58,252 nt of DNA from Candidatus Gastranaerophilales bacterium. GTDB taxonomy: Bacteria > Cyanobacteriota > Vampirovibrionia > Gastranaerophilales > Gastranaerophilaceae. The notes beneath the pieces were generated by a model that saw only the letters and a program-made list of their open reading frames with translations, searched no databases and was not told the origin of the DNA. Where the stretch lies: contig CALUQL010000003.1 of assembly GCA_944322895.1 (NCBI GenBank), positions 1 to 58,252 on the forward strand. The letters run 5' to 3'. The translations under genes were made by a program, and so were the position numbers. Shown here one piece after another: positions 1 through 58,252 of the stretch; the stretch's first letter is position 1; each line of letters opens with the position of its first letter.

Positions 1-42
1 GAACACATGATGAAATTCAAAAAAGAAAAAGAAGGAGCATAA
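1..42 (+). CDS. 3' end of an upstream gene (partial)
   Basis: Frame 1 is open from the window edge and ends in TAA, giving a lysine/glutamate-rich tail EHMMKFKKEKEGA. Its stop codon overlaps the ATG of the next gene by one base, and the AAGGAG ribosome site of that gene lies inside this tail. This is the usual geometry of translationally coupled operon genes, so the radical-SAM pair that follows is probably the distal part of a longer operon. Too little is present to name the product. Confidence 0.5.
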   Translation, partial: EHMMKFKKEKEGA

Positions 43-1031
43 TGATGCAAGAATATACAAGCTGTCATTGGCTTCAACATGGATTAAGTTTTGAAAATGA
101 TCATATTGAGATGTGTTGCTTATGTTGTCATAAAGGCGGTGGCAGGCTTTATATAAAAGAAAACTACAACGGAAAAGATGTTAAATGGGATGAAATATTA
201 AATTTAAAAGAAAAATTTATTAATGATAATAAAAATGGCATTATAGACCCAAGATGCGAAGGATGTTTTAATCTTGTATATCGCGGATGGGAAGACGCAA
301 AACCATATATCAATTACATACATTTTAATCACTGGACTCATTGTAATAGCGACTGCATATATTGTTATACGAAATGGGATAAAAAAGCATTTAACTCTCG
401 TCCACATTATAAAGTAATGCCTATGATAAAAGATCTTTTTAAAAGAAAACTGTTTAGACCAGATGGTGAAATAACTTTTGCCGGCGGTGAACCAACTATT
501 TTGAATGAATTTGAAGAATTAGTTACTTTTTTATTAAAGAATGGTGCAGAAAGAATTACAGTACATTCTTCTGGAATAAAGTATTCAAAAGCAATTGAAA
601 GAGGAATAAAAGAAGGAAAGCTTTCAGTATGCTTGTCTGCTGATTCGGGTACTAGAGAAATGTATAAAAAAGTTAAAAGAGTAGATAAATTTGATAAATT
701 TTGGCAAAATGCGAAAAAATATGCAAAAGCTCAAGAAAAGCTTGAAAACAAAATATATGTTGAAACAAAATATATATTAATTCCAGAAATAAATACAAAT
801 AAAGAGGAAATTGATAAATGGATGGAATTAACAGTCAACTCAGGAATAAAATCTATAGTAATAGATATTGAAAACGATTATTGTAAAGAATTAAGTGCAA
901 AAGATGAAGAAAAACCTCAATATCTTATAGAATTATGCAACTATATAATTCAAAGAGCAAAAGAACTTAATTTAAACTTGGTTGAATATAACAATTTCAG
1001 ATATTTAGTAACAGAATATAAATTAATATAA
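42..1031 (+). CDS. Radical SAM protein, paralogue 1 (N-terminal SPASM-like cysteines)
   Basis: 329 residues. The radical-SAM cluster motif CNSDCIYC is at about residues 101-108 and the SAM-binding GGEPT segment is near 147-151. Four further cysteines before the core (C8, C25/26, and C72 with C75 as CEGC) recur at the same places in the two paralogues at 1042 and 47878. They resemble a SPASM-type auxiliary iron-sulfur module placed at the N-terminus rather than the C-terminus. The substrate is unknown; the neighbouring D-lactate-dehydrogenase-like gene and the third paralogue beside glycan export genes suggest an envelope or cell-wall modification (inference). AAGGAG precedes two adjacent ATGs at 42 and 45; either could be the start. 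Confidence 0.85.
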   Translation: MMQEYTSCHWLQHGLSFENDHIEMCCLCCHKGGGRLYIKENYNGKDVKWDEILNLKEKFINDNKNGIIDPRCEGCFNLVYRGWEDAKPYINYIHFNHWTHCNSDCIYCYTKWDKKAFNSRPHYKVMPMIKDLFKRKLFRPDGEITFAGGEPTILNEFEELVTFLLKNGAERITVHSSGIKYSKAIERGIKEGKLSVCLSADSGTREMYKKVKRVDKFDKFWQNAKKYAKAQEKLENKIYVETKYILIPEINTNKEEIDKWMELTVNSGIKSIVIDIENDYCKELSAKDEEKPQYLIELCNYIIQRAKELNLNLVEYNNFRYLVTEYKLI

Positions 1032-1041
1032 GGATATAAAT

Positions 1042-2037
1042 TTGGAAGGTTTTGAAAGTTGTAGTTATATAGAACACGGCATGGTTTTAGATCATTGTAA
1101 CAGAATTCGTTCTTGCAATAACTTTAATCCTAGATATGGTGGAAGACCAATTATATATGAGGATTATTGTGGACAAAAAATAGATTGGAAAGAATTTTTT
1201 GATATAAAAAGAGAGCAAAGAAGGAAATATAGAGAAAACTCTTGTCCTGAAATTTGTAAAGATTGTGTAAATACATCATTTAAAAATTGGGATGATGATG
1301 ATTATATAGACTACTTATTACTTACCCCTTGGGTACCTTGTAATTCAAATTGTATTTATTGTCAAGCCCCCAGAGATAAAGAAGTACTTGAAAACACTAA
1401 AGTTTATAAAGTTCTTCCTTTAATAAAAGATATGATAAAAAATAACATCTTAAAAAAAGACGGTACTATAGATTTTGCAGGAGGAGAACCTACAATATAC
1501 AGAGAATTTGAAGCTCTATTAAATGAATTTATAAAACATGATTTTTCCAAAATAATAATACATACAAATGCAATAAAGAAAAGTAATGCAATAATTAAAG
1601 GTTTAAAAAAAGGTGTAGTAAGAGTTTTAGTATCAATAGATGCTGGTTCTAAAGATATACATGAAAAAGTAAAACAAGTAAAATCATATGATAAAGTATG
1701 GAAACATCTTAAAGAATATGCAAAAAACCAGCCTATAGGTGCAGATTATGTCAAAGCAAAATATATAATAGTTCCTGGTCTAAATGACAGTGAGGAAGAA
1801 ATAAAACTTTGGCTTGAAAAATGTAAGGAGATTAATATAAAAAGTGTTGTATTAAATCTTGATTTTAATTGGATTATGGAAAATGTAGATAATGACCTGA
1901 TGCCAATATATAATTTAATGAAATATACACAGTTAAAAGCGAATCAAATGGATATGAATTGCGAATTATATGGACAAATATTTCAAGTTAAATGTGAAGT
2001 AGAAAAATCAAGAGAAGAGAATATAGCAGGGTTTTAA
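1042..2037 (+). CDS. Radical SAM protein, paralogue 2
   Basis: 331 residues, clearly homologous to the preceding gene over its whole length. CNSNCIYC is at 100-107, GGEPT follows about 45 residues later, and the N-terminal cysteine set is C7, C25 and CKDC (72-75). The start is a TTG preceded by AAGGAT, and the N-terminus it gives (MEGFESC) lines up with MQEYTSC and MEEYRSC in the paralogues, which supports this unusual start. It lies 10 bases after the first paralogue and 1 base before the dehydrogenase gene, so the three are probably one operon. Two tandem paralogues may act on different positions of one substrate, but nothing in the sequence shows this. Confidence 0.82.
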   Translation: MEGFESCSYIEHGMVLDHCNRIRSCNNFNPRYGGRPIIYEDYCGQKIDWKEFFDIKREQRRKYRENSCPEICKDCVNTSFKNWDDDDYIDYLLLTPWVPCNSNCIYCQAPRDKEVLENTKVYKVLPLIKDMIKNNILKKDGTIDFAGGEPTIYREFEALLNEFIKHDFSKIIIHTNAIKKSNAIIKGLKKGVVRVLVSIDAGSKDIHEKVKQVKSYDKVWKHLKEYAKNQPIGADYVKAKYIIVPGLNDSEEEIKLWLEKCKEINIKSVVLNLDFNWIMENVDNDLMPIYNLMKYTQLKANQMDMNCELYGQIFQVKCEVEKSREENIAGF

Positions 2038-2038
2038 A

Positions 2039-3019
2039 ATGAGAATAGCAGTTTTTGAGAAGAGACCATATGAAGAAGAAATAATAAAAGAATTCCAAAC
2101 TAAAAATGGAATAGAAGTAGTTAGTACAGATGAAATATTAGATGAAAAAACAATAGATTTATGTAAAAATGCAGATGCTATTACAACACTTGGTTTCAGT
2201 AAATTAGATAAAGATCTCTTAGATAAAATAAGAAGTTATGGCGTAAAATACATTTCAACAAGAACTATTGGTTATAATCACTATGATTTGGATTATGCAA
2301 AAAAAATTGGATTTAAAGTATGCAATGTAACTTATGCGCCCAATGGAGTAGCTGATTTTACAATAATGTTAATGCTACTTACAATAAGAAAATATAAACC
2401 TGCAATGTGGAGACAAAATGTAAATGATTACACTCTAAATGGTCTTATGGGGAAAGAAATGAGACATATGACAATAGGCGTTATTGGTACTGGAAGAATA
2501 GGGTATACTGTAATTAAAAATCTATCAGGTTTTGGGTGTAAAATTCTTGCATATGACAAATATCATAATAATGCAGTAAAAGAATTTGCTGAATATGTTG
2601 ATTTTGATAAACTTTTGAATGAATCAGATATTATTACGATACATGTACCATTAACACCAGAAAATGTCGAAATAATAAACAAAAAAAATATATCAAAAAT
2701 GAAAGACGGCATTGTAATTATAAATACAGCAAGAAGCGAATTGACAAACATACAAGATTTAATTGAAGGAATTGAAACGCAAAAAATTGGTGCACTTGCT
2801 TTGGATGTATTTGATAATGAGGATGAAATATATCATCATTACTTCTCAACAGATATAATAAAAAACAGAGATATGGCCTATCTAAGACAATTCCCCAATG
2901 TAATTCTAACACAGCATATGGCATTTTTTACAGATTCAGCTGTTAATGAAATGATTATAAATAGTTTAAATAATCTGCTGGATTTTTATAATACAGGAAC
3001 TTGTAGAAATGAATTATAA
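2039..3019 (+). CDS. D-2-hydroxyacid dehydrogenase, D-lactate dehydrogenase/VanH type
   Basis: 326 residues. NAD-dependent reduction of a 2-keto acid to a D-2-hydroxy acid is predicted. The Rossmann motif IGVIGTGRIG is near residue 147, and the family's arginine (NTARSEL), glutamate (DVFDNEDE) and histidine (TQHMAFFT) segments are all present. The usual NTARG glycine is serine here. The overall pattern (YISTRTIGYNH, PNGVADFTIMLML, GFGCKILAYD) fits the fermentative D-lactate dehydrogenase and VanH branch better than serA. A metabolic LDH and a supplier of D-lactate for a cell-wall or glycan unit both fit; coupling to two radical-SAM genes favours a biosynthetic role (inference). No D-Ala-D-Lac ligase or VanX is visible. 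Confidence 0.8.
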   Translation: MRIAVFEKRPYEEEIIKEFQTKNGIEVVSTDEILDEKTIDLCKNADAITTLGFSKLDKDLLDKIRSYGVKYISTRTIGYNHYDLDYAKKIGFKVCNVTYAPNGVADFTIMLMLLTIRKYKPAMWRQNVNDYTLNGLMGKEMRHMTIGVIGTGRIGYTVIKNLSGFGCKILAYDKYHNNAVKEFAEYVDFDKLLNESDIITIHVPLTPENVEIINKKNISKMKDGIVIINTARSELTNIQDLIEGIETQKIGALALDVFDNEDEIYHHYFSTDIIKNRDMAYLRQFPNVILTQHMAFFTDSAVNEMIINSLNNLLDFYNTGTCRNEL

Positions 3020-3048
3020 AAAAGACCGATTTTATATCGGTCTTTTTT
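3020..3048 (+). terminator. Rho-independent terminator, probably bidirectional
   Basis: AAAAGACCGAT (3020-3030) pairs with ATCGGTCTTTT around a TTTAT loop, and a T run follows. It starts at the stop codon of the dehydrogenase gene. The A run on the left arm gives a T run on the minus strand, so it can also end the converging Bax-inhibitor gene. Confidence 0.85.
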
Positions 3049-3070
3049 GTTAAATAAAGGATTTAAGTTA

Positions 3071-3808
3071 TTAATTGCGACTTCTTGTTCTTGCCAATAA
3101 CCTTAATATCTCAATATAAAGCCATACAATTGTTACTAACAGACCAAAAGAACAATACCATTCAAAATATGAAGGTAAATTTGCTCTAACGCCATTATCA
3201 ATATTATCAAAGTCAATAATTAAATTAAGTGCAGCAACCAAAGCAATAACAACATTAACGCCAATTGCAAGAGTAGAATTATTGTAGAAATAAGGAATAT
3301 TTACCTTAAAAAAGAATAAAATAATAGAAATCAAATAAAATAGACCAATAGCTAAAGTTGCAGTAAATATAACAGCCCTAAATTTTTCAGTAGCTTTTAT
3401 AAGTCCTACTCTATACAAAACAGCCATAGCAAATACAACTAAAAAAGTAACAGAAATAGCTTGTGTGACAATGCCTGCGTACACGTTTTCAAAAAAGCAA
3501 GAGATACCAGAAATAAAAGCACCTTCCGCAAAAGCATAAATTGGAGCTAAATAAGGCGACTTGTCTTTCATAAATGGGATTGCAATACCAAGAATTAGGC
3601 CGATAATTGCACCAGCCCATGTTAAAATATTCACAAAATCATAGCGACCCATTGAAAATTGATAATATACAGCAGCCGCAGAAACTAACATTATTAGTGA
3701 TAATATTAATAACTTATTCGTTGTTCCTGCAACTGTCATAGGTCTTTCTGTTAAAGCATATGCTTGTTCATAAACATTCTCGTTAAATATTGGATTTGTA
3801 CTTTTCAT
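3071..3808 (-). CDS. Bax inhibitor-1/YccA-family membrane protein (BaxI_1 type)
   Basis: 245 residues with about seven hydrophobic segments from residue 28 onward and a hydrophilic N-terminus beginning MKSTNPIFNENVY, as in the bacterial BaxI_1 branch. The C-terminal pattern DNGVRANLPSYFEWYCSFGL followed by a membrane helix ending in EILRLLA is characteristic of that branch. It is an inner-membrane protein; relatives are proposed calcium-leak or stress proteins, but the bacterial function is not settled. The ATG is preceded by an excellent AGGAGG. It is transcribed divergently from enolase. Confidence 0.85.
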   Translation of the reverse strand: MKSTNPIFNENVYEQAYALTERPMTVAGTTNKLLILSLIMLVSAAAVYYQFSMGRYDFVNILTWAGAIIGLILGIAIPFMKDKSPYLAPIYAFAEGAFISGISCFFENVYAGIVTQAISVTFLVVFAMAVLYRVGLIKATEKFRAVIFTATLAIGLFYLISIILFFFKVNIPYFYNNSTLAIGVNVVIALVAALNLIIDFDNIDNGVRANLPSYFEWYCSFGLLVTIVWLYIEILRLLARTRSRN

Positions 3809-3835
3809 TTTCCCTCCTAAGACATATACATGTTG

Positions 3836-3844
3836 ATTATATCA
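3836..3844 (-). promoter_or_regulatory. Extended -10 promoter for the Bax-inhibitor gene
   Basis: Read on the minus strand this is TGATATAAT, an extended -10 (TGn plus perfect TATAAT), about 28 bases before the ATG and upstream of AGGAGG. No convincing -35 is seen, as expected for extended -10 promoters. It overlaps the likely -35 of the divergent enolase promoter (TTGATT 3833-3838, TAATGT 3855-3860). Confidence 0.55.
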
Positions 3845-3888
3845 TATTTTCAAATAATGTGAGATTATACAAAAAAGGAGATAAAATT

Positions 3889-5136
3889 ATGAAAGTAAAA
3901 ATAAAAGATGTTAAATCTAGACAAATTATTGATTCTAGAGGAATTCCGACTATTGAAACGGAAATAATTTTAGAAAGTGGTCAAATAGGAAAAGCGTCTG
4001 TTCCTTCTGGTGCCTCTACAGGGAAATTTGAAGCAATAGAACTAAGAGATAACAATGACAAGGAATACAATGGCAAAAGTATATATATAGCTATTTCTAA
4101 TATAGAAAATTATATAAAACCGAAAATAATAGGATTAAATGTATTTAATCAAAGGGAAATTGATTTATTGATGTGTAGTCTCGATGGTACAGATAATAAA
4201 TCAAAATATGGAGCCAATGCAATTTTAAGTGTATCTTATGCTGTAGCAAGAGCAGCAGCAAAAGAAATTAAAATTCCCCTATATAAGTATATAGGAGGAA
4301 TATATGGGAATATGCTTCCTATACCAATGATGAATATAATCAATGGTGGCAGACACGCAAACAATAAGCTTGATTTTCAAGAATTTATGATACAGCCTGT
4401 TTGTAGTAAAAATGTAAAAGAAAGTATAAAAATCTGTGCTGAAATATATTATGAATTAAAAAAAATAATAAATAAACAAGGTTACTCAACTTCTGTTGGT
4501 GACGAAGGTGGATTTGCACCAAATATTAGGACAAATAACGAGGCTCTTGATTTAATTATTCAAGCAATACGTGATGCCCAATATACAACAAATGATGTGA
4601 AAATTTGTTTGGATGTAGCAGCCTCTGAGTTTTATAAAGATGGTAAATACTTATTAGAAGGAGAGGAAAAAGAGTTAAATAGTGATGAAATGATTATCTA
4701 CATATCAGAGCTTGTAAAGAACTATCCTATCCACTCAGTTGAGGATGCCTTAAATCAAGAAGACTACAGCGGATGGAAGAAACTGACAGAACAATTGGGT
4801 CAAAAATGTCAGCTTGTTGGTGATGATTTATTTGTTACAAACTATAAGAAATTAAAAGATGGAATTAATGAAAAAATTGCTAATGCAATCTTAATTAAGC
4901 CAAACCAAACAGGAACATTAACTGAAACATTAGATACAATTCAGCTGGCAAAGAAGAATAACTATAAGACAATTATTTCACATAGGAGCGGAGAAACAGA
5001 AGATACCTTTATTTCCGATTTGGCAGTAGGTGTAAATGCTGGACAAATAAAAGCAGGCGCAATTGCAAGAAGTGAAAGAACAGTCAAATATAATCAATTA
5101 ATTAGAATCGAAGAAGAAATAGAATGTAATAATTAA
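3889..5136 (+). CDS. eno: Enolase (phosphopyruvate hydratase)
   Basis: 415 residues, normal for the family. It converts 2-phosphoglycerate to phosphoenolpyruvate in the cytosol. The mobile loop SGASTGKFEA (about 40-49), H156 in GGRHANN, E165 in FQEF, catalytic E206 in GDEGGFAP, metal ligands in LDVAASEF, SVEDAL and VGDDLF, the lysine of LIKPNQ, the SHRSGETEDTF segment and the second lysine in GQIKAGA are all intact. The ATG at 3889 follows AAAAGGAG; an upstream in-frame start at 3790 would run into the divergent gene and lacks homology. The gene stands alone and is followed directly by the SRP RNA promoter. Confidence 0.97.
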   Translation: MKVKIKDVKSRQIIDSRGIPTIETEIILESGQIGKASVPSGASTGKFEAIELRDNNDKEYNGKSIYIAISNIENYIKPKIIGLNVFNQREIDLLMCSLDGTDNKSKYGANAILSVSYAVARAAAKEIKIPLYKYIGGIYGNMLPIPMMNIINGGRHANNKLDFQEFMIQPVCSKNVKESIKICAEIYYELKKIINKQGYSTSVGDEGGFAPNIRTNNEALDLIIQAIRDAQYTTNDVKICLDVAASEFYKDGKYLLEGEEKELNSDEMIIYISELVKNYPIHSVEDALNQEDYSGWKKLTEQLGQKCQLVGDDLFVTNYKKLKDGINEKIANAILIKPNQTGTLTETLDTIQLAKKNNYKTIISHRSGETEDTFISDLAVGVNAGQIKAGAIARSERTVKYNQLIRIEEEIECNN

Positions 5137-5137
5137 T

Positions 5138-5166
5138 TTGCGATGTAAATATTTTTATTTTATAAT
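5138..5166 (+). promoter_or_regulatory. Sigma-70-type promoter of the SRP RNA
   Basis: TTGCGA (5138-5143), a 17-base spacer and a perfect TATAAT (5161-5166). The predicted start, 7 bases on, is the G of GCCGTGCT where the SRP RNA helix begins. The -35 begins 2 bases after the enolase stop codon. Confidence 0.8.
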
Positions 5167-5172
5167 TATAAA

Positions 5173-5430
5173 GCCGTGCTCCACGGGGACATTGCGGATC
5201 TCTTGACCCGAACGCATAGCGGGGTGCAGAGCCTATTGTGAGACTTGTATGAAGGCGGCAGACTTTATATATATTGTTGATAGCGCAGGTATTTATGGCA
5301 TAGTCCATCGAACCGTGTCAGGACGGGAACGTAGCAGCACTAAGGTGTAAACTGTGGGTGTATTTATCTTCGAAGTAGATATATATAACGAAAACCGAAT
5401 TTGTATTTGCCGATAGATAGTGGCACGGCT
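5173..5430 (+). ncRNA. ffs: Signal recognition particle RNA, large type with Alu domain
   Basis: About 258 nucleotides. The ends GCCGTGCT and GGCACGGC pair to close the molecule. The apical S domain contains the hallmark GTCAGG, then ACG closing a GGAA tetraloop, then AGCAGC (about 5318-5338), the Ffh binding site. The 5' part (CCACGGGGACATTGCGG and the following 60 bases) fits the Alu domain found in the long bacterial form of Bacillus and relatives, not the short 4.5S form. It directs membrane and secreted proteins to the translocon with Ffh and FtsY. Confidence 0.9.
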
Positions 5431-5432
5431 AT

Positions 5433-5468
5433 AAAGAGGATTTATAATAGAATCCTCTTTCTATTTTT
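5433..5468 (+). terminator. Terminator of the SRP RNA
   Basis: AAAGAGGATT (5433-5442) pairs perfectly with AATCCTCTTT (5451-5460) around an 8-base loop, followed by CTATTTTTT. The T run overlaps the last codons of the converging TPR gene. Confidence 0.85.
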
Positions 5469-6387
5469 TCTCAGCTTCTTTGATCTCATTTTCTAAATTA
5501 TTAATGTCTCCAGAAAATGTAATTTGCTTTTTTAAAGCTATTTTTAAATATTTTACATAATTAATTTTGTTTTTTAATTCTTTATATATTTTAGCAAGGA
5601 AATAATATATATCTGCTTCATCAGGCATATCATTCATTGCTTGTCTTAATATTTTTTCTGCCGCTGAATATTTTTTGTGTTTTGCATATATTCTAACAAT
5701 CATCTTAATCGCATTTATATCTTGTGGGTTTGTTTTTATTGTTTTTTCTAAATAAAGTATAGCTTTTTCTTCTTCATTTTTTTCTAGATATATTAAAGCA
5801 AGATTGTAATATGCCCAGCTATAATCTTGATTCTGCGCAATAACTGCTTCATATAATTTTATTGCTGATTCGATATCACCAATATTTTTGTATGAATATG
5901 CCAGATAAAATTTAGCAAAAATATCATTATTGTTTAATTCTAGTGCTTTTTTTAAATAAAATATAGATTTTTCAAAATTTTTCTTTCTTGTGTAAATTTC
6001 TCCTAAATGAAAGTAACAATTTTCGTCTTCTTTATCTGTCTCAATTACTTTTAGTAATAATTTTTCTGCTTCATCATAGTAACCTAATTTTATATAAACA
6101 TTTGATATATTATACATTATATCTGTATCATTTATTGAAATAGACAAAGCCTTTTTATAAGAAATTAAAGCATCATTAAGCTTCCCAATTTTTTCTAGTA
6201 TTATACCAATATTATAGTAAACCAGAGGGTTTTCAGGTGTGACTTTTTTTAGGTATATAAAATTTTTTAGTGCTTCTTCATTCTCCCCAATATCAGAAAG
6301 TGCTATTGCATATTCTTCTATTAACTTTATATCATTGGGGTTTTGTTTTAACTTTTCTTGTAAATCATTAATAGAATCATTAGACAT
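5461..6387 (-). CDS. TPR-repeat protein
   Basis: 308 residues made almost wholly of tetratricopeptide repeats (about eight), with the usual pattern of A/G at position 8, Y/F and a terminal proline (for example YYNIGIILEKIGKLNDALISY). No signal peptide, membrane segment or catalytic domain is seen, so it is probably a cytosolic scaffold with unknown partners. The ATG at 6387 follows AGGAATAGG; an in-frame TTG at 6426 lies inside the preceding gene and was not chosen. It begins 7 bases after nnrD and looks co-transcribed with it. Confidence 0.8.
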   Translation of the reverse strand: MSNDSINDLQEKLKQNPNDIKLIEEYAIALSDIGENEEALKNFIYLKKVTPENPLVYYNIGIILEKIGKLNDALISYKKALSISINDTDIMYNISNVYIKLGYYDEAEKLLLKVIETDKEDENCYFHLGEIYTRKKNFEKSIFYLKKALELNNNDIFAKFYLAYSYKNIGDIESAIKLYEAVIAQNQDYSWAYYNLALIYLEKNEEEKAILYLEKTIKTNPQDINAIKMIVRIYAKHKKYSAAEKILRQAMNDMPDEADIYYFLAKIYKELKNKINYVKYLKIALKKQITFSGDINNLENEIKEAEKK

Positions 6388-6394
6388 ATGATAC

Positions 6395-7264
6395 CTATTC
6401 CTCTGATATAACCAATTTAATTGCAAATGGTAAATAGTCTATTATATCGGTGGCTAGAACTGAATATTTTGTGAGATCTGCAGCTGCAATATCGCCCGCA
6501 AGTCCGTGTATATATGTTCCTATTATTGCTGCGTCCAAAGGTGAAAGTTTTTGAGCCAATAATCCTGCTATGATTCCTGTAAGTACATCTCCTGTACCTG
6601 CTTTTGCTAATGCTGATGAACCTGATTGATTAATAAATATTTTTTCACCATTAGTTACAATGCTGTTGTGTCCTTTTAGTACAGTTATACATTCATACGT
6701 TTGAGAAGTTATACGAGCATATTTTTCTCTGTTGTCTAATATTTCTTCAACTGAAACATTTAATAATCTAGAAAGTTCTCTCGGATGTGGTGTGATAACA
6801 GTATTTTTTAGAGAAATTTCACCTTTATGGTTTGATAAAATATTTATACCATCTGCGTCAATAACAACTTTTTGTGTTTTATTAAGATTATTTAAAATAT
6901 AAAAAATAAATTTTTTTATATCTTCGCTTATAGCAATTCCACACCCCATAGATATAACATTGTATGTATATAAATTGTCTATAAAATTATCATCTGAAAT
7001 AATGCCATTTGAATCAGATTTTAAATGTAGATATGTTAATTCTGGTGCCATTGGGGCAATTATTGGTACAATTTCAGAAGGGCAAGCAAGAGAAACATAA
7101 CCTGCACCAATTTTTAATGCTGAAATTGATGAAAGAAAAGCTGCACCAATAAAAGATTTTGAACCTGCAATATTTAATATTTTTCCAAAAGTTCCTTTGT
7201 TTGAATCTTCAGGTCTTTTGGGAAGTTTGCCAAAAACCAGCTTATTGTCAATTAATTTAGCCAT
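6395..7264 (-). CDS. nnrD: ADP/ATP-dependent NAD(P)H-hydrate dehydratase
   Basis: 289 residues. It repairs damaged NADH/NADPH (hydrates) by nucleotide-driven dehydration. This is the ribokinase-like C-terminal half of the YjeF fusion: GKILNIAGSKSFIGAA near the N-terminus, VVIDADGINIL, TPHPRELSRLL, and the phosphate loop ALAKAGTGDVLTGIIAGLL with its catalytic aspartate. The epimerase half (NnrE) is absent from this protein and from the window. The start overlaps the end of trmL by 8 bases, indicating coupling. Confidence 0.93.
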   Translation of the reverse strand: MAKLIDNKLVFGKLPKRPEDSNKGTFGKILNIAGSKSFIGAAFLSSISALKIGAGYVSLACPSEIVPIIAPMAPELTYLHLKSDSNGIISDDNFIDNLYTYNVISMGCGIAISEDIKKFIFYILNNLNKTQKVVIDADGINILSNHKGEISLKNTVITPHPRELSRLLNVSVEEILDNREKYARITSQTYECITVLKGHNSIVTNGEKIFINQSGSSALAKAGTGDVLTGIIAGLLAQKLSPLDAAIIGTYIHGLAGDIAAADLTKYSVLATDIIDYLPFAIKLVISEE

Positions 7265-7715
7265 TTTGCCTTATTGCCTCATATAATACAATTGCTACTG
7301 AATTCGATAAATTTAAACTCCTTTGGCCTTCTTCCATTGGAATTGTTATTGCATAATCTTTGTTTTCATTAAGTATTGATTCAGGGATACCTCTTGTCTC
7401 TGGTCCAAATACAAAAAAATCTCCAGATTTGAATTTTCTATTCGTATATATTTCTTTTGATTTTGTTGTTAGATAATAGAATTTTGAATCTGGAAATTCA
7501 GATTTCAAATCATTAAGATTATCATATTTTAAAATTTCAACACTATCCCAATAGTCTAGACCAGCTCTTTTTAAGTGTTTCTCTGTTAATGAAAAGCCCA
7601 GTTTTCCTACTAAATATAAACGAGCACCGGTGCAAGCACATAATCTTGCAATATTGCCTGTATTTTGCGGTATTTCAGGTTCAAATAATACAATGTTGAA
7701 TTTACTTATCATCAT
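7257..7715 (-). CDS. trmL: tRNA (cytidine/uridine(34)-2'-O)-methyltransferase
   Basis: 152 residues, typical length. A SPOUT-fold enzyme that methylates the ribose of the wobble base in certain leucine tRNAs using SAM. The N-terminal FEPEIPQNTGNIARLCACTG, the GLDYWD segment and the C-terminal SAM-binding knot (VFGPETRGIP, and IPMEEGQRSLNLSNSVAIVLYEA) are all conserved. Two adjacent ATGs at 7715 and 7712 sit inside the 3' end of the phosphatidyltransferase gene, a 14-base overlap. Confidence 0.94.
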   Translation of the reverse strand: MMISKFNIVLFEPEIPQNTGNIARLCACTGARLYLVGKLGFSLTEKHLKRAGLDYWDSVEILKYDNLNDLKSEFPDSKFYYLTTKSKEIYTNRKFKSGDFFVFGPETRGIPESILNENKDYAITIPMEEGQRSLNLSNSVAIVLYEAIRQNG

Positions 7716-8343
7716 TATTTATATATCTTTGACTTTCTATTATAACAGGTATTCCTCTTATTATACACATTGCAACTGTAATATAAACTAAAATATCTGC
7801 AATTTTAATCAAACAAGGCTGAATATCAGTATAAAATAAGAAAGAATTAACCGTCATTCCATTGAAATATTCCATATTAGGTATATTGGCGACAATTAAC
7901 ATAATAAATACAACTGTTTTTGCAAATCCGTACAATGCACGTGAGAATCTTGACGCTGTAAGAAAATGGAAAAATTTATTTTGCATCATTGTTGATGAGC
8001 CGAATGCTGTAAAACCTTGTGCTAGAGCTATACTTCTTAAACCATCTGTAAGAATACCTCTTGCTACAACAACCATTGGAACCCAAACTCCAACCCAACC
8101 AATTACGGCAAAAGCAATCCAATATAAATTTTCTACAACTCTATCTCCTAAAATATCGAATACAGATCCAAATTTAGATTGTTCATTTAATGCACGAGCT
8201 ACAACGCCGTCTAAACCATCTAGGATAATGACAATTAATGTCAAAAATACTGACGCAATAACTAAATCAGGTCTACCTGAAAATATAAATTCAATTGCAA
8301 TTACTGCAAGTATCATTCTTAAAATTGTTAATAAATTAGCCAT
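7702..8343 (-). CDS. CDP-alcohol phosphatidyltransferase (PgsA-like)
   Basis: 213 residues with about five membrane helices. It probably transfers a phosphatidyl group from CDP-diacylglycerol to an alcohol such as glycerol 3-phosphate in the inner membrane. The family signature DG-x2-AR-x8-G-x3-D-x3-D is complete at DGVVARALNEQSKFGSVFD and the following ILGD. The acceptor cannot be fixed from sequence. The ATG at 8343 with GGGG upstream is preferred over an in-frame TTG at 8355. It is 17 bases downstream of the oxidoreductase gene. Confidence 0.85.
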   Translation of the reverse strand: MANLLTILRMILAVIAIEFIFSGRPDLVIASVFLTLIVIILDGLDGVVARALNEQSKFGSVFDILGDRVVENLYWIAFAVIGWVGVWVPMVVVARGILTDGLRSIALAQGFTAFGSSTMMQNKFFHFLTASRFSRALYGFAKTVVFIMLIVANIPNMEYFNGMTVNSFLFYTDIQPCLIKIADILVYITVAMCIIRGIPVIIESQRYINNDDK

Positions 8344-8360
8344 AAATATCCCCAATACTA

Positions 8361-9359
8361 TTATTTCTTACTTCTTGAAAGTGCAAAATTGACTGAATCA
8401 AGTGCTTTAACTTTTTCTCCTAGCATAATTTTTTCAGCCTCTTCTAAAACTTTAACAACATTGAATCCATTATGTCCATCACTTCTAGCTTGTTTCCCTT
8501 GTTCTATACAAGTAAGGAAGTGTTGACATTCTAATTTTAATGGTTCTATTTCTATATAATCAAGAATTTCATTTTTAGAAACTTTTGGTGAAGAACTTTC
8601 GAAAATTTGAAGTTTATTTTCCGGAATTGTATCATCAAATATGGCTGTTGCTTTAGTTCCTCTAACAAGTAAGTTAACTCTTTTTTGCGGATGAATCCAA
8701 CTATCAGATAAATGAGCAATTATTCCGCCTTCATATTCGATTGTTAAATGTGTAATATCCATTATGTCGTTATTATCAGATGAAGCACCAACAGCACTAA
8801 TAACTCTAACCGGTTCTTTTCCCAATATGTAGCTTGTCATAGAAACATCATGCGGAGCTAAATCCCACATAACACTTCTATCGTTTTTAAAATGATTGAT
8901 ATTTAATCTGTCGCTTTGAACATACCTGATGTCGCCCAATACACCTTCGTTAATAAGCATTTTTAATCTGTTAACAGCTGGATGATACATTAATAAATGT
9001 CCAACCATCAAAACCATATTGTTAGCATCTGCCAAATCAGTTAAAGCTTTTGCTTCAGCTGAAACCGTTGAAATTGGTTTTTCAACATATACATGTTTTC
9101 CGGATTCTATAGCTTTCTTTACAATTTTATAATGGGTATGACTTGGTGTTACAACGGCTACAGCGTCAATTTCCGGATTGTTAAATACTTCGTTTGAGTC
9201 TGCGATTATATTAATATCAGGATACTGGATTTTTAAATTTTTTCTATTTTCTTCATCTAAATCACATACAGTATGTAATGCATTAAGATTATAAAAATTT
9301 CTTACTACATTCTTACCCCAAATACCACAACCTATAACTGCAACATTATGAGTTTTCAT
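8361..9359 (-). CDS. Gfo/Idh/MocA-family NAD(P)-dependent oxidoreductase
   Basis: 332 residues. The Rossmann start is VAVIGCGIWGKNVVR, the family motif is EKPIS (about residue 95), and the sugar-binding region includes GHLLMYHPAV and WDLAPHDVSM with its catalytic-type histidine. Similarity in style to WlbA/WbpB-type UDP-N-acetylglucosaminuronate 3-dehydrogenases suggests a nucleotide-sugar substrate, but this is family-level inference. The ATG at 9359 follows a GGAG site; the longer TTG start at 9404 has no such support. Confidence 0.85.
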   Translation of the reverse strand: MKTHNVAVIGCGIWGKNVVRNFYNLNALHTVCDLDEENRKNLKIQYPDINIIADSNEVFNNPEIDAVAVVTPSHTHYKIVKKAIESGKHVYVEKPISTVSAEAKALTDLADANNMVLMVGHLLMYHPAVNRLKMLINEGVLGDIRYVQSDRLNINHFKNDRSVMWDLAPHDVSMTSYILGKEPVRVISAVGASSDNNDIMDITHLTIEYEGGIIAHLSDSWIHPQKRVNLLVRGTKATAIFDDTIPENKLQIFESSSPKVSKNEILDYIEIEPLKLECQHFLTCIEQGKQARSDGHNGFNVVKVLEEAEKIMLGEKVKALDSVNFALSRSKK

Positions 9360-9470
9360 TTTTTTGCTCCAACATATACTATCTATAACATGTGAATTCC
9401 ACAAATATATATATAATTGTAAAAAATAAGCCTCAAAAGGTCAAATTAAATATTTATTAAGATATTAAAT

Positions 9471-11060
9471 CTATTGAGTTATTTGAATTCTTCCGTCTTT
9501 ACGAACATCAAATGGTTGTGATAATGATTTTATATAATCAATTGTAACTTTGTCTTTATCAAATGAATAACGTTCAATAATTTCATCATCATCACGTTCT
9601 AACATTTCAAGATCGTCACCACCGCCAACTAAAAATTCATCATAGACAGCTGTGTATATTTTGTCATCGTCGGGATCATTAATATCAATTTGTTTCTTAT
9701 TACCTTGTTTATCAATATAGTATAAAGATGTTAAATTACCTTGAGAATCTAAAGTATAAGTAAGACCTGAAACTTGCATAATTCCTGGTTTTGAATTTTT
9801 AGAAGTTAATGATTTACCACATTTTTTTATTGCATCAACCAAATCTTCTTCGTTGAGTCTTACTTTAAATAATTTATTATTAAATGGGAAAATACTTGTA
9901 ATATCTCGTTCTGTTACAACACCGTGGTCAACGCTTCCTCTGAAATTAGCTGAGTTAATTAAAACGATATCAGCATCAAGATTTGTTCTTATAGCATCAG
10001 CAACAAAATCAGCCCACGGATTTTCTTCTAAAAGATTATTTTTCGGAATTGGATCAACATGGTTTAAATGTCCTATTTCAGGAGATTTGCCTAAAATAGA
10101 ATCAATAGTTTTTGTCATAACTATGTTGGGATTATGTATATTTGTGTCCATAATGTTATTTTGAACATGAGTAATTTGGCCATCATTGTTGAATTCTAAG
10201 TTTAAAATGCCATAATGGTTACCATCTCTGCCAGCTTGTGTTATGACAACGGGTTCGCCGGTTGGAGAATATAATAGATTTTCACCATGAGTGACACCTT
10301 CGATTAAATCATGAGAATGCCCACCAATAATAACATCAATGCCGCTTACTTTTTGAGCAATTTCTCTTTCAATAGCATTTCCTTCGTGTGACAATAAAAT
10401 AATTTTATTTATCCCTTGTTGTTTTAACTTATTTACTTCTTCTTGCAATTCGCGCATTGTTTGTTCTTTATCATCAGTTGTAATTCCTTCAAGAATTTCT
10501 TTTTTCTTAATTCTTGAAGCTAAATCTGAAGGTTGAACACCAATTAATCCGTATTTTTCTCCACTTTCACCTTCAACAATTGTAGAACGTAAGACCTTTT
10601 GGGCTAAAGGAGAAGAATTATTGGGGAAATTTAAATTCATACCTAAAGTTTTAACCTTTGAATCCTTTAATAAATTTCCGCAAATAGAGGCAGTTATATC
10701 AAACTCGTGATTACCTAATGTTTGTGCGTGAATTCCTGCTGCATCTAAAAACCTTGCAGCTGCAAGGTTTCGTTTTTCATCAGAGCCTATAAATGTATCA
10801 CCGGCACAAACTTTTAATATATCAGCACCATTTTTTGCTGCATTTAGTCCGGCATGATGTGATGCTGAAACTAATCTTTGCATTTTAGGAACTTGCCCAT
10901 GAATATCATTTATATAAAATATTGATGTTTTAGCTTTGTTATTTTGTGCATTGCTAATAGTTTGTTTAGGTACTGGAGAATACTGACCAGGATTATAAAT
11001 ATATTGTGGCAATGACTGTTGAGAAAGTTTTTGGGCTAGAATATTCATAAGAAAATCCAT
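9471..11060 (-). CDS. 5'-nucleotidase/UshA-like metallophosphoesterase
   Basis: 529 residues. The dimetal motifs are in order: NDIHGQ (about 51), AGDTFIGS, LGNHEFD, LLSHEGN and GGHSHD. The C-terminal 5'-nucleotidase domain follows with NSANFRGSVDHGVV and the substrate-loop region FPFNNKLF. The family usually acts on nucleotides or UDP-sugars outside the cytoplasm, yet this protein has no classical signal peptide. Instead it has a polar, glutamine-rich N-terminal leader of about 45 residues. No clear ribosome site precedes the ATG, so the start is less certain than the domain call. Confidence 0.85.
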   Translation of the reverse strand: MDFLMNILAQKLSQQSLPQYIYNPGQYSPVPKQTISNAQNNKAKTSIFYINDIHGQVPKMQRLVSASHHAGLNAAKNGADILKVCAGDTFIGSDEKRNLAAARFLDAAGIHAQTLGNHEFDITASICGNLLKDSKVKTLGMNLNFPNNSSPLAQKVLRSTIVEGESGEKYGLIGVQPSDLASRIKKKEILEGITTDDKEQTMRELQEEVNKLKQQGINKIILLSHEGNAIEREIAQKVSGIDVIIGGHSHDLIEGVTHGENLLYSPTGEPVVITQAGRDGNHYGILNLEFNNDGQITHVQNNIMDTNIHNPNIVMTKTIDSILGKSPEIGHLNHVDPIPKNNLLEENPWADFVADAIRTNLDADIVLINSANFRGSVDHGVVTERDITSIFPFNNKLFKVRLNEEDLVDAIKKCGKSLTSKNSKPGIMQVSGLTYTLDSQGNLTSLYYIDKQGNKKQIDINDPDDDKIYTAVYDEFLVGGGDDLEMLERDDDEIIERYSFDKDKVTIDYIKSLSQPFDVRKDGRIQITQ

Positions 11061-11142
11061 TTATCTACACACTGAGTACAAAAACGAACAAATATTTTTT
11101 TGCGCATTATATAAATAAACTTTATTTTTATTTACATAAAAA

Positions 11143-12093
11143 CTAAAAATGATTGAAACTGTTTTTTTCAAAGACGTCTTTGGTTATTTTTTCTGAAGTA
11201 GTATTATCTTTGATTATAACAGATGGGTGGTTATCTTTATTTTGAACTCTACCTATTAATGTAAAAATATTTTTATCTAATTTTAAGAAAGTCTGTTCTG
11301 GAACACATATCAACAGTTCATAATCTTCTCCTCCCCATTTTACAAAGTTTTTATAATCTAAGGAATTAAATGAACAAAAATCTTTTAAATTATCACTTAC
11401 AGGAACAGAATTTATATCAATTTTTAAATTATGCATACTCGCCAAAGAAATCTTGTATAAAGCATCGATTAAACCATCTGAGCAATCCATAACTGCAATA
11501 TCATTGTCAATTAAAGAAGCTAATTTTAAAGCTTCATTTATTCTTGGCCTTGGGTTTAAATGTGAATTAATAAGTGACTCTGGAGCTTGTAAGAAATTAG
11601 AAAGAGCATAAAATCCTGATGAGCTGTTTCCAAATTGCCCCGTTACGAGAATATAGTCGTCCTTTTTTGCTTTGGATCTTGAAGATAAGAATAATGATGT
11701 TTTCTTTCCTATAGCGCAGATGGATATAACAACCTTATCGCTGCCAGTAATATCGCCGCCTACAACTTTAACGCCATATTCTCTACAAACATCATTAATG
11801 CCTCTATATAATTCAGAAACAAAAAAATTCTTTGTATTTTTCGGTAATGATAAAGATACTAAAATAAATTTAGGAATAGACAAAGCAGCAGCCAAATCAC
11901 TTAAATTGACGCTAACAGTCTTTCTTCCCAACAAATAAGGACTAATTGTATATAAAGAGAAATGAACATCCTCAACTAAAGTATCCTGAGTAACAAAAAT
12001 ATCAAAATCATCCAAATAAGCACAATCATCACCTAAAAAAGATGACGAATCCAAAGTTTTATTTATAATTTCTAAAAATCTTAATTCATTCAT
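11143..12093 (-). CDS. thiL: Thiamine-monophosphate kinase
   Basis: 316 residues. It phosphorylates thiamine monophosphate to thiamine diphosphate, the cofactor needed by the transketolase encoded nearby. The PurM-like fold motifs are present: FLGDDCAYL, VEDVHFSL, NLSDLAAALSIP, VVGGDITGSDK, MDCSDGLIDAL and WGGEDYELL. A TACAAT hexamer ends 6 bases before the ATG, so the mRNA may start at or next to the start codon. The neighbouring 5'-nucleotidase gene is 82 bases downstream. No TPP riboswitch is visible. Confidence 0.93.
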   Translation of the reverse strand: MNELRFLEIINKTLDSSSFLGDDCAYLDDFDIFVTQDTLVEDVHFSLYTISPYLLGRKTVSVNLSDLAAALSIPKFILVSLSLPKNTKNFFVSELYRGINDVCREYGVKVVGGDITGSDKVVISICAIGKKTSLFLSSRSKAKKDDYILVTGQFGNSSSGFYALSNFLQAPESLINSHLNPRPRINEALKLASLIDNDIAVMDCSDGLIDALYKISLASMHNLKIDINSVPVSDNLKDFCSFNSLDYKNFVKWGGEDYELLICVPEQTFLKLDKNIFTLIGRVQNKDNHPSVIIKDNTTSEKITKDVFEKNSFNHF

Positions 12094-12231
12094 ATATGAA
12101 TTGTAACATTAAAAGTAAAAAATATGTAACATATAACTTTAAAATCACTTTAAATTATATTGTAAGCATGTACAATAATAGTGGTTCTTTTTAGTGCACA
12201 AACCGAACATAATAAGATTAAGCGAGGTAAA

Positions 12232-13629
12232 ATGATAGAACTTAACTATCGCAATGTAAAACAAGAAGTTATTGGGGAAGAAAACGGATTAAATATAGAA
12301 GAAGAATTCAGCAGTTATAAAGATACAATACACAGAATCATAGCTGACTTAAATTCAAATAAAGATAAACCCGGACAAAAATTACAATGGATGAATTTGG
12401 GATATAACGAAGAAACAAGTTGGTATGTCCGTGAATTTGCAGCAATGGTTGAAAACCGTTTTGACAATGTTTTAATTTTAGGGTTAGGAGGTTCAGCTCT
12501 TGGTGGTAAAGCTGTATGTGAAGCACTTTTACCTCCATATTGGAATTTTTTAACAAAAGAACAAAGAAATAATTATCCTCGCATTTTCTTTTTAGACAAT
12601 ATTGATCCTGATCAAATGAATTCACTTTTAAAAATCCTTGATTTAAAGAAAACATTAGTAAACGTAGTAACAAAATCAGGTTCAACAGCAGAAGTAATGG
12701 CGCAATACATGGTATTGAAAGACTTAATGGAAAAAGAACTTGGAGATGATTACAGAAAGAATGTAATAGCAACAACAGATAAGAATATTGGAATATTAAA
12801 ACAACTATCAGACCAAGAAGGCTATAAAACATTTTATATTCCAGATGATGTTGAAGGAAGATTCTCTGTATTTTCAGCAGTAGGACTATTACCATTTGCT
12901 TTAGTTGGAATAAATATCGAAGAAATTACTCAAGGCATAAAAGATATGGATTTGGCCTTAAAAAATACTGATATAAACTATAACATTGCTGCTCAAAATG
13001 CATTAATTCATTATCTTATGGATGTGAAACGTGGCAAGAAGATTTCTGTAATGATGCCATACTCAAACAGATTAAGATTTGTAGCAGACTGGTATTGTCA
13101 ATTATGGGCAGAATCATTAGGAAAAGAAAGAGATAAAGATAATAATATAGTTAATACTGGTCAAACACCTGTTAAAGCAATAGGGGTAACGGACCAACAC
13201 TCTCAAATACAATTGTATAATGAAGGACCAAACGATAAGATTATTAACTTTTTAAGAGTAAAAGAATTTGATACAACATTAGAAATACCAAATATATTTG
13301 AATATACAGGTATTAGTTACCTTGGCGGTAAAACAATGAATCAATTATTCCAAGCGGAAGCAGATTCAACAATGGCTTCATTAATTGACTATAAGAGACC
13401 AAATCTAACAATAACAATACCAAAGGTAACTCCGTATTATCTTGGACAGCTTTTATATATGTTTGAAGTTCAAACAGCAATAACAGGAGCTTTATATAAT
13501 ATAGATGCATTCAATCAACCCGGAGTTGAGCAATCCAAGAATTATACATATGCACTGATGGGCAGAATAGGCTACGAAGATTCAGCTAATGAATTAAAAC
13601 AGAAATTAAGCGAAGGAATAAATTTGTAA
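12232..13629 (+). CDS. pgi: Glucose-6-phosphate isomerase
   Basis: 465 residues. It interconverts glucose 6-phosphate and fructose 6-phosphate. The N-terminal SIS motif LGLGGSALGGKAVCEAL, the sugar-phosphate loop TKSGSTAEVM, the catalytic region SLGKERD and the C-terminal FNQPGVEQSKNY signature are present, matching the shorter bacterial (Gram-positive-like) form. The ATG at 12232 follows GCGAGG; the upstream GTG at 12181 has no ribosome site and adds a non-conserved tail. A TACAAT hexamer at 12171-12176 may be its -10. Confidence 0.95.
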   Translation: MIELNYRNVKQEVIGEENGLNIEEEFSSYKDTIHRIIADLNSNKDKPGQKLQWMNLGYNEETSWYVREFAAMVENRFDNVLILGLGGSALGGKAVCEALLPPYWNFLTKEQRNNYPRIFFLDNIDPDQMNSLLKILDLKKTLVNVVTKSGSTAEVMAQYMVLKDLMEKELGDDYRKNVIATTDKNIGILKQLSDQEGYKTFYIPDDVEGRFSVFSAVGLLPFALVGINIEEITQGIKDMDLALKNTDINYNIAAQNALIHYLMDVKRGKKISVMMPYSNRLRFVADWYCQLWAESLGKERDKDNNIVNTGQTPVKAIGVTDQHSQIQLYNEGPNDKIINFLRVKEFDTTLEIPNIFEYTGISYLGGKTMNQLFQAEADSTMASLIDYKRPNLTITIPKVTPYYLGQLLYMFEVQTAITGALYNIDAFNQPGVEQSKNYTYALMGRIGYEDSANELKQKLSEGINL

Positions 13630-13651
13630 TATTTTAACAATTTTTATTCTC

Positions 13652-13657
13652 TATGAT
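13652..13657 (+). promoter_or_regulatory. Possible -10 close to the start codon (near-leaderless)
   Basis: TATGAT ends 11 bases before the ATG at 13669, which has no Shine-Dalgarno-like sequence. If used, the mRNA would start about 5 bases before the ATG. No clear -35 is seen. Confidence 0.35.
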
Positions 13658-13668
13658 AGAATTATTTT

Positions 13669-14409
13669 ATGGAAAGAAAAACACATAAAGTATTAGGATA
13701 TGATGTTGATTTGCTTACTTTTGATGAAGCTGTAAAACAGGTTCTAGAAAACATTAAAAATAAACAAGGTATGCAAATTGTAACAGTAAATCCTGAGATG
13801 ATAGAGCTTGCTAATAAGAGCAAAGCGTATGCGACAGTATTAAAAAATGCAGATATGGTTGTACCTGATGGTTCTGGAATAAAGCTTGCGTTAAAGTTAC
13901 AAGGAATAAAACAGGAACAAATTCCTGGAATTGATTTAGCGCATGAATTGATAACTTCTTGTGAAATATTTAACTATTCTATAGCATTAATTGGCGCGAG
14001 AGAAAATGTTATACAAACTACGGTAAGAAGATTAAAATCAGAATTTGAAGGTATTAATATTTGCTATTATAAGAACGGATATTTCTCATCTTCAAAAGAA
14101 GATGAAATCATTAATTCTTTGGCAGAATCAGAGCCTCAATTAGTTTTAGTAGCATTGGGTGCACCAAAGCAAGAAATATTTATTACAAAATGCAGAAAAA
14201 AAATACCTGAAGCTGTTTTTATAGGTGTTGGCGGTGCTTTTGATGTGTGGGCTGGTGAAGTAGAAAGAGCACCTGAATTTTTTAGAATAATGGGGTGCGA
14301 GTGGTTATATAGGACTATTAGACAACCTGAAAGAATAAAAAGAATATATAAAACTTTGCCTATGTTCCTAATTAAGGCTATAATAGAAGCAGCTAAGAAA
14401 AATGGTTAA
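13669..14409 (+). CDS. WecG/TagA/CpsF-family glycosyltransferase
   Basis: 246 residues, a normal length for this GT26 family. Members transfer N-acetylmannosamine or a related sugar to undecaprenyl-diphospho-GlcNAc in teichoic-acid or polysaccharide synthesis at the inner membrane. Key segments are VTVNPEMIELA (catalytic-type region), ADMVVPDGSGIKLAL, LVLVALGAPKQEIFI, VFIGVGGAFDVWAGEVERAPEF and EWLYRTIRQPERIKR. It sits between pgi and a transketolase, so its co-expression with sugar-phosphate metabolism is plausible. The sugar donor cannot be read from the sequence. Confidence 0.9.
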   Translation: MERKTHKVLGYDVDLLTFDEAVKQVLENIKNKQGMQIVTVNPEMIELANKSKAYATVLKNADMVVPDGSGIKLALKLQGIKQEQIPGIDLAHELITSCEIFNYSIALIGARENVIQTTVRRLKSEFEGINICYYKNGYFSSSKEDEIINSLAESEPQLVLVALGAPKQEIFITKCRKKIPEAVFIGVGGAFDVWAGEVERAPEFFRIMGCEWLYRTIRQPERIKRIYKTLPMFLIKAIIEAAKKNG

Positions 14410-14430
14410 TTTGTGTTAAAGGAAAGATAT

Positions 14431-15267
14431 ATGATAGATCAAATTTCTGAACTAGAAATAAAAGATGTAGAAAAAATATCAAAGAAGCTAAGAAAAAACA
14501 TTCTCATGATGATACATAATGCACAATCTGGACATCCTGGTGGTTCATTATCGTGTATAGATATATTAAATGTCCTATTTACAAAATGTATGAAGCATTA
14601 TCCGGAATGCGAATTAAATCCTGAATATAAAAATAGAGACAGATTTATTTTATCAAAAGGACATGCATCGGCTGCATTATATGCTATTATGGCGCATTGT
14701 GGATACTTTAAGGAAGAAGATTTATTAACATTCAGAAAATTTGGTTCAAAGTTGCAAGGACATCCTTGTTCTAAAGTTTTAAAAGGTATCGAAATTTCTA
14801 CCGGTTCACTTGGTCAAGGTTTATCAATTGGTTGCGGTATGGCTTTAGGTCTAAAGCTGGATAAAATAGATAGCAAAGTATATGTTTATATGGGTGATGG
14901 AGAAATAGAAGAGGGAAGCGTTTGGGAAGCTGTAATGAATGCTACTCATAACAATCTTAACAATCTTATTGCGTTTGTAGATAGAAATAAGTTGCAAATA
15001 GATGGTTCAACAGAAAAAGTAAAATCTGTTGGTAATGTAAAAGCGAAATTTGAAGCCTTTGGCTGGGATGCCTTTGAAATAGATGGTCATAATATACTTG
15101 AAATTTATAATGCAATTTTTAAAGCAAAAAATAGCTCTAAACCTTGTGTTATAATTGCCAATACTGTAAAAGGAAAAGGTGTATCCTTTATGGAAAACAA
15201 TGCTGCCTGGCATGGAAAAGCGCCAAATGATGAAGAATTACAAAAAGCACTTGAAGAATTAAATTAG
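14431..15267 (+). CDS. Transketolase, N-terminal (TPP-binding) subunit
   Basis: 278 residues. This is the first half of a two-gene transketolase of the pentose phosphate pathway. The TPP/metal motif [13 protein letters not shown]...[11 protein letters not shown] is complete, and [26 protein letters not shown] and [16 protein letters not shown] are the substrate and cofactor loops. The ATG at 14431 is preceded by AAAGGAAAG; an earlier GTG at 14413 is less likely. The C-terminal subunit follows after 11 bases. Confidence 0.94.
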
Positions 15268-15278
15268 GGATTTTTATA

Positions 15279-16214
15279 ATGAATAGAGAATATAAATCAG
15301 TAAGAAGTGAGTACGGAAAAACCCTAGTTGAACTAGGTAAAATAAATAAAGATATTGTTGTTTTAGATGCCGATTTATCCAGTTCAACTCAAACAAAGTT
15401 ATTTGCGAAAGAATTTCCTGAGCGATTTTTCAATGTCGGAATTGCAGAACAAGACTTAATAACAACAGCTGCAGGTTTTGCTTGTACAGGTAAGATACCT
15501 TTTGTATCAACATTTGCAATGTTTGCATCTGGTAGAGCCTGGGAGCAAGTTAGAAATACTATTTGCTATTCAAACTTAAATGTGAAAATTGCAGCAACAC
15601 ATGGTGGCATAACTGTTGGTGAAGATGGCGCTAGTCATCAAGCTCTCGAAGATATTTCGTTAATGAGAAGTATTCCTAATATGACTGTTATAGTTCCTGC
15701 TGATGCAGAAGAAACAAGACAAGTAATAAAATTTGCATCTGAGTTCAAGGGCCCAGTTTATATAAGGATATCTCGTTCGAATCTCCCAGATATATTTGAT
15801 TCAAATTACAAATTTGATTATAAGAAAGCAAATATAATAAAAGAAGGAAAGGATATTACCCTTATAACGAATGGTGAAACATTGGTTGAAACGATTGATT
15901 GTGCTAAAATATTATCAGAAAATGGTATAGATGCTGAAGTTATAAATGTACCGGTAGTAAAACCATTAGATAATGAAACGATAATAAATTCTGCAAAAAA
16001 GACAAATAGGGTAATAACAATAGAAAATCATTCCATAATAGGCGGGCTTGGTAGCTCAGTATGTGAGATTTTAAGTGAAAATTATCCGACCAAAATAACC
16101 AGAATCGGTACAAATGATGAATTTGGTCAAAGCGGAACTGCAAAAGAATTAATGGCCTTTTATGGACTAAATGCCGAAAAATTAGCACAAAAAATAACAG
16201 GACTAATTATATGA
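15279..16214 (+). CDS. Transketolase, C-terminal subunit
   Basis: 311 residues. This is the pyrimidine-binding plus C-terminal domain partner of the preceding gene; the two should form the active thiamine-diphosphate enzyme. The glutamate that activates TPP lies in FNVGIAEQDLITTAAGFA, and THGGITVGEDGASHQALEDI is the substrate-phosphate loop. The C-terminal domain runs from about residue 185. Its stop codon overlaps the ftsE start (ATGA), so sugar metabolism and division genes are translated from one message. Confidence 0.94.
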   Translation: MNREYKSVRSEYGKTLVELGKINKDIVVLDADLSSSTQTKLFAKEFPERFFNVGIAEQDLITTAAGFACTGKIPFVSTFAMFASGRAWEQVRNTICYSNLNVKIAATHGGITVGEDGASHQALEDISLMRSIPNMTVIVPADAEETRQVIKFASEFKGPVYIRISRSNLPDIFDSNYKFDYKKANIIKEGKDITLITNGETLVETIDCAKILSENGIDAEVINVPVVKPLDNETIINSAKKTNRVITIENHSIIGGLGSSVCEILSENYPTKITRIGTNDEFGQSGTAKELMAFYGLNAEKLAQKITGLII

Positions 16215-16885
16215 TACAGTTAAGAAACGTATATAAAAAATATAAAAATAATTATGCACTTCAAAATATAAATCTTGATATTATGTCAAGTGAATTTGTG
16301 TTTTTGACAGGTTCATCAGGTGCGGGAAAATCAACTTTGATGAAACTATTATATAGAGAGGAAGTTCCAACATCCGGAACAGTAATGATTGGAAATATTA
16401 ATATAGCAAAGCTTCCAAATGACAGAGTTCCAAATATTAGAAGATGCATGGGAATTGTCTTTCAAGATTATAAATTATTACCAAATATAAGTGTATATGA
16501 TAACATAGCACTTGTTATAAGAACACTTGGCATGCGTTCAAAAGAAATACAAGATAGAGTTACTGGTGCACTAAAAGTAGTAGGACTTTTAAATAAAATG
16601 AATGCAAAACCTTGTGAATTATCTGGTGGTGAACAGCAAAGAGTAAGTATTGCAAGAGCAATAGTTAATGGACCACCATTGTTAATTGCTGATGAACCTA
16701 CAGGAAATTTGGATCCAAAAAATTCAATGGAAATTATGCAAATATTAGAACAAATTAATGAAAAAGGAATAACTGTAATTGTTTCGACGCATGACAGAGA
16801 TATAGTTGATTATTTTAGAAAAAGAGTAATTACGATGGATCAAGGTCATATTGTTAGAGATGTGCAGGCAGGTACATATGAATAA
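16211..16885 (+). CDS. ftsE: Cell-division ATP-binding protein FtsE
   Basis: 224 residues. It is the ATPase of the FtsEX complex, which controls peptidoglycan hydrolases at the septum. Walker A GSSGAGKSTLMKLLY, Q-loop VFQDYKLLPN, signature LSGGEQQRVSIARA, Walker B LLIADEPTGNLD and the switch histidine in VSTHD are all present, with typical FtsE wording in YREEVPTSG and FQDYKLL. It overlaps the transketolase gene by 4 bases and its end overlaps ftsX. Confidence 0.95.
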   Translation: MIQLRNVYKKYKNNYALQNINLDIMSSEFVFLTGSSGAGKSTLMKLLYREEVPTSGTVMIGNINIAKLPNDRVPNIRRCMGIVFQDYKLLPNISVYDNIALVIRTLGMRSKEIQDRVTGALKVVGLLNKMNAKPCELSGGEQQRVSIARAIVNGPPLLIADEPTGNLDPKNSMEIMQILEQINEKGITVIVSTHDRDIVDYFRKRVITMDQGHIVRDVQAGTYE

Positions 16886-17786
16886 TAGAAAAAAAATAAT
16901 AAAAGAAACAGTAAAAAAACACATTCCGCAGCGGCATTTATCATCAGTAAGAATAATGTACAGAATTGCAATGGAAACAATATACGGAATAAAAAGAACA
17001 GGATTAATTAATATTGCAATAATTGCTGCAATGGCTGCAATTTTGACTATTTTTGGTGCGCTTTTCAGAACAAGTTTTTCTTTAAGCTCTTTTGTTGACA
17101 AACTTGGTGATGCATTTGAAATTTCAGTATATTTGAAGCCAAATGTTGACCCTGTTTATATGTCATCAAGATTAAGGGAAATTGAGCACGTAAAAAAAAT
17201 AACAATAATCACAAAAGAACAAGCTTGGGAAGAAATGAATAAAGATATAGATGTAAGTGGAATGGAAAATCCGCTGCCGGATACATTACATGTTACAGTT
17301 GATGACCCTTCTAATATCACTGTTGTTTGTGACAGCATGAAAAAAGTCTCGGGTATAGAGAATATGTCTTATGCTCAAGAAATTGCTAAAAAATTACAAA
17401 CTCTTACTAACGTTTTCAATACAGTTACAGTTCTTGTACTTATTGCTGTTGCAATGTTGACTATAATAATAATAAATTGCACAATTCAACTTGTAATTCA
17501 ATCAAAAAAAGAAGAAATTGAAATTATGAGACTAATGGGCGTAAGTAATTGGTATATTAAAATACCTTTAATTCTTCAAGGTGCTATATATGGATTTTTA
17601 GGCGCAATAATTTCATTAATCCCATTAAATACGGTGCAAAATTGGCTTTTAAAATTACATACTTTCCTTAATGTACAGTCATCTGAGTTTGCAATGAATG
17701 TTGTAGTATTCTGCTTATTTATAATGGCTATATTCTTCAGTGCAGGGGGAAGTATGTTATCAATAAAGAAACATCTACAAGTGTAG
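16878..17786 (+). CDS. ftsX: Cell-division membrane protein FtsX
   Basis: 302 residues. The FtsX topology is visible: one helix near residues 43-63, a periplasmic domain of about 110 residues beginning DAFEISVYLKPNVD, then three helices including the MacB/FtsX-type segment with the cytoplasmic EEIEIMRLMGVSNWYI motif. It works with FtsE. The ATG at 16878 lies inside ftsE and is preceded by AGGCAGG. The stop is 25 bases from the end of the converging AAA gene, with no obvious terminator between. Confidence 0.93.
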   Translation: MNNRKKIIKETVKKHIPQRHLSSVRIMYRIAMETIYGIKRTGLINIAIIAAMAAILTIFGALFRTSFSLSSFVDKLGDAFEISVYLKPNVDPVYMSSRLREIEHVKKITIITKEQAWEEMNKDIDVSGMENPLPDTLHVTVDDPSNITVVCDSMKKVSGIENMSYAQEIAKKLQTLTNVFNTVTVLVLIAVAMLTIIIINCTIQLVIQSKKEEIEIMRLMGVSNWYIKIPLILQGAIYGFLGAIISLIPLNTVQNWLLKLHTFLNVQSSEFAMNVVVFCLFIMAIFFSAGGSMLSIKKHLQV

Positions 17787-17811
17787 TTTTATCTAAAAAT
17801 ACTTATTTAAA

Positions 17812-19239
17812 TTAAAATCCAAATCCTATTTTTCTTTTTGTTTGGGAAGAATCTGGTCTATATAAATTTATGTCAGGCTTTTCTTCAGTAGTAGTTTCAA
17901 TAGCTTTTATAAAATCTTCAACAGAAATATCAGATCTATTTCTTCTCATTGCATTAAGTGCTGCTTGTTTAGTAATAATACATATTGAACTATTAGAAAA
18001 TCCATCTAATTTCTTTGCAATTGTTTCAATATCATCTTGCGTGGATAACAATTCTTGTCCTTTTGTTAAAGATGACAAGTTCTTTATTAATAAATCTTTT
18101 CTTGAATCCATATCAGGAACATCTACAAAAACTTTTGAGTCAAATCTGCGTCTTATAGCAGGGTCTAATAAATTAAACTTATTTGTTGCTCCAATTATAA
18201 TAACATTAGATTTTTTTGCAGAATCAATAGCTTGTAGCATAGTTGAAACTTGTTTTAAATCATCAGGTTCCATTCTTGAATTTCTATCGAAACCTAAAGA
18301 ATCAATTTCATCCATAAAAAGAAGGCAAGGTCTATCTGTTTCTTGTGCAATAGTCATTGCTTCAACAAAAGCAGCCTTTAAATTTTTAGATGTCATATTT
18401 ATATAATGAGAGCCAGCTTTACTTATATTTAACAAATATAATGGTACACCAATTTCAGAAGCAAGTGCTTGTGTAATATATGTTTTCCCACATCCCGGAG
18501 GACCGTATAAAAGAATTGTATTTGGAACGGTTTTTCCATATTCTTCAAAATCAAGTTTTGCTTGTTCTGGATTTTGAATAAAATCGATAATTCCTTCTCT
18601 CAAATCTCTTTTTAGATCTTTCATGCCAGCTACATCAATAAATCCTTTTGGTGCAGAGCAATCGGGTTTAAATTCTTCCAAAAAAGATTTTGGTGATAAT
18701 TTAGAAGAAATTGTTTCTGTAATACTTGAAGCTTGTGGAGAATCGGATTTGGGTGTGTTATTTTCAGATTGAGTAGTAGATTCTGTATTTTTAGTTGTAC
18801 TAGCTACTTCGTCTTGAGTATGTTTATCTTTCAATTTTTTAAATAACTCAGGAGAAAGCCAATCTTTTAAATTTTCACAAGCATCCTTTCTCCAGTCATT
18901 CTCTTTTGAACCATTTTTGAGAAATTCATCGTGATAATGAGTAAATTCTCTATCAGCATAGTTTAGTTCATCAAAAGTAATAGAGACGAAACCAGCTAAC
19001 ATTTGCTTACAAGAAAGAAAAATATCTAAATAATCTTGAAATTTGGAGTCAGCTTTTTTTCTTTTTTTTGACTCTCTGATTAAATTATTTTCTAATTTAT
19101 TACAATAAGAATTCATAGAGGAAAGAGTTTGCGACCATTGTCTATCTGGGAATGTGCTTAAAGATTGCTTTAGCTCTTCATTTAATTGTTTATCATAACC
19201 AAAATTTGGTTTATATGTGCAATTTGTCGTAATTTTCAA
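17812..19239 (-). CDS. AAA+ ATPase with polar N-terminal leader
   Basis: 475 residues. The N-terminal 200 are charged and low in hydrophobics, beginning with a leader that contains YKPNFGYD, then a Ser/Thr/Gln-rich linker (about 146-190). The AAA module follows: VAGMKDLKRDL, Walker A GPPGCGKT, Walker B LLFMDEID, sensor-1 GATN and the arginine-finger region RRRFD, with a small C-terminal lid. It resembles the Cdc48/FtsH/spastin ATPase branch but has no protease domain or membrane helix. The target is unknown. The start is TTG, backed by GAGGG 8 bases upstream; no ATG fits better. Confidence 0.82.
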   Translation of the reverse strand: MKITTNCTYKPNFGYDKQLNEELKQSLSTFPDRQWSQTLSSMNSYCNKLENNLIRESKKRKKADSKFQDYLDIFLSCKQMLAGFVSITFDELNYADREFTHYHDEFLKNGSKENDWRKDACENLKDWLSPELFKKLKDKHTQDEVASTTKNTESTTQSENNTPKSDSPQASSITETISSKLSPKSFLEEFKPDCSAPKGFIDVAGMKDLKRDLREGIIDFIQNPEQAKLDFEEYGKTVPNTILLYGPPGCGKTYITQALASEIGVPLYLLNISKAGSHYINMTSKNLKAAFVEAMTIAQETDRPCLLFMDEIDSLGFDRNSRMEPDDLKQVSTMLQAIDSAKKSNVIIIGATNKFNLLDPAIRRRFDSKVFVDVPDMDSRKDLLIKNLSSLTKGQELLSTQDDIETIAKKLDGFSNSSICIITKQAALNAMRRNRSDISVEDFIKAIETTTEEKPDINLYRPDSSQTKRKIGFGF

Positions 19240-19324
19240 TTTTTATCCCTCGTAACTATATAGAACAAAAACGGAGAAAATAAAATTTGTCAGAAAAATA
19301 TTAAAAATTAAGCATTTTTAATAC

Positions 19325-19353
19325 TTGAATTAAATGATATCTTTTGATAATAT
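19325..19353 (+). promoter_or_regulatory. Probable promoter of tRNA-Ser
   Basis: TTGAAT (19325-19330), a 17-base spacer and TAATAT (19348-19353). The predicted start near 19360 is about 8 bases before the mature 5' end of the tRNA. Confidence 0.45.
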
Positions 19354-19367
19354 TGTTATAGCGTCTT

Positions 19368-19457
19368 GGAGAAGTGGCCGAGTAGGTTTAAGGCGGCACC
19401 CTGCTAAGGTGTTGTGTGGAGTAATCTGCACCGTGGGTTCGAATCCCACCTTCTCCG
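19368..19457 (+). tRNA. tRNA-Ser(GCU)
   Basis: 90-nucleotide class II tRNA. Acceptor GGAGAAG pairs with CTTCTCC, with discriminator G at 19457. The anticodon stem GCACC/GGTGT encloses loop CTGCTAA with anticodon GCT (19403-19405), reading AGC/AGU. A long variable arm and the T loop GTTCGAATC are present. CCA is not encoded. The gene is isolated between the AAA gene and the polysaccharide island. Confidence 0.96.
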
Positions 19458-19485
19458 TTTTGTATATTATATAAATATTTATAAT

Positions 19486-19524
19486 AAAAATAGATAATTT
19501 ATTATTAAAGTATCTATTTTTTTT
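19486..19524 (+). terminator. Terminator after tRNA-Ser
   Basis: AAAAATAGATA (19486-19496) pairs with TATCTATTTT (19511-19520) around a 14-base loop, and the right arm runs into a long T tract. The stem is AT-rich but the geometry is standard. Confidence 0.6.
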
Positions 19525-19585
19525 TTTACTTTATTTTACTTCTTGGTTGTCTTTTATACTTTTAATATATTATTAAAAATCTAGT

Positions 19586-19791
19586 TTAAGTATAAAGAAC
19601 GGAATACAAACTGCTGATTAGTTTTGTTGTTGAATTATCATATGTATATGGTTTGGAAATAATACGATGGTATCTATTTAAAATTCTTTTTTCTTCTATT
19701 TTTATTGTTTCTGTTGGGTTAATGATCTATACCCATTAAATAGGACTATTTTGGTATTTTTCAGAATGTCTTTTAATTTATAAAATGTCAT
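19586..19791 (-). pseudogene. Relic of a RAYT/IS200-like (Y1 HUH) transposase
   Basis: The minus strand between 19677 and 19621 reads IDTIVLFPNHIHMIIQQQN and then a stop. PNHIHMII matches the metal-binding HUH motif region of REP-associated and IS200-type transposases (usual form VMPNHIHGII), and IDTIVLF fits the strand just before it. Other frames around it are open for 30-46 codons, as expected when frameshifts have split a gene. Neither the N-terminal region nor the catalytic tyrosine region is recognisable. It lies in the 391-base gap between tRNA-Ser and the last WavE gene; apart from this relic and the tRNA terminator I see nothing else in that gap. Confidence 0.45.
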
Positions 19792-19848
19792 TGAATATAA
19801 TTTCAAAATATTTTTATTAACTCTTAGAGATTTATGTTGAAAATTTAT

Positions 19849-20937
19849 TCACATTTTAACAAGTGATTTTAATGAATTGCAAATAAATATTATTATAGAG
19901 TACGGTAATTCGAAGAATATTGTTGCAAGCTTTTTATTAATAGGTATATTAGGTTCAATTAATCTATATAATTTTTTATAAATCCTCATTTTTGAATATG
20001 TTTTTTTATCTTCAAGAACAGGTTTTTCTGTTATTTGAAATTCATTATCACATATTTCTTTATAATCTTTTTGATACCTATATGGGGTATATAAATCTAT
20101 ATATTGGTCTCCAATTAATTTTTCGTTTTTTGAAAATAAATATTTATTTAAATAAATGCCTGAATGTTTAAAATCTAGTATGATAAAATTGTTTAAAAGA
20201 CATTTTCTATATTTTTCCATTAGTTCATCTGAATAATCTGAAGTATCTTCCATATATATATCATTAAAGTTTCTTGCAAAGCAGGAGTATCCAAAATATT
20301 GTTCAGGTGCAAATTTGAATTTTACTTTACTATATGGAGTCAATTTTGTTTCATTTTTTTCTAAATTAAAATAATTTGTGAATTCAGGCTCTTTAACAAG
20401 TTCTGTCGCCAAAAAATAAGTTTCTAAATCTTCTCTTAAACCAAATAGCCACCAATCTGATATATGAAATGGTATACAAATCCTTTTTGTTAATTTTGCT
20501 TGTTTTATATAGCATCTGGTAAATAAAGTACTTGTTAAAACTTTATGTTTAAATAGATTATAATCCTCACTTCTCGCTTCAAACTTATCAAAATATTCTA
20601 AAAATTTAGCACTCGAAAGAATTAAATCACTTCTTAATTTCATTGCATATTTGCGTGTAGCCTTTTTTAGTCCGGCTTTTGTACTAATTAATTGTCGGTT
20701 TAAATTATTATAAACTTTTTTTGTTTTTGTTTCTTCTAATAAAGTTGCACCGGGGTCTTTGTTCAAAATTAAAATGTCGTATAATCCTTTAAGAGAAGAA
20801 ACATCTGAACCTTCCCATGTAGAAAGTATTATTTCTGCTTCAGGTAGGAATTGTCTTATGCTTATAAGACATTTTTTTGTTTCAGTTTTATTTATAGCAC
20901 CCTGCACTACAACAGAAATATCACTTGTATTAATCAC
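19849..20937 (-). CDS. WavE-family glycosyltransferase, copy 4 (last gene of island operon)
   Basis: 362 residues. WavE proteins build lipopolysaccharide core or related surface glycans. Shared motifs with the three other copies are DISVVVQGAI, LSTWEGSDV, LNKDPG, the basic KLRSDL segment and FAPEQYFGY. The C-terminal tail has a hydrophobic stretch (about 333-352) that may touch the membrane. The GTG at 20937 follows GGAG and gives MINTSDIS, matching the MINSNDIS start of the neighbouring copy; an upstream GTG at 20952 is the alternative. It begins 2 bases after the previous stop. Confidence 0.82.
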   Translation of the reverse strand: MINTSDISVVVQGAINKTETKKCLISIRQFLPEAEIILSTWEGSDVSSLKGLYDILILNKDPGATLLEETKTKKVYNNLNRQLISTKAGLKKATRKYAMKLRSDLILSSAKFLEYFDKFEARSEDYNLFKHKVLTSTLFTRCYIKQAKLTKRICIPFHISDWWLFGLREDLETYFLATELVKEPEFTNYFNLEKNETKLTPYSKVKFKFAPEQYFGYSCFARNFNDIYMEDTSDYSDELMEKYRKCLLNNFIILDFKHSGIYLNKYLFSKNEKLIGDQYIDLYTPYRYQKDYKEICDNEFQITEKPVLEDKKTYSKMRIYKKLYRLIEPNIPINKKLATIFFELPYSIIIFICNSLKSLVKM

Positions 20938-20939
20938 AA

Positions 20940-21971
20940 TTATTTTCTCCACTTGGTAATTAATACCATAAAAGCATAATAAATTATAGAGACTATTTGA
21001 CTAAGCCAAGAGTTTAGTGATTTAAGTGGAGTGATAAATTTTTGCCAATGTTTATCAAGCTGGTAGCTATAATTCTTTTTTTGTGTATTTATTTTGTAGT
21101 TATTATCGCAATATTGTGAATATTGTTCTTGGAAATGATTATATGTTATTAAACCAATTATTTTGTCTTGATTTTCATAAGCCCACTTATGTTTTTTTGA
21201 ATAAATTCCTGATTGTTCGTAATCAAGAAAAATAAAATTGTTATAGAGAATATTGTTAGAAAATTCAATATTTTCAGAATTCCAATCACTCCAATCGTAA
21301 AATTGAATATTGGGATAGTATTTTTTTACCCAATTTATACAAAAAGACTGCTCTGGAGCATATCTCCATAATGGAGTCGTATAAGGACAACGATTGGGAC
21401 ATTTAAAAGACCAATTTGATGCTTCTTCTTTAGTTTGTATTGGGCAATCGCAAAAATAATCTTTCAAATCTTCGGTAAATCCGAAAAACCAAAAATCTGA
21501 TGGATGGAATGGTGTTGGATATCCTGTTCCGCTCTGGCAAGAACATTCTCTTGAATAAGTAGAACTGCATAAAACTCTATGTTTAAATATCTTGTATTCA
21601 TCATTTTGTTTGTTAAACTTATCCCAGTATTTTATGAAGTTAGAGTTGTTAAGTTCCAAATCAGAACGGAGCTTCAAACAATATTTTCGGTTTGCTTTAA
21701 ATACCCCATTTTGGGCAGACACTAACTGTCTGTTAAAATTGTTCATTGAACGAGATTTATTATATATTGCAAAATCATGTTTATATCCGCCAGGGTCTTT
21801 ATTTAAAACTAATACATCATAATCTAAATTTGATACATCACTGCCTTCCCACGTTGAAAGTATAATTTCTGCATCTGGAAGATATTTTCTAATACTTTTT
21901 AAACATTTGGGAGTGTTTTCTTTATCTATTGCCCCCTGAACAACAACCGAAATATCATTTGAATTTATCAT
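20940..21971 (-). CDS. WavE-family glycosyltransferase, copy 3
   Basis: 343 residues, collinear with copies 1 and 4: DISVVVQGAID, LSTWEGSDVSN, VLNKDPGG, CLKLRSDLEL, PFHPSDFWFFG and YAPEQSF. A cysteine-rich stretch between about residues 145 and 205 (CSCQSG, CDCP, CPNRCP) is not seen in the other copies and could bind metal or form disulfides. The ATG at 21971 overlaps the previous stop as ATGA and has GGTGG upstream; a longer start at 21983 is possible. It is a cytoplasmic or membrane-peripheral enzyme of unknown donor. Confidence 0.82.
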   Translation of the reverse strand: MINSNDISVVVQGAIDKENTPKCLKSIRKYLPDAEIILSTWEGSDVSNLDYDVLVLNKDPGGYKHDFAIYNKSRSMNNFNRQLVSAQNGVFKANRKYCLKLRSDLELNNSNFIKYWDKFNKQNDEYKIFKHRVLCSSTYSRECSCQSGTGYPTPFHPSDFWFFGFTEDLKDYFCDCPIQTKEEASNWSFKCPNRCPYTTPLWRYAPEQSFCINWVKKYYPNIQFYDWSDWNSENIEFSNNILYNNFIFLDYEQSGIYSKKHKWAYENQDKIIGLITYNHFQEQYSQYCDNNYKINTQKKNYSYQLDKHWQKFITPLKSLNSWLSQIVSIIYYAFMVLITKWRK

Positions 21972-24010
21972 TGTAGCCACCATATTAACTTATAACTATT
22001 TGTTATAACTTTTAAGAGAATTTTTATCAGACATAATGGGATTTTTATTATAAAACTAAAAGGTTTTAGAATTTTTGCTATAAAATTAAATGGCTTTAAT
22101 AAATCTTTCAATTCTGTAATATATTTATTCAATCCGAAAACATCGTTTAAAGTCTCGTATTTAAATTCTTTTGGAATTTTATATGAAGAACTGATGTATT
22201 CTTTATATAATTCTAAATATCGTTTAGTTGTCAGCACATATTTAAAAGTGAATTTAGGGTGCTTTTTAAATTTTTTAGGGAACTTAATTCCGCTTTTTTT
22301 ATGATTTAAAACAAAGAAATTATTAATTATGGAATTCAAAGAGCATTCACTTGTGTATGGAGTATTATATAGACAAGTATCCATAAAAATACTCCAATTA
22401 TTTTTTTCTAAGCAATTTGTCCATAAGTATTGTTCAGGAGTCCTGTATTGATAATTTTTACCATTTATATTAACTATATATTGATTTTGTAATGGTATAT
22501 CAAAAAGCATCTCTAAATCTTCTTTCAAACCAAACATCCATATATCAGATGGATGAAAACATAACCCGACTTGTGTACAAGAATTATATTCAGAATTTCT
22601 TGTGAACAATGAATCTATTAATATTCTGTTTTTGAATACAGAGTATTCTTTAACTCTTTTTAAATTTTGCATAAGTCTAGAATTAAAATACTTGAGAAAG
22701 TTTGAATTTTTTATTAAACAATCTGTCCTTAATTTTAAAACATACTTGCGGTTTGCTTTTTTTATACCGTTTATTGTTGAAATAATTTGTCTATTAACAT
22801 TGTTTTTCTTCCAAGTTACAGGTTGCATATCAAAACCACCAGGATCACGACTTGAAACAAGAATATCATAATCCAGCTTATCAACATTTGTGTTTTCCCA
22901 AGTAGATAATACAATTTCTGCAGAAGGAAGATAACGCCTTATATTATGAATACAACTTTGTACTTGCTTCTTGTCTGAAATTTCACCTTGGATAACGACT
23001 GAGATATCTTTTGAATCTACTAATTTTAAAGGTTCTGGTTCTATATATGTTACTAAATCCTTTTTGATTAGTTGTGTAGTACCATAACGTTTGTAGTATT
23101 CACGCTGTAGTGTGAGAATTTGTGAAGGCAGAAGTTTTAAATTTTCTATTTTATCTTGAACTTTACCTATAATATCTTTTGTTTGTATTTTTTGTGTCAG
23201 AAAAGTTGGAATTTTATAAATATCGTTTTTTTCTAATCCTATAAAATCTACAATGTAATCCATTATAACTTCAGAATTTGTTATTAAATCTTCAAATCTT
23301 ATGACTTTAAAATTATCTGGGTATTTATTTTCTAAAACATTGCATAATTTCTCAGCATTGATAATTCCTGTGAATCTTTTATCTTTAAATATGGAATTGA
23401 AAGGATCTAAATTCTCATTAGCTAAACGATTTGCATAGGATAAAAACCAATCTTTTCTGTCTATATAAATAATTTTTATTTCAGGAATAAGATTAATTAA
23501 ATTTTCAAAATTACAAAATCCAGGTTCAGCAGCACTAACAAAATATTTGTAATTTTGTTGTGATGTATTTTTTAAATTTTTAATAAAAGATTTTAGAAAT
23601 AAGTTTAGCAGCGTTTGTACATTTATAGATTCATTATCCAGTTCGTTGATGCTTTCAAAAAATTCTTTTTCATGGTTGTAATAGTCAAAGTTAAATTCAA
23701 AAGTTTCAAATTTTTCTGATGATATAGGGAATACAATTTGTTTTTGCATTGAATATTGCTCAAGCATTGGGTAGTCTTGTTCTGATAGTAATTTGCGTAA
23801 TTGAATAATTCTTTCATCTTTGCCACCACGCCAACTTTTTTTAGTTTTGTATTCAGTGTTGAACCAAACCTGAAATTTATAAAAAATATCAATTAACATA
23901 TCATGCCACTGTGGAATAGTGAAAACGGACGGTGAATCTAAAAGTGAAATTAATGTTCCCTTTCCACATGTATATGGTCCGGTTACCATAATCGGTTTTA
24001 TATTGTTCAT
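21968..24010 (-). CDS. Sulfotransferase-WavE glycosyltransferase fusion (copy 2)
   Basis: 680 residues in two domains. Residues about 5-300 look like a PAPS-dependent sulfotransferase: 5'-phosphosulfate loop TGPYTCGKGTLISLL, 3'-phosphate segment IIYIDRKDWFLSYANR, and FKVIRFEDLITNSE in the usual third position. Residues about 333-600 are a full WavE domain (DISVVIQGEI, LSTWENTNV, SSRDPGG, VLKLRTDCL, RTPEQYLW). A hydrophobic C-terminus (about 650-675) suggests membrane association. The fusion implies that one polypeptide adds both a sugar and a sulfate (inference). It overlaps its neighbours by 4 bases at each end, so a sequencing-made join is unlikely. Confidence 0.85.
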   Translation of the reverse strand: MNNIKPIMVTGPYTCGKGTLISLLDSPSVFTIPQWHDMLIDIFYKFQVWFNTEYKTKKSWRGGKDERIIQLRKLLSEQDYPMLEQYSMQKQIVFPISSEKFETFEFNFDYYNHEKEFFESINELDNESINVQTLLNLFLKSFIKNLKNTSQQNYKYFVSAAEPGFCNFENLINLIPEIKIIYIDRKDWFLSYANRLANENLDPFNSIFKDKRFTGIINAEKLCNVLENKYPDNFKVIRFEDLITNSEVIMDYIVDFIGLEKNDIYKIPTFLTQKIQTKDIIGKVQDKIENLKLLPSQILTLQREYYKRYGTTQLIKKDLVTYIEPEPLKLVDSKDISVVIQGEISDKKQVQSCIHNIRRYLPSAEIVLSTWENTNVDKLDYDILVSSRDPGGFDMQPVTWKKNNVNRQIISTINGIKKANRKYVLKLRTDCLIKNSNFLKYFNSRLMQNLKRVKEYSVFKNRILIDSLFTRNSEYNSCTQVGLCFHPSDIWMFGLKEDLEMLFDIPLQNQYIVNINGKNYQYRTPEQYLWTNCLEKNNWSIFMDTCLYNTPYTSECSLNSIINNFFVLNHKKSGIKFPKKFKKHPKFTFKYVLTTKRYLELYKEYISSSYKIPKEFKYETLNDVFGLNKYITELKDLLKPFNFIAKILKPFSFIIKIPLCLIKILLKVITNSYKLIWWLQ

Positions 24011-24978
24011 TCATACCTCCTTTTGCAGTATTTTTCAATAATTTGTTTACAATTTTTATTTTTATAAATTATTCTATTTATTATCAAATATATTTTTCTT
24101 TTTATTATTGGATATTTAAAATCTGAATCACAATATTTTTTATATAAATTAAGCCAATCAAAAAAATTAATTGAATTCTTGAAATATTCATAATCTAATC
24201 CACAATACTCTGAACGATTTTTTTTCAAAAAGTATATTGGCATTTGAAAATGCGATAAAATCACGTAATTATTTGCAATAAATTTTTCTGAAATATCAAC
24301 AATTTCATTTGTATTGCAAAATCGATGATTAAATCCGATATTTCCGAATTCTTTTTTCAATGATTTATAACAAAGATACTGTTCGGGAAAATATTTTTGT
24401 GGATTTTGATAAAACCTTTTAGGTACTGACTCAGGAAATCCATCATAAAATGCACAATCCTCTTTTTTAATTAAGGGAATATCAAACATTTTAATTAAAT
24501 CCGTACTTAATCCAAAATAAATCCAATCGCCTATATGAAATGGTGTTGTTTCATCAAGATGCTTAAATTTACAAGGAAAAATATATGTTAATATTCTTTT
24601 TTCATATAATTTATAACTGTTATTTCTTTTATTAAATTTGTCGAAGTATTTTATAAATTTATTTGAAAGAAGTGCAATATCAGAACGAATTTTTATAGCA
24701 TAAAGTGTCTTTACATGTTTTAATCCGTTTAAACTCGAAACAATTTGTCTGTTTGTATTATCATAAAACTTATCTGAGAACTTAAATCCTCCTGGATCTT
24801 TATTTAAAACTAACTCATCAAAATCAAGACCCGTAACATCAGAAAATTCCCATGTTGATAAAATTATTTTTGAATTTTTAAAATATTTTCTTATAAATGA
24901 AATACACTTAGGTGTATTAATTTTATCAATAGCACCTTGAACAACAAACGTAATATCTTTATGTTTTATTTTTCCCAT
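24007..24978 (-). CDS. WavE-family glycosyltransferase, copy 1
   Basis: 323 residues. It is the first of the four WavE domains in transcription order: DITFVVQGAID (8-18), LSTWEFSDV, LVLNKDPGG, AIKIRSDIAL, PFHIGDWIYFG and YFPEQYLCY. It is the most diverged copy in the C-terminal third and ends with a lysine-rich tail. Its start overlaps the cytidylyltransferase gene by 13 bases and its stop overlaps the fusion gene by 4, so expression is tightly linked. Confidence 0.82.
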   Translation of the reverse strand: MGKIKHKDITFVVQGAIDKINTPKCISFIRKYFKNSKIILSTWEFSDVTGLDFDELVLNKDPGGFKFSDKFYDNTNRQIVSSLNGLKHVKTLYAIKIRSDIALLSNKFIKYFDKFNKRNNSYKLYEKRILTYIFPCKFKHLDETTPFHIGDWIYFGLSTDLIKMFDIPLIKKEDCAFYDGFPESVPKRFYQNPQKYFPEQYLCYKSLKKEFGNIGFNHRFCNTNEIVDISEKFIANNYVILSHFQMPIYFLKKNRSEYCGLDYEYFKNSINFFDWLNLYKKYCDSDFKYPIIKRKIYLIINRIIYKNKNCKQIIEKYCKRRYE

Positions 24979-25697
24979 AGCCTATTTTTTAACCAATTTC
25001 TTGTCATCTCAATATCAAGCTGAGAGTGTACATCTTTACCCGTTACCCAGTTTCTAATAATTGGGATACAATTATCACCCATCCACCACCAGCAAGCAGG
25101 ACCTGTTTTACCTCGTTCACAATTTACTAAAACAGAATATCGGACAGACCAAGGCCCCTGATCGTAAAAATAAATATCCGGATAACTCTGACGATTTGTA
25201 TCTGCATTTTTTAGGTCCAAGTATCCTTCTAAGTATCCTTTATTATTGATTTTCATTGCCCGGTACGGGTGATCATCCTGTGCTTGCCAGACTGTCATAC
25301 AGGAAGTCGCTTCTTCATTTTTGTTTAGGACTTCTATTGTTTTGTCAATATCTTCACCGCGATTGTATGCGGTATTGCCAAGTAAAATAGTTACAATATT
25401 GATTTCTTCACCCAGCATTTTTTCTGCCTCAATTGCTCCGTGTTTGATGGCATCTCCGTGGTTTGTCATTGCCTGTGCCAAATCTGCAGGGCGGTCAATG
25501 ATTTTTGCGTCATATCTGAGTGCTTCTGCCTTAATTAAAGGGCATTCTGTCGAAACAAAAACTTCATCAATATATTTAGCCTCTTTGGCGGCTGTCAGCT
25601 GCCACCCCAGAAATGTTTTCCCATCTATTTCTATTAAGTTTTTATTCTTTAATGTGGAATTACTTCCCTTAGCTGTTATTAATGCAATATTTTTCAT
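24966..25697 (-). CDS. Cytidylyltransferase-family protein (CMP-sugar synthetase-like)
   Basis: 243 residues resembling NeuA/KdsB-type enzymes that make CMP-activated acidic sugars. The N-terminal nucleotide loop is ITAKGSNSTLKNKNL, a variant of the usual ARGGSKGIPxKN, followed by FLGWQLTAA and EVFVSTEC. The C-terminal part has an unusual CWWWMGDNC segment and ends with DIEMTRNWL, where this family often has a metal-binding EID or DIE motif. The loop differences mean the base and sugar specificity are uncertain. The ATG follows GGGAGA. This gene and the next look less AT-rich than the WavE genes. Confidence 0.75.
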   Translation of the reverse strand: MKNIALITAKGSNSTLKNKNLIEIDGKTFLGWQLTAAKEAKYIDEVFVSTECPLIKAEALRYDAKIIDRPADLAQAMTNHGDAIKHGAIEAEKMLGEEINIVTILLGNTAYNRGEDIDKTIEVLNKNEEATSCMTVWQAQDDHPYRAMKINNKGYLEGYLDLKNADTNRQSYPDIYFYDQGPWSVRYSVLVNCERGKTGPACWWWMGDNCIPIIRNWVTGKDVHSQLDIEMTRNWLKNRLWEK

Positions 25698-25726
25698 ATT
25701 TAATCTCCCTGCTCAAAATCTAATAT

Positions 25727-26356
25727 CTATAACTCCACCCTGTTCGTTATAACTGTTCCTTCCGGAAATTCTGTTTTGCAGCCCGGAATTTTAATCCCTA
25801 AAAAGTTTAAATTACATTCTTTTGCCGCGTTATAGTCAGCCATAGCATCACCGATAAACAAACAATTTTGCGGCTTAAGACTGTATTTAGCAAGCAGTTC
25901 TTTAACCCACGGAGCTTTCTTTTTAGGCGAGCCGCAGATTTCTTTAAAGTATCCTGCAAGTCCTTTATTGGCTGCAATCTCTTTCATCTCATCAGTTGGT
26001 GTACCTGATACTACAAAAAGTATTGTACCTTTGTTGTATTCTTTTTTTATGGTTTCAACGGCTCCATCTATAAAAGGAGCATTTGCAACTTTTTCTTTAA
26101 CTAACTTTGAAAATTGATTTGATAATTCTTTAACTTTATTTTCATCAATTTCTATTCCAAGGAAATCTTTATAATATAATTTAAATTTCTCAAATCTGCT
26201 CATACCACCATTTTGGAGATGATGTTGTTTTACTTTTTCTTGAACTTCTTTTCCAAAATCAATAAACATATCATAATATGAGTCTGTTTTGATATTAACA
26301 GAATCTGTTATAACTCCATCCCAATCAAAAAATATAGCTTTATAATCTTTTTTCAT
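25727..26356 (-). CDS. HAD-superfamily phosphatase 1
   Basis: 209 residues. HAD motif I DWDGVITDS, motif II VVSGTP, the motif III lysine in SPKKKAPWV, and motif IV FIGDAMADYNAA are all present, with a helical cap between about residues 15 and 90. It probably removes a phosphate from a sugar or hydroxyacid intermediate before activation by the neighbouring cytidylyltransferase, as KdsC or NeuA-linked phosphatases do (inference). The start overlaps the upstream cyclase-family gene by 4 bases. Confidence 0.85.
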   Translation of the reverse strand: MKKDYKAIFFDWDGVITDSVNIKTDSYYDMFIDFGKEVQEKVKQHHLQNGGMSRFEKFKLYYKDFLGIEIDENKVKELSNQFSKLVKEKVANAPFIDGAVETIKKEYNKGTILFVVSGTPTDEMKEIAANKGLAGYFKEICGSPKKKAPWVKELLAKYSLKPQNCLFIGDAMADYNAAKECNLNFLGIKIPGCKTEFPEGTVITNRVEL

Positions 26357-26985
26357 CTGTTTACCTCTGCTATAACTGTTACCGGAACACCGTCTGCATT
26401 AGCGATTAATAACGGTGATACAATTACCCTATTTAATTCTCCTTCTGATACTTCATTTAATTTCATGTCTTCTATTATTAAAATTTCAGGAGTCGCTAGA
26501 AGAAGTTCTTTATGAGCTTGCCTGCCTTCATCTTTATTTTTATATGCGTTTATAGAAATGCTATTTATTCCAATTGCTCTTAAGTTCTTATATTTTTCTT
26601 TTAAGTGTTTTACCGTGTTAACCCCTACCCCTGTATTATTCGTGGCATACTCATCACTGTATCTTTCAGGAGTGTTTAAAAGTTTAATAATTATTAAATC
26701 TGTTTTATCAGGTATCTCTTTTAAATCTTCTGGTTGAATATAATTACTGTTGCTGTCAACTTCTAAAACATATGGATTATAAAAAATAAAATCTTTTATG
26801 TTGTAATCTGAAAGTGATTTTCCGCCTTCTTTTACATGTAAAGGAAAATCAATGTGAGTAGAAGAATGAGCGGGAAAATTCAATAACAGCTCATTATTTT
26901 TATATAGTGATATATTAATACTCTTTTCATTATTGTAGCAACTAAGATTATTATTTAATATATGCGAAAGACATATTATCTTCAT
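26353..26985 (-). CDS. Cyclase-family (kynurenine-formamidase-like) metal hydrolase
   Basis: 210 residues. The metal-binding motif HSSTHIDFPLH (about 40-50) is the family HxGTHxDxPxH with the glycine replaced by serine. The rest follows the fold (LIIIKL, GVGVNTVKHL, AIGINSISI). Members hydrolyse formamides, lactones or related bonds, or close rings in polyketides; the substrate here is unknown. Inside a glycan operon it may act on an acyl or hydroxyacid substituent (inference). A GGAAAA site precedes the ATG, which lies 35 bases inside the SDR gene. Confidence 0.75.
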   Translation of the reverse strand: MKIICLSHILNNNLSCYNNEKSINISLYKNNELLLNFPAHSSTHIDFPLHVKEGGKSLSDYNIKDFIFYNPYVLEVDSNSNYIQPEDLKEIPDKTDLIIIKLLNTPERYSDEYATNNTGVGVNTVKHLKEKYKNLRAIGINSISINAYKNKDEGRQAHKELLLATPEILIIEDMKLNEVSEGELNRVIVSPLLIANADGVPVTVIAEVNR

Positions 26986-27859
26986 GTAAATTTTCCTTTT
27001 TTGCTACTTCTTTTATTAATTCAATAAGTCCTTGTCCTATATCAATATATGGATTTGTAATTATTTTTTTGCCTATTTTAGGCATATAACTATATGGTGT
27101 TATATTGTAGTGTAATGGATTTTTGTTACCAAGATATTCAACAGGTACATCTTTTTTTAGAATTTCTTTAATCATTTCGATTAAATCCTTCATTCTCATT
27201 TTTTCTGAACCTGTTAAAATTAAGCATTCGTTTTTGAATTTTTCATCTAGACAGTGAACGCTTATTTTGGCTGCATCTATTATATTTATAAACTCTCTCA
27301 TTTCTTCGCCTGTACCGTCATATGAAAATTTATCATTTGTTAAAATATTTTTTATAATTCGATAGCAACCGTTTTTTTCATTTGAACGGCTGCCATATAA
27401 AGTGCCATAACGTAAAATTGTGTAGTTTAAATTATTATTTTTACCATAATTTTCAATTATATCTTCACATGCTTTTTTGCTTGCAGCATAAAACCCGCCT
27501 TTATCTGATTGTACATAAACAGTTGAAGCAAACATAAATCTTTTTACATTGTTTTTTAAACTGGCTTCAATTAAATTTGTTGTACCAATGATATTTGTTA
27601 AAATGGTGTCATAAGGCGTTTTGTTTGCTATATCAATATCTGCAATAGCTCCGAAATGATAAACATAATCAACACCTTTTGTTATTTGATCTAAAAGATT
27701 TTTATCTAATAAATCACCAATAACCATAGATTGATTTTTCTTTTGATATGGAGAATTATTTCTATCAAAGAGAATTACATCAAAATTGTTTAATGTAAGT
27801 TCATCTGCAATATGACTTCCAACAAAACCAGAAGCCCCTGTGACTAAAACATTTGGCAT
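26951..27859 (-). CDS. Extended SDR, nucleotide-sugar epimerase/dehydratase family
   Basis: 302 residues. NAD-binding VTGASGFVGSHIA at the N-terminus, then VYHFGAIAD, a STVY serine and the catalytic YAASK tyrosine-lysine pair, with an RYGTLYG segment typical of extended SDRs. It likely changes the stereochemistry or oxidation of a nucleotide-linked sugar in the cytosol. The exact activity (4-epimerase, dehydratase or reductase) is not readable. It shares one base with the upstream dehydrogenase gene. Confidence 0.85.
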   Translation of the reverse strand: MPNVLVTGASGFVGSHIADELTLNNFDVILFDRNNSPYQKKNQSMVIGDLLDKNLLDQITKGVDYVYHFGAIADIDIANKTPYDTILTNIIGTTNLIEASLKNNVKRFMFASTVYVQSDKGGFYAASKKACEDIIENYGKNNNLNYTILRYGTLYGSRSNEKNGCYRIIKNILTNDKFSYDGTGEEMREFINIIDAAKISVHCLDEKFKNECLILTGSEKMRMKDLIEMIKEILKKDVPVEYLGNKNPLHYNITPYSYMPKIGKKIITNPYIDIGQGLIELIKEVAKKENLHEDNMSFAYIK

Positions 27860-28770
27860 TATAGCACCTCTAAAATATTTTTAATTGAATCAAGCTCTTG
27901 TTTTAATCTTGCCTCAGAAGCATATGAACCTATGTGTGATGTAAGTAGTACATTATTAAAATTAATCAGTTCACCCTTATATGGTTCTTGTTCAAAACAA
28001 TCTATGCCGGCTCCATTAATAATATTATTTTCCAATGCATAAATTAAATCATTTTCATTTACTAAGCCGCCTCTTGAAATATTTAATAACAGCGCATTTT
28101 TCTTCATCTTTTTTAATACATCTATATTTATAATATATTTGTTTTCAGGTGTATATGGAATATGTAGTGATACAATATCTGCATTTTTTATTACTTCATC
28201 AAATGATTTTAGACTAATTAAATTATGTGTGCTGATATATGGGTCAAACCCGATTATTTCACATTCAAATGGTTGTAATAATTTTGCTAAGTGCGTTGCT
28301 ATCCTTCCACACCCAATTAAACCTATTGTTTTTTTATTAAGCAAACTTCCCATTGGTTTTTCAAATTCGCCATTTCTTATTGATTTATCAGCAAAAGAAA
28401 TTTTTCTTAATAGATTTAAAATGACTCCTAAAGTTAATTCGGCAACAGGCATTGTTGGTGCATCAGGAGTATTTGTTATCGGAAGATTAATTTTTTTTGC
28501 ATACTCTAAATCAATTCCATCCATGCCCACTCCACAACGAGAAATCATTTTTACATAAGGTTTCATTATATCAAGTGCTTTAGATGTAATTTTCTCAGTA
28601 CCGGCAATTAGATATTCTGGTTTATGTTCATTAATTAAATCTATAAGTTCCTCTTCTGTAAGTTTTCTACCAAAAGGATTAATAATATATTCTAAACCGT
28701 TATTTTTCATTAACTCTAAGGGCTCAGTGTTATTTTTGCCAAAACTTGACGTAGTAATTAAAACCTTCAT
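27859..28770 (-). CDS. D-3-phosphoglycerate dehydrogenase-like 2-hydroxyacid dehydrogenase
   Basis: 303 residues. Rossmann motif IGLIGCGRIATH, catalytic arginine in NISRGGLV, glutamate in EQEPYKGE and histidine in LTSHIGSY are intact; there is no C-terminal ACT domain. This SerA-like enzyme inside a glycan operon suggests formation or use of a hydroxy or keto acid, such as a glyceric or phosphoglyceric substituent, instead of serine synthesis (inference). Genes on both sides abut without spacing. Confidence 0.85.
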   Translation of the reverse strand: MKVLITTSSFGKNNTEPLELMKNNGLEYIINPFGRKLTEEELIDLINEHKPEYLIAGTEKITSKALDIMKPYVKMISRCGVGMDGIDLEYAKKINLPITNTPDAPTMPVAELTLGVILNLLRKISFADKSIRNGEFEKPMGSLLNKKTIGLIGCGRIATHLAKLLQPFECEIIGFDPYISTHNLISLKSFDEVIKNADIVSLHIPYTPENKYIINIDVLKKMKKNALLLNISRGGLVNENDLIYALENNIINGAGIDCFEQEPYKGELINFNNVLLTSHIGSYASEARLKQELDSIKNILEVL

Positions 28771-29100
28771 CTATATTTCTCCTATATACTTATCATTATT
28801 AGCGCCAGGGTATTTAACTACAACATTTTGAGTGCCATCTTCTAAACATTCAAAATCTGTTGCTTCATTTGGTTCCATTACTATGATGTCACCTTTTTTA
28901 TACTCTATACCGTTCATTTTGACTCTGCCTTGAGTAATTACGGTAATTTCTGTTGCAATTTTATGATAATGTTTTTCTTCGTAATCGCCTTTTTTATATT
29001 CTTTAACTGCAACTTCTACATCATTGGTTTTGATTAATGTTGGTTCAAAATTTCCTACAAACCAACCTTTTATCATATCTTCAAGTCTAGTTGTTTTCAT
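28771..29100 (-). CDS. Cupin-domain protein, copy A
   Basis: 109 residues forming a single small beta-barrel. The metal-type motif is KHYHKIATEITVITQG followed by the second motif around GDIIVMEPNEATDF. It could be a sugar isomerase or epimerase or a metal-dependent hydroxyacid enzyme; nothing fixes the reaction. It is almost identical to copy B at 30789: only two residues differ before the last four or five. Adjacent genes abut with no gap. Confidence 0.8.
   Translation of the reverse strand: MKTTRLEDMIKGWFVGNFEPTLIKTNDVEVAVKEYKKGDYEEKHYHKIATEITVITQGRVKMNGIEYKKGDIIVMEPNEATDFECLEDGTQNVVVKYPGANNDKYIGEI
28787..29100. repeat. Direct repeat, copy A (cupin gene)
   Basis: About 314 bases nearly identical to 30811-31124, in the same orientation, offset by exactly 2,024 bases at both ends. 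I count about 11 mismatches, all in the half encoding the protein N-terminus; the half nearest 28787 is identical. This pattern fits a recent duplication or gene conversion. Confidence 0.9.
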
Positions 29101-30063
29101 TTAATATCCGTTTCTTATTTTTACTTTTAAAACTTTGTTAGGAATAAAGCATGATAAAATATATCTTACTTTATTTTTATATTTATTTTCTGGAAGAAGC
29201 TGATCACTGGGAAGTTCCCCTCTATCCAGATGTATAAGTATAAAGATTTTATTTTTTCTTCCGACCAACCTTGTAATCTCTTTATGTTTTTCGGGAGTCG
29301 CTATATTCATATATTTAGTCATAAAATCAACACAAATCGTGTAAAATTTTGAAGCACAGCCATTATATATATTAAGAAAATTCCGAGGTTTAAAACTATG
29401 GTATAAAAGTAAGTAATACATATACATGTAATAATCAAAATGCCAAAAGGTTAATTTTGTTATGTTTTCTTTTAGATTTGTTTTTATGAAGAAATCTTCA
29501 ATAGTACTTGCCTTATAAATACAAAGATTGTTAAACCATAAATCAAGACCATCATCTTTAATTCTATCTTTTTCTTCAAAAAAGTCAGAGGCATACTTTG
29601 TCATTTTAGACATATTATCAGATTTACCATGATATTGTAAGACTCCCCATAATATTTTATTGCTGAAAAATGTTTCACAAACTTCAAGCAAATCGATATT
29701 TTTGATTATTAAACTTTCTGAGTCTAAAACAATAATATAATCATATCTGTCTTTAAGTTCATAAACCCCGTAAAGTTTTTTTACATTTATGATTCCTCGT
29801 TCTCTATTTATGTCTTTTAAATTATCAGGCAAAACAATAGAACCGTATTTTGTATTGCAAGCTTTTTTATCTTCCTCATTTGAAAATACAAAATAAAAAT
29901 CTGCTTGCTTATCTAATTTGTAATATTCAAATGATTCCAGAAAATTTTTCGCATACTCAAAATGTGGTGGATGTATTGGCATTAAAAATGCGATTTTTCG
30001 CTCTTTTATTTCTTTTTTATGCCTTATAAAATCAACAAATTTTTGACCTGCCGTAAACTTCAC
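29101..30063 (-). CDS. Putative GT-A-type glycosyltransferase between the cupin repeats
   Basis: 320 residues. The N-terminal half has a GT-A look: a strand with IAFLMPIHPPHFEYAKNFL, then DYIIVLDSESLI near residue 110, where DSES sits in the place of a DxD metal-binding motif. Aromatic-rich segments (FWHFDYYMYMYYLLLY) follow. No family is assigned with certainty. The start is GTG, strongly supported by AAGGAGGT 5 bases upstream, the best ribosome site in this operon. The other island glycosyltransferases are WavE-type and share no visible motif with it. Confidence 0.55.
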   Translation of the reverse strand: MKFTAGQKFVDFIRHKKEIKERKIAFLMPIHPPHFEYAKNFLESFEYYKLDKQADFYFVFSNEEDKKACNTKYGSIVLPDNLKDINRERGIINVKKLYGVYELKDRYDYIIVLDSESLIIKNIDLLEVCETFFSNKILWGVLQYHGKSDNMSKMTKYASDFFEEKDRIKDDGLDLWFNNLCIYKASTIEDFFIKTNLKENITKLTFWHFDYYMYMYYLLLYHSFKPRNFLNIYNGCASKFYTICVDFMTKYMNIATPEKHKEITRLVGRKNKIFILIHLDRGELPSDQLLPENKYKNKVRYILSCFIPNKVLKVKIRNGY

Positions 30064-30133
30064 AATACCTCCTTATTAAAGTAATGTATGTAGCTTTAAA
30101 GTATACCATTGTTCTTATTTGATTTTTACATAG

Positions 30134-30796
30134 TTATATTTCTTTTAACTCGCATAATATTTTTTCTTTTTGTTTTTCAATTTCTGCTAATTGTGGTTGT
30201 ATTTTTTTATAGGCTTCTTCAAAACTGGTTATATGATAGTCATTTTCAAGATGTAAATACATCGTCAATTTTTTCATTACCAGCATATTTACTCCCTGTG
30301 CAAACTTCCATAATTGTTGTTTAAAGTTGTTTAAACATTCAATCAGCAGTGAATGTTCTTTCTTAGAGTAAAAAATAAAAAGGGACAGATTTTTATTAAA
30401 CAAACGGTATTTATTTGTAATTTCAATATCAATTCTGGATCGTTCTTTGCGGTTTGCCTCAACAGATTTGCCAATTTCTTCATATATATCAGGATTTAAT
30501 TCTGATATCTGAGAAACTGATAAATCTTCATAACAATGCATTCTAAGTGTACTGACAAGATCAATTATTGAATATACAAGATCCCTTTTAGCATCTTCAT
30601 ATTTTTCACTTTTAATTGTTTTTTGCCAATCGTTTTTAGCAATATAACCAAGAATTAACAAACCCAATGAGCATAAAAAACTAAAAAATGCAATTACATT
30701 GGCGCATAAATCGTTGCAATTACAAAACTGATGCCGAATATGCTCATAGTTATCATACAAAAATATGTTTAATAAATTCAAAATATCATTATTCAT
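30134..30796 (-). CDS. Single-pass membrane protein of unknown function
   Basis: 220 residues, not recognised. An N-terminal segment of about 30 residues with several cysteines (CNCNDLC) precedes one strong membrane helix (about 32-52). A long charged, mostly helical region follows and ends in a probable coiled coil (AEIEKQKEKILCELKEI). It looks like a membrane-tethered accessory protein. It lies inside the 2-kb cassette between the two cupin copies and overlaps copy B by 8 bases. A 70-base gap to the next gene is the largest in the operon. Confidence 0.65.
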   Translation of the reverse strand: MNNDILNLLNIFLYDNYEHIRHQFCNCNDLCANVIAFFSFLCSLGLLILGYIAKNDWQKTIKSEKYEDAKRDLVYSIIDLVSTLRMHCYEDLSVSQISELNPDIYEEIGKSVEANRKERSRIDIEITNKYRLFNKNLSLFIFYSKKEHSLLIECLNNFKQQLWKFAQGVNMLVMKKLTMYLHLENDYHITSFEEAYKKIQPQLAEIEKQKEKILCELKEI

Positions 30797-31124
30797 TAGA
30801 AGCTCCTAAATACTTATCATTATTAGCGCCAGGGTATTTAACTACAACATTTTGAGTGCCATCTTCTAAACATTCAAAATCTGTTGCTTCATTTGGTTCC
30901 ATTACTATGATGTCACCTTTTTTATACTCTATACCGTTCATTTTGACTCTGCCTTGAGTAATTACGGTAATTTCAGTTGCAATTTTATGATAATGTTTTT
31001 CTTCGTAATCGCCTTTTTTGTATTCTTTTACTGCAACTTCAACATCGTTTGTTTTAATTAATGTTGGTTCAAAATTTCCTACAAACCAACCTTTTATCAT
31101 ATCTTCAAGTTTTGCGGTTTTCAT
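30789..31124 (-). CDS. Cupin-domain protein, copy B
   Basis: 111 residues, identical to copy A except at residues 4-5 (AK for TR) and the C-terminal tail (LGASNE for IGEI). The same cupin motifs are present. Two such similar copies in one operon either give extra dosage or form the scar of a cassette insertion. Its start overlaps the acyltransferase gene by 4 bases. Confidence 0.8.
   Translation of the reverse strand: MKTAKLEDMIKGWFVGNFEPTLIKTNDVEVAVKEYKKGDYEEKHYHKIATEITVITQGRVKMNGIEYKKGDIIVMEPNEATDFECLEDGTQNVVVKYPGANNDKYLGASNE
30811..31124. repeat. Direct repeat, copy B (cupin gene)
   Basis: Partner of the repeat at 28787-29100. Homologous recombination between the two would remove 2,024 bases carrying the glycosyltransferase and the membrane-protein gene and leave one intact cupin reading frame. 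Confidence 0.9.
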
Positions 31125-32179
31125 CTATTAAGCTCCATTCTATTTGGTAAATCCTCTATAAAAATTTTATATAATTTTCTGCTGGGAACTTCTATAACAT
31201 GGTATGCAATTATTCCTAAGATCGTAGAGCTTATTATAAATAATGTAACGTAAATGTATCCGCTTATTTGTTGTGATGGATGCAAGAATATCCAGGGAAT
31301 ATTTTGCATAACATAAATAGAAAGACTATATTTGCTTATAGGGTACAAATTAACTTTATTTAATACTTTTGAAAAATAGCCGGCATTATTTACCATGCAA
31401 ATAATCAAAAAAGAAAAAAGGAAAATGTATAAAACCATATTACGTGGCGCTTCTGCGTACTTAATGCAGGCTAAATTAATTATTAAATAAAAAAATAAAA
31501 ATAATTCTAAAATTGTGAAAAATATTTTGTTTTTTATACTTTTTATATTTTCTGGGTTATAAAAATTCAAGCGTATTAAAATTCCAATACCAATACTGAT
31601 TATTCCCCTAAGTATACCAATATTGAAAATACCGTATGCATTATGTGTTTGGATCCCTACATCATTTGTATACATAACAAGCGCAAAATAAATAATCAGC
31701 ACAACTGTAAAATTAAATTTTAATTTGTCTTTTATTATATTTAATAAACAGTAATAAAAACAGGAACACCAGAACAAAACAAACAGAAACCAACAAGCTC
31801 CTAATAGTGCTACCTGTGAACTTTTGAGACCAATATGAGACAACAGCAAGAAATCCGGCAATATTTCATAAAAATGTTTATGAAAATGGAAAATATTGAC
31901 AAAAACTGTAGCAAAGAATGCAACCGGAAACAATCTTATGATTCTGGTAACGGCAAAATCTTTAAAGGTGGTTCTTTTTACAAGTATATTAGGCAGGAAA
32001 AAACCTGCAATAATGAAAAAACACTCTACAAAAACCCAACACATCCGGAAATAAGGATAAATTATTCTTGGCTCATCAATTATATGAAGAGCATGAAACA
32101 CCAGTATCAGAATTACCCCTATAATACGGAGCAATTCAATGGAGTTAAGTTTTGAGTATATTTTTTGTACCTGTTCCAT
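31121..32179 (-). CDS. Acyltransferase family 3 (OafA-like) membrane protein
   Basis: 352 residues with about ten membrane helices. The family signatures are at the N-terminus: SIELLRIIGVILILVFH with the catalytic-type histidine, FVECFFIIAGF, and the basic TRIIRLFP. Members O-acetylate or otherwise acylate surface sugars from the cytoplasmic face. Codons begin directly after the nucleotidyltransferase stop with no gap. Confidence 0.88.
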   Translation of the reverse strand: MEQVQKIYSKLNSIELLRIIGVILILVFHALHIIDEPRIIYPYFRMCWVFVECFFIIAGFFLPNILVKRTTFKDFAVTRIIRLFPVAFFATVFVNIFHFHKHFYEILPDFLLLSHIGLKSSQVALLGACWFLFVLFWCSCFYYCLLNIIKDKLKFNFTVVLIIYFALVMYTNDVGIQTHNAYGIFNIGILRGIISIGIGILIRLNFYNPENIKSIKNKIFFTILELFLFFYLIINLACIKYAEAPRNMVLYIFLFSFLIICMVNNAGYFSKVLNKVNLYPISKYSLSIYVMQNIPWIFLHPSQQISGYIYVTLFIISSTILGIIAYHVIEVPSRKLYKIFIEDLPNRMELNR

Positions 32180-32923
32180 TTATCTTAAAGATCCCAGTTT
32201 ATCTTTTACCCCTTCTATATATTTATCCAAGTCATCCGGTGTTCCGGTTCCGTGCATTTGAGTTTTATCAATTGAATAAATTCCGAATTTTCCGCCTTTT
32301 TCTATTGCATAGTTATATACTGGGGCTACATAAAATTCGTTATTTACTCTTTCATTTCGAACAAACATGTCAATAGCATTTTCAACAAAGTCAGAACCTT
32401 TTTTAAAGTAATAAATTCCAACTGTTGCGTGTTCTGAAATTACTTCTTTTTCTCTAATCATTGTAATTAATTTATTTTCATCTAATTTTGCATAAGACCA
32501 TTTAGAATCTGAATCTTCAAAACAAAGAACTGAACCATCAAGATTTCTATTGTCTGAATCACTAATATAATCAGCAATATCCATATCGACAATCTGATCT
32601 GAGTTTGCTATCAACATAGGGGTATCGTTGTTTATTAATCTATGTGCATGTAATACAGTGCACGCTGCACCCTCTGTTAATTTATCTATTAAAACAAATT
32701 CTACATTGTAATTATTTTTAATCCAATTAACAGTCTCTTGCTCATTATTATAGTGTTCTTTTCTTGCAAGCAAGATAAACTTTGCATTTTGCATATTTAA
32801 ATTATCAAGTACGTGACAAATCATAGGTTTACCCAACACATCTATAAATGGTTTTGGTTTTTTATATCCTGCTTTTGCAAATCTTGAACCGGCTCCTGCC
32901 ATCGGTATTACAATATTAATCAT
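32180..32923 (-). CDS. Sugar nucleotidylyltransferase-like protein 1
   Basis: 247 residues. The GT-A-like nucleotidyltransferase loop IPMAGAGSRFAKAGYKKPKPFI is intact (G-x-G-S-R and the PKP lysine). IANSDQIVDMD provides the acidic metal site and FYVAPVYNYAI is a typical C-terminal segment. It should couple a sugar or polyol phosphate to NTP, giving an activated precursor for this glycan. A related protein follows upstream at 32939. Confidence 0.85.
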   Translation of the reverse strand: MINIVIPMAGAGSRFAKAGYKKPKPFIDVLGKPMICHVLDNLNMQNAKFILLARKEHYNNEQETVNWIKNNYNVEFVLIDKLTEGAACTVLHAHRLINNDTPMLIANSDQIVDMDIADYISDSDNRNLDGSVLCFEDSDSKWSYAKLDENKLITMIREKEVISEHATVGIYYFKKGSDFVENAIDMFVRNERVNNEFYVAPVYNYAIEKGGKFGIYSIDKTQMHGTGTPDDLDKYIEGVKDKLGSLR

Positions 32924-32938
32924 TTTTAATCCTCTTTT

Positions 32939-33655
32939 TTACCCTTTCCTGTGTGCCAAGTAATTTTCATACATTTGATAGTTTGAAAAAGTTATATAAT
33001 CTTTTTTTGGAATTTCAAAAATTCCAATTTTCTTATTATTTAAAATCATTTCATTAAATGTTGAGCTGATGTAATATTGACCTTGTGTATTAACATCTTT
33101 TTCTATAACTGAAAAAGCAGCAGAAATAAAATCAGAACCTTTTTTATAATAGCAGCAACCTGTTGAAGCTATATTGGAAATCGGACGCTTTTCGCTTGTC
33201 TGTATAACAAGATTATTTTCATCTAATAATACAGAACTATACTTTGGATGAACAGCATTAATCGTTACAATACCGCCGTCAAGATTCCTTTTTCTAAAAT
33301 CCTCTATAGCTGGGGCAATACTTGTTTTTATTAATTGGCTGCCATTTATCAATAAAAGTTCTTCACTATTGTTTATTTCATCTATTGCAAATAAGGCAGA
33401 ACATACAGCACCTTTTGTATCTCCTGCAACCTCAATAATTTTACATTTAGGACAAAGAATTTTTAGGGTATCGCCCAGAAAATACTTTTCTTGATCCTCT
33501 TTTCTAATAATGCAAGTTATATTTTCACTAAATGTTTCTAATAATTCAATTGTCCTTTGTATCATTGGTTTATTCTGTATTTCTATTAAATACTTTGGAT
33601 AACCTTTTTCGCTAAAGTCTTTTTCTGAACCTGCCATTAAAATTAATATATTCAT
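32939..33655 (-). CDS. Nucleotidyltransferase-like protein 2 with altered active-site loop
   Basis: 238 residues, homologous to the neighbouring protein along its length (GYPKYLIEIQNKPMIQRTIELL, TKGAVCSALFAIDEI, LLINGSQLI, GQYYISSTFNEMI). The catalytic G-x-G-S-R loop is replaced by AGSEKDF, so the arginine is missing. It may be a regulatory or inactive partner of protein 1, or have a different activity. Its ATG shares one base with the stop of the HAD gene. Confidence 0.75.
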   Translation of the reverse strand: MNILILMAGSEKDFSEKGYPKYLIEIQNKPMIQRTIELLETFSENITCIIRKEDQEKYFLGDTLKILCPKCKIIEVAGDTKGAVCSALFAIDEINNSEELLLINGSQLIKTSIAPAIEDFRKRNLDGGIVTINAVHPKYSSVLLDENNLVIQTSEKRPISNIASTGCCYYKKGSDFISAAFSVIEKDVNTQGQYYISSTFNEMILNNKKIGIFEIPKKDYITFSNYQMYENYLAHRKG

Positions 33656-34329
33656 TATTTGGCACCCCCAATACTTAAAATTTTTCCTTCAAAAGAAATA
33701 TCTCCGCTTTCAATTTCTCTAATACGATTTTTAATATTTTGATATGTTACATCATTTACGGTGTCTACTTTTAAAAGATTTGCTCCACTGGCAAGTGCTG
33801 CCTTAATTCCGTTTTGATTGTCTTCAACTATTAAGCATTCTTCAGGTTTTAAACCGAATCTGCTAATTGCTTTTATATATATTTCTGGATCGGGTTTTGA
33901 CTTTGTTACATCTTGATTTGATAATGTAAAATCAAGATATTTTTGTAAGTCAGCTTTTTCCATCATCATATCAATTGTTACTCTTACTGAATTTGAAGCT
34001 AATGCAAGACCATAACCTTCTGATTTTAATTTTGATAATGCATACTGATGGCAAAACAAAGGTTTGCACTTCATATATACGTGTTCCATTGTATATTTTT
34101 GCTTTATTTCATTGATAAACTTATGTAATCCTTTGGGTAAACCTTTTTCAATTGAAAGCATTTCTAATTTTTTCTTTGTTGGTAGTCCATCAAAAGTAAC
34201 AAGGTGATCATATCTTGAAATTTTAAATCCAAATAGTTCTAATGCTTGATTTAATGCTTCATAGTGCCAATCTTTTGCATCTATTAGAACTCCATCCATA
34301 TCAAATATTACAGCTTTTATTTTACTCAT
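33655..34329 (-). CDS. HAD-superfamily phosphatase/phosphomutase 2
   Basis: 224 residues of the beta-phosphoglucomutase/phosphatase type. Motif I is FDMDGVLID, motif II LASNSVR, motif III KSKPDPEIY and motif IV IVEDNQNGIKAA. A helical cap occupies about residues 15-80. It likely acts on a sugar phosphate feeding the two nucleotidyltransferases. It overlaps the GDPD-family gene by 8 bases. Confidence 0.87.
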   Translation of the reverse strand: MSKIKAVIFDMDGVLIDAKDWHYEALNQALELFGFKISRYDHLVTFDGLPTKKKLEMLSIEKGLPKGLHKFINEIKQKYTMEHVYMKCKPLFCHQYALSKLKSEGYGLALASNSVRVTIDMMMEKADLQKYLDFTLSNQDVTKSKPDPEIYIKAISRFGLKPEECLIVEDNQNGIKAALASGANLLKVDTVNDVTYQNIKNRIREIESGDISFEGKILSIGGAK

Positions 34330-34936
34330 CGAAAAACTCCTTAGCTTCCATTGGATAATCAGTGCAAATCATTATTTCTTTTATGTTTTTATATCTTTCC
34401 CAAATATTTTTATGTGCACGTTTGTGCAAATCCGGTGATACAATACAAACTTGTTTGTTTTGTTTTAAAATGTCAATGATATCAATTTCGCCAAACCAAT
34501 CAGAATTAAAACAATCTAACCAAATACCTTGTGCTTCATCTAGCATTATTGGATTTTTAATAATATCGCTTTTACCCGTGAAAATCTTTAAACCTAATTT
34601 ATGCTGATAGACCATTTCTGGTATGCTCATATCAAAAGTAAAATAATTTTCGTGATTATACTTTTCGAGTAAGCGTTTTATTTCATCCGCTAGTCCATCT
34701 GCCTTTATATTTAATGCCAATGTTAAATTTCTTCCGTCTAATATTTTTAGTAATTCTTCGAAAGACAACTCATTACCGCAAGGCATATTATGTGATATTA
34801 CTATTTCTCCTTTATAATCTCTTAAATCCGTTTCTATGCCAAAATTATTATCAAATGCTCTTTTAAAAGCAGTTTCAGCATTTTTCTCTTCTTCTTTTAA
34901 CCAATAACCTCTATGTGCAATTATTTTTGAATACAA
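34322..34936 (-). CDS. Glycerophosphodiester phosphodiesterase-family protein (first gene of island operon)
   Basis: 204 residues, short for the family (usually about 240-300). IAHRGYW (5-11) carries the catalytic histidine and arginine, GIETDLRDYKGEIVISHN holds the metal-binding E-x-D and second histidine, and further family residues follow to ICTDYPMEA. Members split glycerophosphodiesters into glycerol 3-phosphate and an alcohol; here it may supply or trim a glycerol phosphate unit (inference). The start is TTG with AAAGGATG upstream; HRG so near the N-terminus leaves no room for a later start. Confidence 0.8.
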   Translation of the reverse strand: MYSKIIAHRGYWLKEEEKNAETAFKRAFDNNFGIETDLRDYKGEIVISHNMPCGNELSFEELLKILDGRNLTLALNIKADGLADEIKRLLEKYNHENYFTFDMSIPEMVYQHKLGLKIFTGKSDIIKNPIMLDEAQGIWLDCFNSDWFGEIDIIDILKQNKQVCIVSPDLHKRAHKNIWERYKNIKEIMICTDYPMEAKEFFDE

Positions 34937-34973
34937 GTTAAAACATCCTTTCTTTAAATGTAGTCTTTTTTCT

Positions 34974-35272
34974 TTATGGCTTTGTTTTATTAATTGATGA
35001 TTTCAAACTTATTTCCTCTTGATACATTGTTGCAAAATTTAAATCTTTTAATTCAATATAATCTTTTGTTTGTTCTATTGAGTTATGGTTAAGAAACCAG
35101 ATTAAAGATGATAAATCTTTATATTTTTTATAGTTAAAATATGCGGATGTCTTTTGGTGTCATACATCTACTATTCTTAACCCCGCGTTTATTGACAATA
35201 TGATTAAAAGAATTTATGATATTTATAGCTTTTTTTTGGGGGGTACATTTGTTCATTATATTTGCTTTTCAT
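34974..35272 (-). pseudogene. Relic of a tyrosine recombinase (integrase)
   Basis: One minus-strand frame reads LLIILSINAGLRIVDV (35210-35163), a stop, then HQKTSAYFNYKKYKDLSS... to SIEQTKDYIEL and a stop at 34974. INAGLRIVDV fits box I (GLR arginine) of tyrosine recombinases. KTSAYFNYKK with FLNHNSIEQTKDYI fits the end of box II, the LGHSSI-type segment and the catalytic tyrosine. About 50-60 residues between the boxes are missing, two more stops occur upstream, and a C6/A8 run near 35230-35243 breaks the frame toward a possible MKSKYNEQMYPP start. It is not functional. Confidence 0.5.
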
Positions 35273-35487
35273 CCCTCTTTAAATTGAAAAATTGAAATTA
35301 AATGTAGCATCTGAATATATACTATCATAAACATTTTAATTTTAATTCAAAATTAATTTTTGTTAATTTATATTTAAAAAGTCTTTGATTTCAAGTCAAA
35401 ATAATCTATTTATAAATTGAACTTGGATAAATTATGCTAGCTTAACATCAAAGAAATTAACTGATAACGCTAATTTGATGAATATTT
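35273..35487. other. Intergenic remainder upstream of island, no gene seen
   Basis: Very AT-rich stretch between the recombinase relic and the end of the GT39 gene. I find no open frame with a recognisable product, no RNA fold and no convincing terminator; only a weak inverted repeat TTTGATTTCAAGTCAAA (about 35384-35400) stands out. Confidence 0.5.
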
Positions 35488-37206
35488 TTAGATTTTCTCG
35501 AAGACAAATAAAGTCCAATCTCCTGATTGTGTTATGCTGTCTATTCTATATTCGTCTTTGAACGAATACAAAAGACTATTTCTTAGTGCAGAAAAAGAAA
35601 GAAATATAAACGGAGTCCTATCATATTCCTTATTATCGTTAATTACTGATTGTATTTTATCATTTGACAAAAAGGATACAGTATTTAAGAAAATTATACC
35701 AATTCGGTCACCTTTTTTCATTTTAGAACTAAAGTTGTCTTTTACATATTTTAAAATAACTTTATTGGGAAACTCTTTAAAATAATTTCGGTATATAGTT
35801 TTTCCTTTATTAATTGTTTCGAAATAATTATTATTGTTATACATAAAATAATTAAAATTAAATTTATTAATTGAGTAGAAATTATACTTTGTATTCGCAT
35901 TTAGATATCTTTCAAATTTGTCTTTATCATAATATGTTAGTAAGACAATATCATTGTTCTTCAGTCGAGAGTTTTCTAATAATTTAACTACAGCTAAATG
36001 GCCTTCACTTCTTGTTCTTTTGGGGGCTGAATCAGTTGATGTTATTAAATAAAATATGTTTAAGAATATAAATATTGATGTTAAGATTATTTTTATAGAC
36101 TCTTTTTTGAATGAACTTAAACCAAGTGCAAATGTCAAAATTAATATGGGATATATTTCACAACTGTATTTTGTTATAAGTATAATTTTCCCTATAATAG
36201 ATAGAATTATTAATGAGAAAGAGAATATTAATGCAGATGCAAAATAATAATTAATTGCAGAGATATTTTCTTTTAGTCCTCTATATATGCTTATTAGCGC
36301 TATTATAGAAGGAACAAGGGCAAACATAATAAATACATAGTTAATTTTATTATTTGTTAAAATATATGCATATATTGTATCAGGTACATTTATTATATTT
36401 GTTTGTATTGGTGAAAAATAATCTATGATACAGAATAAAATTTTTGAAAATGAAAAATTAGACCAAAATTGAGATAGAGAATTTGAAAATGCAACTGTGA
36501 ATAAAAATGGAAGAATTATCAAAATAACAATAACAAACGGTGAAAGATATTTTATTAATTTAATTACATCCTTTGTTTTTTCTTTGAAAAATTTATTTTC
36601 TTTATACAAAATAATAAATAGTGCTGAAATATTAATTATAGAAAATATAATTCCAAGTGTATGTGTTGCAGATATAAGTGCATTTATTGAGAAAAATATA
36701 ATAAAATTTGTTGCTGTTTGGTTCTTCTCCAGTTTTATAAAAAATAGTAAAGATAATGCACTAAAAAACATAAGTAAACTATAAAGTCTTACTTCTTGAG
36801 CAAAATAAATGTTGAATGAACTAATTGCAGTTAGAAAGGCGCATAACAATCCTAAATTTTTATTTTTAGCTTCTTTTCCGATAAGATACATTGTTACAAT
36901 TGTCATTAAAGATGGAATTACAGATGAAATTCTTAAAGAAATATCGCTATCTGAGAATATATACATCCAAAATTTCAAATAGATATAATAAAAAGGTGCG
37001 TGGCAATTTCGAAACATTTCTGTAATAAAATCAGAAAAGCTCTTTTTTGAAGCAATAAACCAACTGACATATTCATCGTTCCAAAGTCCTTCCGGCTTAT
37101 CGATAAACCAAAGACGTAATAAAAAAGCTATTAAAAATATAATAAATAGTTTAAAAAAAGTATTGTTTTTCATTTTTATTTTATGTTTCATGTATAGTAA
37201 TAACAT
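35488..37206 (-). CDS. GT39/ArnT-PMT-family membrane glycosyltransferase
   Basis: Up to 572 residues with about ten membrane helices and a C-terminal soluble part of about 160 residues. The family's first loop contains the acidic pair in LWNDEYVSWFIA, followed by HAPFYYIYLKFW and YFAQEVRLYSLLMF. Such GT-C enzymes transfer a sugar from a polyprenyl phosphate to a glycolipid or protein on the outer face of the inner membrane. Three in-frame ATGs (37206, 37191, 37173) lack clear ribosome sites, so the start is uncertain. It is divergent from a GT2 gene that could make the polyprenyl-phosphate sugar. Confidence 0.85.
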   Translation of the reverse strand: MLLLYMKHKIKMKNNTFFKLFIIFLIAFLLRLWFIDKPEGLWNDEYVSWFIASKKSFSDFITEMFRNCHAPFYYIYLKFWMYIFSDSDISLRISSVIPSLMTIVTMYLIGKEAKNKNLGLLCAFLTAISSFNIYFAQEVRLYSLLMFFSALSLLFFIKLEKNQTATNFIIFFSINALISATHTLGIIFSIINISALFIILYKENKFFKEKTKDVIKLIKYLSPFVIVILIILPFLFTVAFSNSLSQFWSNFSFSKILFCIIDYFSPIQTNIINVPDTIYAYILTNNKINYVFIMFALVPSIIALISIYRGLKENISAINYYFASALIFSFSLIILSIIGKIILITKYSCEIYPILILTFALGLSSFKKESIKIILTSIFIFLNIFYLITSTDSAPKRTRSEGHLAVVKLLENSRLKNNDIVLLTYYDKDKFERYLNANTKYNFYSINKFNFNYFMYNNNNYFETINKGKTIYRNYFKEFPNKVILKYVKDNFSSKMKKGDRIGIIFLNTVSFLSNDKIQSVINDNKEYDRTPFIFLSFSALRNSLLYSFKDEYRIDSITQSGDWTLFVFEKI

Positions 37207-37234
37207 AATTTTATCATATATCTGTTTGGTGCGT

Positions 37235-38173
37235 ATGAAATTAATAATTCAAATACCTTGTTATAATGAAGAAGTTGCTTTGCCTGTGACATTATCGCAG
37301 TTGCCTAAAAATATTGATGGCATTGATAAAATTGAAGTTTTGATATCTGATGATGGTAGTACGGATAGAACAATTGAAATTGCAAAATCTTATGGTGTAG
37401 AACATATTGTAACTTCAACTCATCATAGGGGATTAGCAAAAACATTTTTGGCTGGTATTCAGAAAGCTATTGCAGAGGGTGCAGATATAATTGTAAATAC
37501 TGATGCTGATAACCAATATTGTGCTGATGATATTGAAAAACTAGTTAGGCCTATTCTTGAAAAAAAAGCTGATATAGTTATTGGCACTAGACCTATTAGA
37601 CAAATAAAAGAGTTTTCACTATTTAAAAAGATTTTGCAATTTTTGGGCTCTAAAGTAGTTAGGTTGTTAAGTTCAACTGCAACAGAAGATGCACCAAGTG
37701 GCTTTAGAGCATTTTCAAGAGATGCGGCATTGTCTATTAATGTTTTTGATAATTATACATATACAATTGAAACTGTTATTCAGTCTAAAATAAAAGGTCT
37801 GCACATTTTATCCGTACCAATCAGAGTTAATTCTTGTTATAGAAAATCAAGGCTTGTAAAAAATATTTTTACTTATGTTCAAAAAAATTCATTTACAATT
37901 TTAAGAATGTTTATTATATATAGACCATTTAGATTTTTTGCTGCAATTGGTTCTTTTATTTCTTTTGTTGGTTTGATTTTACTTTCCAGATTCTTATTTC
38001 TTTACTTTTTAGACCACGGCAATGGGCATATACAATCCTTAATTATTTCTTCAATATTAGTAATTACAGGTATTCAGATCATAATATTTGGTGTTTTATC
38101 TGATTTATTAGCAATAAACAGAAAACTTATTGAAGATATCCAAGTTCGTGTTAAGAAAATGGAAAATAAATAG
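37235..38173 (+). CDS. GT2 polyprenyl-phosphate glycosyltransferase (DPM1/ArnC type)
   Basis: 312 residues. The GT2 domain has IQIPCYNEEVALPVTL, ISDDGSTDRTIEIA, and the metal-binding NTDADNQY. A membrane region of two helices (about 235-300) follows at the C-terminus, as in polyprenyl-phosphate sugar synthases. The ATG at 37235 begins the conserved domain directly; an earlier in-frame start at 37163 adds hydrophobic residues without a match. It is divergent from the GT39 gene and probably supplies its donor (inference). Confidence 0.88.
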   Translation: MKLIIQIPCYNEEVALPVTLSQLPKNIDGIDKIEVLISDDGSTDRTIEIAKSYGVEHIVTSTHHRGLAKTFLAGIQKAIAEGADIIVNTDADNQYCADDIEKLVRPILEKKADIVIGTRPIRQIKEFSLFKKILQFLGSKVVRLLSSTATEDAPSGFRAFSRDAALSINVFDNYTYTIETVIQSKIKGLHILSVPIRVNSCYRKSRLVKNIFTYVQKNSFTILRMFIIYRPFRFFAAIGSFISFVGLILLSRFLFLYFLDHGNGHIQSLIISSILVITGIQIIIFGVLSDLLAINRKLIEDIQVRVKKMENK

Positions 38174-38216
38174 CCATATTGTACTGGAATATAGACTAAG
38201 ATAATTTTTCATAAAA

Positions 38217-39713
38217 ATGAAACATAATCTTTTTATGAGGATTTTGTTTTCTATATTATTTTTATTTATTTTTCAACTTTCTGCTTATTCAAACGTTGCT
38301 GAATATATTGAGTCATACACAAAATGTAGTGAAAATCAAAGTTATAAGTCATTTTCTCAGATTATAAAAGGTGAAGCTTCTATTTCCGATATTGAAAAGC
38401 AAATGATTTTAGACAAGGAAATATCGCAAGAATTAAAAGCTCCGTTAATATATACAGATTTAGAGGAATGTATAAAAATTGCACTGGATAAAAATTATAA
38501 TATTCAAATTAGTGATGCAGGCAGACTTGAATCATATTGGTTAAATAAAAATGCTTATTTTCAATTACTTCCTGATGTATATTATGATTTTAATATAAGT
38601 AATTTAGGCGGTAGTTTTTTAGTCGGTGGTATTGTTGCAACTACAGTTCATGAAGTACCAATACAAAGTATTTTTGGAGTAGAATGGTCTACAATAAATC
38701 AAGGTAAATATTTCTTTTACTTAGCGCAGACAAAAAATTTATTAAAATCATCCTCATATTCTTTGGAATTTACAAAAGATGAAATATTACTTAATACGGT
38801 ATTGGCTTATTATGATTTATTGGGAATAAAGATGGAGATGGAAGTTCAAAAAGTAAATCTTTATGATAGACTTGAACAATTAAAATATACACAAGCAAGG
38901 TTTGATGCTGGATTAGGTACTTTATATGACGTGAAAAGAGCACAGGCTGAACTTGCTGGCGCCCAATTAGAATATACAACGACTATTAATTCTTTACGAC
39001 TTTCACAAGCTAATTTGGCCAATATTTTAGGTATAGATGTTTTAACTGCTCTTTATCCTTTTGAATTTGAAGTTGATAGTAGGGAACTTATTGATCCTAA
39101 TATAGATATAGAAGATTTATATAAATTTGCACTTGAGGCTAGAGAAGATATAAAATCAAAAGAATATGAAATTAACGCATATAGAGCACAACGTAGCGCC
39201 AATTATACAGACATAATCCCTTCTGTTACAATGTCATATCAGAATGGTTATGTAGGTACAAAGAGAGCAGGCATGTATCCAAACAACAGAATAACATTAG
39301 ATGTTAGAGCATCTCTTGGTAAAAACATGTTATTAGGAACTATTACTCAAATAAAAGCAGATTCTGCAGTTGTAAAACAAAAAAAATTAGAACTTATAAA
39401 TTTGAAAAGAAAAGTAAAAGAAGATATTTTAAATTCCTACTATGATTCTTTAAATGCAATCAAAAAAATAGAAGCTTCAAAAGTAGAGGTTGAAACAGCT
39501 GATGTGAGTGTCGATCTTTCACTTGCAAATATGAAAGCTGGTGAGGCAACTTTTATTGATGTTATTTCCTCTCAAAATTTAAAAGTAAAGGCAAATATAA
39601 ATTTAATAAAAAATATGATAGAATATAATAAAGCTCAAACGAAACTACTCTTTAATATTGGTCTGATTTCTCCTAAAAATGTTCTTAAAGGATATAATCG
39701 TAAGTTTTATTAG
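38217..39713 (+). CDS. TolC-family outer-membrane channel protein
   Basis: 498 residues with an N-terminal signal peptide (hydrophobic 8-22, cleavage probably after SAYS). Two outer-membrane-efflux repeats follow, with the usual long coiled helices (TQARFDAGLGTLYDVKRAQAELAGAQLEY and the matching ANMKAGEATFIDVISSQ). It should form a trimeric periplasmic tunnel for export of a drug, protein or glycan. No membrane-fusion partner is nearby. There is no ribosome site; a GATAAT hexamer (38200-38205) ends 11 bases before the ATG, suggesting a very short leader. Its stop is close to the next gene. Confidence 0.9.
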   Translation: MKHNLFMRILFSILFLFIFQLSAYSNVAEYIESYTKCSENQSYKSFSQIIKGEASISDIEKQMILDKEISQELKAPLIYTDLEECIKIALDKNYNIQISDAGRLESYWLNKNAYFQLLPDVYYDFNISNLGGSFLVGGIVATTVHEVPIQSIFGVEWSTINQGKYFFYLAQTKNLLKSSSYSLEFTKDEILLNTVLAYYDLLGIKMEMEVQKVNLYDRLEQLKYTQARFDAGLGTLYDVKRAQAELAGAQLEYTTTINSLRLSQANLANILGIDVLTALYPFEFEVDSRELIDPNIDIEDLYKFALEAREDIKSKEYEINAYRAQRSANYTDIIPSVTMSYQNGYVGTKRAGMYPNNRITLDVRASLGKNMLLGTITQIKADSAVVKQKKLELINLKRKVKEDILNSYYDSLNAIKKIEASKVEVETADVSVDLSLANMKAGEATFIDVISSQNLKVKANINLIKNMIEYNKAQTKLLFNIGLISPKNVLKGYNRKFY

Positions 39714-39739
39714 TGATATTCAATTTGGAAAGATATGTA

Positions 39740-40825
39740 ATGAATATTTTAAAAAAAATTATTAATAAAATTTTTTCTGTAAAAAAATCAAGTATGGAAA
39801 AGGAAATATTGCAACAGGCAGATGTTATCTTTGAATTAATTAGAAAATATGTCAAAAAAGATTATTCAATTAACATTGATGTACCAGAAAATATTACTAA
39901 AATAGCGCTTATTGCAAGTGGTTCATCGTATCACAGCGCAACAATTGTAGCAAATTTTTTAAGAGAAAAAGTTCATTGTGAAGCTCAGTCATATTATGCA
40001 AGTGAGGTCTCTTTTGCAGAAAGTTTTGATGTTGATAGTTCTACTCTATACATTTTTATATCTCAGTCAGGAGAAACTGCTGATACAAATAAATCTTTAG
40101 AAAAAATAAAAATAAAAACAGATAAAACTCTTTCTGTTACAAATACAAAAAATTCGACTTTATATAATAATACAAAGTATAAAATTCTCACATATGCTGG
40201 ACTTGAAAAGTCTATTGCCTCAACAAAGGCTATGTGTGCACAGTTATACTGTTTATTTCTTATTGCAGCTAAAATTATGCATCAAAAGGAACTGCCTGTT
40301 CGTTCATTTGTTGAGGAATTATTATCTGTCCCTGAGTATATAAAAGAGACTTTTTATAAAAGAGATGAAATAAAAAAATATTCCAAAATTCTTGCTAGTT
40401 ATGATAATGCTGCAATTCTTGCCTCTGGAATGTTTTATCCTCTTGCAAAAGAAGGTGCATTGAAAATAAAAGAAACATCATTTGTGAACACTACTGCATA
40501 TCCTACAGGTGAATTTTTACATGGTCATATTGCTATTTTAAATAAAAAATGTGCAGTTATTTCCGTTGTTAATAATCACAATGTTCAATTTACATTAGAT
40601 GTTTTAAATAAGATAAATAAAGATTATAGGACTGATTCTTTAATTATTTCAGCATTACCCTTATCAAATTTTGCTTTTAATAGCATAATTTCTACTCAGT
40701 CGTCTGCAGATATTGATTTTTTGTTTTCTGCATTAGTCATTTTTCAATTGTTATCTTTTGAAACAGCCTCTTTTTTAAATAGAAATATTGATAGACCTGA
40801 AGGTTTGCAGAAAATAGTAAAATAA
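39740..40825 (+). CDS. GlmS-like double SIS-domain protein without glutaminase domain
   Basis: 361 residues. It matches the isomerase half of glucosamine-6-phosphate synthase: IASGSSYHSA, ISQSGETADT, KSIASTKAMCAQL, LASGMFYPLAKEGALKIKETS, YPTGEFLHGH and DRPEGLQKIVK at the C-terminus. The N-terminal amidotransferase domain with its catalytic cysteine is absent. It may isomerise or deaminate an aminosugar phosphate, or use free ammonia. The ATG at 39740 follows GGAAAG; an earlier GTG at 39713 overlaps the tolC stop. Confidence 0.85.
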   Translation: MNILKKIINKIFSVKKSSMEKEILQQADVIFELIRKYVKKDYSINIDVPENITKIALIASGSSYHSATIVANFLREKVHCEAQSYYASEVSFAESFDVDSSTLYIFISQSGETADTNKSLEKIKIKTDKTLSVTNTKNSTLYNNTKYKILTYAGLEKSIASTKAMCAQLYCLFLIAAKIMHQKELPVRSFVEELLSVPEYIKETFYKRDEIKKYSKILASYDNAAILASGMFYPLAKEGALKIKETSFVNTTAYPTGEFLHGHIAILNKKCAVISVVNNHNVQFTLDVLNKINKDYRTDSLIISALPLSNFAFNSIISTQSSADIDFLFSALVIFQLLSFETASFLNRNIDRPEGLQKIVK

Positions 40826-40883
40826 ATTTTAAATTCTGTAAATATTTTAATGTTATAGTAAATAAAAAAATATTTACGGTTTT

Positions 40884-40889
40884 TATAAT
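40884..40889 (+). promoter_or_regulatory. Perfect -10 close to the start codon (near-leaderless)
   Basis: TATAAT ends 12 bases before the ATG at 40902. With a start about 7 bases on, the 5' leader would be about 5 bases, and no Shine-Dalgarno-like sequence is present. No clear -35. Confidence 0.45.
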
Positions 40890-40901
40890 CTTGGGTTTAG
40901 T

Positions 40902-42401
40902 ATGTTAATAAATATAAATAAATTCCAATTTTTATGTCCAAATACTGTTAAGAAAAATAGACAGTATATTTCAAAATATCCAAATTTAGCACCATTGCAG
41001 AAGGATACTGTTTCTTTTTCAGGACAGGGAAAATTAATTGCAGAAAGTATGGTTGATGCGCCAGCTGAAAGAACTTGTAGGCAAGTTGAAGTAAATGCTG
41101 AGCCTGCTAGATTTTACTTGGAATCAATTTTAGATAAATATTTAAAGCCTTTGACTCAGGTCAACTCAGAATCTAATCCGAAAGATTTTCCTATACTTGA
41201 ATATTCAACACGAATAAAAAAGTCTACAAGTATTAGAGAAAAGGTTGTATCAAAATATTCGAAGGTATATAGTACCGAAGCTGATGAGTTTTCATGTCAT
41301 CTTATTGATGAATTTATGAAATATTTTGAACTAAAAGATGGTATTTCTAAAAATTTTATTATACAAGAAGCAAAAAAGCTAATAGCAAGTAAAGTTCCCC
41401 CTTATGAGTTTATTTCATACTATGTTTCAACCATAGCGTCAGATTTTCAAGATAAAAATTATTTAAATTTTAGAGATTTTTCTGATGATAAACAAAAGCA
41501 GATATTTTCACAAATTGTAGATTCTCTTGAAGAAGTACCAAAATCTTCACATACGGAAGGTGCTGCGTATATTGAACCAACATCGATAAAAGGTGTAAAG
41601 CATTATGCTAATGATATTGTAGGTGCAAGAATTACAATGAAAGAGTCGGATCCAGAATATACTGGTTTGGTTCTTTCTGCACTTAAACAAGCAGTAGATG
41701 ATGGACTTTTAAAGATTACGTCTATAGAAAATAACTTGCCTGATCCCAAAAAGCTTCCACAGGGCAAAGAAATTTCTGATTATGCTTATGCTACTGATTC
41801 TCAGTTGCGTAATCTTGCCAAAGCTGCTGATACCCAGTTAATAAGAAATAAATCTAAGTCTGGATATATTGCAATTCATATTAATGTCGATTTATCTAGT
41901 CCTTTATTTTCTTGTTATAAAGGGGTTTTTGATGGTTATTCCGGAGAAATACAAATTCTTGGTACTGATGTTGAAAAATTAAAAGACATTGAAGATTTAT
42001 GCTATAAATTAAAAGATGATAAAAATGCTATTCGTTCTGAATATAAGCCGTTCAAGACTTATTTTAAAAAATATTATAATGCAGAAACAAAAGATGCATT
42101 TGAAGATTATACATATGCATTGTATTTAGCTCAAAGAACTCTTCCTCCTTTTGCAAAGCATTCTGAATACTTTCCGTCAATTGCTGAGCTTGGATTTGAA
42201 GGTAAAGTTCCAAATGAGCTAGATTTTAATAATTTGAAAGATTTAAAAGACAAATGCGATCATGTGGCTAAGCTTGTTCAAAAACAAGAAGAATTAAATG
42301 ATACTTCAAAAGGTAGTCATACCGAAACGCTAAAGACTATAAAACATAATGGCAATATAAAAACTGTTAAGAGTCTTATATCATATATATTAAAAGGTTA
42401 A
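40902..42401 (+). CDS. Divergent RelA/SpoT-like (ppGpp synthetase-type) domain protein with leader
   Basis: 499 residues. A polar N-terminal leader contains KDTVSFSG (34-41). RIKKSTSIREK (104-114) resembles the RelA/SpoT start RIKSxxSIxxK. After an insert of about 120 residues come NDIVGARIT (D238, G241, R243), SKSGYIAIHINVD (Y322, H326) and YSGEIQIL (E349), the order of the DxxGxR, NGYxSxH and ExQIR motifs that bind and transfer pyrophosphate to GTP/GDP. The key Asp, Arg, Tyr, His and Glu positions are kept, but the spacing is unusual. It could make (p)ppGpp-like products or be a diverged toxin-like relative; no HD hydrolase domain is present. It converges with the next gene, overlapping by 4 bases. 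Confidence 0.55.
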   Translation: MLININKFQFLCPNTVKKNRQYISKYPNLAPLQKDTVSFSGQGKLIAESMVDAPAERTCRQVEVNAEPARFYLESILDKYLKPLTQVNSESNPKDFPILEYSTRIKKSTSIREKVVSKYSKVYSTEADEFSCHLIDEFMKYFELKDGISKNFIIQEAKKLIASKVPPYEFISYYVSTIASDFQDKNYLNFRDFSDDKQKQIFSQIVDSLEEVPKSSHTEGAAYIEPTSIKGVKHYANDIVGARITMKESDPEYTGLVLSALKQAVDDGLLKITSIENNLPDPKKLPQGKEISDYAYATDSQLRNLAKAADTQLIRNKSKSGYIAIHINVDLSSPLFSCYKGVFDGYSGEIQILGTDVEKLKDIEDLCYKLKDDKNAIRSEYKPFKTYFKKYYNAETKDAFEDYTYALYLAQRTLPPFAKHSEYFPSIAELGFEGKVPNELDFNNLKDLKDKCDHVAKLVQKQEELNDTSKGSHTETLKTIKHNGNIKTVKSLISYILKG

Positions 42402-42835
42402 TTATAAGATTTTAATAATTTATTTATAATGTTTGTAAGATATGGTATAAAAAATATTTTTCCCATTAATATACCAATTATTATATATATAAGTATAAGA
42501 TGTATTATTATTTCAATGATATTAAAAGATAAATTAAATATTGGAATAATTAAAATTCTAACAGAAATGATATAATTTAACTTTGCTGTAATTATGTTTA
42601 TAAGTGGTATTATAGACAATATAGAAAATAGTATATTTATTGCTAATTTGAATATTGCAAGAAAAATCGCAATTATCATTGATTGAACAATATTATACAT
42701 TAGAAAATATCTTAATTTCTTTTTTGAGTAATGAGCAATTAGTAACCAAACTAATCCAATAATTCCCATTGTCAGGTATGATAAAGTTGAAATTATTTTT
42801 TCAATAGGAGAAACTTTAGTATTACTATGCTGCAT
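42398..42835 (-). CDS. Small polytopic membrane protein, Tic20-like
   Basis: 145 residues with about four membrane helices. The first part (KIISTLSYL, then a helix, then KKKLRYFLMYNIVQSMIIAIFL) resembles cyanobacterial and plastid Tic20 proteins, where RFIRFNxMQAxLLDI occupies the same place. If right, this supports a cyanobacterial-lineage host. The similarity is short and could be chance in a hydrophobic protein; DUF4870-like proteins are an alternative. The start overlaps the TPR gene by 11 bases. Confidence 0.4.
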   Translation of the reverse strand: MQHSNTKVSPIEKIISTLSYLTMGIIGLVWLLIAHYSKKKLRYFLMYNIVQSMIIAIFLAIFKLAINILFSILSIIPLINIITAKLNYIISVRILIIPIFNLSFNIIEIIIHLILIYIIIGILMGKIFFIPYLTNIINKLLKSYN

Positions 42836-43892
42836 CGGAGTGTTCCTTATTATTTCTTAAACGAATATATTCTTGAATAGTTTCTATGTAGATAAGCTTT
42901 AATTCGTCATTTTCGTCATCAATATCAATAGCTTGCTTGTATGAAGATATTGCCGAACGTAAATCTTTTGTCATAACATAAGTGTTTCCCATAAGAATAT
43001 ATGCAGATGTATTTGTAGGTTCAATCTGTATAACTTTATTGTACATATCGATTGCCTTATCATATTTTTTTTCGGAACAAAATAAATTTCCTAAAAGAAT
43101 GTAACTGTTGGATATTAATGGTTCAATTTTTATTGCGTTTTCATACATTTGTACAGCTTTTTTTACATTACCTTGATCATATAACGATATGCCATAACAA
43201 ATATATGCTTGATAAAATGATTGGTCTTTTCTGAGAACAGATTCAAAAAGTTTATTCGCTTTTCTATAGTTTTTAGCTGTAGAATATGCATTAGCGCAAT
43301 ATAATAGAATCATATTGTTGTCTTCTAATAAATTCATTGCTTTTTCAAATAATTTTGCAGCATCAATAGGCTTTCCAATTTTCATTAAAACTAATGCAAT
43401 ATTAATATAATTTTCTGGTATATCTTTTCTTAACTTTAATGCTTTTTCAAAATATATAATTGCTTCTTCAAAGTTTTTCTGATCTTGATATAAAAGCGCA
43501 ATTGCAGAGTAGACTTGATAATTACTTTTATCTTTATTTAATGCTTTAATATAGTTTGACATTGCTTGTTTAAACTCTCCGAGTTCTGCATATGCATTTC
43601 CCAGATTAAAATATACAGAATAATTATCAATACCCATACTTACAGCACGAGAATAAAAGTTTATTGCTTTATAAAATTCATTTTTATAAAAATACAGACT
43701 ACCGAGATTTGTTAATGCTATAAAATTGAGCGGTTCAAAATTTAGTAGACTTTCATATATGTTTATTGCAAGATCAAGTTCGTTTTCTATTGTATATAAA
43801 TTTGCTAAAGCTAAATATGATTCTGTATCATTAGGCATTTTAACAATTTTACTAATTAAATTTTCAATTTGTTTTATATTTTTCTCATTCAT
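42825..43892 (-). CDS. TPR-repeat protein
   Basis: 355 residues, about nine tetratricopeptide repeats (for example NPGNAYAELGEF-like units: YFNLGNAYAELGEFKQAMSNY). No signal peptide, membrane helix or extra domain is visible. It is likely a cytosolic scaffold; its overlap with the downstream membrane-protein gene hints that the two act together. It begins 12 bases after the porin gene stop. Confidence 0.8.
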   Translation of the reverse strand: MNEKNIKQIENLISKIVKMPNDTESYLALANLYTIENELDLAINIYESLLNFEPLNFIALTNLGSLYFYKNEFYKAINFYSRAVSMGIDNYSVYFNLGNAYAELGEFKQAMSNYIKALNKDKSNYQVYSAIALLYQDQKNFEEAIIYFEKALKLRKDIPENYINIALVLMKIGKPIDAAKLFEKAMNLLEDNNMILLYCANAYSTAKNYRKANKLFESVLRKDQSFYQAYICYGISLYDQGNVKKAVQMYENAIKIEPLISNSYILLGNLFCSEKKYDKAIDMYNKVIQIEPTNTSAYILMGNTYVMTKDLRSAISSYKQAIDIDDENDELKLIYIETIQEYIRLRNNKEHSDAA

Positions 43893-43904
43893 AAAATAAT
43901 TATA

Positions 43905-45026
43905 CTAAATAATAAATCTGGTAGCAAATAAAAACATATTTGATGAAGGTTTATTTGTATATTTTCTATTAATATAATTAATCATAATTTTCATATTTTT
44001 AAATATTTTGTATGTTAAACCTGCCGTGTATTCTTGTGAATATATATTAGAAAAATTTTTATTAGGGATAAAATAATCATATCTTACAAGTAAAGTTACT
44101 TTGGGCATTATATCATAAGAGGCTATAATGTATAGTCCATCTGCTTTATTATTAGACTCCACTATACCATTATATCCATTTGCTATTGAATATTCACCAT
44201 GAATGTGAAATTTTCGGTAATCGTAGCCAAGAAAAAGAGCATAAGTATTGTAACATATATTGTTTTTACCAATTGCATAAGAACTGCCAATTCTTATATT
44301 TTTTACTTGTTCATTCAGATTGTAGAAGGGTCTTAGCATTATATGCCCGGTAAAATCAATTCCATTACCAAAGTCTTTCATATACCTAGTACTATCATAT
44401 AAGCCTATATCATATTCAATATATTTATAGTTCGCAATATTTCTAATTCCAACTGAACGTGCATCACCAAAATTTCTCCCAAGTTGTGATTTTAAGACCA
44501 GTTCACGATCCATAGTGCCTCGTGCTCCATCATATGAGTTTGGTAGTCTGCCACCTTGTCCTATTAATATGAGTTGATTATCAGTAATCTTATGCGAAAT
44601 ATAAAATTCGGATATTTTTTCTGTAAAAGAATTATCATATCCATCTAAATCACGAACAATGTTATAATCAAACATAAATTCTGATTTACCTTCATTGAAT
44701 TTTAATGATATCATTGGTTCAATTGTCGTAAAATCATGTTTGAATAGAGTTGAATGATTTTTCATATTTTCAATAGAAAGTTGTCCATCATAAAGAAAAT
44801 GAATTTTTACTGAATTTATTGGTGAATTTTCAAACTGATAGCCTTTTTCAGAAAATAATTTTAAAATAGGAGATACTTTTTCCTCCTTATTAATTTCGCC
44901 ATAATAAACTCTAGAAAGATAATTTAGTTTTATATTTTCTCTTTCTAATTCAATTTCTTCTATTGCATAGGATTTTATGCAAGGAATTAATAATATAAGA
45001 AAAAATATAATAAAAACACTTTTCAA
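43905..45026 (-). CDS. Outer-membrane beta-barrel protein (porin-like)
   Basis: 373 residues with a signal peptide (residues 1 to about 21, ending KSYA). The mature part has alternating aromatic/hydrophobic strands throughout ([53 protein letters not shown]) and ends with LFATRFII, a typical barrel C-terminus. A conserved [15 protein letters not shown] segment and the strand pattern recall phosphate-selective-porin-type proteins. The ligand is unknown. It overlaps the sugar decarboxylase gene by 4 bases, linking it to an envelope operon. Confidence 0.75.
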
Positions 45027-45976
45027 ATAGATTCCCTATATTTTTTTGTAGAAATTATTTTATCAAAATATTCTATTGTTTTTAAAAGTCCTTCTTTTAT
45101 TTGAATTTTTGGTTCCCAATTTAAAATTTCTTTAGCAAGATTAATATCAGGTTCTCTTTGAACTGGATCATCTGATGGTAATTCTTTAAAAATAATCTCC
45201 GACTTTGAATTTGTAAGTTCGATAATTAATTTAGCAAAGTCTAAAATAGTGTGTTCATCAGGATTCCCCAAGTTTACAGGCTTATTATAGTTACTGTCCA
45301 TTAATTTTATTAGGGCATCAATTAAATCTGAAACGTAACAAAAAGCTCTGGTTTGAGATCCGTTTCCATAAACAGTTATCGGTTCATTCTTTAGTGCTTG
45401 AACTATAAAATTAGATACAACCCTACCATCATTTAATGCCATTCTTGGACCATAAGTGTTAAATATACGAGCGATTCTTATATCAATATTGTTTTGTCTA
45501 TGGTAGTCCATCATAAGAGTTTCTGCACACCTTTTACCTTCATCATAGCAGCTTCTAATTCCAATAGGGTTAACATTTCCCCAATAAGACTCTATTTGCG
45601 GATGAATTTTAGGATCTCCATATACCTCACTTGTACTTGCTTGTAATATCTTCGCTTTGCATCTTTTAGCCAGACCAAGCATATTTATAATTCCCATAAC
45701 GGATGTTTTCATTGTTTTTATGGGATTGTATTGATAATGAACAGGTGAAGCAGGACAAGCTAAATTATAAATTTCATCAACCTCTGCAAGATATTCATTA
45801 ATTATATCATGCCTTACTAATTCAAACTTATTATTTCCTATTAAATGTCTTATATTGTCCTTTGAACCGGTAAAAAAGTTATCAAGACAAATTATATCAT
45901 TTCCTTCTTTTAATAACCTTTCTGATAAATGTGATCCAATAAAACCCGCACCACCTGTTATTAAAATCCTTTTCAT
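45023..45976 (-). CDS. UDP-glucuronate decarboxylase-type SDR
   Basis: 317 residues. It probably converts UDP-glucuronate to UDP-xylose. [12 protein letters not shown] binds [21 protein letters not shown] is a signature of the UXS branch, and STSEVYGDP with the catalytic YDEGKR pair follows, where UXS enzymes have YDEGKR rather than Yxx[12 protein letters not shown] and [16 protein letters not shown] are also typical. It is coupled to MsbA upstream and the porin downstream, so it serves envelope glycan synthesis. Confidence 0.92.
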
Positions 45977-47787
45977 AAAGCAAATTCCTCTGAATTCTTA
46001 AATTGCATTTCATAAAGATGTTTGTATTGTCCATTTTCAATTGAAAGTAGTTCTTTGTGCGTTCCAAGCTCAACTAACTCACCATCATTTATTACTGCAA
46101 TTCTATCTGCATTTTTTATTGTAGAAAGTCTGTGAGCTATTACAAAAACGGTTTTATTTTTGATTAAATTATCCAATGCTTTTTGAACTACTGCTTCTGA
46201 CTCATTATCTAGAGCTGAAGTTGCTTCATCTAAAATAATTATTGGAGTATTTCTTATCATTGCTCTTGCAATTGCAACTCTTTGTCTTTGTCCGCCTGAA
46301 AGTGTTAATCCTCTTTCTCCTAAAATTGTTTCTAAACCGTTAGGAAGTGCAGCTATAACATCATCAAGATGTGATGCTGAAAGTACCGTATTTAAGTCTT
46401 CCTGCGTTGCATTTGGATTTGCAAGTAAAATATTTTCTCTAATTGTCCCTGTAAATAAAAAATTATCTTGAAAAACAAAAGATATATTTTTTCTAAGTTC
46501 ATTTAATTTGAAGTTTTTTATATCAATTCCATCGAATTTAATTGAACCTGATGTTACGTCATAAAATCTGGGTATTAAATTAACAAATGTAGATTTGCCT
46601 CCTCCTGAATTTCCAACTATAGCAAGAGTTTCTCCTTTTTTTACATGTAAATTAATATTTTTTAGTACAGGCTTATTTTCTACATATTCAAAATAGACAT
46701 TTTCAAAAGTAACACCATTTGTTAATTTAGGAATATCAATTGTTGTTTCTTTATCTTTAATTAATGGTACATAATCAAAAAGTTCAAAGACACGTCCCAT
46801 AGCGACGAATATATTCTGTATGCTTGTCATTGTATTACCTAATGTTTTTATAGGCTTATATAAAAGTAATAAAGATGTTACAAATGAAGCAAAAGAGCCA
46901 GCCGTCATTTGTCCTGAATATATTAGCTTTGTACCATAGAATAGTACAAAAGCTATTCCAAAAGAAGCAATCAAATACATTATTGGCGACATCCAGCCAA
47001 CTCTTTTTGTAAGAGATATTGAAACATCAAAGCTTTTGTTTATACCATTAGTAAACAATTTTTTTTGTCTTTCTTGTAAATTATATGCAGTTACAACTTT
47101 GTTTCCGGAATAAGTTTCATTAATTGTAGTCATAATATCGCCTGTAATAACTGTATTCTTATTCGAAACAGATTTGATTTTTTTTCTTATAAAAAATACA
47201 GGAACGAAAGCTATAGCTAAAACTAAAACACCCACAATTGCGAGTTTCCAGGAACTATACAACATAACTGTAATTAAAGACATTGCTCCAAATAGGCTGA
47301 TAATAAATGTTTTAATTTGTTCTACGATGCCCTTTGAAGCAGAATCGGGATCAGTAAGGTATCTGTTAATAATTAACCCTGATGAATTTTCATCAAAAAA
47401 TGAAGTATCCATAAAAACTAATCTTGCAAATAAATCATTTTTGACAGAGTTCGTAATCTTTAAACTTGTCCAATCTGTAAGGTATGAATTTAGGTATCTT
47501 AGTATACCTTGAAAAACAGCAAAAAATATAATAGCAAATGGCATACCGTAAGCCATTGCGATATATGGTATTTCTACACCAAAAATTATTAAATTTTGTT
47601 GTCCTACTACATAGTCCATATATGGTTTAAGTGCAAAAGATACTACCCCATCTAATAAACCTACAGGTATTGCTATTATAAAACCTAAAATTACTTTCCC
47701 TAAAAAAGGTTTTATGTATGGGAAAATTCTTTTTAATAGCCAACCATATTTGAACGATGTTAAAGCTTCTGATTCTTTTAATTTCAT
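45973..47787 (-). CDS. MsbA-like ABC exporter
   Basis: 604 residues. An exporter half-transporter: six membrane helices (about 25-320) then a nucleotide-binding domain with Walker [12 protein letters not shown]-loop [11 protein letters not shown], signature [14 protein letters not shown], Walker [13 protein letters not shown] and switch histidine IAHRLST. It probably flips a lipid-linked glycan or lipid A across the inner membrane as a homodimer. The ATG at 47787 with AAGGATT upstream is preferred; an in-frame extension to 47901 crosses the divergent gene and adds no conserved residues. Confidence 0.92.
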
Positions 47788-47877
47788 GTTAATCCTTATA
47801 AATGTTTCTAAAACTACATATAATATTGTATAATGAATTGATGTAAGGTTGTAATTTGAAACATAAATTAATAGAAA

Positions 47878-48969
47878 ATGGAAGAATATAGAAGTTGTCA
47901 CTCAATTGAAGGTGAACTATTTTTTAATCATTTAAACAAAATTGGATATTGTTGCATGCTAACACCAAGTGGTGGGCAGCCTGTTTTGTATGAAAATTAT
48001 AATGGTGAGATAATTGATTGGAATGAGTTTTTTAAAAAAAGAGATGAACATATCGAACTTATGAAAAATGGTTCAGCTTTGCCAGCATGTAAAGATTGTT
48101 TGTGGATAAAAGAAGCGAAGTGGGATCAAAGAAAAAATGAATTTCGTTATATTTTACTTAATGTTTGGGTAAAGTGTAATTTATTTTGTATATATTGTTC
48201 TAATCATAAAGATGAAAATGTTTTAAAAAATACTAGAGAATATAATTTAATACCTGTAATAAAAGATATGATTGAAAAAAAGGTATTAACTCAAAATACA
48301 AAAATTGATATTGCTGGTGGAGAAGCTACTCTTGATAAAAATTTCGATGAGTTACTTTCTTTGTTAATAAATAATGGTGTAAAGAATATTAATATAAATA
48401 CAAATGCTACAATTTTTTCTAAAAGCATTTCTGATGGTGTTAAAAAAGGAGTAGTCTCTATAATTTCATCTGTTGATGCTGGTACTCCTAAAAAATTTGA
48501 ATATATAAAGAAAAAAAATTTATGGAATCAAGTATGGCAAAATATAGATGTATACTCGAAAAATATCAATTATAATAACAATAATACTGTAAGAACAAAA
48601 TTTATTATTATTCCTAATGTAAATAGTTCAAAGATTGAAATTTTAAAATTTATTTTAAAATCAAAAAAAGCAAAAGTCTCTGGAATTATTTTAAACATTG
48701 ATTTACATTGGCTACGACAGAATTATTATGATAAAGATACAATGTATGAAATTATAAAATTGACAAGATATTTTATAAAAATAGCAAATTTATTAGATAT
48801 TGATTGGCAAATATGGGCCCATATTGAAGATTTAATAAAAAGATATAACATTATTCAAGAATCTTCAAAAATAGATGTTAATTTTATTTTTAATAAGGAT
48901 AAAATAAAGAAAACTATATTTGATTTATTTTTACAAATAATTTTAAAAATTTTATTATTTAGAATGTAA
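47878..48969 (+). CDS. Radical SAM protein, paralogue 3
   Basis: 363 residues, clearly related to the two proteins at the left end of the window, 46 kb away. The [4Fe-4S] motif CNLFCIYC is at 100-107, GGEAT replaces GGEPT, and the N-terminal cysteines C7, C25 and CKDC (71-74) are kept. A hydrophobic tail (about 345-363) absent from the others may tether it to the membrane. It is divergent from msbA, so the substrate may be a lipid-linked glycan (inference). No ribosome site is evident; MEEYRSC fits the paralogues' N-termini. Confidence 0.85.
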   Translation: MEEYRSCHSIEGELFFNHLNKIGYCCMLTPSGGQPVLYENYNGEIIDWNEFFKKRDEHIELMKNGSALPACKDCLWIKEAKWDQRKNEFRYILLNVWVKCNLFCIYCSNHKDENVLKNTREYNLIPVIKDMIEKKVLTQNTKIDIAGGEATLDKNFDELLSLLINNGVKNININTNATIFSKSISDGVKKGVVSIISSVDAGTPKKFEYIKKKNLWNQVWQNIDVYSKNINYNNNNTVRTKFIIIPNVNSSKIEILKFILKSKKAKVSGIILNIDLHWLRQNYYDKDTMYEIIKLTRYFIKIANLLDIDWQIWAHIEDLIKRYNIIQESSKIDVNFIFNKDKIKKTIFDLFLQIILKILLFRM

Positions 48970-49015
48970 CAAAATCTTTACAAATAATCTAAAAATAGCA
49001 TTTTTAAAGATTTAT

Positions 49016-49052
49016 AACCCTTTTTTTGTTAGCGTGTGAAAAGGGGTTTTTT
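49016..49052 (+). terminator. Terminator-like hairpin whose right arm is the glycogen-synthase ribosome site
   Basis: AACCCTTTT (49016-49024) pairs with AAAAGGGGTT (49039-49048, one G unpaired) around a 14-base loop. It is followed by a six-T run that touches the ATG at 49053. The AAGGGG needed for ribosome binding is inside the stem. It may end the radical-SAM transcript, control glycogen-synthase expression, or both. Confidence 0.55.
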
Positions 49053-51725
49053 ATGGAAATTGGGGCATTTTCTGAATTTAGAACAAATCCGGTATATACA
49101 AACAATTCTATAATTAGTAAAGATAATCAGGACAAAAGGTCAGAAAAAAAAGAGAAACTTATTGAAACGGCAAAGACAGTTGCTCCAATAGCAATATCCT
49201 TAGCTGCAATTCCTGTAACAGCTTTAATTGCAACAAAAATCACTACAAGTAAAGTTGCGGGCTTAAATAATAATTTAGTTAATGATCTAAAAGGTCAGAT
49301 TAAAAATTTAAGTGACGATATTGCAAAAATGCAAGCTTTAGCAGAGCAAAGAGGAATATTATCTACGCAAAATTTGCAAAATATGGTAAATAGTTCCAAA
49401 AAAGAAAATGCAAAAATTTGGTCTGTTTTATTAGCTCTAGCTGGACTTGGTACAGCATATAAGGCTGGTGATCTTTCAGATGATGTAAAAAAAGAACTTC
49501 CACAAAAAGTATCTGATAAGGTTAGTGATATAACGTCAAAATCGTCACAAGCAATTTTCGCAGCAGAACAAGCTATGGCGTTAAATGGAAATAGCTTAGT
49601 TCAAAAATATGTTGTGGATGTAAACGGTATACAATTATTAAAAAATTCTAACTCATTAAATAAAAATGAACAAAAATATGTTCAAGCACTTGAAAAAATT
49701 AGGAGTTCAGCACCCAAATATTTATTTGAATCACCAAAAGTAAAACCTATAACAAAAGAAAATCCTACATTATGGTCAATTACATCAGAATTTGCACCAG
49801 TCAAAGAAGGCGGTCTTGGTTCTGTTCCTGTCGAAATACAAAATAATGTTACAAAACTTGGTATAGATATACCAACTTTTATTCCTATGTATCAACAAAA
49901 AGGTATTGCATCGTTCAGACAAGAAGGAAATGAATATATTTATTCCTATAAAGGAAAAGATTTTAAACTTGAAAAAGTAGTTTCTTTCAAATTAGATGCA
50001 TATCAGGGTGCGAAATCGAAAACTGAAGATGTTGAAATTTATTTGTCTTCAACAAAAGATGAATCAGGAAGAGAAAAACAACTTATCTTTGTAAAAAATG
50101 ATAATTATTTTAACGGTACAATTTATCAGACAAGTGAAAAAACAGAAGAACCGGAAAAATTTGCATTCTTCTCTAAAGCTGTTTATGAGTTTGCAAAAGC
50201 AAAAGAAGATCCAAAGAGTGTTAAGGGATTAAAAATATTTGATAGTAAGGTATTTGATTCTATTCAAGCTCCTGACGGTTTAGTCTTAAATGATTGGCAG
50301 GCATCTCCAATTGCTGCTTTGGCAAGATATAAGGCGCCAATGGAAAATGCCTACGGGGAATTATCCGATGATGCTGCAAAAAAATTATCAGATATGACTA
50401 TTATTACTATTGGTCATAATGCTATGTATCAAGGTTCTACAAGAAATAACAACAATGATGCTCAAAGAAAAGAATCAACAACTAATATACTAAACACATT
50501 ATTTGATAATTATGCATATGATATTGTTTCAAATGCCAGAACAAATGCTTCAAAAACAAATCCTAGTGATTCAGGTTTGGAAAATTTAGATAATGTTCTA
50601 ATAATGAATAAACAAGATGGCTATTCAAATCATACAAACCTTTTAAATATGGGAATTTGTTTGAGTGATTATTTCCACCCGGTTTCTCAAAATTATGCTA
50701 ATGAAATAATATCAGATGATCATCCTGAATTAGCAGGAGAGTTAAGATGGGCATTAAATCAAAAAGCTAATTCAGGTTCATTAGTTGGAATTATCAATGG
50801 TAATGATTTTAATAATTTGTCTATAGAAGCAAAAAAATCACAAATTTTACAACAAACAGGAGTTGAGCCATTAACATATAACAAAACGACTAACATATCA
50901 GAAGTAATGGCTGCAAGATTGGAGAACAAAATAAACTTTTATAATGATTATATGCTTCCATTCTCACATAAAAATGATAAGTCTAATTCTGACGATAATG
51001 TTGAAAGAGTTAGAAAACTTTCAAGCAAATTAGAATTTGTAGAAGGCAGCAGAAATACTCAATTACCTGTGCTATCAAATGATGAACTGGCAACTACACC
51101 TATTATAAGTTCTGTTGGTCGCTTAGTTTCACAAAAAGGCATTGGCATAATGTCTGATGCTATAAAATTACTTCTTGATAATTGGGAAAAAGATTTTCCT
51201 GGTAGAAATAAACCTATTTTTTATATTGCAGGACAAGACGGTGAAAATGGAGTTCAAAGAAAATATATTGAAGATTTAAAAAATAAGCAATTATCAAAAG
51301 AAGATTCTGATAGAGTGGTATTCGCACACGGTTTTGCTCCAATGAGTGCATTAACTTCAGCTTCTGATTTCTTTTTACTTCCAAGTATTTTTGAACCATG
51401 CGGTTTAACACAAGGAGAGTCATTTGCACTTGGTACACCTGTAATTGGAAGCGCCGTTGGCGGTATTGTTGACACTGTAAATAGAGACGGTAAAACAAAT
51501 GGTATTCTAACTGATAAAACAAAACCATTAACTGCTGAAGGATTTTACAATGCAATGAAGGAAGGATTAAAAATATATTTTGAAAAGCCTGAACAGTATG
51601 AAAAAATGGTTAAAGATTCTTTAAGTGAAGATTTCAGTTGGATTCAAAAAGGTAAGCAAGGTTCTGTATTTGATTATCTTGAAAAATTAGGAATTGATAA
51701 ATCTTCATTACCAGAAATTGTTTAA
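49053..51725 (+). CDS. Glycogen/starch synthase-like GT5 protein with membrane-anchored N-terminal extension
   Basis: 890 residues, nearly twice the usual GlgA length (about 480). Residues 1-235 are extra: a polar leader, a likely membrane helix (about 42-62), a coiled region, and a second hydrophobic segment (about 121-137). The GT5 domain begins at WSITSEFAPVKEGGLGSVP, where the lysine and glycines bind the ADP-glucose phosphate. The GT-B C-terminal domain has SSVGRLVSQKGI and LPSIFEPCGLTQGESFALGTPVIGS with the catalytic glutamate. An insert of about 250 residues separates the halves. The ATG follows AAGGGG 7 bases away. No other glycogen gene is near. Confidence 0.85.
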   Translation: MEIGAFSEFRTNPVYTNNSIISKDNQDKRSEKKEKLIETAKTVAPIAISLAAIPVTALIATKITTSKVAGLNNNLVNDLKGQIKNLSDDIAKMQALAEQRGILSTQNLQNMVNSSKKENAKIWSVLLALAGLGTAYKAGDLSDDVKKELPQKVSDKVSDITSKSSQAIFAAEQAMALNGNSLVQKYVVDVNGIQLLKNSNSLNKNEQKYVQALEKIRSSAPKYLFESPKVKPITKENPTLWSITSEFAPVKEGGLGSVPVEIQNNVTKLGIDIPTFIPMYQQKGIASFRQEGNEYIYSYKGKDFKLEKVVSFKLDAYQGAKSKTEDVEIYLSSTKDESGREKQLIFVKNDNYFNGTIYQTSEKTEEPEKFAFFSKAVYEFAKAKEDPKSVKGLKIFDSKVFDSIQAPDGLVLNDWQASPIAALARYKAPMENAYGELSDDAAKKLSDMTIITIGHNAMYQGSTRNNNNDAQRKESTTNILNTLFDNYAYDIVSNARTNASKTNPSDSGLENLDNVLIMNKQDGYSNHTNLLNMGICLSDYFHPVSQNYANEIISDDHPELAGELRWALNQKANSGSLVGIINGNDFNNLSIEAKKSQILQQTGVEPLTYNKTTNISEVMAARLENKINFYNDYMLPFSHKNDKSNSDDNVERVRKLSSKLEFVEGSRNTQLPVLSNDELATTPIISSVGRLVSQKGIGIMSDAIKLLLDNWEKDFPGRNKPIFYIAGQDGENGVQRKYIEDLKNKQLSKEDSDRVVFAHGFAPMSALTSASDFFLLPSIFEPCGLTQGESFALGTPVIGSAVGGIVDTVNRDGKTNGILTDKTKPLTAEGFYNAMKEGLKIYFEKPEQYEKMVKDSLSEDFSWIQKGKQGSVFDYLEKLGIDKSSLPEIV

Positions 51726-51826
51726 TCTTTTTAATTATTCATTTCATAGGTCTAATATACAGACTAAAAAGATACTCTATGGTATTATGAACTTATGTGC
51801 TTAAATCATAAATCAATGAGTAAATA

Positions 51827-53845
51827 ATGAATTTTAATTATAAACAAATATCCGACCTTGCATATAATTATCATCAAGCAAATAAGCTTGATGAAGCTGA
51901 AAAACTCTATATTGAACTTTTAAGTATAAGACCAGATGATGTAAATATTTTGAATTTAACTGGATTATTGTATCTTTCAAAAAAGAATATAGCGGAAGCG
52001 ATAAATTATTTATCAAGGGCATATATTCTTAAAAAGTCATCATATATAGCATCTAATTTGGCTAAAGCTTATTATTTTAATTCTGAGATTGAAAAAGCAA
52101 TTAAAATCTATAAACAAGCATTGTCTTATGAAGAAAATGATGATATTTATTATTCAATTGCATTGGCGTATAAGAGACTAAACGATTATGATAATACAAT
52201 ACTAAATTATAAAAAAGCAATTGAATTAAATCCTAATAATTATTCTGCACTATATAATATATCACTTTCATTCAGAGATATTAATGATATTGACAATGCA
52301 ATATTCTATGCAAAAAAATGCATAGAAATAAAAAACAACGATGATGATATTTTTGCACTTTTATCAGGATATTATGAAGAAAAAAAAGACTATGAGTCTT
52401 CTATTGAAGCGTTAAGACGAGCTATATTCATCAATAATAAGAAGTACATATATTTCTATAACCTTGGTGTTTTATTATCAAAGAATGAACATTATAATGA
52501 AGCGGAAGCTGCATATTTAAAGTCAATCGAGTTAAATAATACTCATATAGAGTCATATATAAACTTGGCATCATTATATAAGGATAGAGATAATAACAAA
52601 GCATTAAAATATTTACAAAAAGCTTATGATATTAATCAAACTGATGAAAATCTGTTATTAAGTTTAGCTCAAACTTTTAGATTGCTTTATAAGAATGAAG
52701 AAAGTATCGATATATTGGAAAAACTTATTCAAAATAATAAAAATTGCGCTGAAGCATATTCTCAAATTGCTATAAATTATATGGATTTGTGTGAATATAA
52801 TAAAGCGCTTGAAAATTACGATATTGCAATTTATTTAAATAATAAAAACTTAAACTATAAGCACGGAAAAGCTGTTGCACTCAAGTATTTAGGCTATATA
52901 GAAGAATCTAAGCAGATTTTAGAAAGTATGTTAAAAAAGCCTGATATATCACTGCAAAGCCAAATTACCCTTGGAATGCTATATTTAGCAGATAAACAGT
53001 TTGAAAAAGGTATGCAATTATACACTTTACGAAGTAAAGAAAGTAAATTCAATGAAATATTCAAAGATAAAATGTGGTCTAAAGATGTTAATTTCCAAGA
53101 GAAAAAAGTTCTGATTTATTCAGATTGCGGCTTAGGCGATACAATAATGTATTCAAGGTTTTTACCAATTTTAAACGAAAAAGTTTATAGTTTAACTCTA
53201 CAAACAGATAAAGAACTTTTGTCGTTGTTACAAAATTCTTTCACGAATATTAATATTATAAAAAAAAGCACATTACCACCTGACTATGATATTGTAATGT
53301 CTTTGATGGATACTCAATATGCATTGAATATGGATTTTTCTCAAATTAAGAATACCCAGCCTTATTTAAAAGCGGATAGAAATCTTATAAATAAATATTC
53401 TTCATTAGATATCTTAAAAACAAAAAATAAAAAAATAGGTTTATGTTGGCAAGGCAATAAGCGAATATTTAAGAACAGGTCAATTAATTTTGAATATATA
53501 AAAAAACTTATTTTAAAAGAAAACTGTACTTTCTATTCATTCCAAATACAAAGTGATATTCAAGACTTTGATAATTTTTATAATTTTAAAGATTATATTA
53601 ATGATTTTTCAGATACAGCCGCTTTGTTAATGAATATGGATTTAATTATAACAATAGATTCATCCGTTGCACATTTATCAGGAGCTTTAGGAATACAAAC
53701 ATATTTACTTCTGCCAAAGACTGCAGAATGGCGTTGGTTTTATGATGAAGAAAGAACAATTTGGTATAATAGTGTAAGAATTTTTAGACAAAAAGAGCCA
53801 AATAATTGGGAAGAAGTTATTGAAAGAGTTTATAAAGAAATATGA
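51827..53845 (+). CDS. TPR protein with C-terminal GT9/heptosyltransferase-like domain
   Basis: 672 residues. About eleven tetratricopeptide repeats fill residues 1-400. The C-terminal domain (about 420-672) resembles heptosyltransferase-type GT-B proteins: YSDCGLGDTIMYSRFLP, KIGLCWQGNK, and DLIITIDSSVAHLSGALG followed by LLLPKTAEWRW. This combination is common in uncharacterised TPR-glycosyltransferases thought to modify proteins or surface glycans. The product overlaps the methyltransferase gene by 4 bases. Confidence 0.82.
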   Translation: MNFNYKQISDLAYNYHQANKLDEAEKLYIELLSIRPDDVNILNLTGLLYLSKKNIAEAINYLSRAYILKKSSYIASNLAKAYYFNSEIEKAIKIYKQALSYEENDDIYYSIALAYKRLNDYDNTILNYKKAIELNPNNYSALYNISLSFRDINDIDNAIFYAKKCIEIKNNDDDIFALLSGYYEEKKDYESSIEALRRAIFINNKKYIYFYNLGVLLSKNEHYNEAEAAYLKSIELNNTHIESYINLASLYKDRDNNKALKYLQKAYDINQTDENLLLSLAQTFRLLYKNEESIDILEKLIQNNKNCAEAYSQIAINYMDLCEYNKALENYDIAIYLNNKNLNYKHGKAVALKYLGYIEESKQILESMLKKPDISLQSQITLGMLYLADKQFEKGMQLYTLRSKESKFNEIFKDKMWSKDVNFQEKKVLIYSDCGLGDTIMYSRFLPILNEKVYSLTLQTDKELLSLLQNSFTNINIIKKSTLPPDYDIVMSLMDTQYALNMDFSQIKNTQPYLKADRNLINKYSSLDILKTKNKKIGLCWQGNKRIFKNRSINFEYIKKLILKENCTFYSFQIQSDIQDFDNFYNFKDYINDFSDTAALLMNMDLIITIDSSVAHLSGALGIQTYLLLPKTAEWRWFYDEERTIWYNSVRIFRQKEPNNWEEVIERVYKEI

Positions 53846-55203
53846 TTACTGGTGAAGAATATATAGTAGAAATAGAAAAAATGCTCAATCAAGGCTTTGG
53901 TCTTGCTCGAATAAATAATATTCCAGTATTTGTATCAGGTGCTTGCCCTAAAGATAAATTACAAATAAAAATTACACACATAAACAAGAATTATTTAACA
54001 GCAGAAATTGTTAAAATAATTGAATCTTCACCATATAGAGTTAAGCCTGAGTGCGCTTTTCATAATATTTGTGGAAGTTGTGATTGGTTACATATTTCTT
54101 ATGAAGAACAAATAAATCAAAAAAGAATTATAGTAGAGGAAACATTAAAAAAAATTGCAGGAAATGATGTTCAAGTTCAAAATGTAATACCCTCTCCCAA
54201 AATAAAAGAATATAGATGTAAAATTCAATTGCCCGTATCTCAAACAAAGGTTTCTGCACGACTTTTAAGTGGATATTATAAAAAAAATACGCACGAACTT
54301 ATCAATATAAAATATTGTCCGATGCAGCCTCCTATTATAAATGAAATTAATGAATATATTAAAGCAGAAGCACAAAAACTAGAAATAAGTGGATACTCTG
54401 AAAAGTTTCATAAAGGGCTTTTAAGACATATTGTTTATAGAATTTCGTCTGATTTAAGCCAAATTCTAATAATATTTGTTATAAATTCTAATAATATTGA
54501 TAAAAAATTAACTGCATTGTCAAAATCTATAATAGAGAATTTTTCTGTAGTAAGTGGAGTTTGTGCTAATTTAAATGTACAAAAAACAAATGTGATAATG
54601 AGTAATAATACTAAAAATATTATAGGAACCGATTATTATATAGAGAAACTGTCAGAAGTTAATTATAAAATTAGTGCAAACAGTTTCTTTCAAGTAAATC
54701 CATTATGTGCTGAACTTATATTTAATAAAGTTAAAGAACTAATACTTTCTAAAATTACTAACCCGACAATATTAGATGCATATTCAGGAGTTTCCAGTTT
54801 CGGTATTTGGTTATCTTCAATTGCATCAAAAGTATTTTGTATAGAAGAAGTTAAATCTGCATCAGAAGATGCAAGAGCAAATGTAAAATTAAATAAGATT
54901 GATAATATTGAAATTATCAATGGTGATGCAGAAGTTGAGTTTGATAAGCTTATAAAAAAAGGTATTAAATTTGATATTTCAATTACAGACCCGCCTCGAA
55001 AAGGTTGCAGTTTAAATTCAATAAATAATTTAATTAAAATTACAGAGAAATTTATTATTTATGTAAGTTGTAATGTCTCGACTTTAGCAAGAGATATGAA
55101 AATACTTAATGAAAATGGTTTTAAAGCAATTTATATACAACCCGTAGATATGTTTCCTAATACATTTCACGTAGAAACAATTGTAATGTTTGAAAGAATA
55201 TAA
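53842..55203 (+). CDS. RNA (uracil-C5)-methyltransferase, RlmD/TrmA family
   Basis: 453 residues. An N-terminal TRAM-like domain (1-60) is followed by the cluster cysteines CAFHNICGSCDW and YCPMQ, then the SAM domain LDAYSGVSSFGIWL. The DPPRKGC motif and the catalytic YVSCNVSTLARD cysteine come last. The four-cysteine [4Fe-4S] site argues for an RlmD/RlmCD-type enzyme acting on 23S rRNA rather than TrmA. Which uridine is methylated cannot be told from sequence. It is translationally coupled to the TPR gene. Confidence 0.9.
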   Translation: MITGEEYIVEIEKMLNQGFGLARINNIPVFVSGACPKDKLQIKITHINKNYLTAEIVKIIESSPYRVKPECAFHNICGSCDWLHISYEEQINQKRIIVEETLKKIAGNDVQVQNVIPSPKIKEYRCKIQLPVSQTKVSARLLSGYYKKNTHELINIKYCPMQPPIINEINEYIKAEAQKLEISGYSEKFHKGLLRHIVYRISSDLSQILIIFVINSNNIDKKLTALSKSIIENFSVVSGVCANLNVQKTNVIMSNNTKNIIGTDYYIEKLSEVNYKISANSFFQVNPLCAELIFNKVKELILSKITNPTILDAYSGVSSFGIWLSSIASKVFCIEEVKSASEDARANVKLNKIDNIEIINGDAEVEFDKLIKKGIKFDISITDPPRKGCSLNSINNLIKITEKFIIYVSCNVSTLARDMKILNENGFKAIYIQPVDMFPNTFHVETIVMFERI

Positions 55204-55232
55204 AAAGAAGCCTTTAAACGGCTTCTTTTTCC
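55202..55232 (+). terminator. Rho-independent terminator after the methyltransferase gene
   Basis: AAAAAGAAGCC pairs with GGCTTCTTTTT around a loop of about 7 bases, with the T run in the right arm. It begins at the stop codon. The symmetric A run lets it also end the converging ribbon-helix-helix gene. Confidence 0.85.
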
Positions 55233-55260
55233 CCATTCCCAATCTAAAGCAGTAGTCGTA

Positions 55261-55449
55261 TTAGTCAAGCAATGATTCTAAAATACTTGCATTTCTCATT
55301 GCTATAGCATTTTCTTTAACTCTTTGTTTATGAATATAAGTTCTTAAAGCTTCACGTATCAATTCGCTTCTTGTACGATTTTCGCCTTCAGCAACTTCGT
55401 CAATTTTACTTAAAAATTCTTCGGGCATTGAAATTAAAACTCTAGCCAT
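55261..55449 (-). CDS. Orphan ribbon-helix-helix (CopG/MetJ-type) DNA-binding protein
   Basis: 62 residues. MARVLISMPEEFLSKIDEVA forms the DNA-binding strand and first helix, and NRTRSELIREALRTYI is the second helix. This is the classic antitoxin or small-repressor fold. No toxin frame is found on either side: the neighbours are an RNA methyltransferase and pcrA. It may be a lone regulator or an orphan antitoxin. The ATG at 55449 follows GAGG; a longer start at 55515 adds an unrelated tail. Confidence 0.85.
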   Translation of the reverse strand: MARVLISMPEEFLSKIDEVAEGENRTRSELIREALRTYIHKQRVKENAIAMRNASILESLLD

Positions 55450-55568
55450 TATATAACCTCTTTCAAAAATATTTCTCTTACTTATATAAAAACAGTGTAG
55501 GTTTAAAAAGTGCATATAAAGTATATATTTTTTATGGGTAATGTAACAAAAGTTAATAATTAAAGAAA

Positions 55569-58064
55569 TTAGAATTTTTTAAGTTGAGCAAATGTTGCAT
55601 CCAGAGCTTTTTTCCCTTGGTTTCCAAAGTCCACAATAATCATAGAAGAAGAACCAATTTCTTTTATTTCAACAACTTTGCCAACTCCGAATTTAGAGTG
55701 GAAAACTCTATCTCCATTAGAAAATTCAGTTTTTGATTGAAATGTTTGTTTAGGTTCATTTACTTCAGTAACAGCGGAGATAGCAATTTGTTCAGACTCT
55801 TTTCTTTTTTTCTCCAAAAGAAGTCGTTTTATAGGGTTATCTTCAAGAAGTTCTTTCATCTTTGCTTCTTCTTGTTTTTTTCTTTCTTCTGCATTTATTT
55901 GATTATTTTTTCTTTTTACAACAAAGCTTGTGTTGTGTTGAACTCTTTTTTGAGGTGCAATAAAACCTTTTCCAAAAGATGTTGTTGATTTAATACTTCC
56001 ATCAGAATTTTCTTCTAAGCGTTTTGATTTTATTGTTTCTACAGCCCTTTTGAACGTTGTATTTTGATTATATGAATTATTTGAATTTGAATATTCAGAT
56101 TCAGAATAATCAATTAAATTTTGTGGTATTTCCGATAAAAATCTGCTTGGATTGTAATATTTATAATCACCCCACATTTTACGTCTTTTTGCACAGCTTA
56201 AATAAAGGTTCTTTTTCGCTCTTGTAATACCTACATACATCAGTCTTCGTTCTTCTTCCATTTCATTAGGAGCATCTAATGAGCGGCTATGAGGGAATAT
56301 TCCTTCTTCAAGACCAGACAGAAATACGGTATCAAATTCAAGCCCTTTAGCACTATGAAGAGTCATTAGTGTTAGTGCTTTTGTATCATCAACATAAGAG
56401 TCAATATCACTTACAAGTGAGACTTGTGATAAAAACTCACCTAAGATATCATTGTCTTGGGGCACAAATTCTTTTGCAACGCTTAAAAATTCTTGTAAGT
56501 TGTCAATTCTACTTTCAGCTGTTGTTTCATCTTCTGTTTCTTTTATTTCGTGAATATAGCCTGATTTTTCAAGAACATAGCCAATAAAAGCAGGCAAATC
56601 CATTTTTGTAAATTGGTTTTGGAAATCAATAATTAAATTATAGAACGCAGTTAATTTTGTTTTAACAGCAGAAGTAAATTCATCATACTCTTCAAGTTCT
56701 TGAAGTACTTCCATAAACTTTAATCCTGATTTATCAGCAATTTCAAGTAATTTTTCAACAGTAGCAGGACCAATTGCACGTTTAGGAACATTTATTATTC
56801 TACGTAAGCTTTGTGAATCACTTGGATTATATATCAATTTTAAATAAGCGATTATATCTTTAATTTCTTTTCTGTCGTAGAATTTTAGACCACCAACAAC
56901 TTTATATGGTATGTTATTAGCCATACAAGCTTCTTCAATAGCTCTTGATTGTGAGTTTGTTCTATATAAAACAGCCATATCAGAAAGTGATTCAGTCAAA
57001 GATAAACGTCTGACTTCTCTAACAAGGTGAAGTGCTTCATCTGCTTCATCATTAGCTTGATACAAGCTTAGATTATGACCTTTCCCTAAATTAGAATATA
57101 AATTTTTGCTAATACGTTGTTTATTATTACAAATTACAGCATTAGCCGCTTCTAAAATTGTTTCAGCAGAACGATAATTTTGTTCTAATTTAATTAAATG
57201 TGTTTTTCTAAAAGTTGATTGAAGATTTAAAATTATTCTATAATCAGCTCCACGCCAGCTATATATAGATTGGTCGACATCACCTACAACGCAAAGACTT
57301 TTTTCTTCTGGAATATCTTCTTCTTCTTTGTCATTAGTATAAATAGATTTGATTAATTTATATTGGCATAAGTTTGTATCTTGAAACTCATCAACTAAAA
57401 TATGTTTAAACCTGTTAAAATATTTTTCTCTTACAACTTGAGATTGTTCAAGCAGCTTAACCGCAAGAACAAGCATGTCATCAAAATCAAGAGCATTATT
57501 TGATTGAAGTTGCTTTTGGTATTCCATAAATATTTGTGCATATTTTTCAGTTCTGTAATCTCTTGCTTTTGTAGCATAAGTATATGCATCATACATTTTG
57601 TTTTTTGCATTTGAAATGATTGTTTTCAACAATTTAGGCTGATAGATTTTTTCATCTAAACTGCAATTTTTTATTGCTGTTTTTAGAATGGAATTAGAAT
57701 CAGTATCATCATAAATAACAAATTTATTATCGTATGATTTGCCGTTTTCATCTTTATATTCAGCAATATCAGTTCTTAAAATTCTTCCTGAAATAGAGTG
57801 AAAAGTGCCAATCCACATCTTTTTGGCTTTTTCTTCTCCAATCATTTTAGAAAGTCTTTCTACCATTTCTTTTGCTGCTTTGTTTGTAAAAGTTACGGCC
57901 AAAATTTCGTATGGTGAAACACCTGAGTTAACTAAATTTGCAATTCTTGTTGTTAAAACTTTTGTTTTTCCGCAGCCTGCACCTGCAAGAACAAGAATAG
58001 TTCCTTTATCTTGAAGTACGGCTTCTTGTTGTTCTCTATTTAATCCCGCTAATAAATCTGTCAT
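55569..58064 (-). CDS. pcrA: ATP-dependent DNA helicase PcrA/UvrD
   Basis: 831 residues. An SF1A 3'-5' helicase for nucleotide-excision and mismatch repair and for clearing stalled replication. Motif Q LNREQQEAV, Walker A AGAGCGKT, motif Ia VTFTNKAA, motif II VDEFQDTN, motif III VGDVDQSIYSWRGAD, motif IV LEQNYRS, motif V TLHSAKGLEFD and motif VI YVGITRAKK are intact. The C-terminal tail ends in the PcrA Tudor-like domain beginning GDRVFHSKFGVGKV, which contacts RNA polymerase. The gene stands alone. Confidence 0.96.
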   Translation of the reverse strand: MTDLLAGLNREQQEAVLQDKGTILVLAGAGCGKTKVLTTRIANLVNSGVSPYEILAVTFTNKAAKEMVERLSKMIGEEKAKKMWIGTFHSISGRILRTDIAEYKDENGKSYDNKFVIYDDTDSNSILKTAIKNCSLDEKIYQPKLLKTIISNAKNKMYDAYTYATKARDYRTEKYAQIFMEYQKQLQSNNALDFDDMLVLAVKLLEQSQVVREKYFNRFKHILVDEFQDTNLCQYKLIKSIYTNDKEEEDIPEEKSLCVVGDVDQSIYSWRGADYRIILNLQSTFRKTHLIKLEQNYRSAETILEAANAVICNNKQRISKNLYSNLGKGHNLSLYQANDEADEALHLVREVRRLSLTESLSDMAVLYRTNSQSRAIEEACMANNIPYKVVGGLKFYDRKEIKDIIAYLKLIYNPSDSQSLRRIINVPKRAIGPATVEKLLEIADKSGLKFMEVLQELEEYDEFTSAVKTKLTAFYNLIIDFQNQFTKMDLPAFIGYVLEKSGYIHEIKETEDETTAESRIDNLQEFLSVAKEFVPQDNDILGEFLSQVSLVSDIDSYVDDTKALTLMTLHSAKGLEFDTVFLSGLEEGIFPHSRSLDAPNEMEEERRLMYVGITRAKKNLYLSCAKRRKMWGDYKYYNPSRFLSEIPQNLIDYSESEYSNSNNSYNQNTTFKRAVETIKSKRLEENSDGSIKSTTSFGKGFIAPQKRVQHNTSFVVKRKNNQINAEERKKQEEAKMKELLEDNPIKRLLLEKKRKESEQIAISAVTEVNEPKQTFQSKTEFSNGDRVFHSKFGVGKVVEIKEIGSSSMIIVDFGNQGKKALDATFAQLKKF

Positions 58065-58181
58065 AATTTTAGTTTAAAAATCTCTACCCAAAGTACATTA
58101 TAAAATAAAAAATTTATATTAAACAATTCTTATATTATATAAAGTTGAAAACCTTAATATTGTAAAGACATCTTTTATTTT

Positions 58182-58211
58182 TTGAAAAATGTGGTATTAT
58201 ATTTCTATACA
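58182..58211 (+). promoter_or_regulatory. Probable promoter of the gene at the right edge
   Basis: TTGAAA (58182-58187), an 18-base spacer and TATACA (58206-58211). The predicted start near 58218 gives a leader of about 29 bases with AGGA before the ATG. Confidence 0.4.
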
Positions 58212-58246
58212 AATATATAAATTTATATAGACAAATAGGAAAATAT

Positions 58247-58252
58247 ATGTCA
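58247..58252 (+). CDS. Start of a plus-strand gene cut by the window edge
   Basis: ATGTCA preceded by ATAGGAAAATAT, a normal ribosome-site spacing. Only the first two codons are present, so the product cannot be named. Confidence 0.4.

Follow-up and report, generated by a model that had tools for sequence, protein, structure and literature searches.

The window analyzed here is a stretch of 58,252 nucleotides from a Candidatus Gastranaerophilales bacterium, a gut-dwelling relative of the cyanobacteria, and a run of 18 ORFs, all on the minus strand, extends in it from position 34936 to 19849. As the sequence-only reading had claimed for this one-strand run, almost every junction overlaps or abuts: the gap is 0 or less in 14 of the 17 junctions, and the other three gaps are 15, 29, and 70 bp. 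Promoter-like and terminator-like sites within the run were rarer than in shuffled sequences in consensus scans. Over the run, Pfam detected HAD_2 (twice), NTP_transferase (twice), Acyl_transf_3, 2-Hacid_dh, Epimerase (SDR), Cyclase (PF04199), CTP_transf_3, and WavE (four times), which supports the two HAD phosphatases, SerA-like dehydrogenase, cyclase-family hydrolase, SDR, CMP-synthetase-like enzyme, acyltransferase, and WavE enzymes of that reading. Hereafter, module A denotes the GDPD-like, HAD1, NTa, NTb, cupin, and WavE genes, and module B denotes the genes for the SerA-like dehydrogenase, SDR, cyclase-family hydrolase, HAD2, and NeuA-like CMP-synthetase. The genes of the run are as follows.

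g1, 34322..34936, minus strand: GDPD/PI-PLC-like protein (module A), motif HRG...ETD...SHN by eye
g2, 33655..34329, minus strand: HAD1 phosphatase, beta-phosphoglucomutase-type (module A), HAD_2 2.3e-36
g3, 32939..33655, minus strand: NTa, NTP_transferase fold (module A), NTP_transferase 1.5e-5
g4, 32180..32923, minus strand: NTb (module A), NTP_transferase 3e-14
g5, 31121..32179, minus strand: membrane O-acyltransferase, Acyl_transf_3 3.9e-19
g6, 30789..31124, minus strand: cupin copy A (module A), 311/330 nt identical to g9
g7, 30134..30796, minus strand: uncharacterised, one membrane segment by eye, no Pfam or NCBIfam match
g8, 29101..30063, minus strand: uncharacterised, glycosyltransferase-like by eye, no Pfam match
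g9, 28771..29100, minus strand: cupin copy B (module A), near-identical duplicate of g6
g10, 27859..28770, minus strand: SerA-like D-2-hydroxyacid dehydrogenase (module B), 2-Hacid_dh_C 1.1e-51
g11, 26951..27859, minus strand: extended SDR (module B), Epimerase 3.2e-42
g12, 26353..26985, minus strand: cyclase-family metal hydrolase (module B), PF04199 4.9e-12
g13, 25727..26356, minus strand: HAD2 phosphatase (module B), Hydrolase 2e-16
g14, 24966..25697, minus strand: NeuA-like CMP-acid synthetase (module B), CTP_transf_3 6.1e-10, over the cut-off
g15, 24007..24978, minus strand: WavE-family transferase, WavE 1.4e-49
g16, 21968..24010, minus strand: sulfotransferase-like domain (~aa 1-310) fused to WavE, WavE 8.3e-47
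g17, 20940..21983, minus strand: WavE-family transferase, WavE 1e-53
g18, 19849..20952, minus strand: WavE-family transferase, WavE 2.7e-50

In module A, the PDB matches of g1 to GDPD enzymes were weak (E 0.03-0.2), and neither g1 nor four of its homologues gave a Pfam match over the cut-off. Homologues 30-46% identical to g1 lie in plasmid loci of module A, and g2 is 56-64% identical to its homologues in alpha- and gammaproteobacterial loci. Two nucleotidyltransferases had been proposed, and the fold was found in both. In alignments, NTb keeps the GxGxR signature (MAGAGSRF) and the metal Asp (NSDQ), whereas the window copy of NTa has GSEKDF in place of the signature and its metal Asp is replaced (NGSQ). 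Since the catalytic motif of NTa is lost, g3 is probably inactive judging from its residues, and only NTb is likely active. No relatives of NTa were found in viral_contigs. The cupin assignment holds through homology: the domain is sub-threshold in the window copies of g6 and g9 in Pfam, and a 57% identical homologue exceeds the Cupin_2 cut-off. Homologues of g6 are present in the P. aeruginosa, Ruegeria, Scandinavium, and Acetobacter loci.

In module B, the catalytic residues of g10, g11, and g12 and the core motifs of g14 are conserved. The Rossmann glycines (GCGRI) of g10 are invariant among seven sequences, together with Arg233, Glu262, and His279, to which we presumptively assign the catalytic roles known from PGDH. 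Ser112, Tyr124, and Lys128 of g11 are also invariant, and the nearest PDB entries in the profile search are of the NDP-sugar epimerase type, not aldose C1 dehydrogenases. In g12, His40, Thr43, His44, Asp46, Pro48, and His50 (HxxTHxDxPxH) are invariant along with His158 and Glu172, and in the window copy Ser replaces the Gly of the HxGTHxDxPxH motif. A profile search of the PDB with g12 led to kynurenine formamidases, and the search for the cyclase protein on plasmids gave no match. Those named members of the cyclase family for which structures exist hydrolyze amides, an observation that speaks against a lactone-opening role of g12. The HAD2 phosphatase g13 is 38% identical to the HAD of an aldolase-type cluster (L045). 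For g14, the comparison with NeuA chains in the PDB gave 2e-12 and that with PseF gave 1.1e-14, under the curated equivalog cut-off, and the likeness to KdsB is weak. The KN, NRQ, and DxH motifs of g14 are invariant among 14 sequences, and searches of plasmids and of phages returned one weak match each.

The four WavE domains of the operon are the only ones found in the genome. The proposed sulfotransferase exists as a domain and not as a separate gene, being the N-terminal part of the WavE fusion g16, and its identification depends mainly on homologues. The N-terminus of the window copy scored 23.3 bits against Sulfotransfer_3, below the 27-bit cut-off, while all four of the four domains homologous to it matched this family (best E 4e-8). 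A profile search of the PDB with this domain found no sulfotransferase.

Synteny comparison splits the run into modules A and B, which are inherited independently, each recurring without the other in other phyla. Module A without module B recurs on alpha- and gammaproteobacterial plasmids, and in 8 of the 10 plasmid loci read, the GDPD-like and HAD1 genes occur together with an NTb-like gene. Module B without module A occurs in Akkermansia and Campylobacterota MAGs and in part in an Elusimicrobia MAG, where the CMP-synthetase, SerA, and SDR genes are adjacent and the contig ends inside the SDR gene. Synteny of module B extends across the Gastranaerophilales-type loci (L005-L007), the Akkermansia locus (L008), in which the cyclase and HAD2 are fused, and the Campylobacterota locus (L040), and the five module B genes are kept together where the dehydrogenase is found. 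In L040, a CST-I/GT42 sialyltransferase gene lies directly upstream of module B (PF06002, 4.2e-21, over the cut-off). Pfam found no GT42 gene in the window operon. In L008 and L010, MptE-like proteins are encoded close to the CMP-synthetase, and BLASTP gave no link between them and GT42. Relatives of g14 that are 33, 30, and 36% identical occur together with aldolases, which are of the HpcH/HpaI type in L045 (by Pfam) and L046 (by sequence) and HMGL-like in L049. These three clusters also hold further NeuA-like genes, and L045 and L046 contain HAD2-like genes.

Elsewhere in the genome, KdsA is encoded on contig C2 and a KdsB-like protein on C25. A true NeuB was found neither in the operon nor in the genome, where the two NeuB matches fall on genes of the DAHP-synthase type and were rejected for that reason. 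The other CTP_transf_3 match is GlmU and was rejected as a third cytidylyltransferase.

We consider, with a probability of about one half, that the two-module operon directs the synthesis of an acidic, acylated, and probably sulfated surface glycan, for which module B supplies a CMP-activated 2-keto (ulosonic) acid and module A a second nucleotide-activated unit. The substrates of all 18 gene products are predictions from sequence. In module B, the SDR would oxidize or epimerize a phosphorylated or nucleotide-linked sugar, and the cyclase-family hydrolase may open a lactone-type intermediate, an activity that we infer. The SerA-like dehydrogenase would then convert the resulting 2-hydroxy (aldonic) acid to a 2-keto acid, in place of the PEP- or pyruvate-dependent C-C bond-forming enzyme of the Kdo and sialic acid routes, and HAD2 would remove the phosphate before g14 places CMP on the 2-OH. 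The lactone scheme is weakened since the profile of g11 is closest to NDP-sugar epimerases, and the finding of no GT42 gene in the window operon counts against the reading as a whole. In module A, HAD1 and NTb, partnered by a non-catalytic NTa, would produce the second activated unit, which the cupin and the GDPD-like enzyme may help to supply or process, and the WavE-family proteins would transfer the product. The order of these steps is likewise putative. A CMP-linked 2-keto acid is favored because g14 is NeuA/PseF-like and the GT42 gene is next to module B in L040, and a ulosonic acid is a likelier activated unit than glycerol-phosphate or a simple hydroxyacid. Since related CMP-synthetases occur with HpcH/HpaI or HMGL aldolases instead, the dehydrogenase plausibly replaces the C-C bond-forming step.

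The sequence-only reading had envisaged a single pathway in which a glycerate- or glycerol-phosphate-like unit is CDP/CMP-activated and added to a sulfated glycan, as the presence of a SerA-like dehydrogenase, HADs, a GDPD-like enzyme, and a cytidylyltransferase in one operon would suggest. We regard this pathway as improbable, since the GDPD and nucleotidyltransferase genes are inherited apart from the SerA and CMP genes, so that the gene set need not form one pathway, and since the NeuA/PseF-like g14 and the GT42 neighbor in L040 argue against such a unit. The comparison upholds the idea of a surface-glycan operon that provides an activated acid and encodes both an acyltransferase and a sulfotransferase-like domain, and the acidic, acylated, and probably sulfated nature of its product is partly supported. 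It is unlikely, though somewhat less so, that module B merely tailors an acid from the housekeeping KdsA route or another synthase, which SerA or the SDR would oxidize or epimerize before activation by g14. KdsA is present in the genome, an SDR gene lies beside that of the CMP-synthetase in aldolase-type clusters too, and the two MAGs of L009 and L010 encode CMP-synthetases at 65-66% identity without the cassette SerA, indicating that the g14-type enzyme is not strictly dependent on the dehydrogenase. On the other hand, the genome already has a separate KdsB and lacks a true NeuB, and the module B genes stay together where the dehydrogenase occurs. The least probable explanation is that surface-modification genes have gathered in a loose mosaic without sharing a product, with genome compactness accounting for their dense arrangement. 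The near-identical cupins, the position of the acyltransferase g5, which differs from locus to locus, and the variability of this locus in relatives fit such a mosaic, but L006 is colinear with most of the run and L005 and L007 in part. In L006, a 48% identical homologue of g8 precedes the cupin. Because other phyla carry colinear blocks of the same genes, the gene set is beyond chance.

No characterized matching cluster was found in the open-access literature on gene combinations and CMP-ulosonate routes, in line with the earlier statement that the combination was not recognized as a described pathway. The reading of module B as a source of CMP-ulosonic acid has parallels in the CMP-sialic and nonulosonic pathways (NeuB-NeuA, PseI-PseF, legionaminic), which share a NeuA/PseF-like enzyme and, in one phylum, a GT42 gene beside the cassette. 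Unlike these pathways, the operon lacks a NeuB-type synthase and has a SerA-like dehydrogenase and a cyclase-family hydrolase. The metal motif of NeuA is DxD, whereas g14-type sequences carry DxH. The CMP-Kdo pathway (KdsA-KdsC-KdsB) also combines a HAD phosphatase with CMP activation of a 2-keto acid, as would the operon, but KdsA and KdsB are encoded outside the operon and g14 is only weakly KdsB-like. The uncharacterized clusters L045, L046, and L049 share a related CMP-synthetase and, in L045 and L046, a HAD2-like gene. In these clusters, a pyruvate-type aldolase takes the place that SerA and the cyclase-family hydrolase have in module B. The WavE plasmid loci of Ruegeria, P. aeruginosa, and Azospirillum carry module A genes with WavE, but they lack module B, and in the operon one WavE domain (g16) is fused to a sulfotransferase-like domain. 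Hex-2-ulosonic acids do occur in bacterial capsules, as in the E. coli K3 capsule, which contains 4-deoxy-2-hexulosonic acid according to a reference in PMC10433991.

Module B looks like an undescribed pathway for the synthesis and activation of an acidic surface sugar resembling sialic acid. We tentatively propose, as a possibility, that it spans at least three phyla, probably four, as a mobile pathway in which a SerA-like dehydrogenase oxidizes an aldonic acid and CMP-ulosonic acids arise with no PEP/pyruvate aldol step. To our knowledge, the characterized CMP-activated acid sugars (Kdo, sialic, pseudaminic, and legionaminic acids) all derive from the condensation of PEP with a sugar. If the proposal is true, the HAD and CMP-synthetase were kept while a dehydrogenase and a metal hydrolase took over from the synthase, which would constitute a different entry to acidic surface sugars in several phyla. 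The split into two transferable modules makes each of them testable separately and gives the WavE-family proteins a functional context.

Mapping all 18 operon proteins onto the 11 loci returned by a search of genome_contigs with the CMP-synthetase g14 showed boundaries between two modules. Module A comprises the GDPD-like g1, HAD1 (g2), the nucleotidyltransferases NTa (g3) and NTb (g4), the cupins g6 and g9, and WavE; module B comprises the SerA-like g10, SDR g11, cyclase-family hydrolase g12, HAD2 (g13) and g14. Some comparison loci are MAG contigs that terminate inside the cluster. Locus L006, whose match positions are identical to those of G086, a genome of the same family, carries an almost complete set, arranged as GDPD, HAD1, NTa, NTb, g8, cupin, SerA, SDR, cyclase, HAD2, acyltransferase and CMP-synthetase, then WavE and sulfotransferase-like genes. 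Loci L005 and L007 hold portions of this set. L005 (CALVJV010000027.1), binned as uncultured Clostridia, encodes SerA, SDR, cyclase and one fusion protein, all 100% identical to those of the window, and is likely a mis-binned Gastranaerophilales contig.

Each module also occurs apart from the other. An Akkermansia MAG (L008) has SerA, SDR, a cyclase-HAD2 fusion and the CMP-synthetase, with module A genes absent, and L040, of the same class as the Helicobacteraceae MAG L009, contains the five module B genes unfused, with no module A nearby. CMP-synthetase, SerA and SDR lie side by side in an Elusimicrobia MAG (L011), whose contig stops inside SDR. NTa was not found across the whole genomes of L008-L012. 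Plasmid relatives of NTa, from Ruegeria, Azospirillum, P. aeruginosa, two Rhizobium, Acetobacter and Tropicibacter, accompany GDPD-like, HAD1 and NTb genes, often with cupin and WavE; the Scandinavium locus has these genes but no separate NTa. Module B is present in none of these module A plasmid loci, Scandinavium included. A HAD1-NTb fusion adjoins glycosyltransferase genes in Synechococcus phages S-CAM9 and S-PRM1 (L055 6341-7726; L056 4341-5726). No characterised cluster with the gene combination of either module was found in the open-access literature, an absence that argues weakly for novelty.

The sequence-only reading of a single operon for an acidic, acylated, sulfated surface polymer was right about the layout: 18 ORFs occupy the minus strand at 34936-19849, overlapping or abutting at 14 of 17 junctions, with gaps of 15, 29 and 70 bp at the others. 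A consensus scan returned 109 promoter-like sites versus 130.9 in shuffles, and the sole minus-strand terminator-like match, of a kind also rarer than in shuffles, sits within g16, suggesting that the operon is likely transcribed as a single unit. Most genes are assigned above the Pfam cut-off; the exceptions, with no hit above it, are g1, both cupins, g7 and g8.

In module B, the nucleotide-binding glycines and the Arg, Glu and His assigned as catalytic in SerA, the Ser, Tyr and Lys of SDR, and the hydrolase's metal motif, that of cyclase/kynurenine formamidase proteins, are kept across loci; g12 itself has Ser in place of a motif Gly. NCBIfam and PDB matches identify g14 as NeuA/PseF-like, and the KN, NRQ and DxH motifs are kept in 14 sequences. 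Since the KdsB-like (contig C25) and KdsA (C2) genes of the host lie outside the operon, both NeuB matches coincide with DAHP-synthase-type genes, and the other CTP_transf_3 match is GlmU, g14 is an additional CMP-synthetase of this genome.

Gene neighbourhoods lend support to a CMP-ulosonic acid as the putative product of module B. Immediately upstream of SerA in L040 is a CST-I/GT42 alpha-2,3-sialyltransferase family gene, above the Pfam cut-off. MptE-like proteins, 35% identical to each other, lie close to the CMP-synthetase in L008 and L010; no tie of these to GT42 was established. More distant g14 relatives are accompanied by an aldolase, which is of the HpcH/HpaI type in L045 and, judged by sequence, in L046, and HMGL-like in L049. 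All three loci have additional NeuA-like genes, and L045 and L046 a HAD2-like gene:

L045, 6910-12689: aldolase, NeuA-like and HAD gene cluster
L046, 6536-17032: aldolase, NeuA-like and HAD gene cluster
L049, 7360-11073: aldolase, NeuA-like and HAD gene cluster

These clusters may represent a different front end in the making of CMP-activated acids. A shared logic, in which a 2-keto acid would be formed, dephosphorylated and linked to CMP, would explain these variants. We infer that the aldolase of such clusters would be replaced by the dehydrogenase and hydrolase in module B. Two observations count against this: L009 and L010 have a close CMP-synthetase but no cassette SerA in their genomes at E 1e-40, and the SDR is closest to NDP-sugar epimerases. 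Ulosonic acids do occur in capsules, as the 4-deoxy-2-hexulosonic acid of the E. coli K3 capsule (reference in PMC10433991) shows.

For module A, two nucleotidyltransferases had been proposed. The signature is intact in NTb, but the window NTa has lost both its signature Arg and its metal Asp, some relatives retaining more of the signature; judging from these residues, we expect a single working nucleotidyltransferase. Since WavE accompanies module A where module B is absent, it is the likeliest transferase for the module A product, and every WavE domain detected in the host genome belongs to the operon. The acyltransferase proposed earlier is clearly assigned, and its position varies among loci. 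The sulfotransferase-like domain forms the N-terminal part of g16; its window copy falls under the cut-off, but all four homologous domains match Sulfotransfer_3.

Elsewhere in the window, which is contig C3 in an assembly of 2.15 Mb, are a further gene that by eye resembles D-2-hydroxyacid dehydrogenases (2039-3019), an MsbA-like ABC transporter (45973-47901; TIGR02203, 8.1e-155, below the curated cut-off) and three related proteins judged radical SAM-like by eye from their Cys motifs (42-2037 and 47878-48969), the third with homologues in L085 and L087. An ABC transporter gene also lies just past the L006 cluster (17243-19030).

The two cupin genes (30789-31124 and 28771-29100) flank g7-g8 and share 311 of 330 bases; just 19 differences suggest that a duplication or gene conversion took place recently. 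Genus relatives retain ftsX and the AAA ATPase gene (16851-19239; ftsX at 85-99.7% identity), with no operon genes after them; one relative, L083, has a different surface polysaccharide cluster beside the AAA gene (2315-18122). Of 241 genomes sampled across the order, only two, the window's genome and G086, have a close g14, and one more, G008, has the distant, aldolase-type relative. This distribution, together with the absence beside ftsX/AAA, indicates that the operon is sporadic and occupies a variable locus, which would fit horizontal gain.
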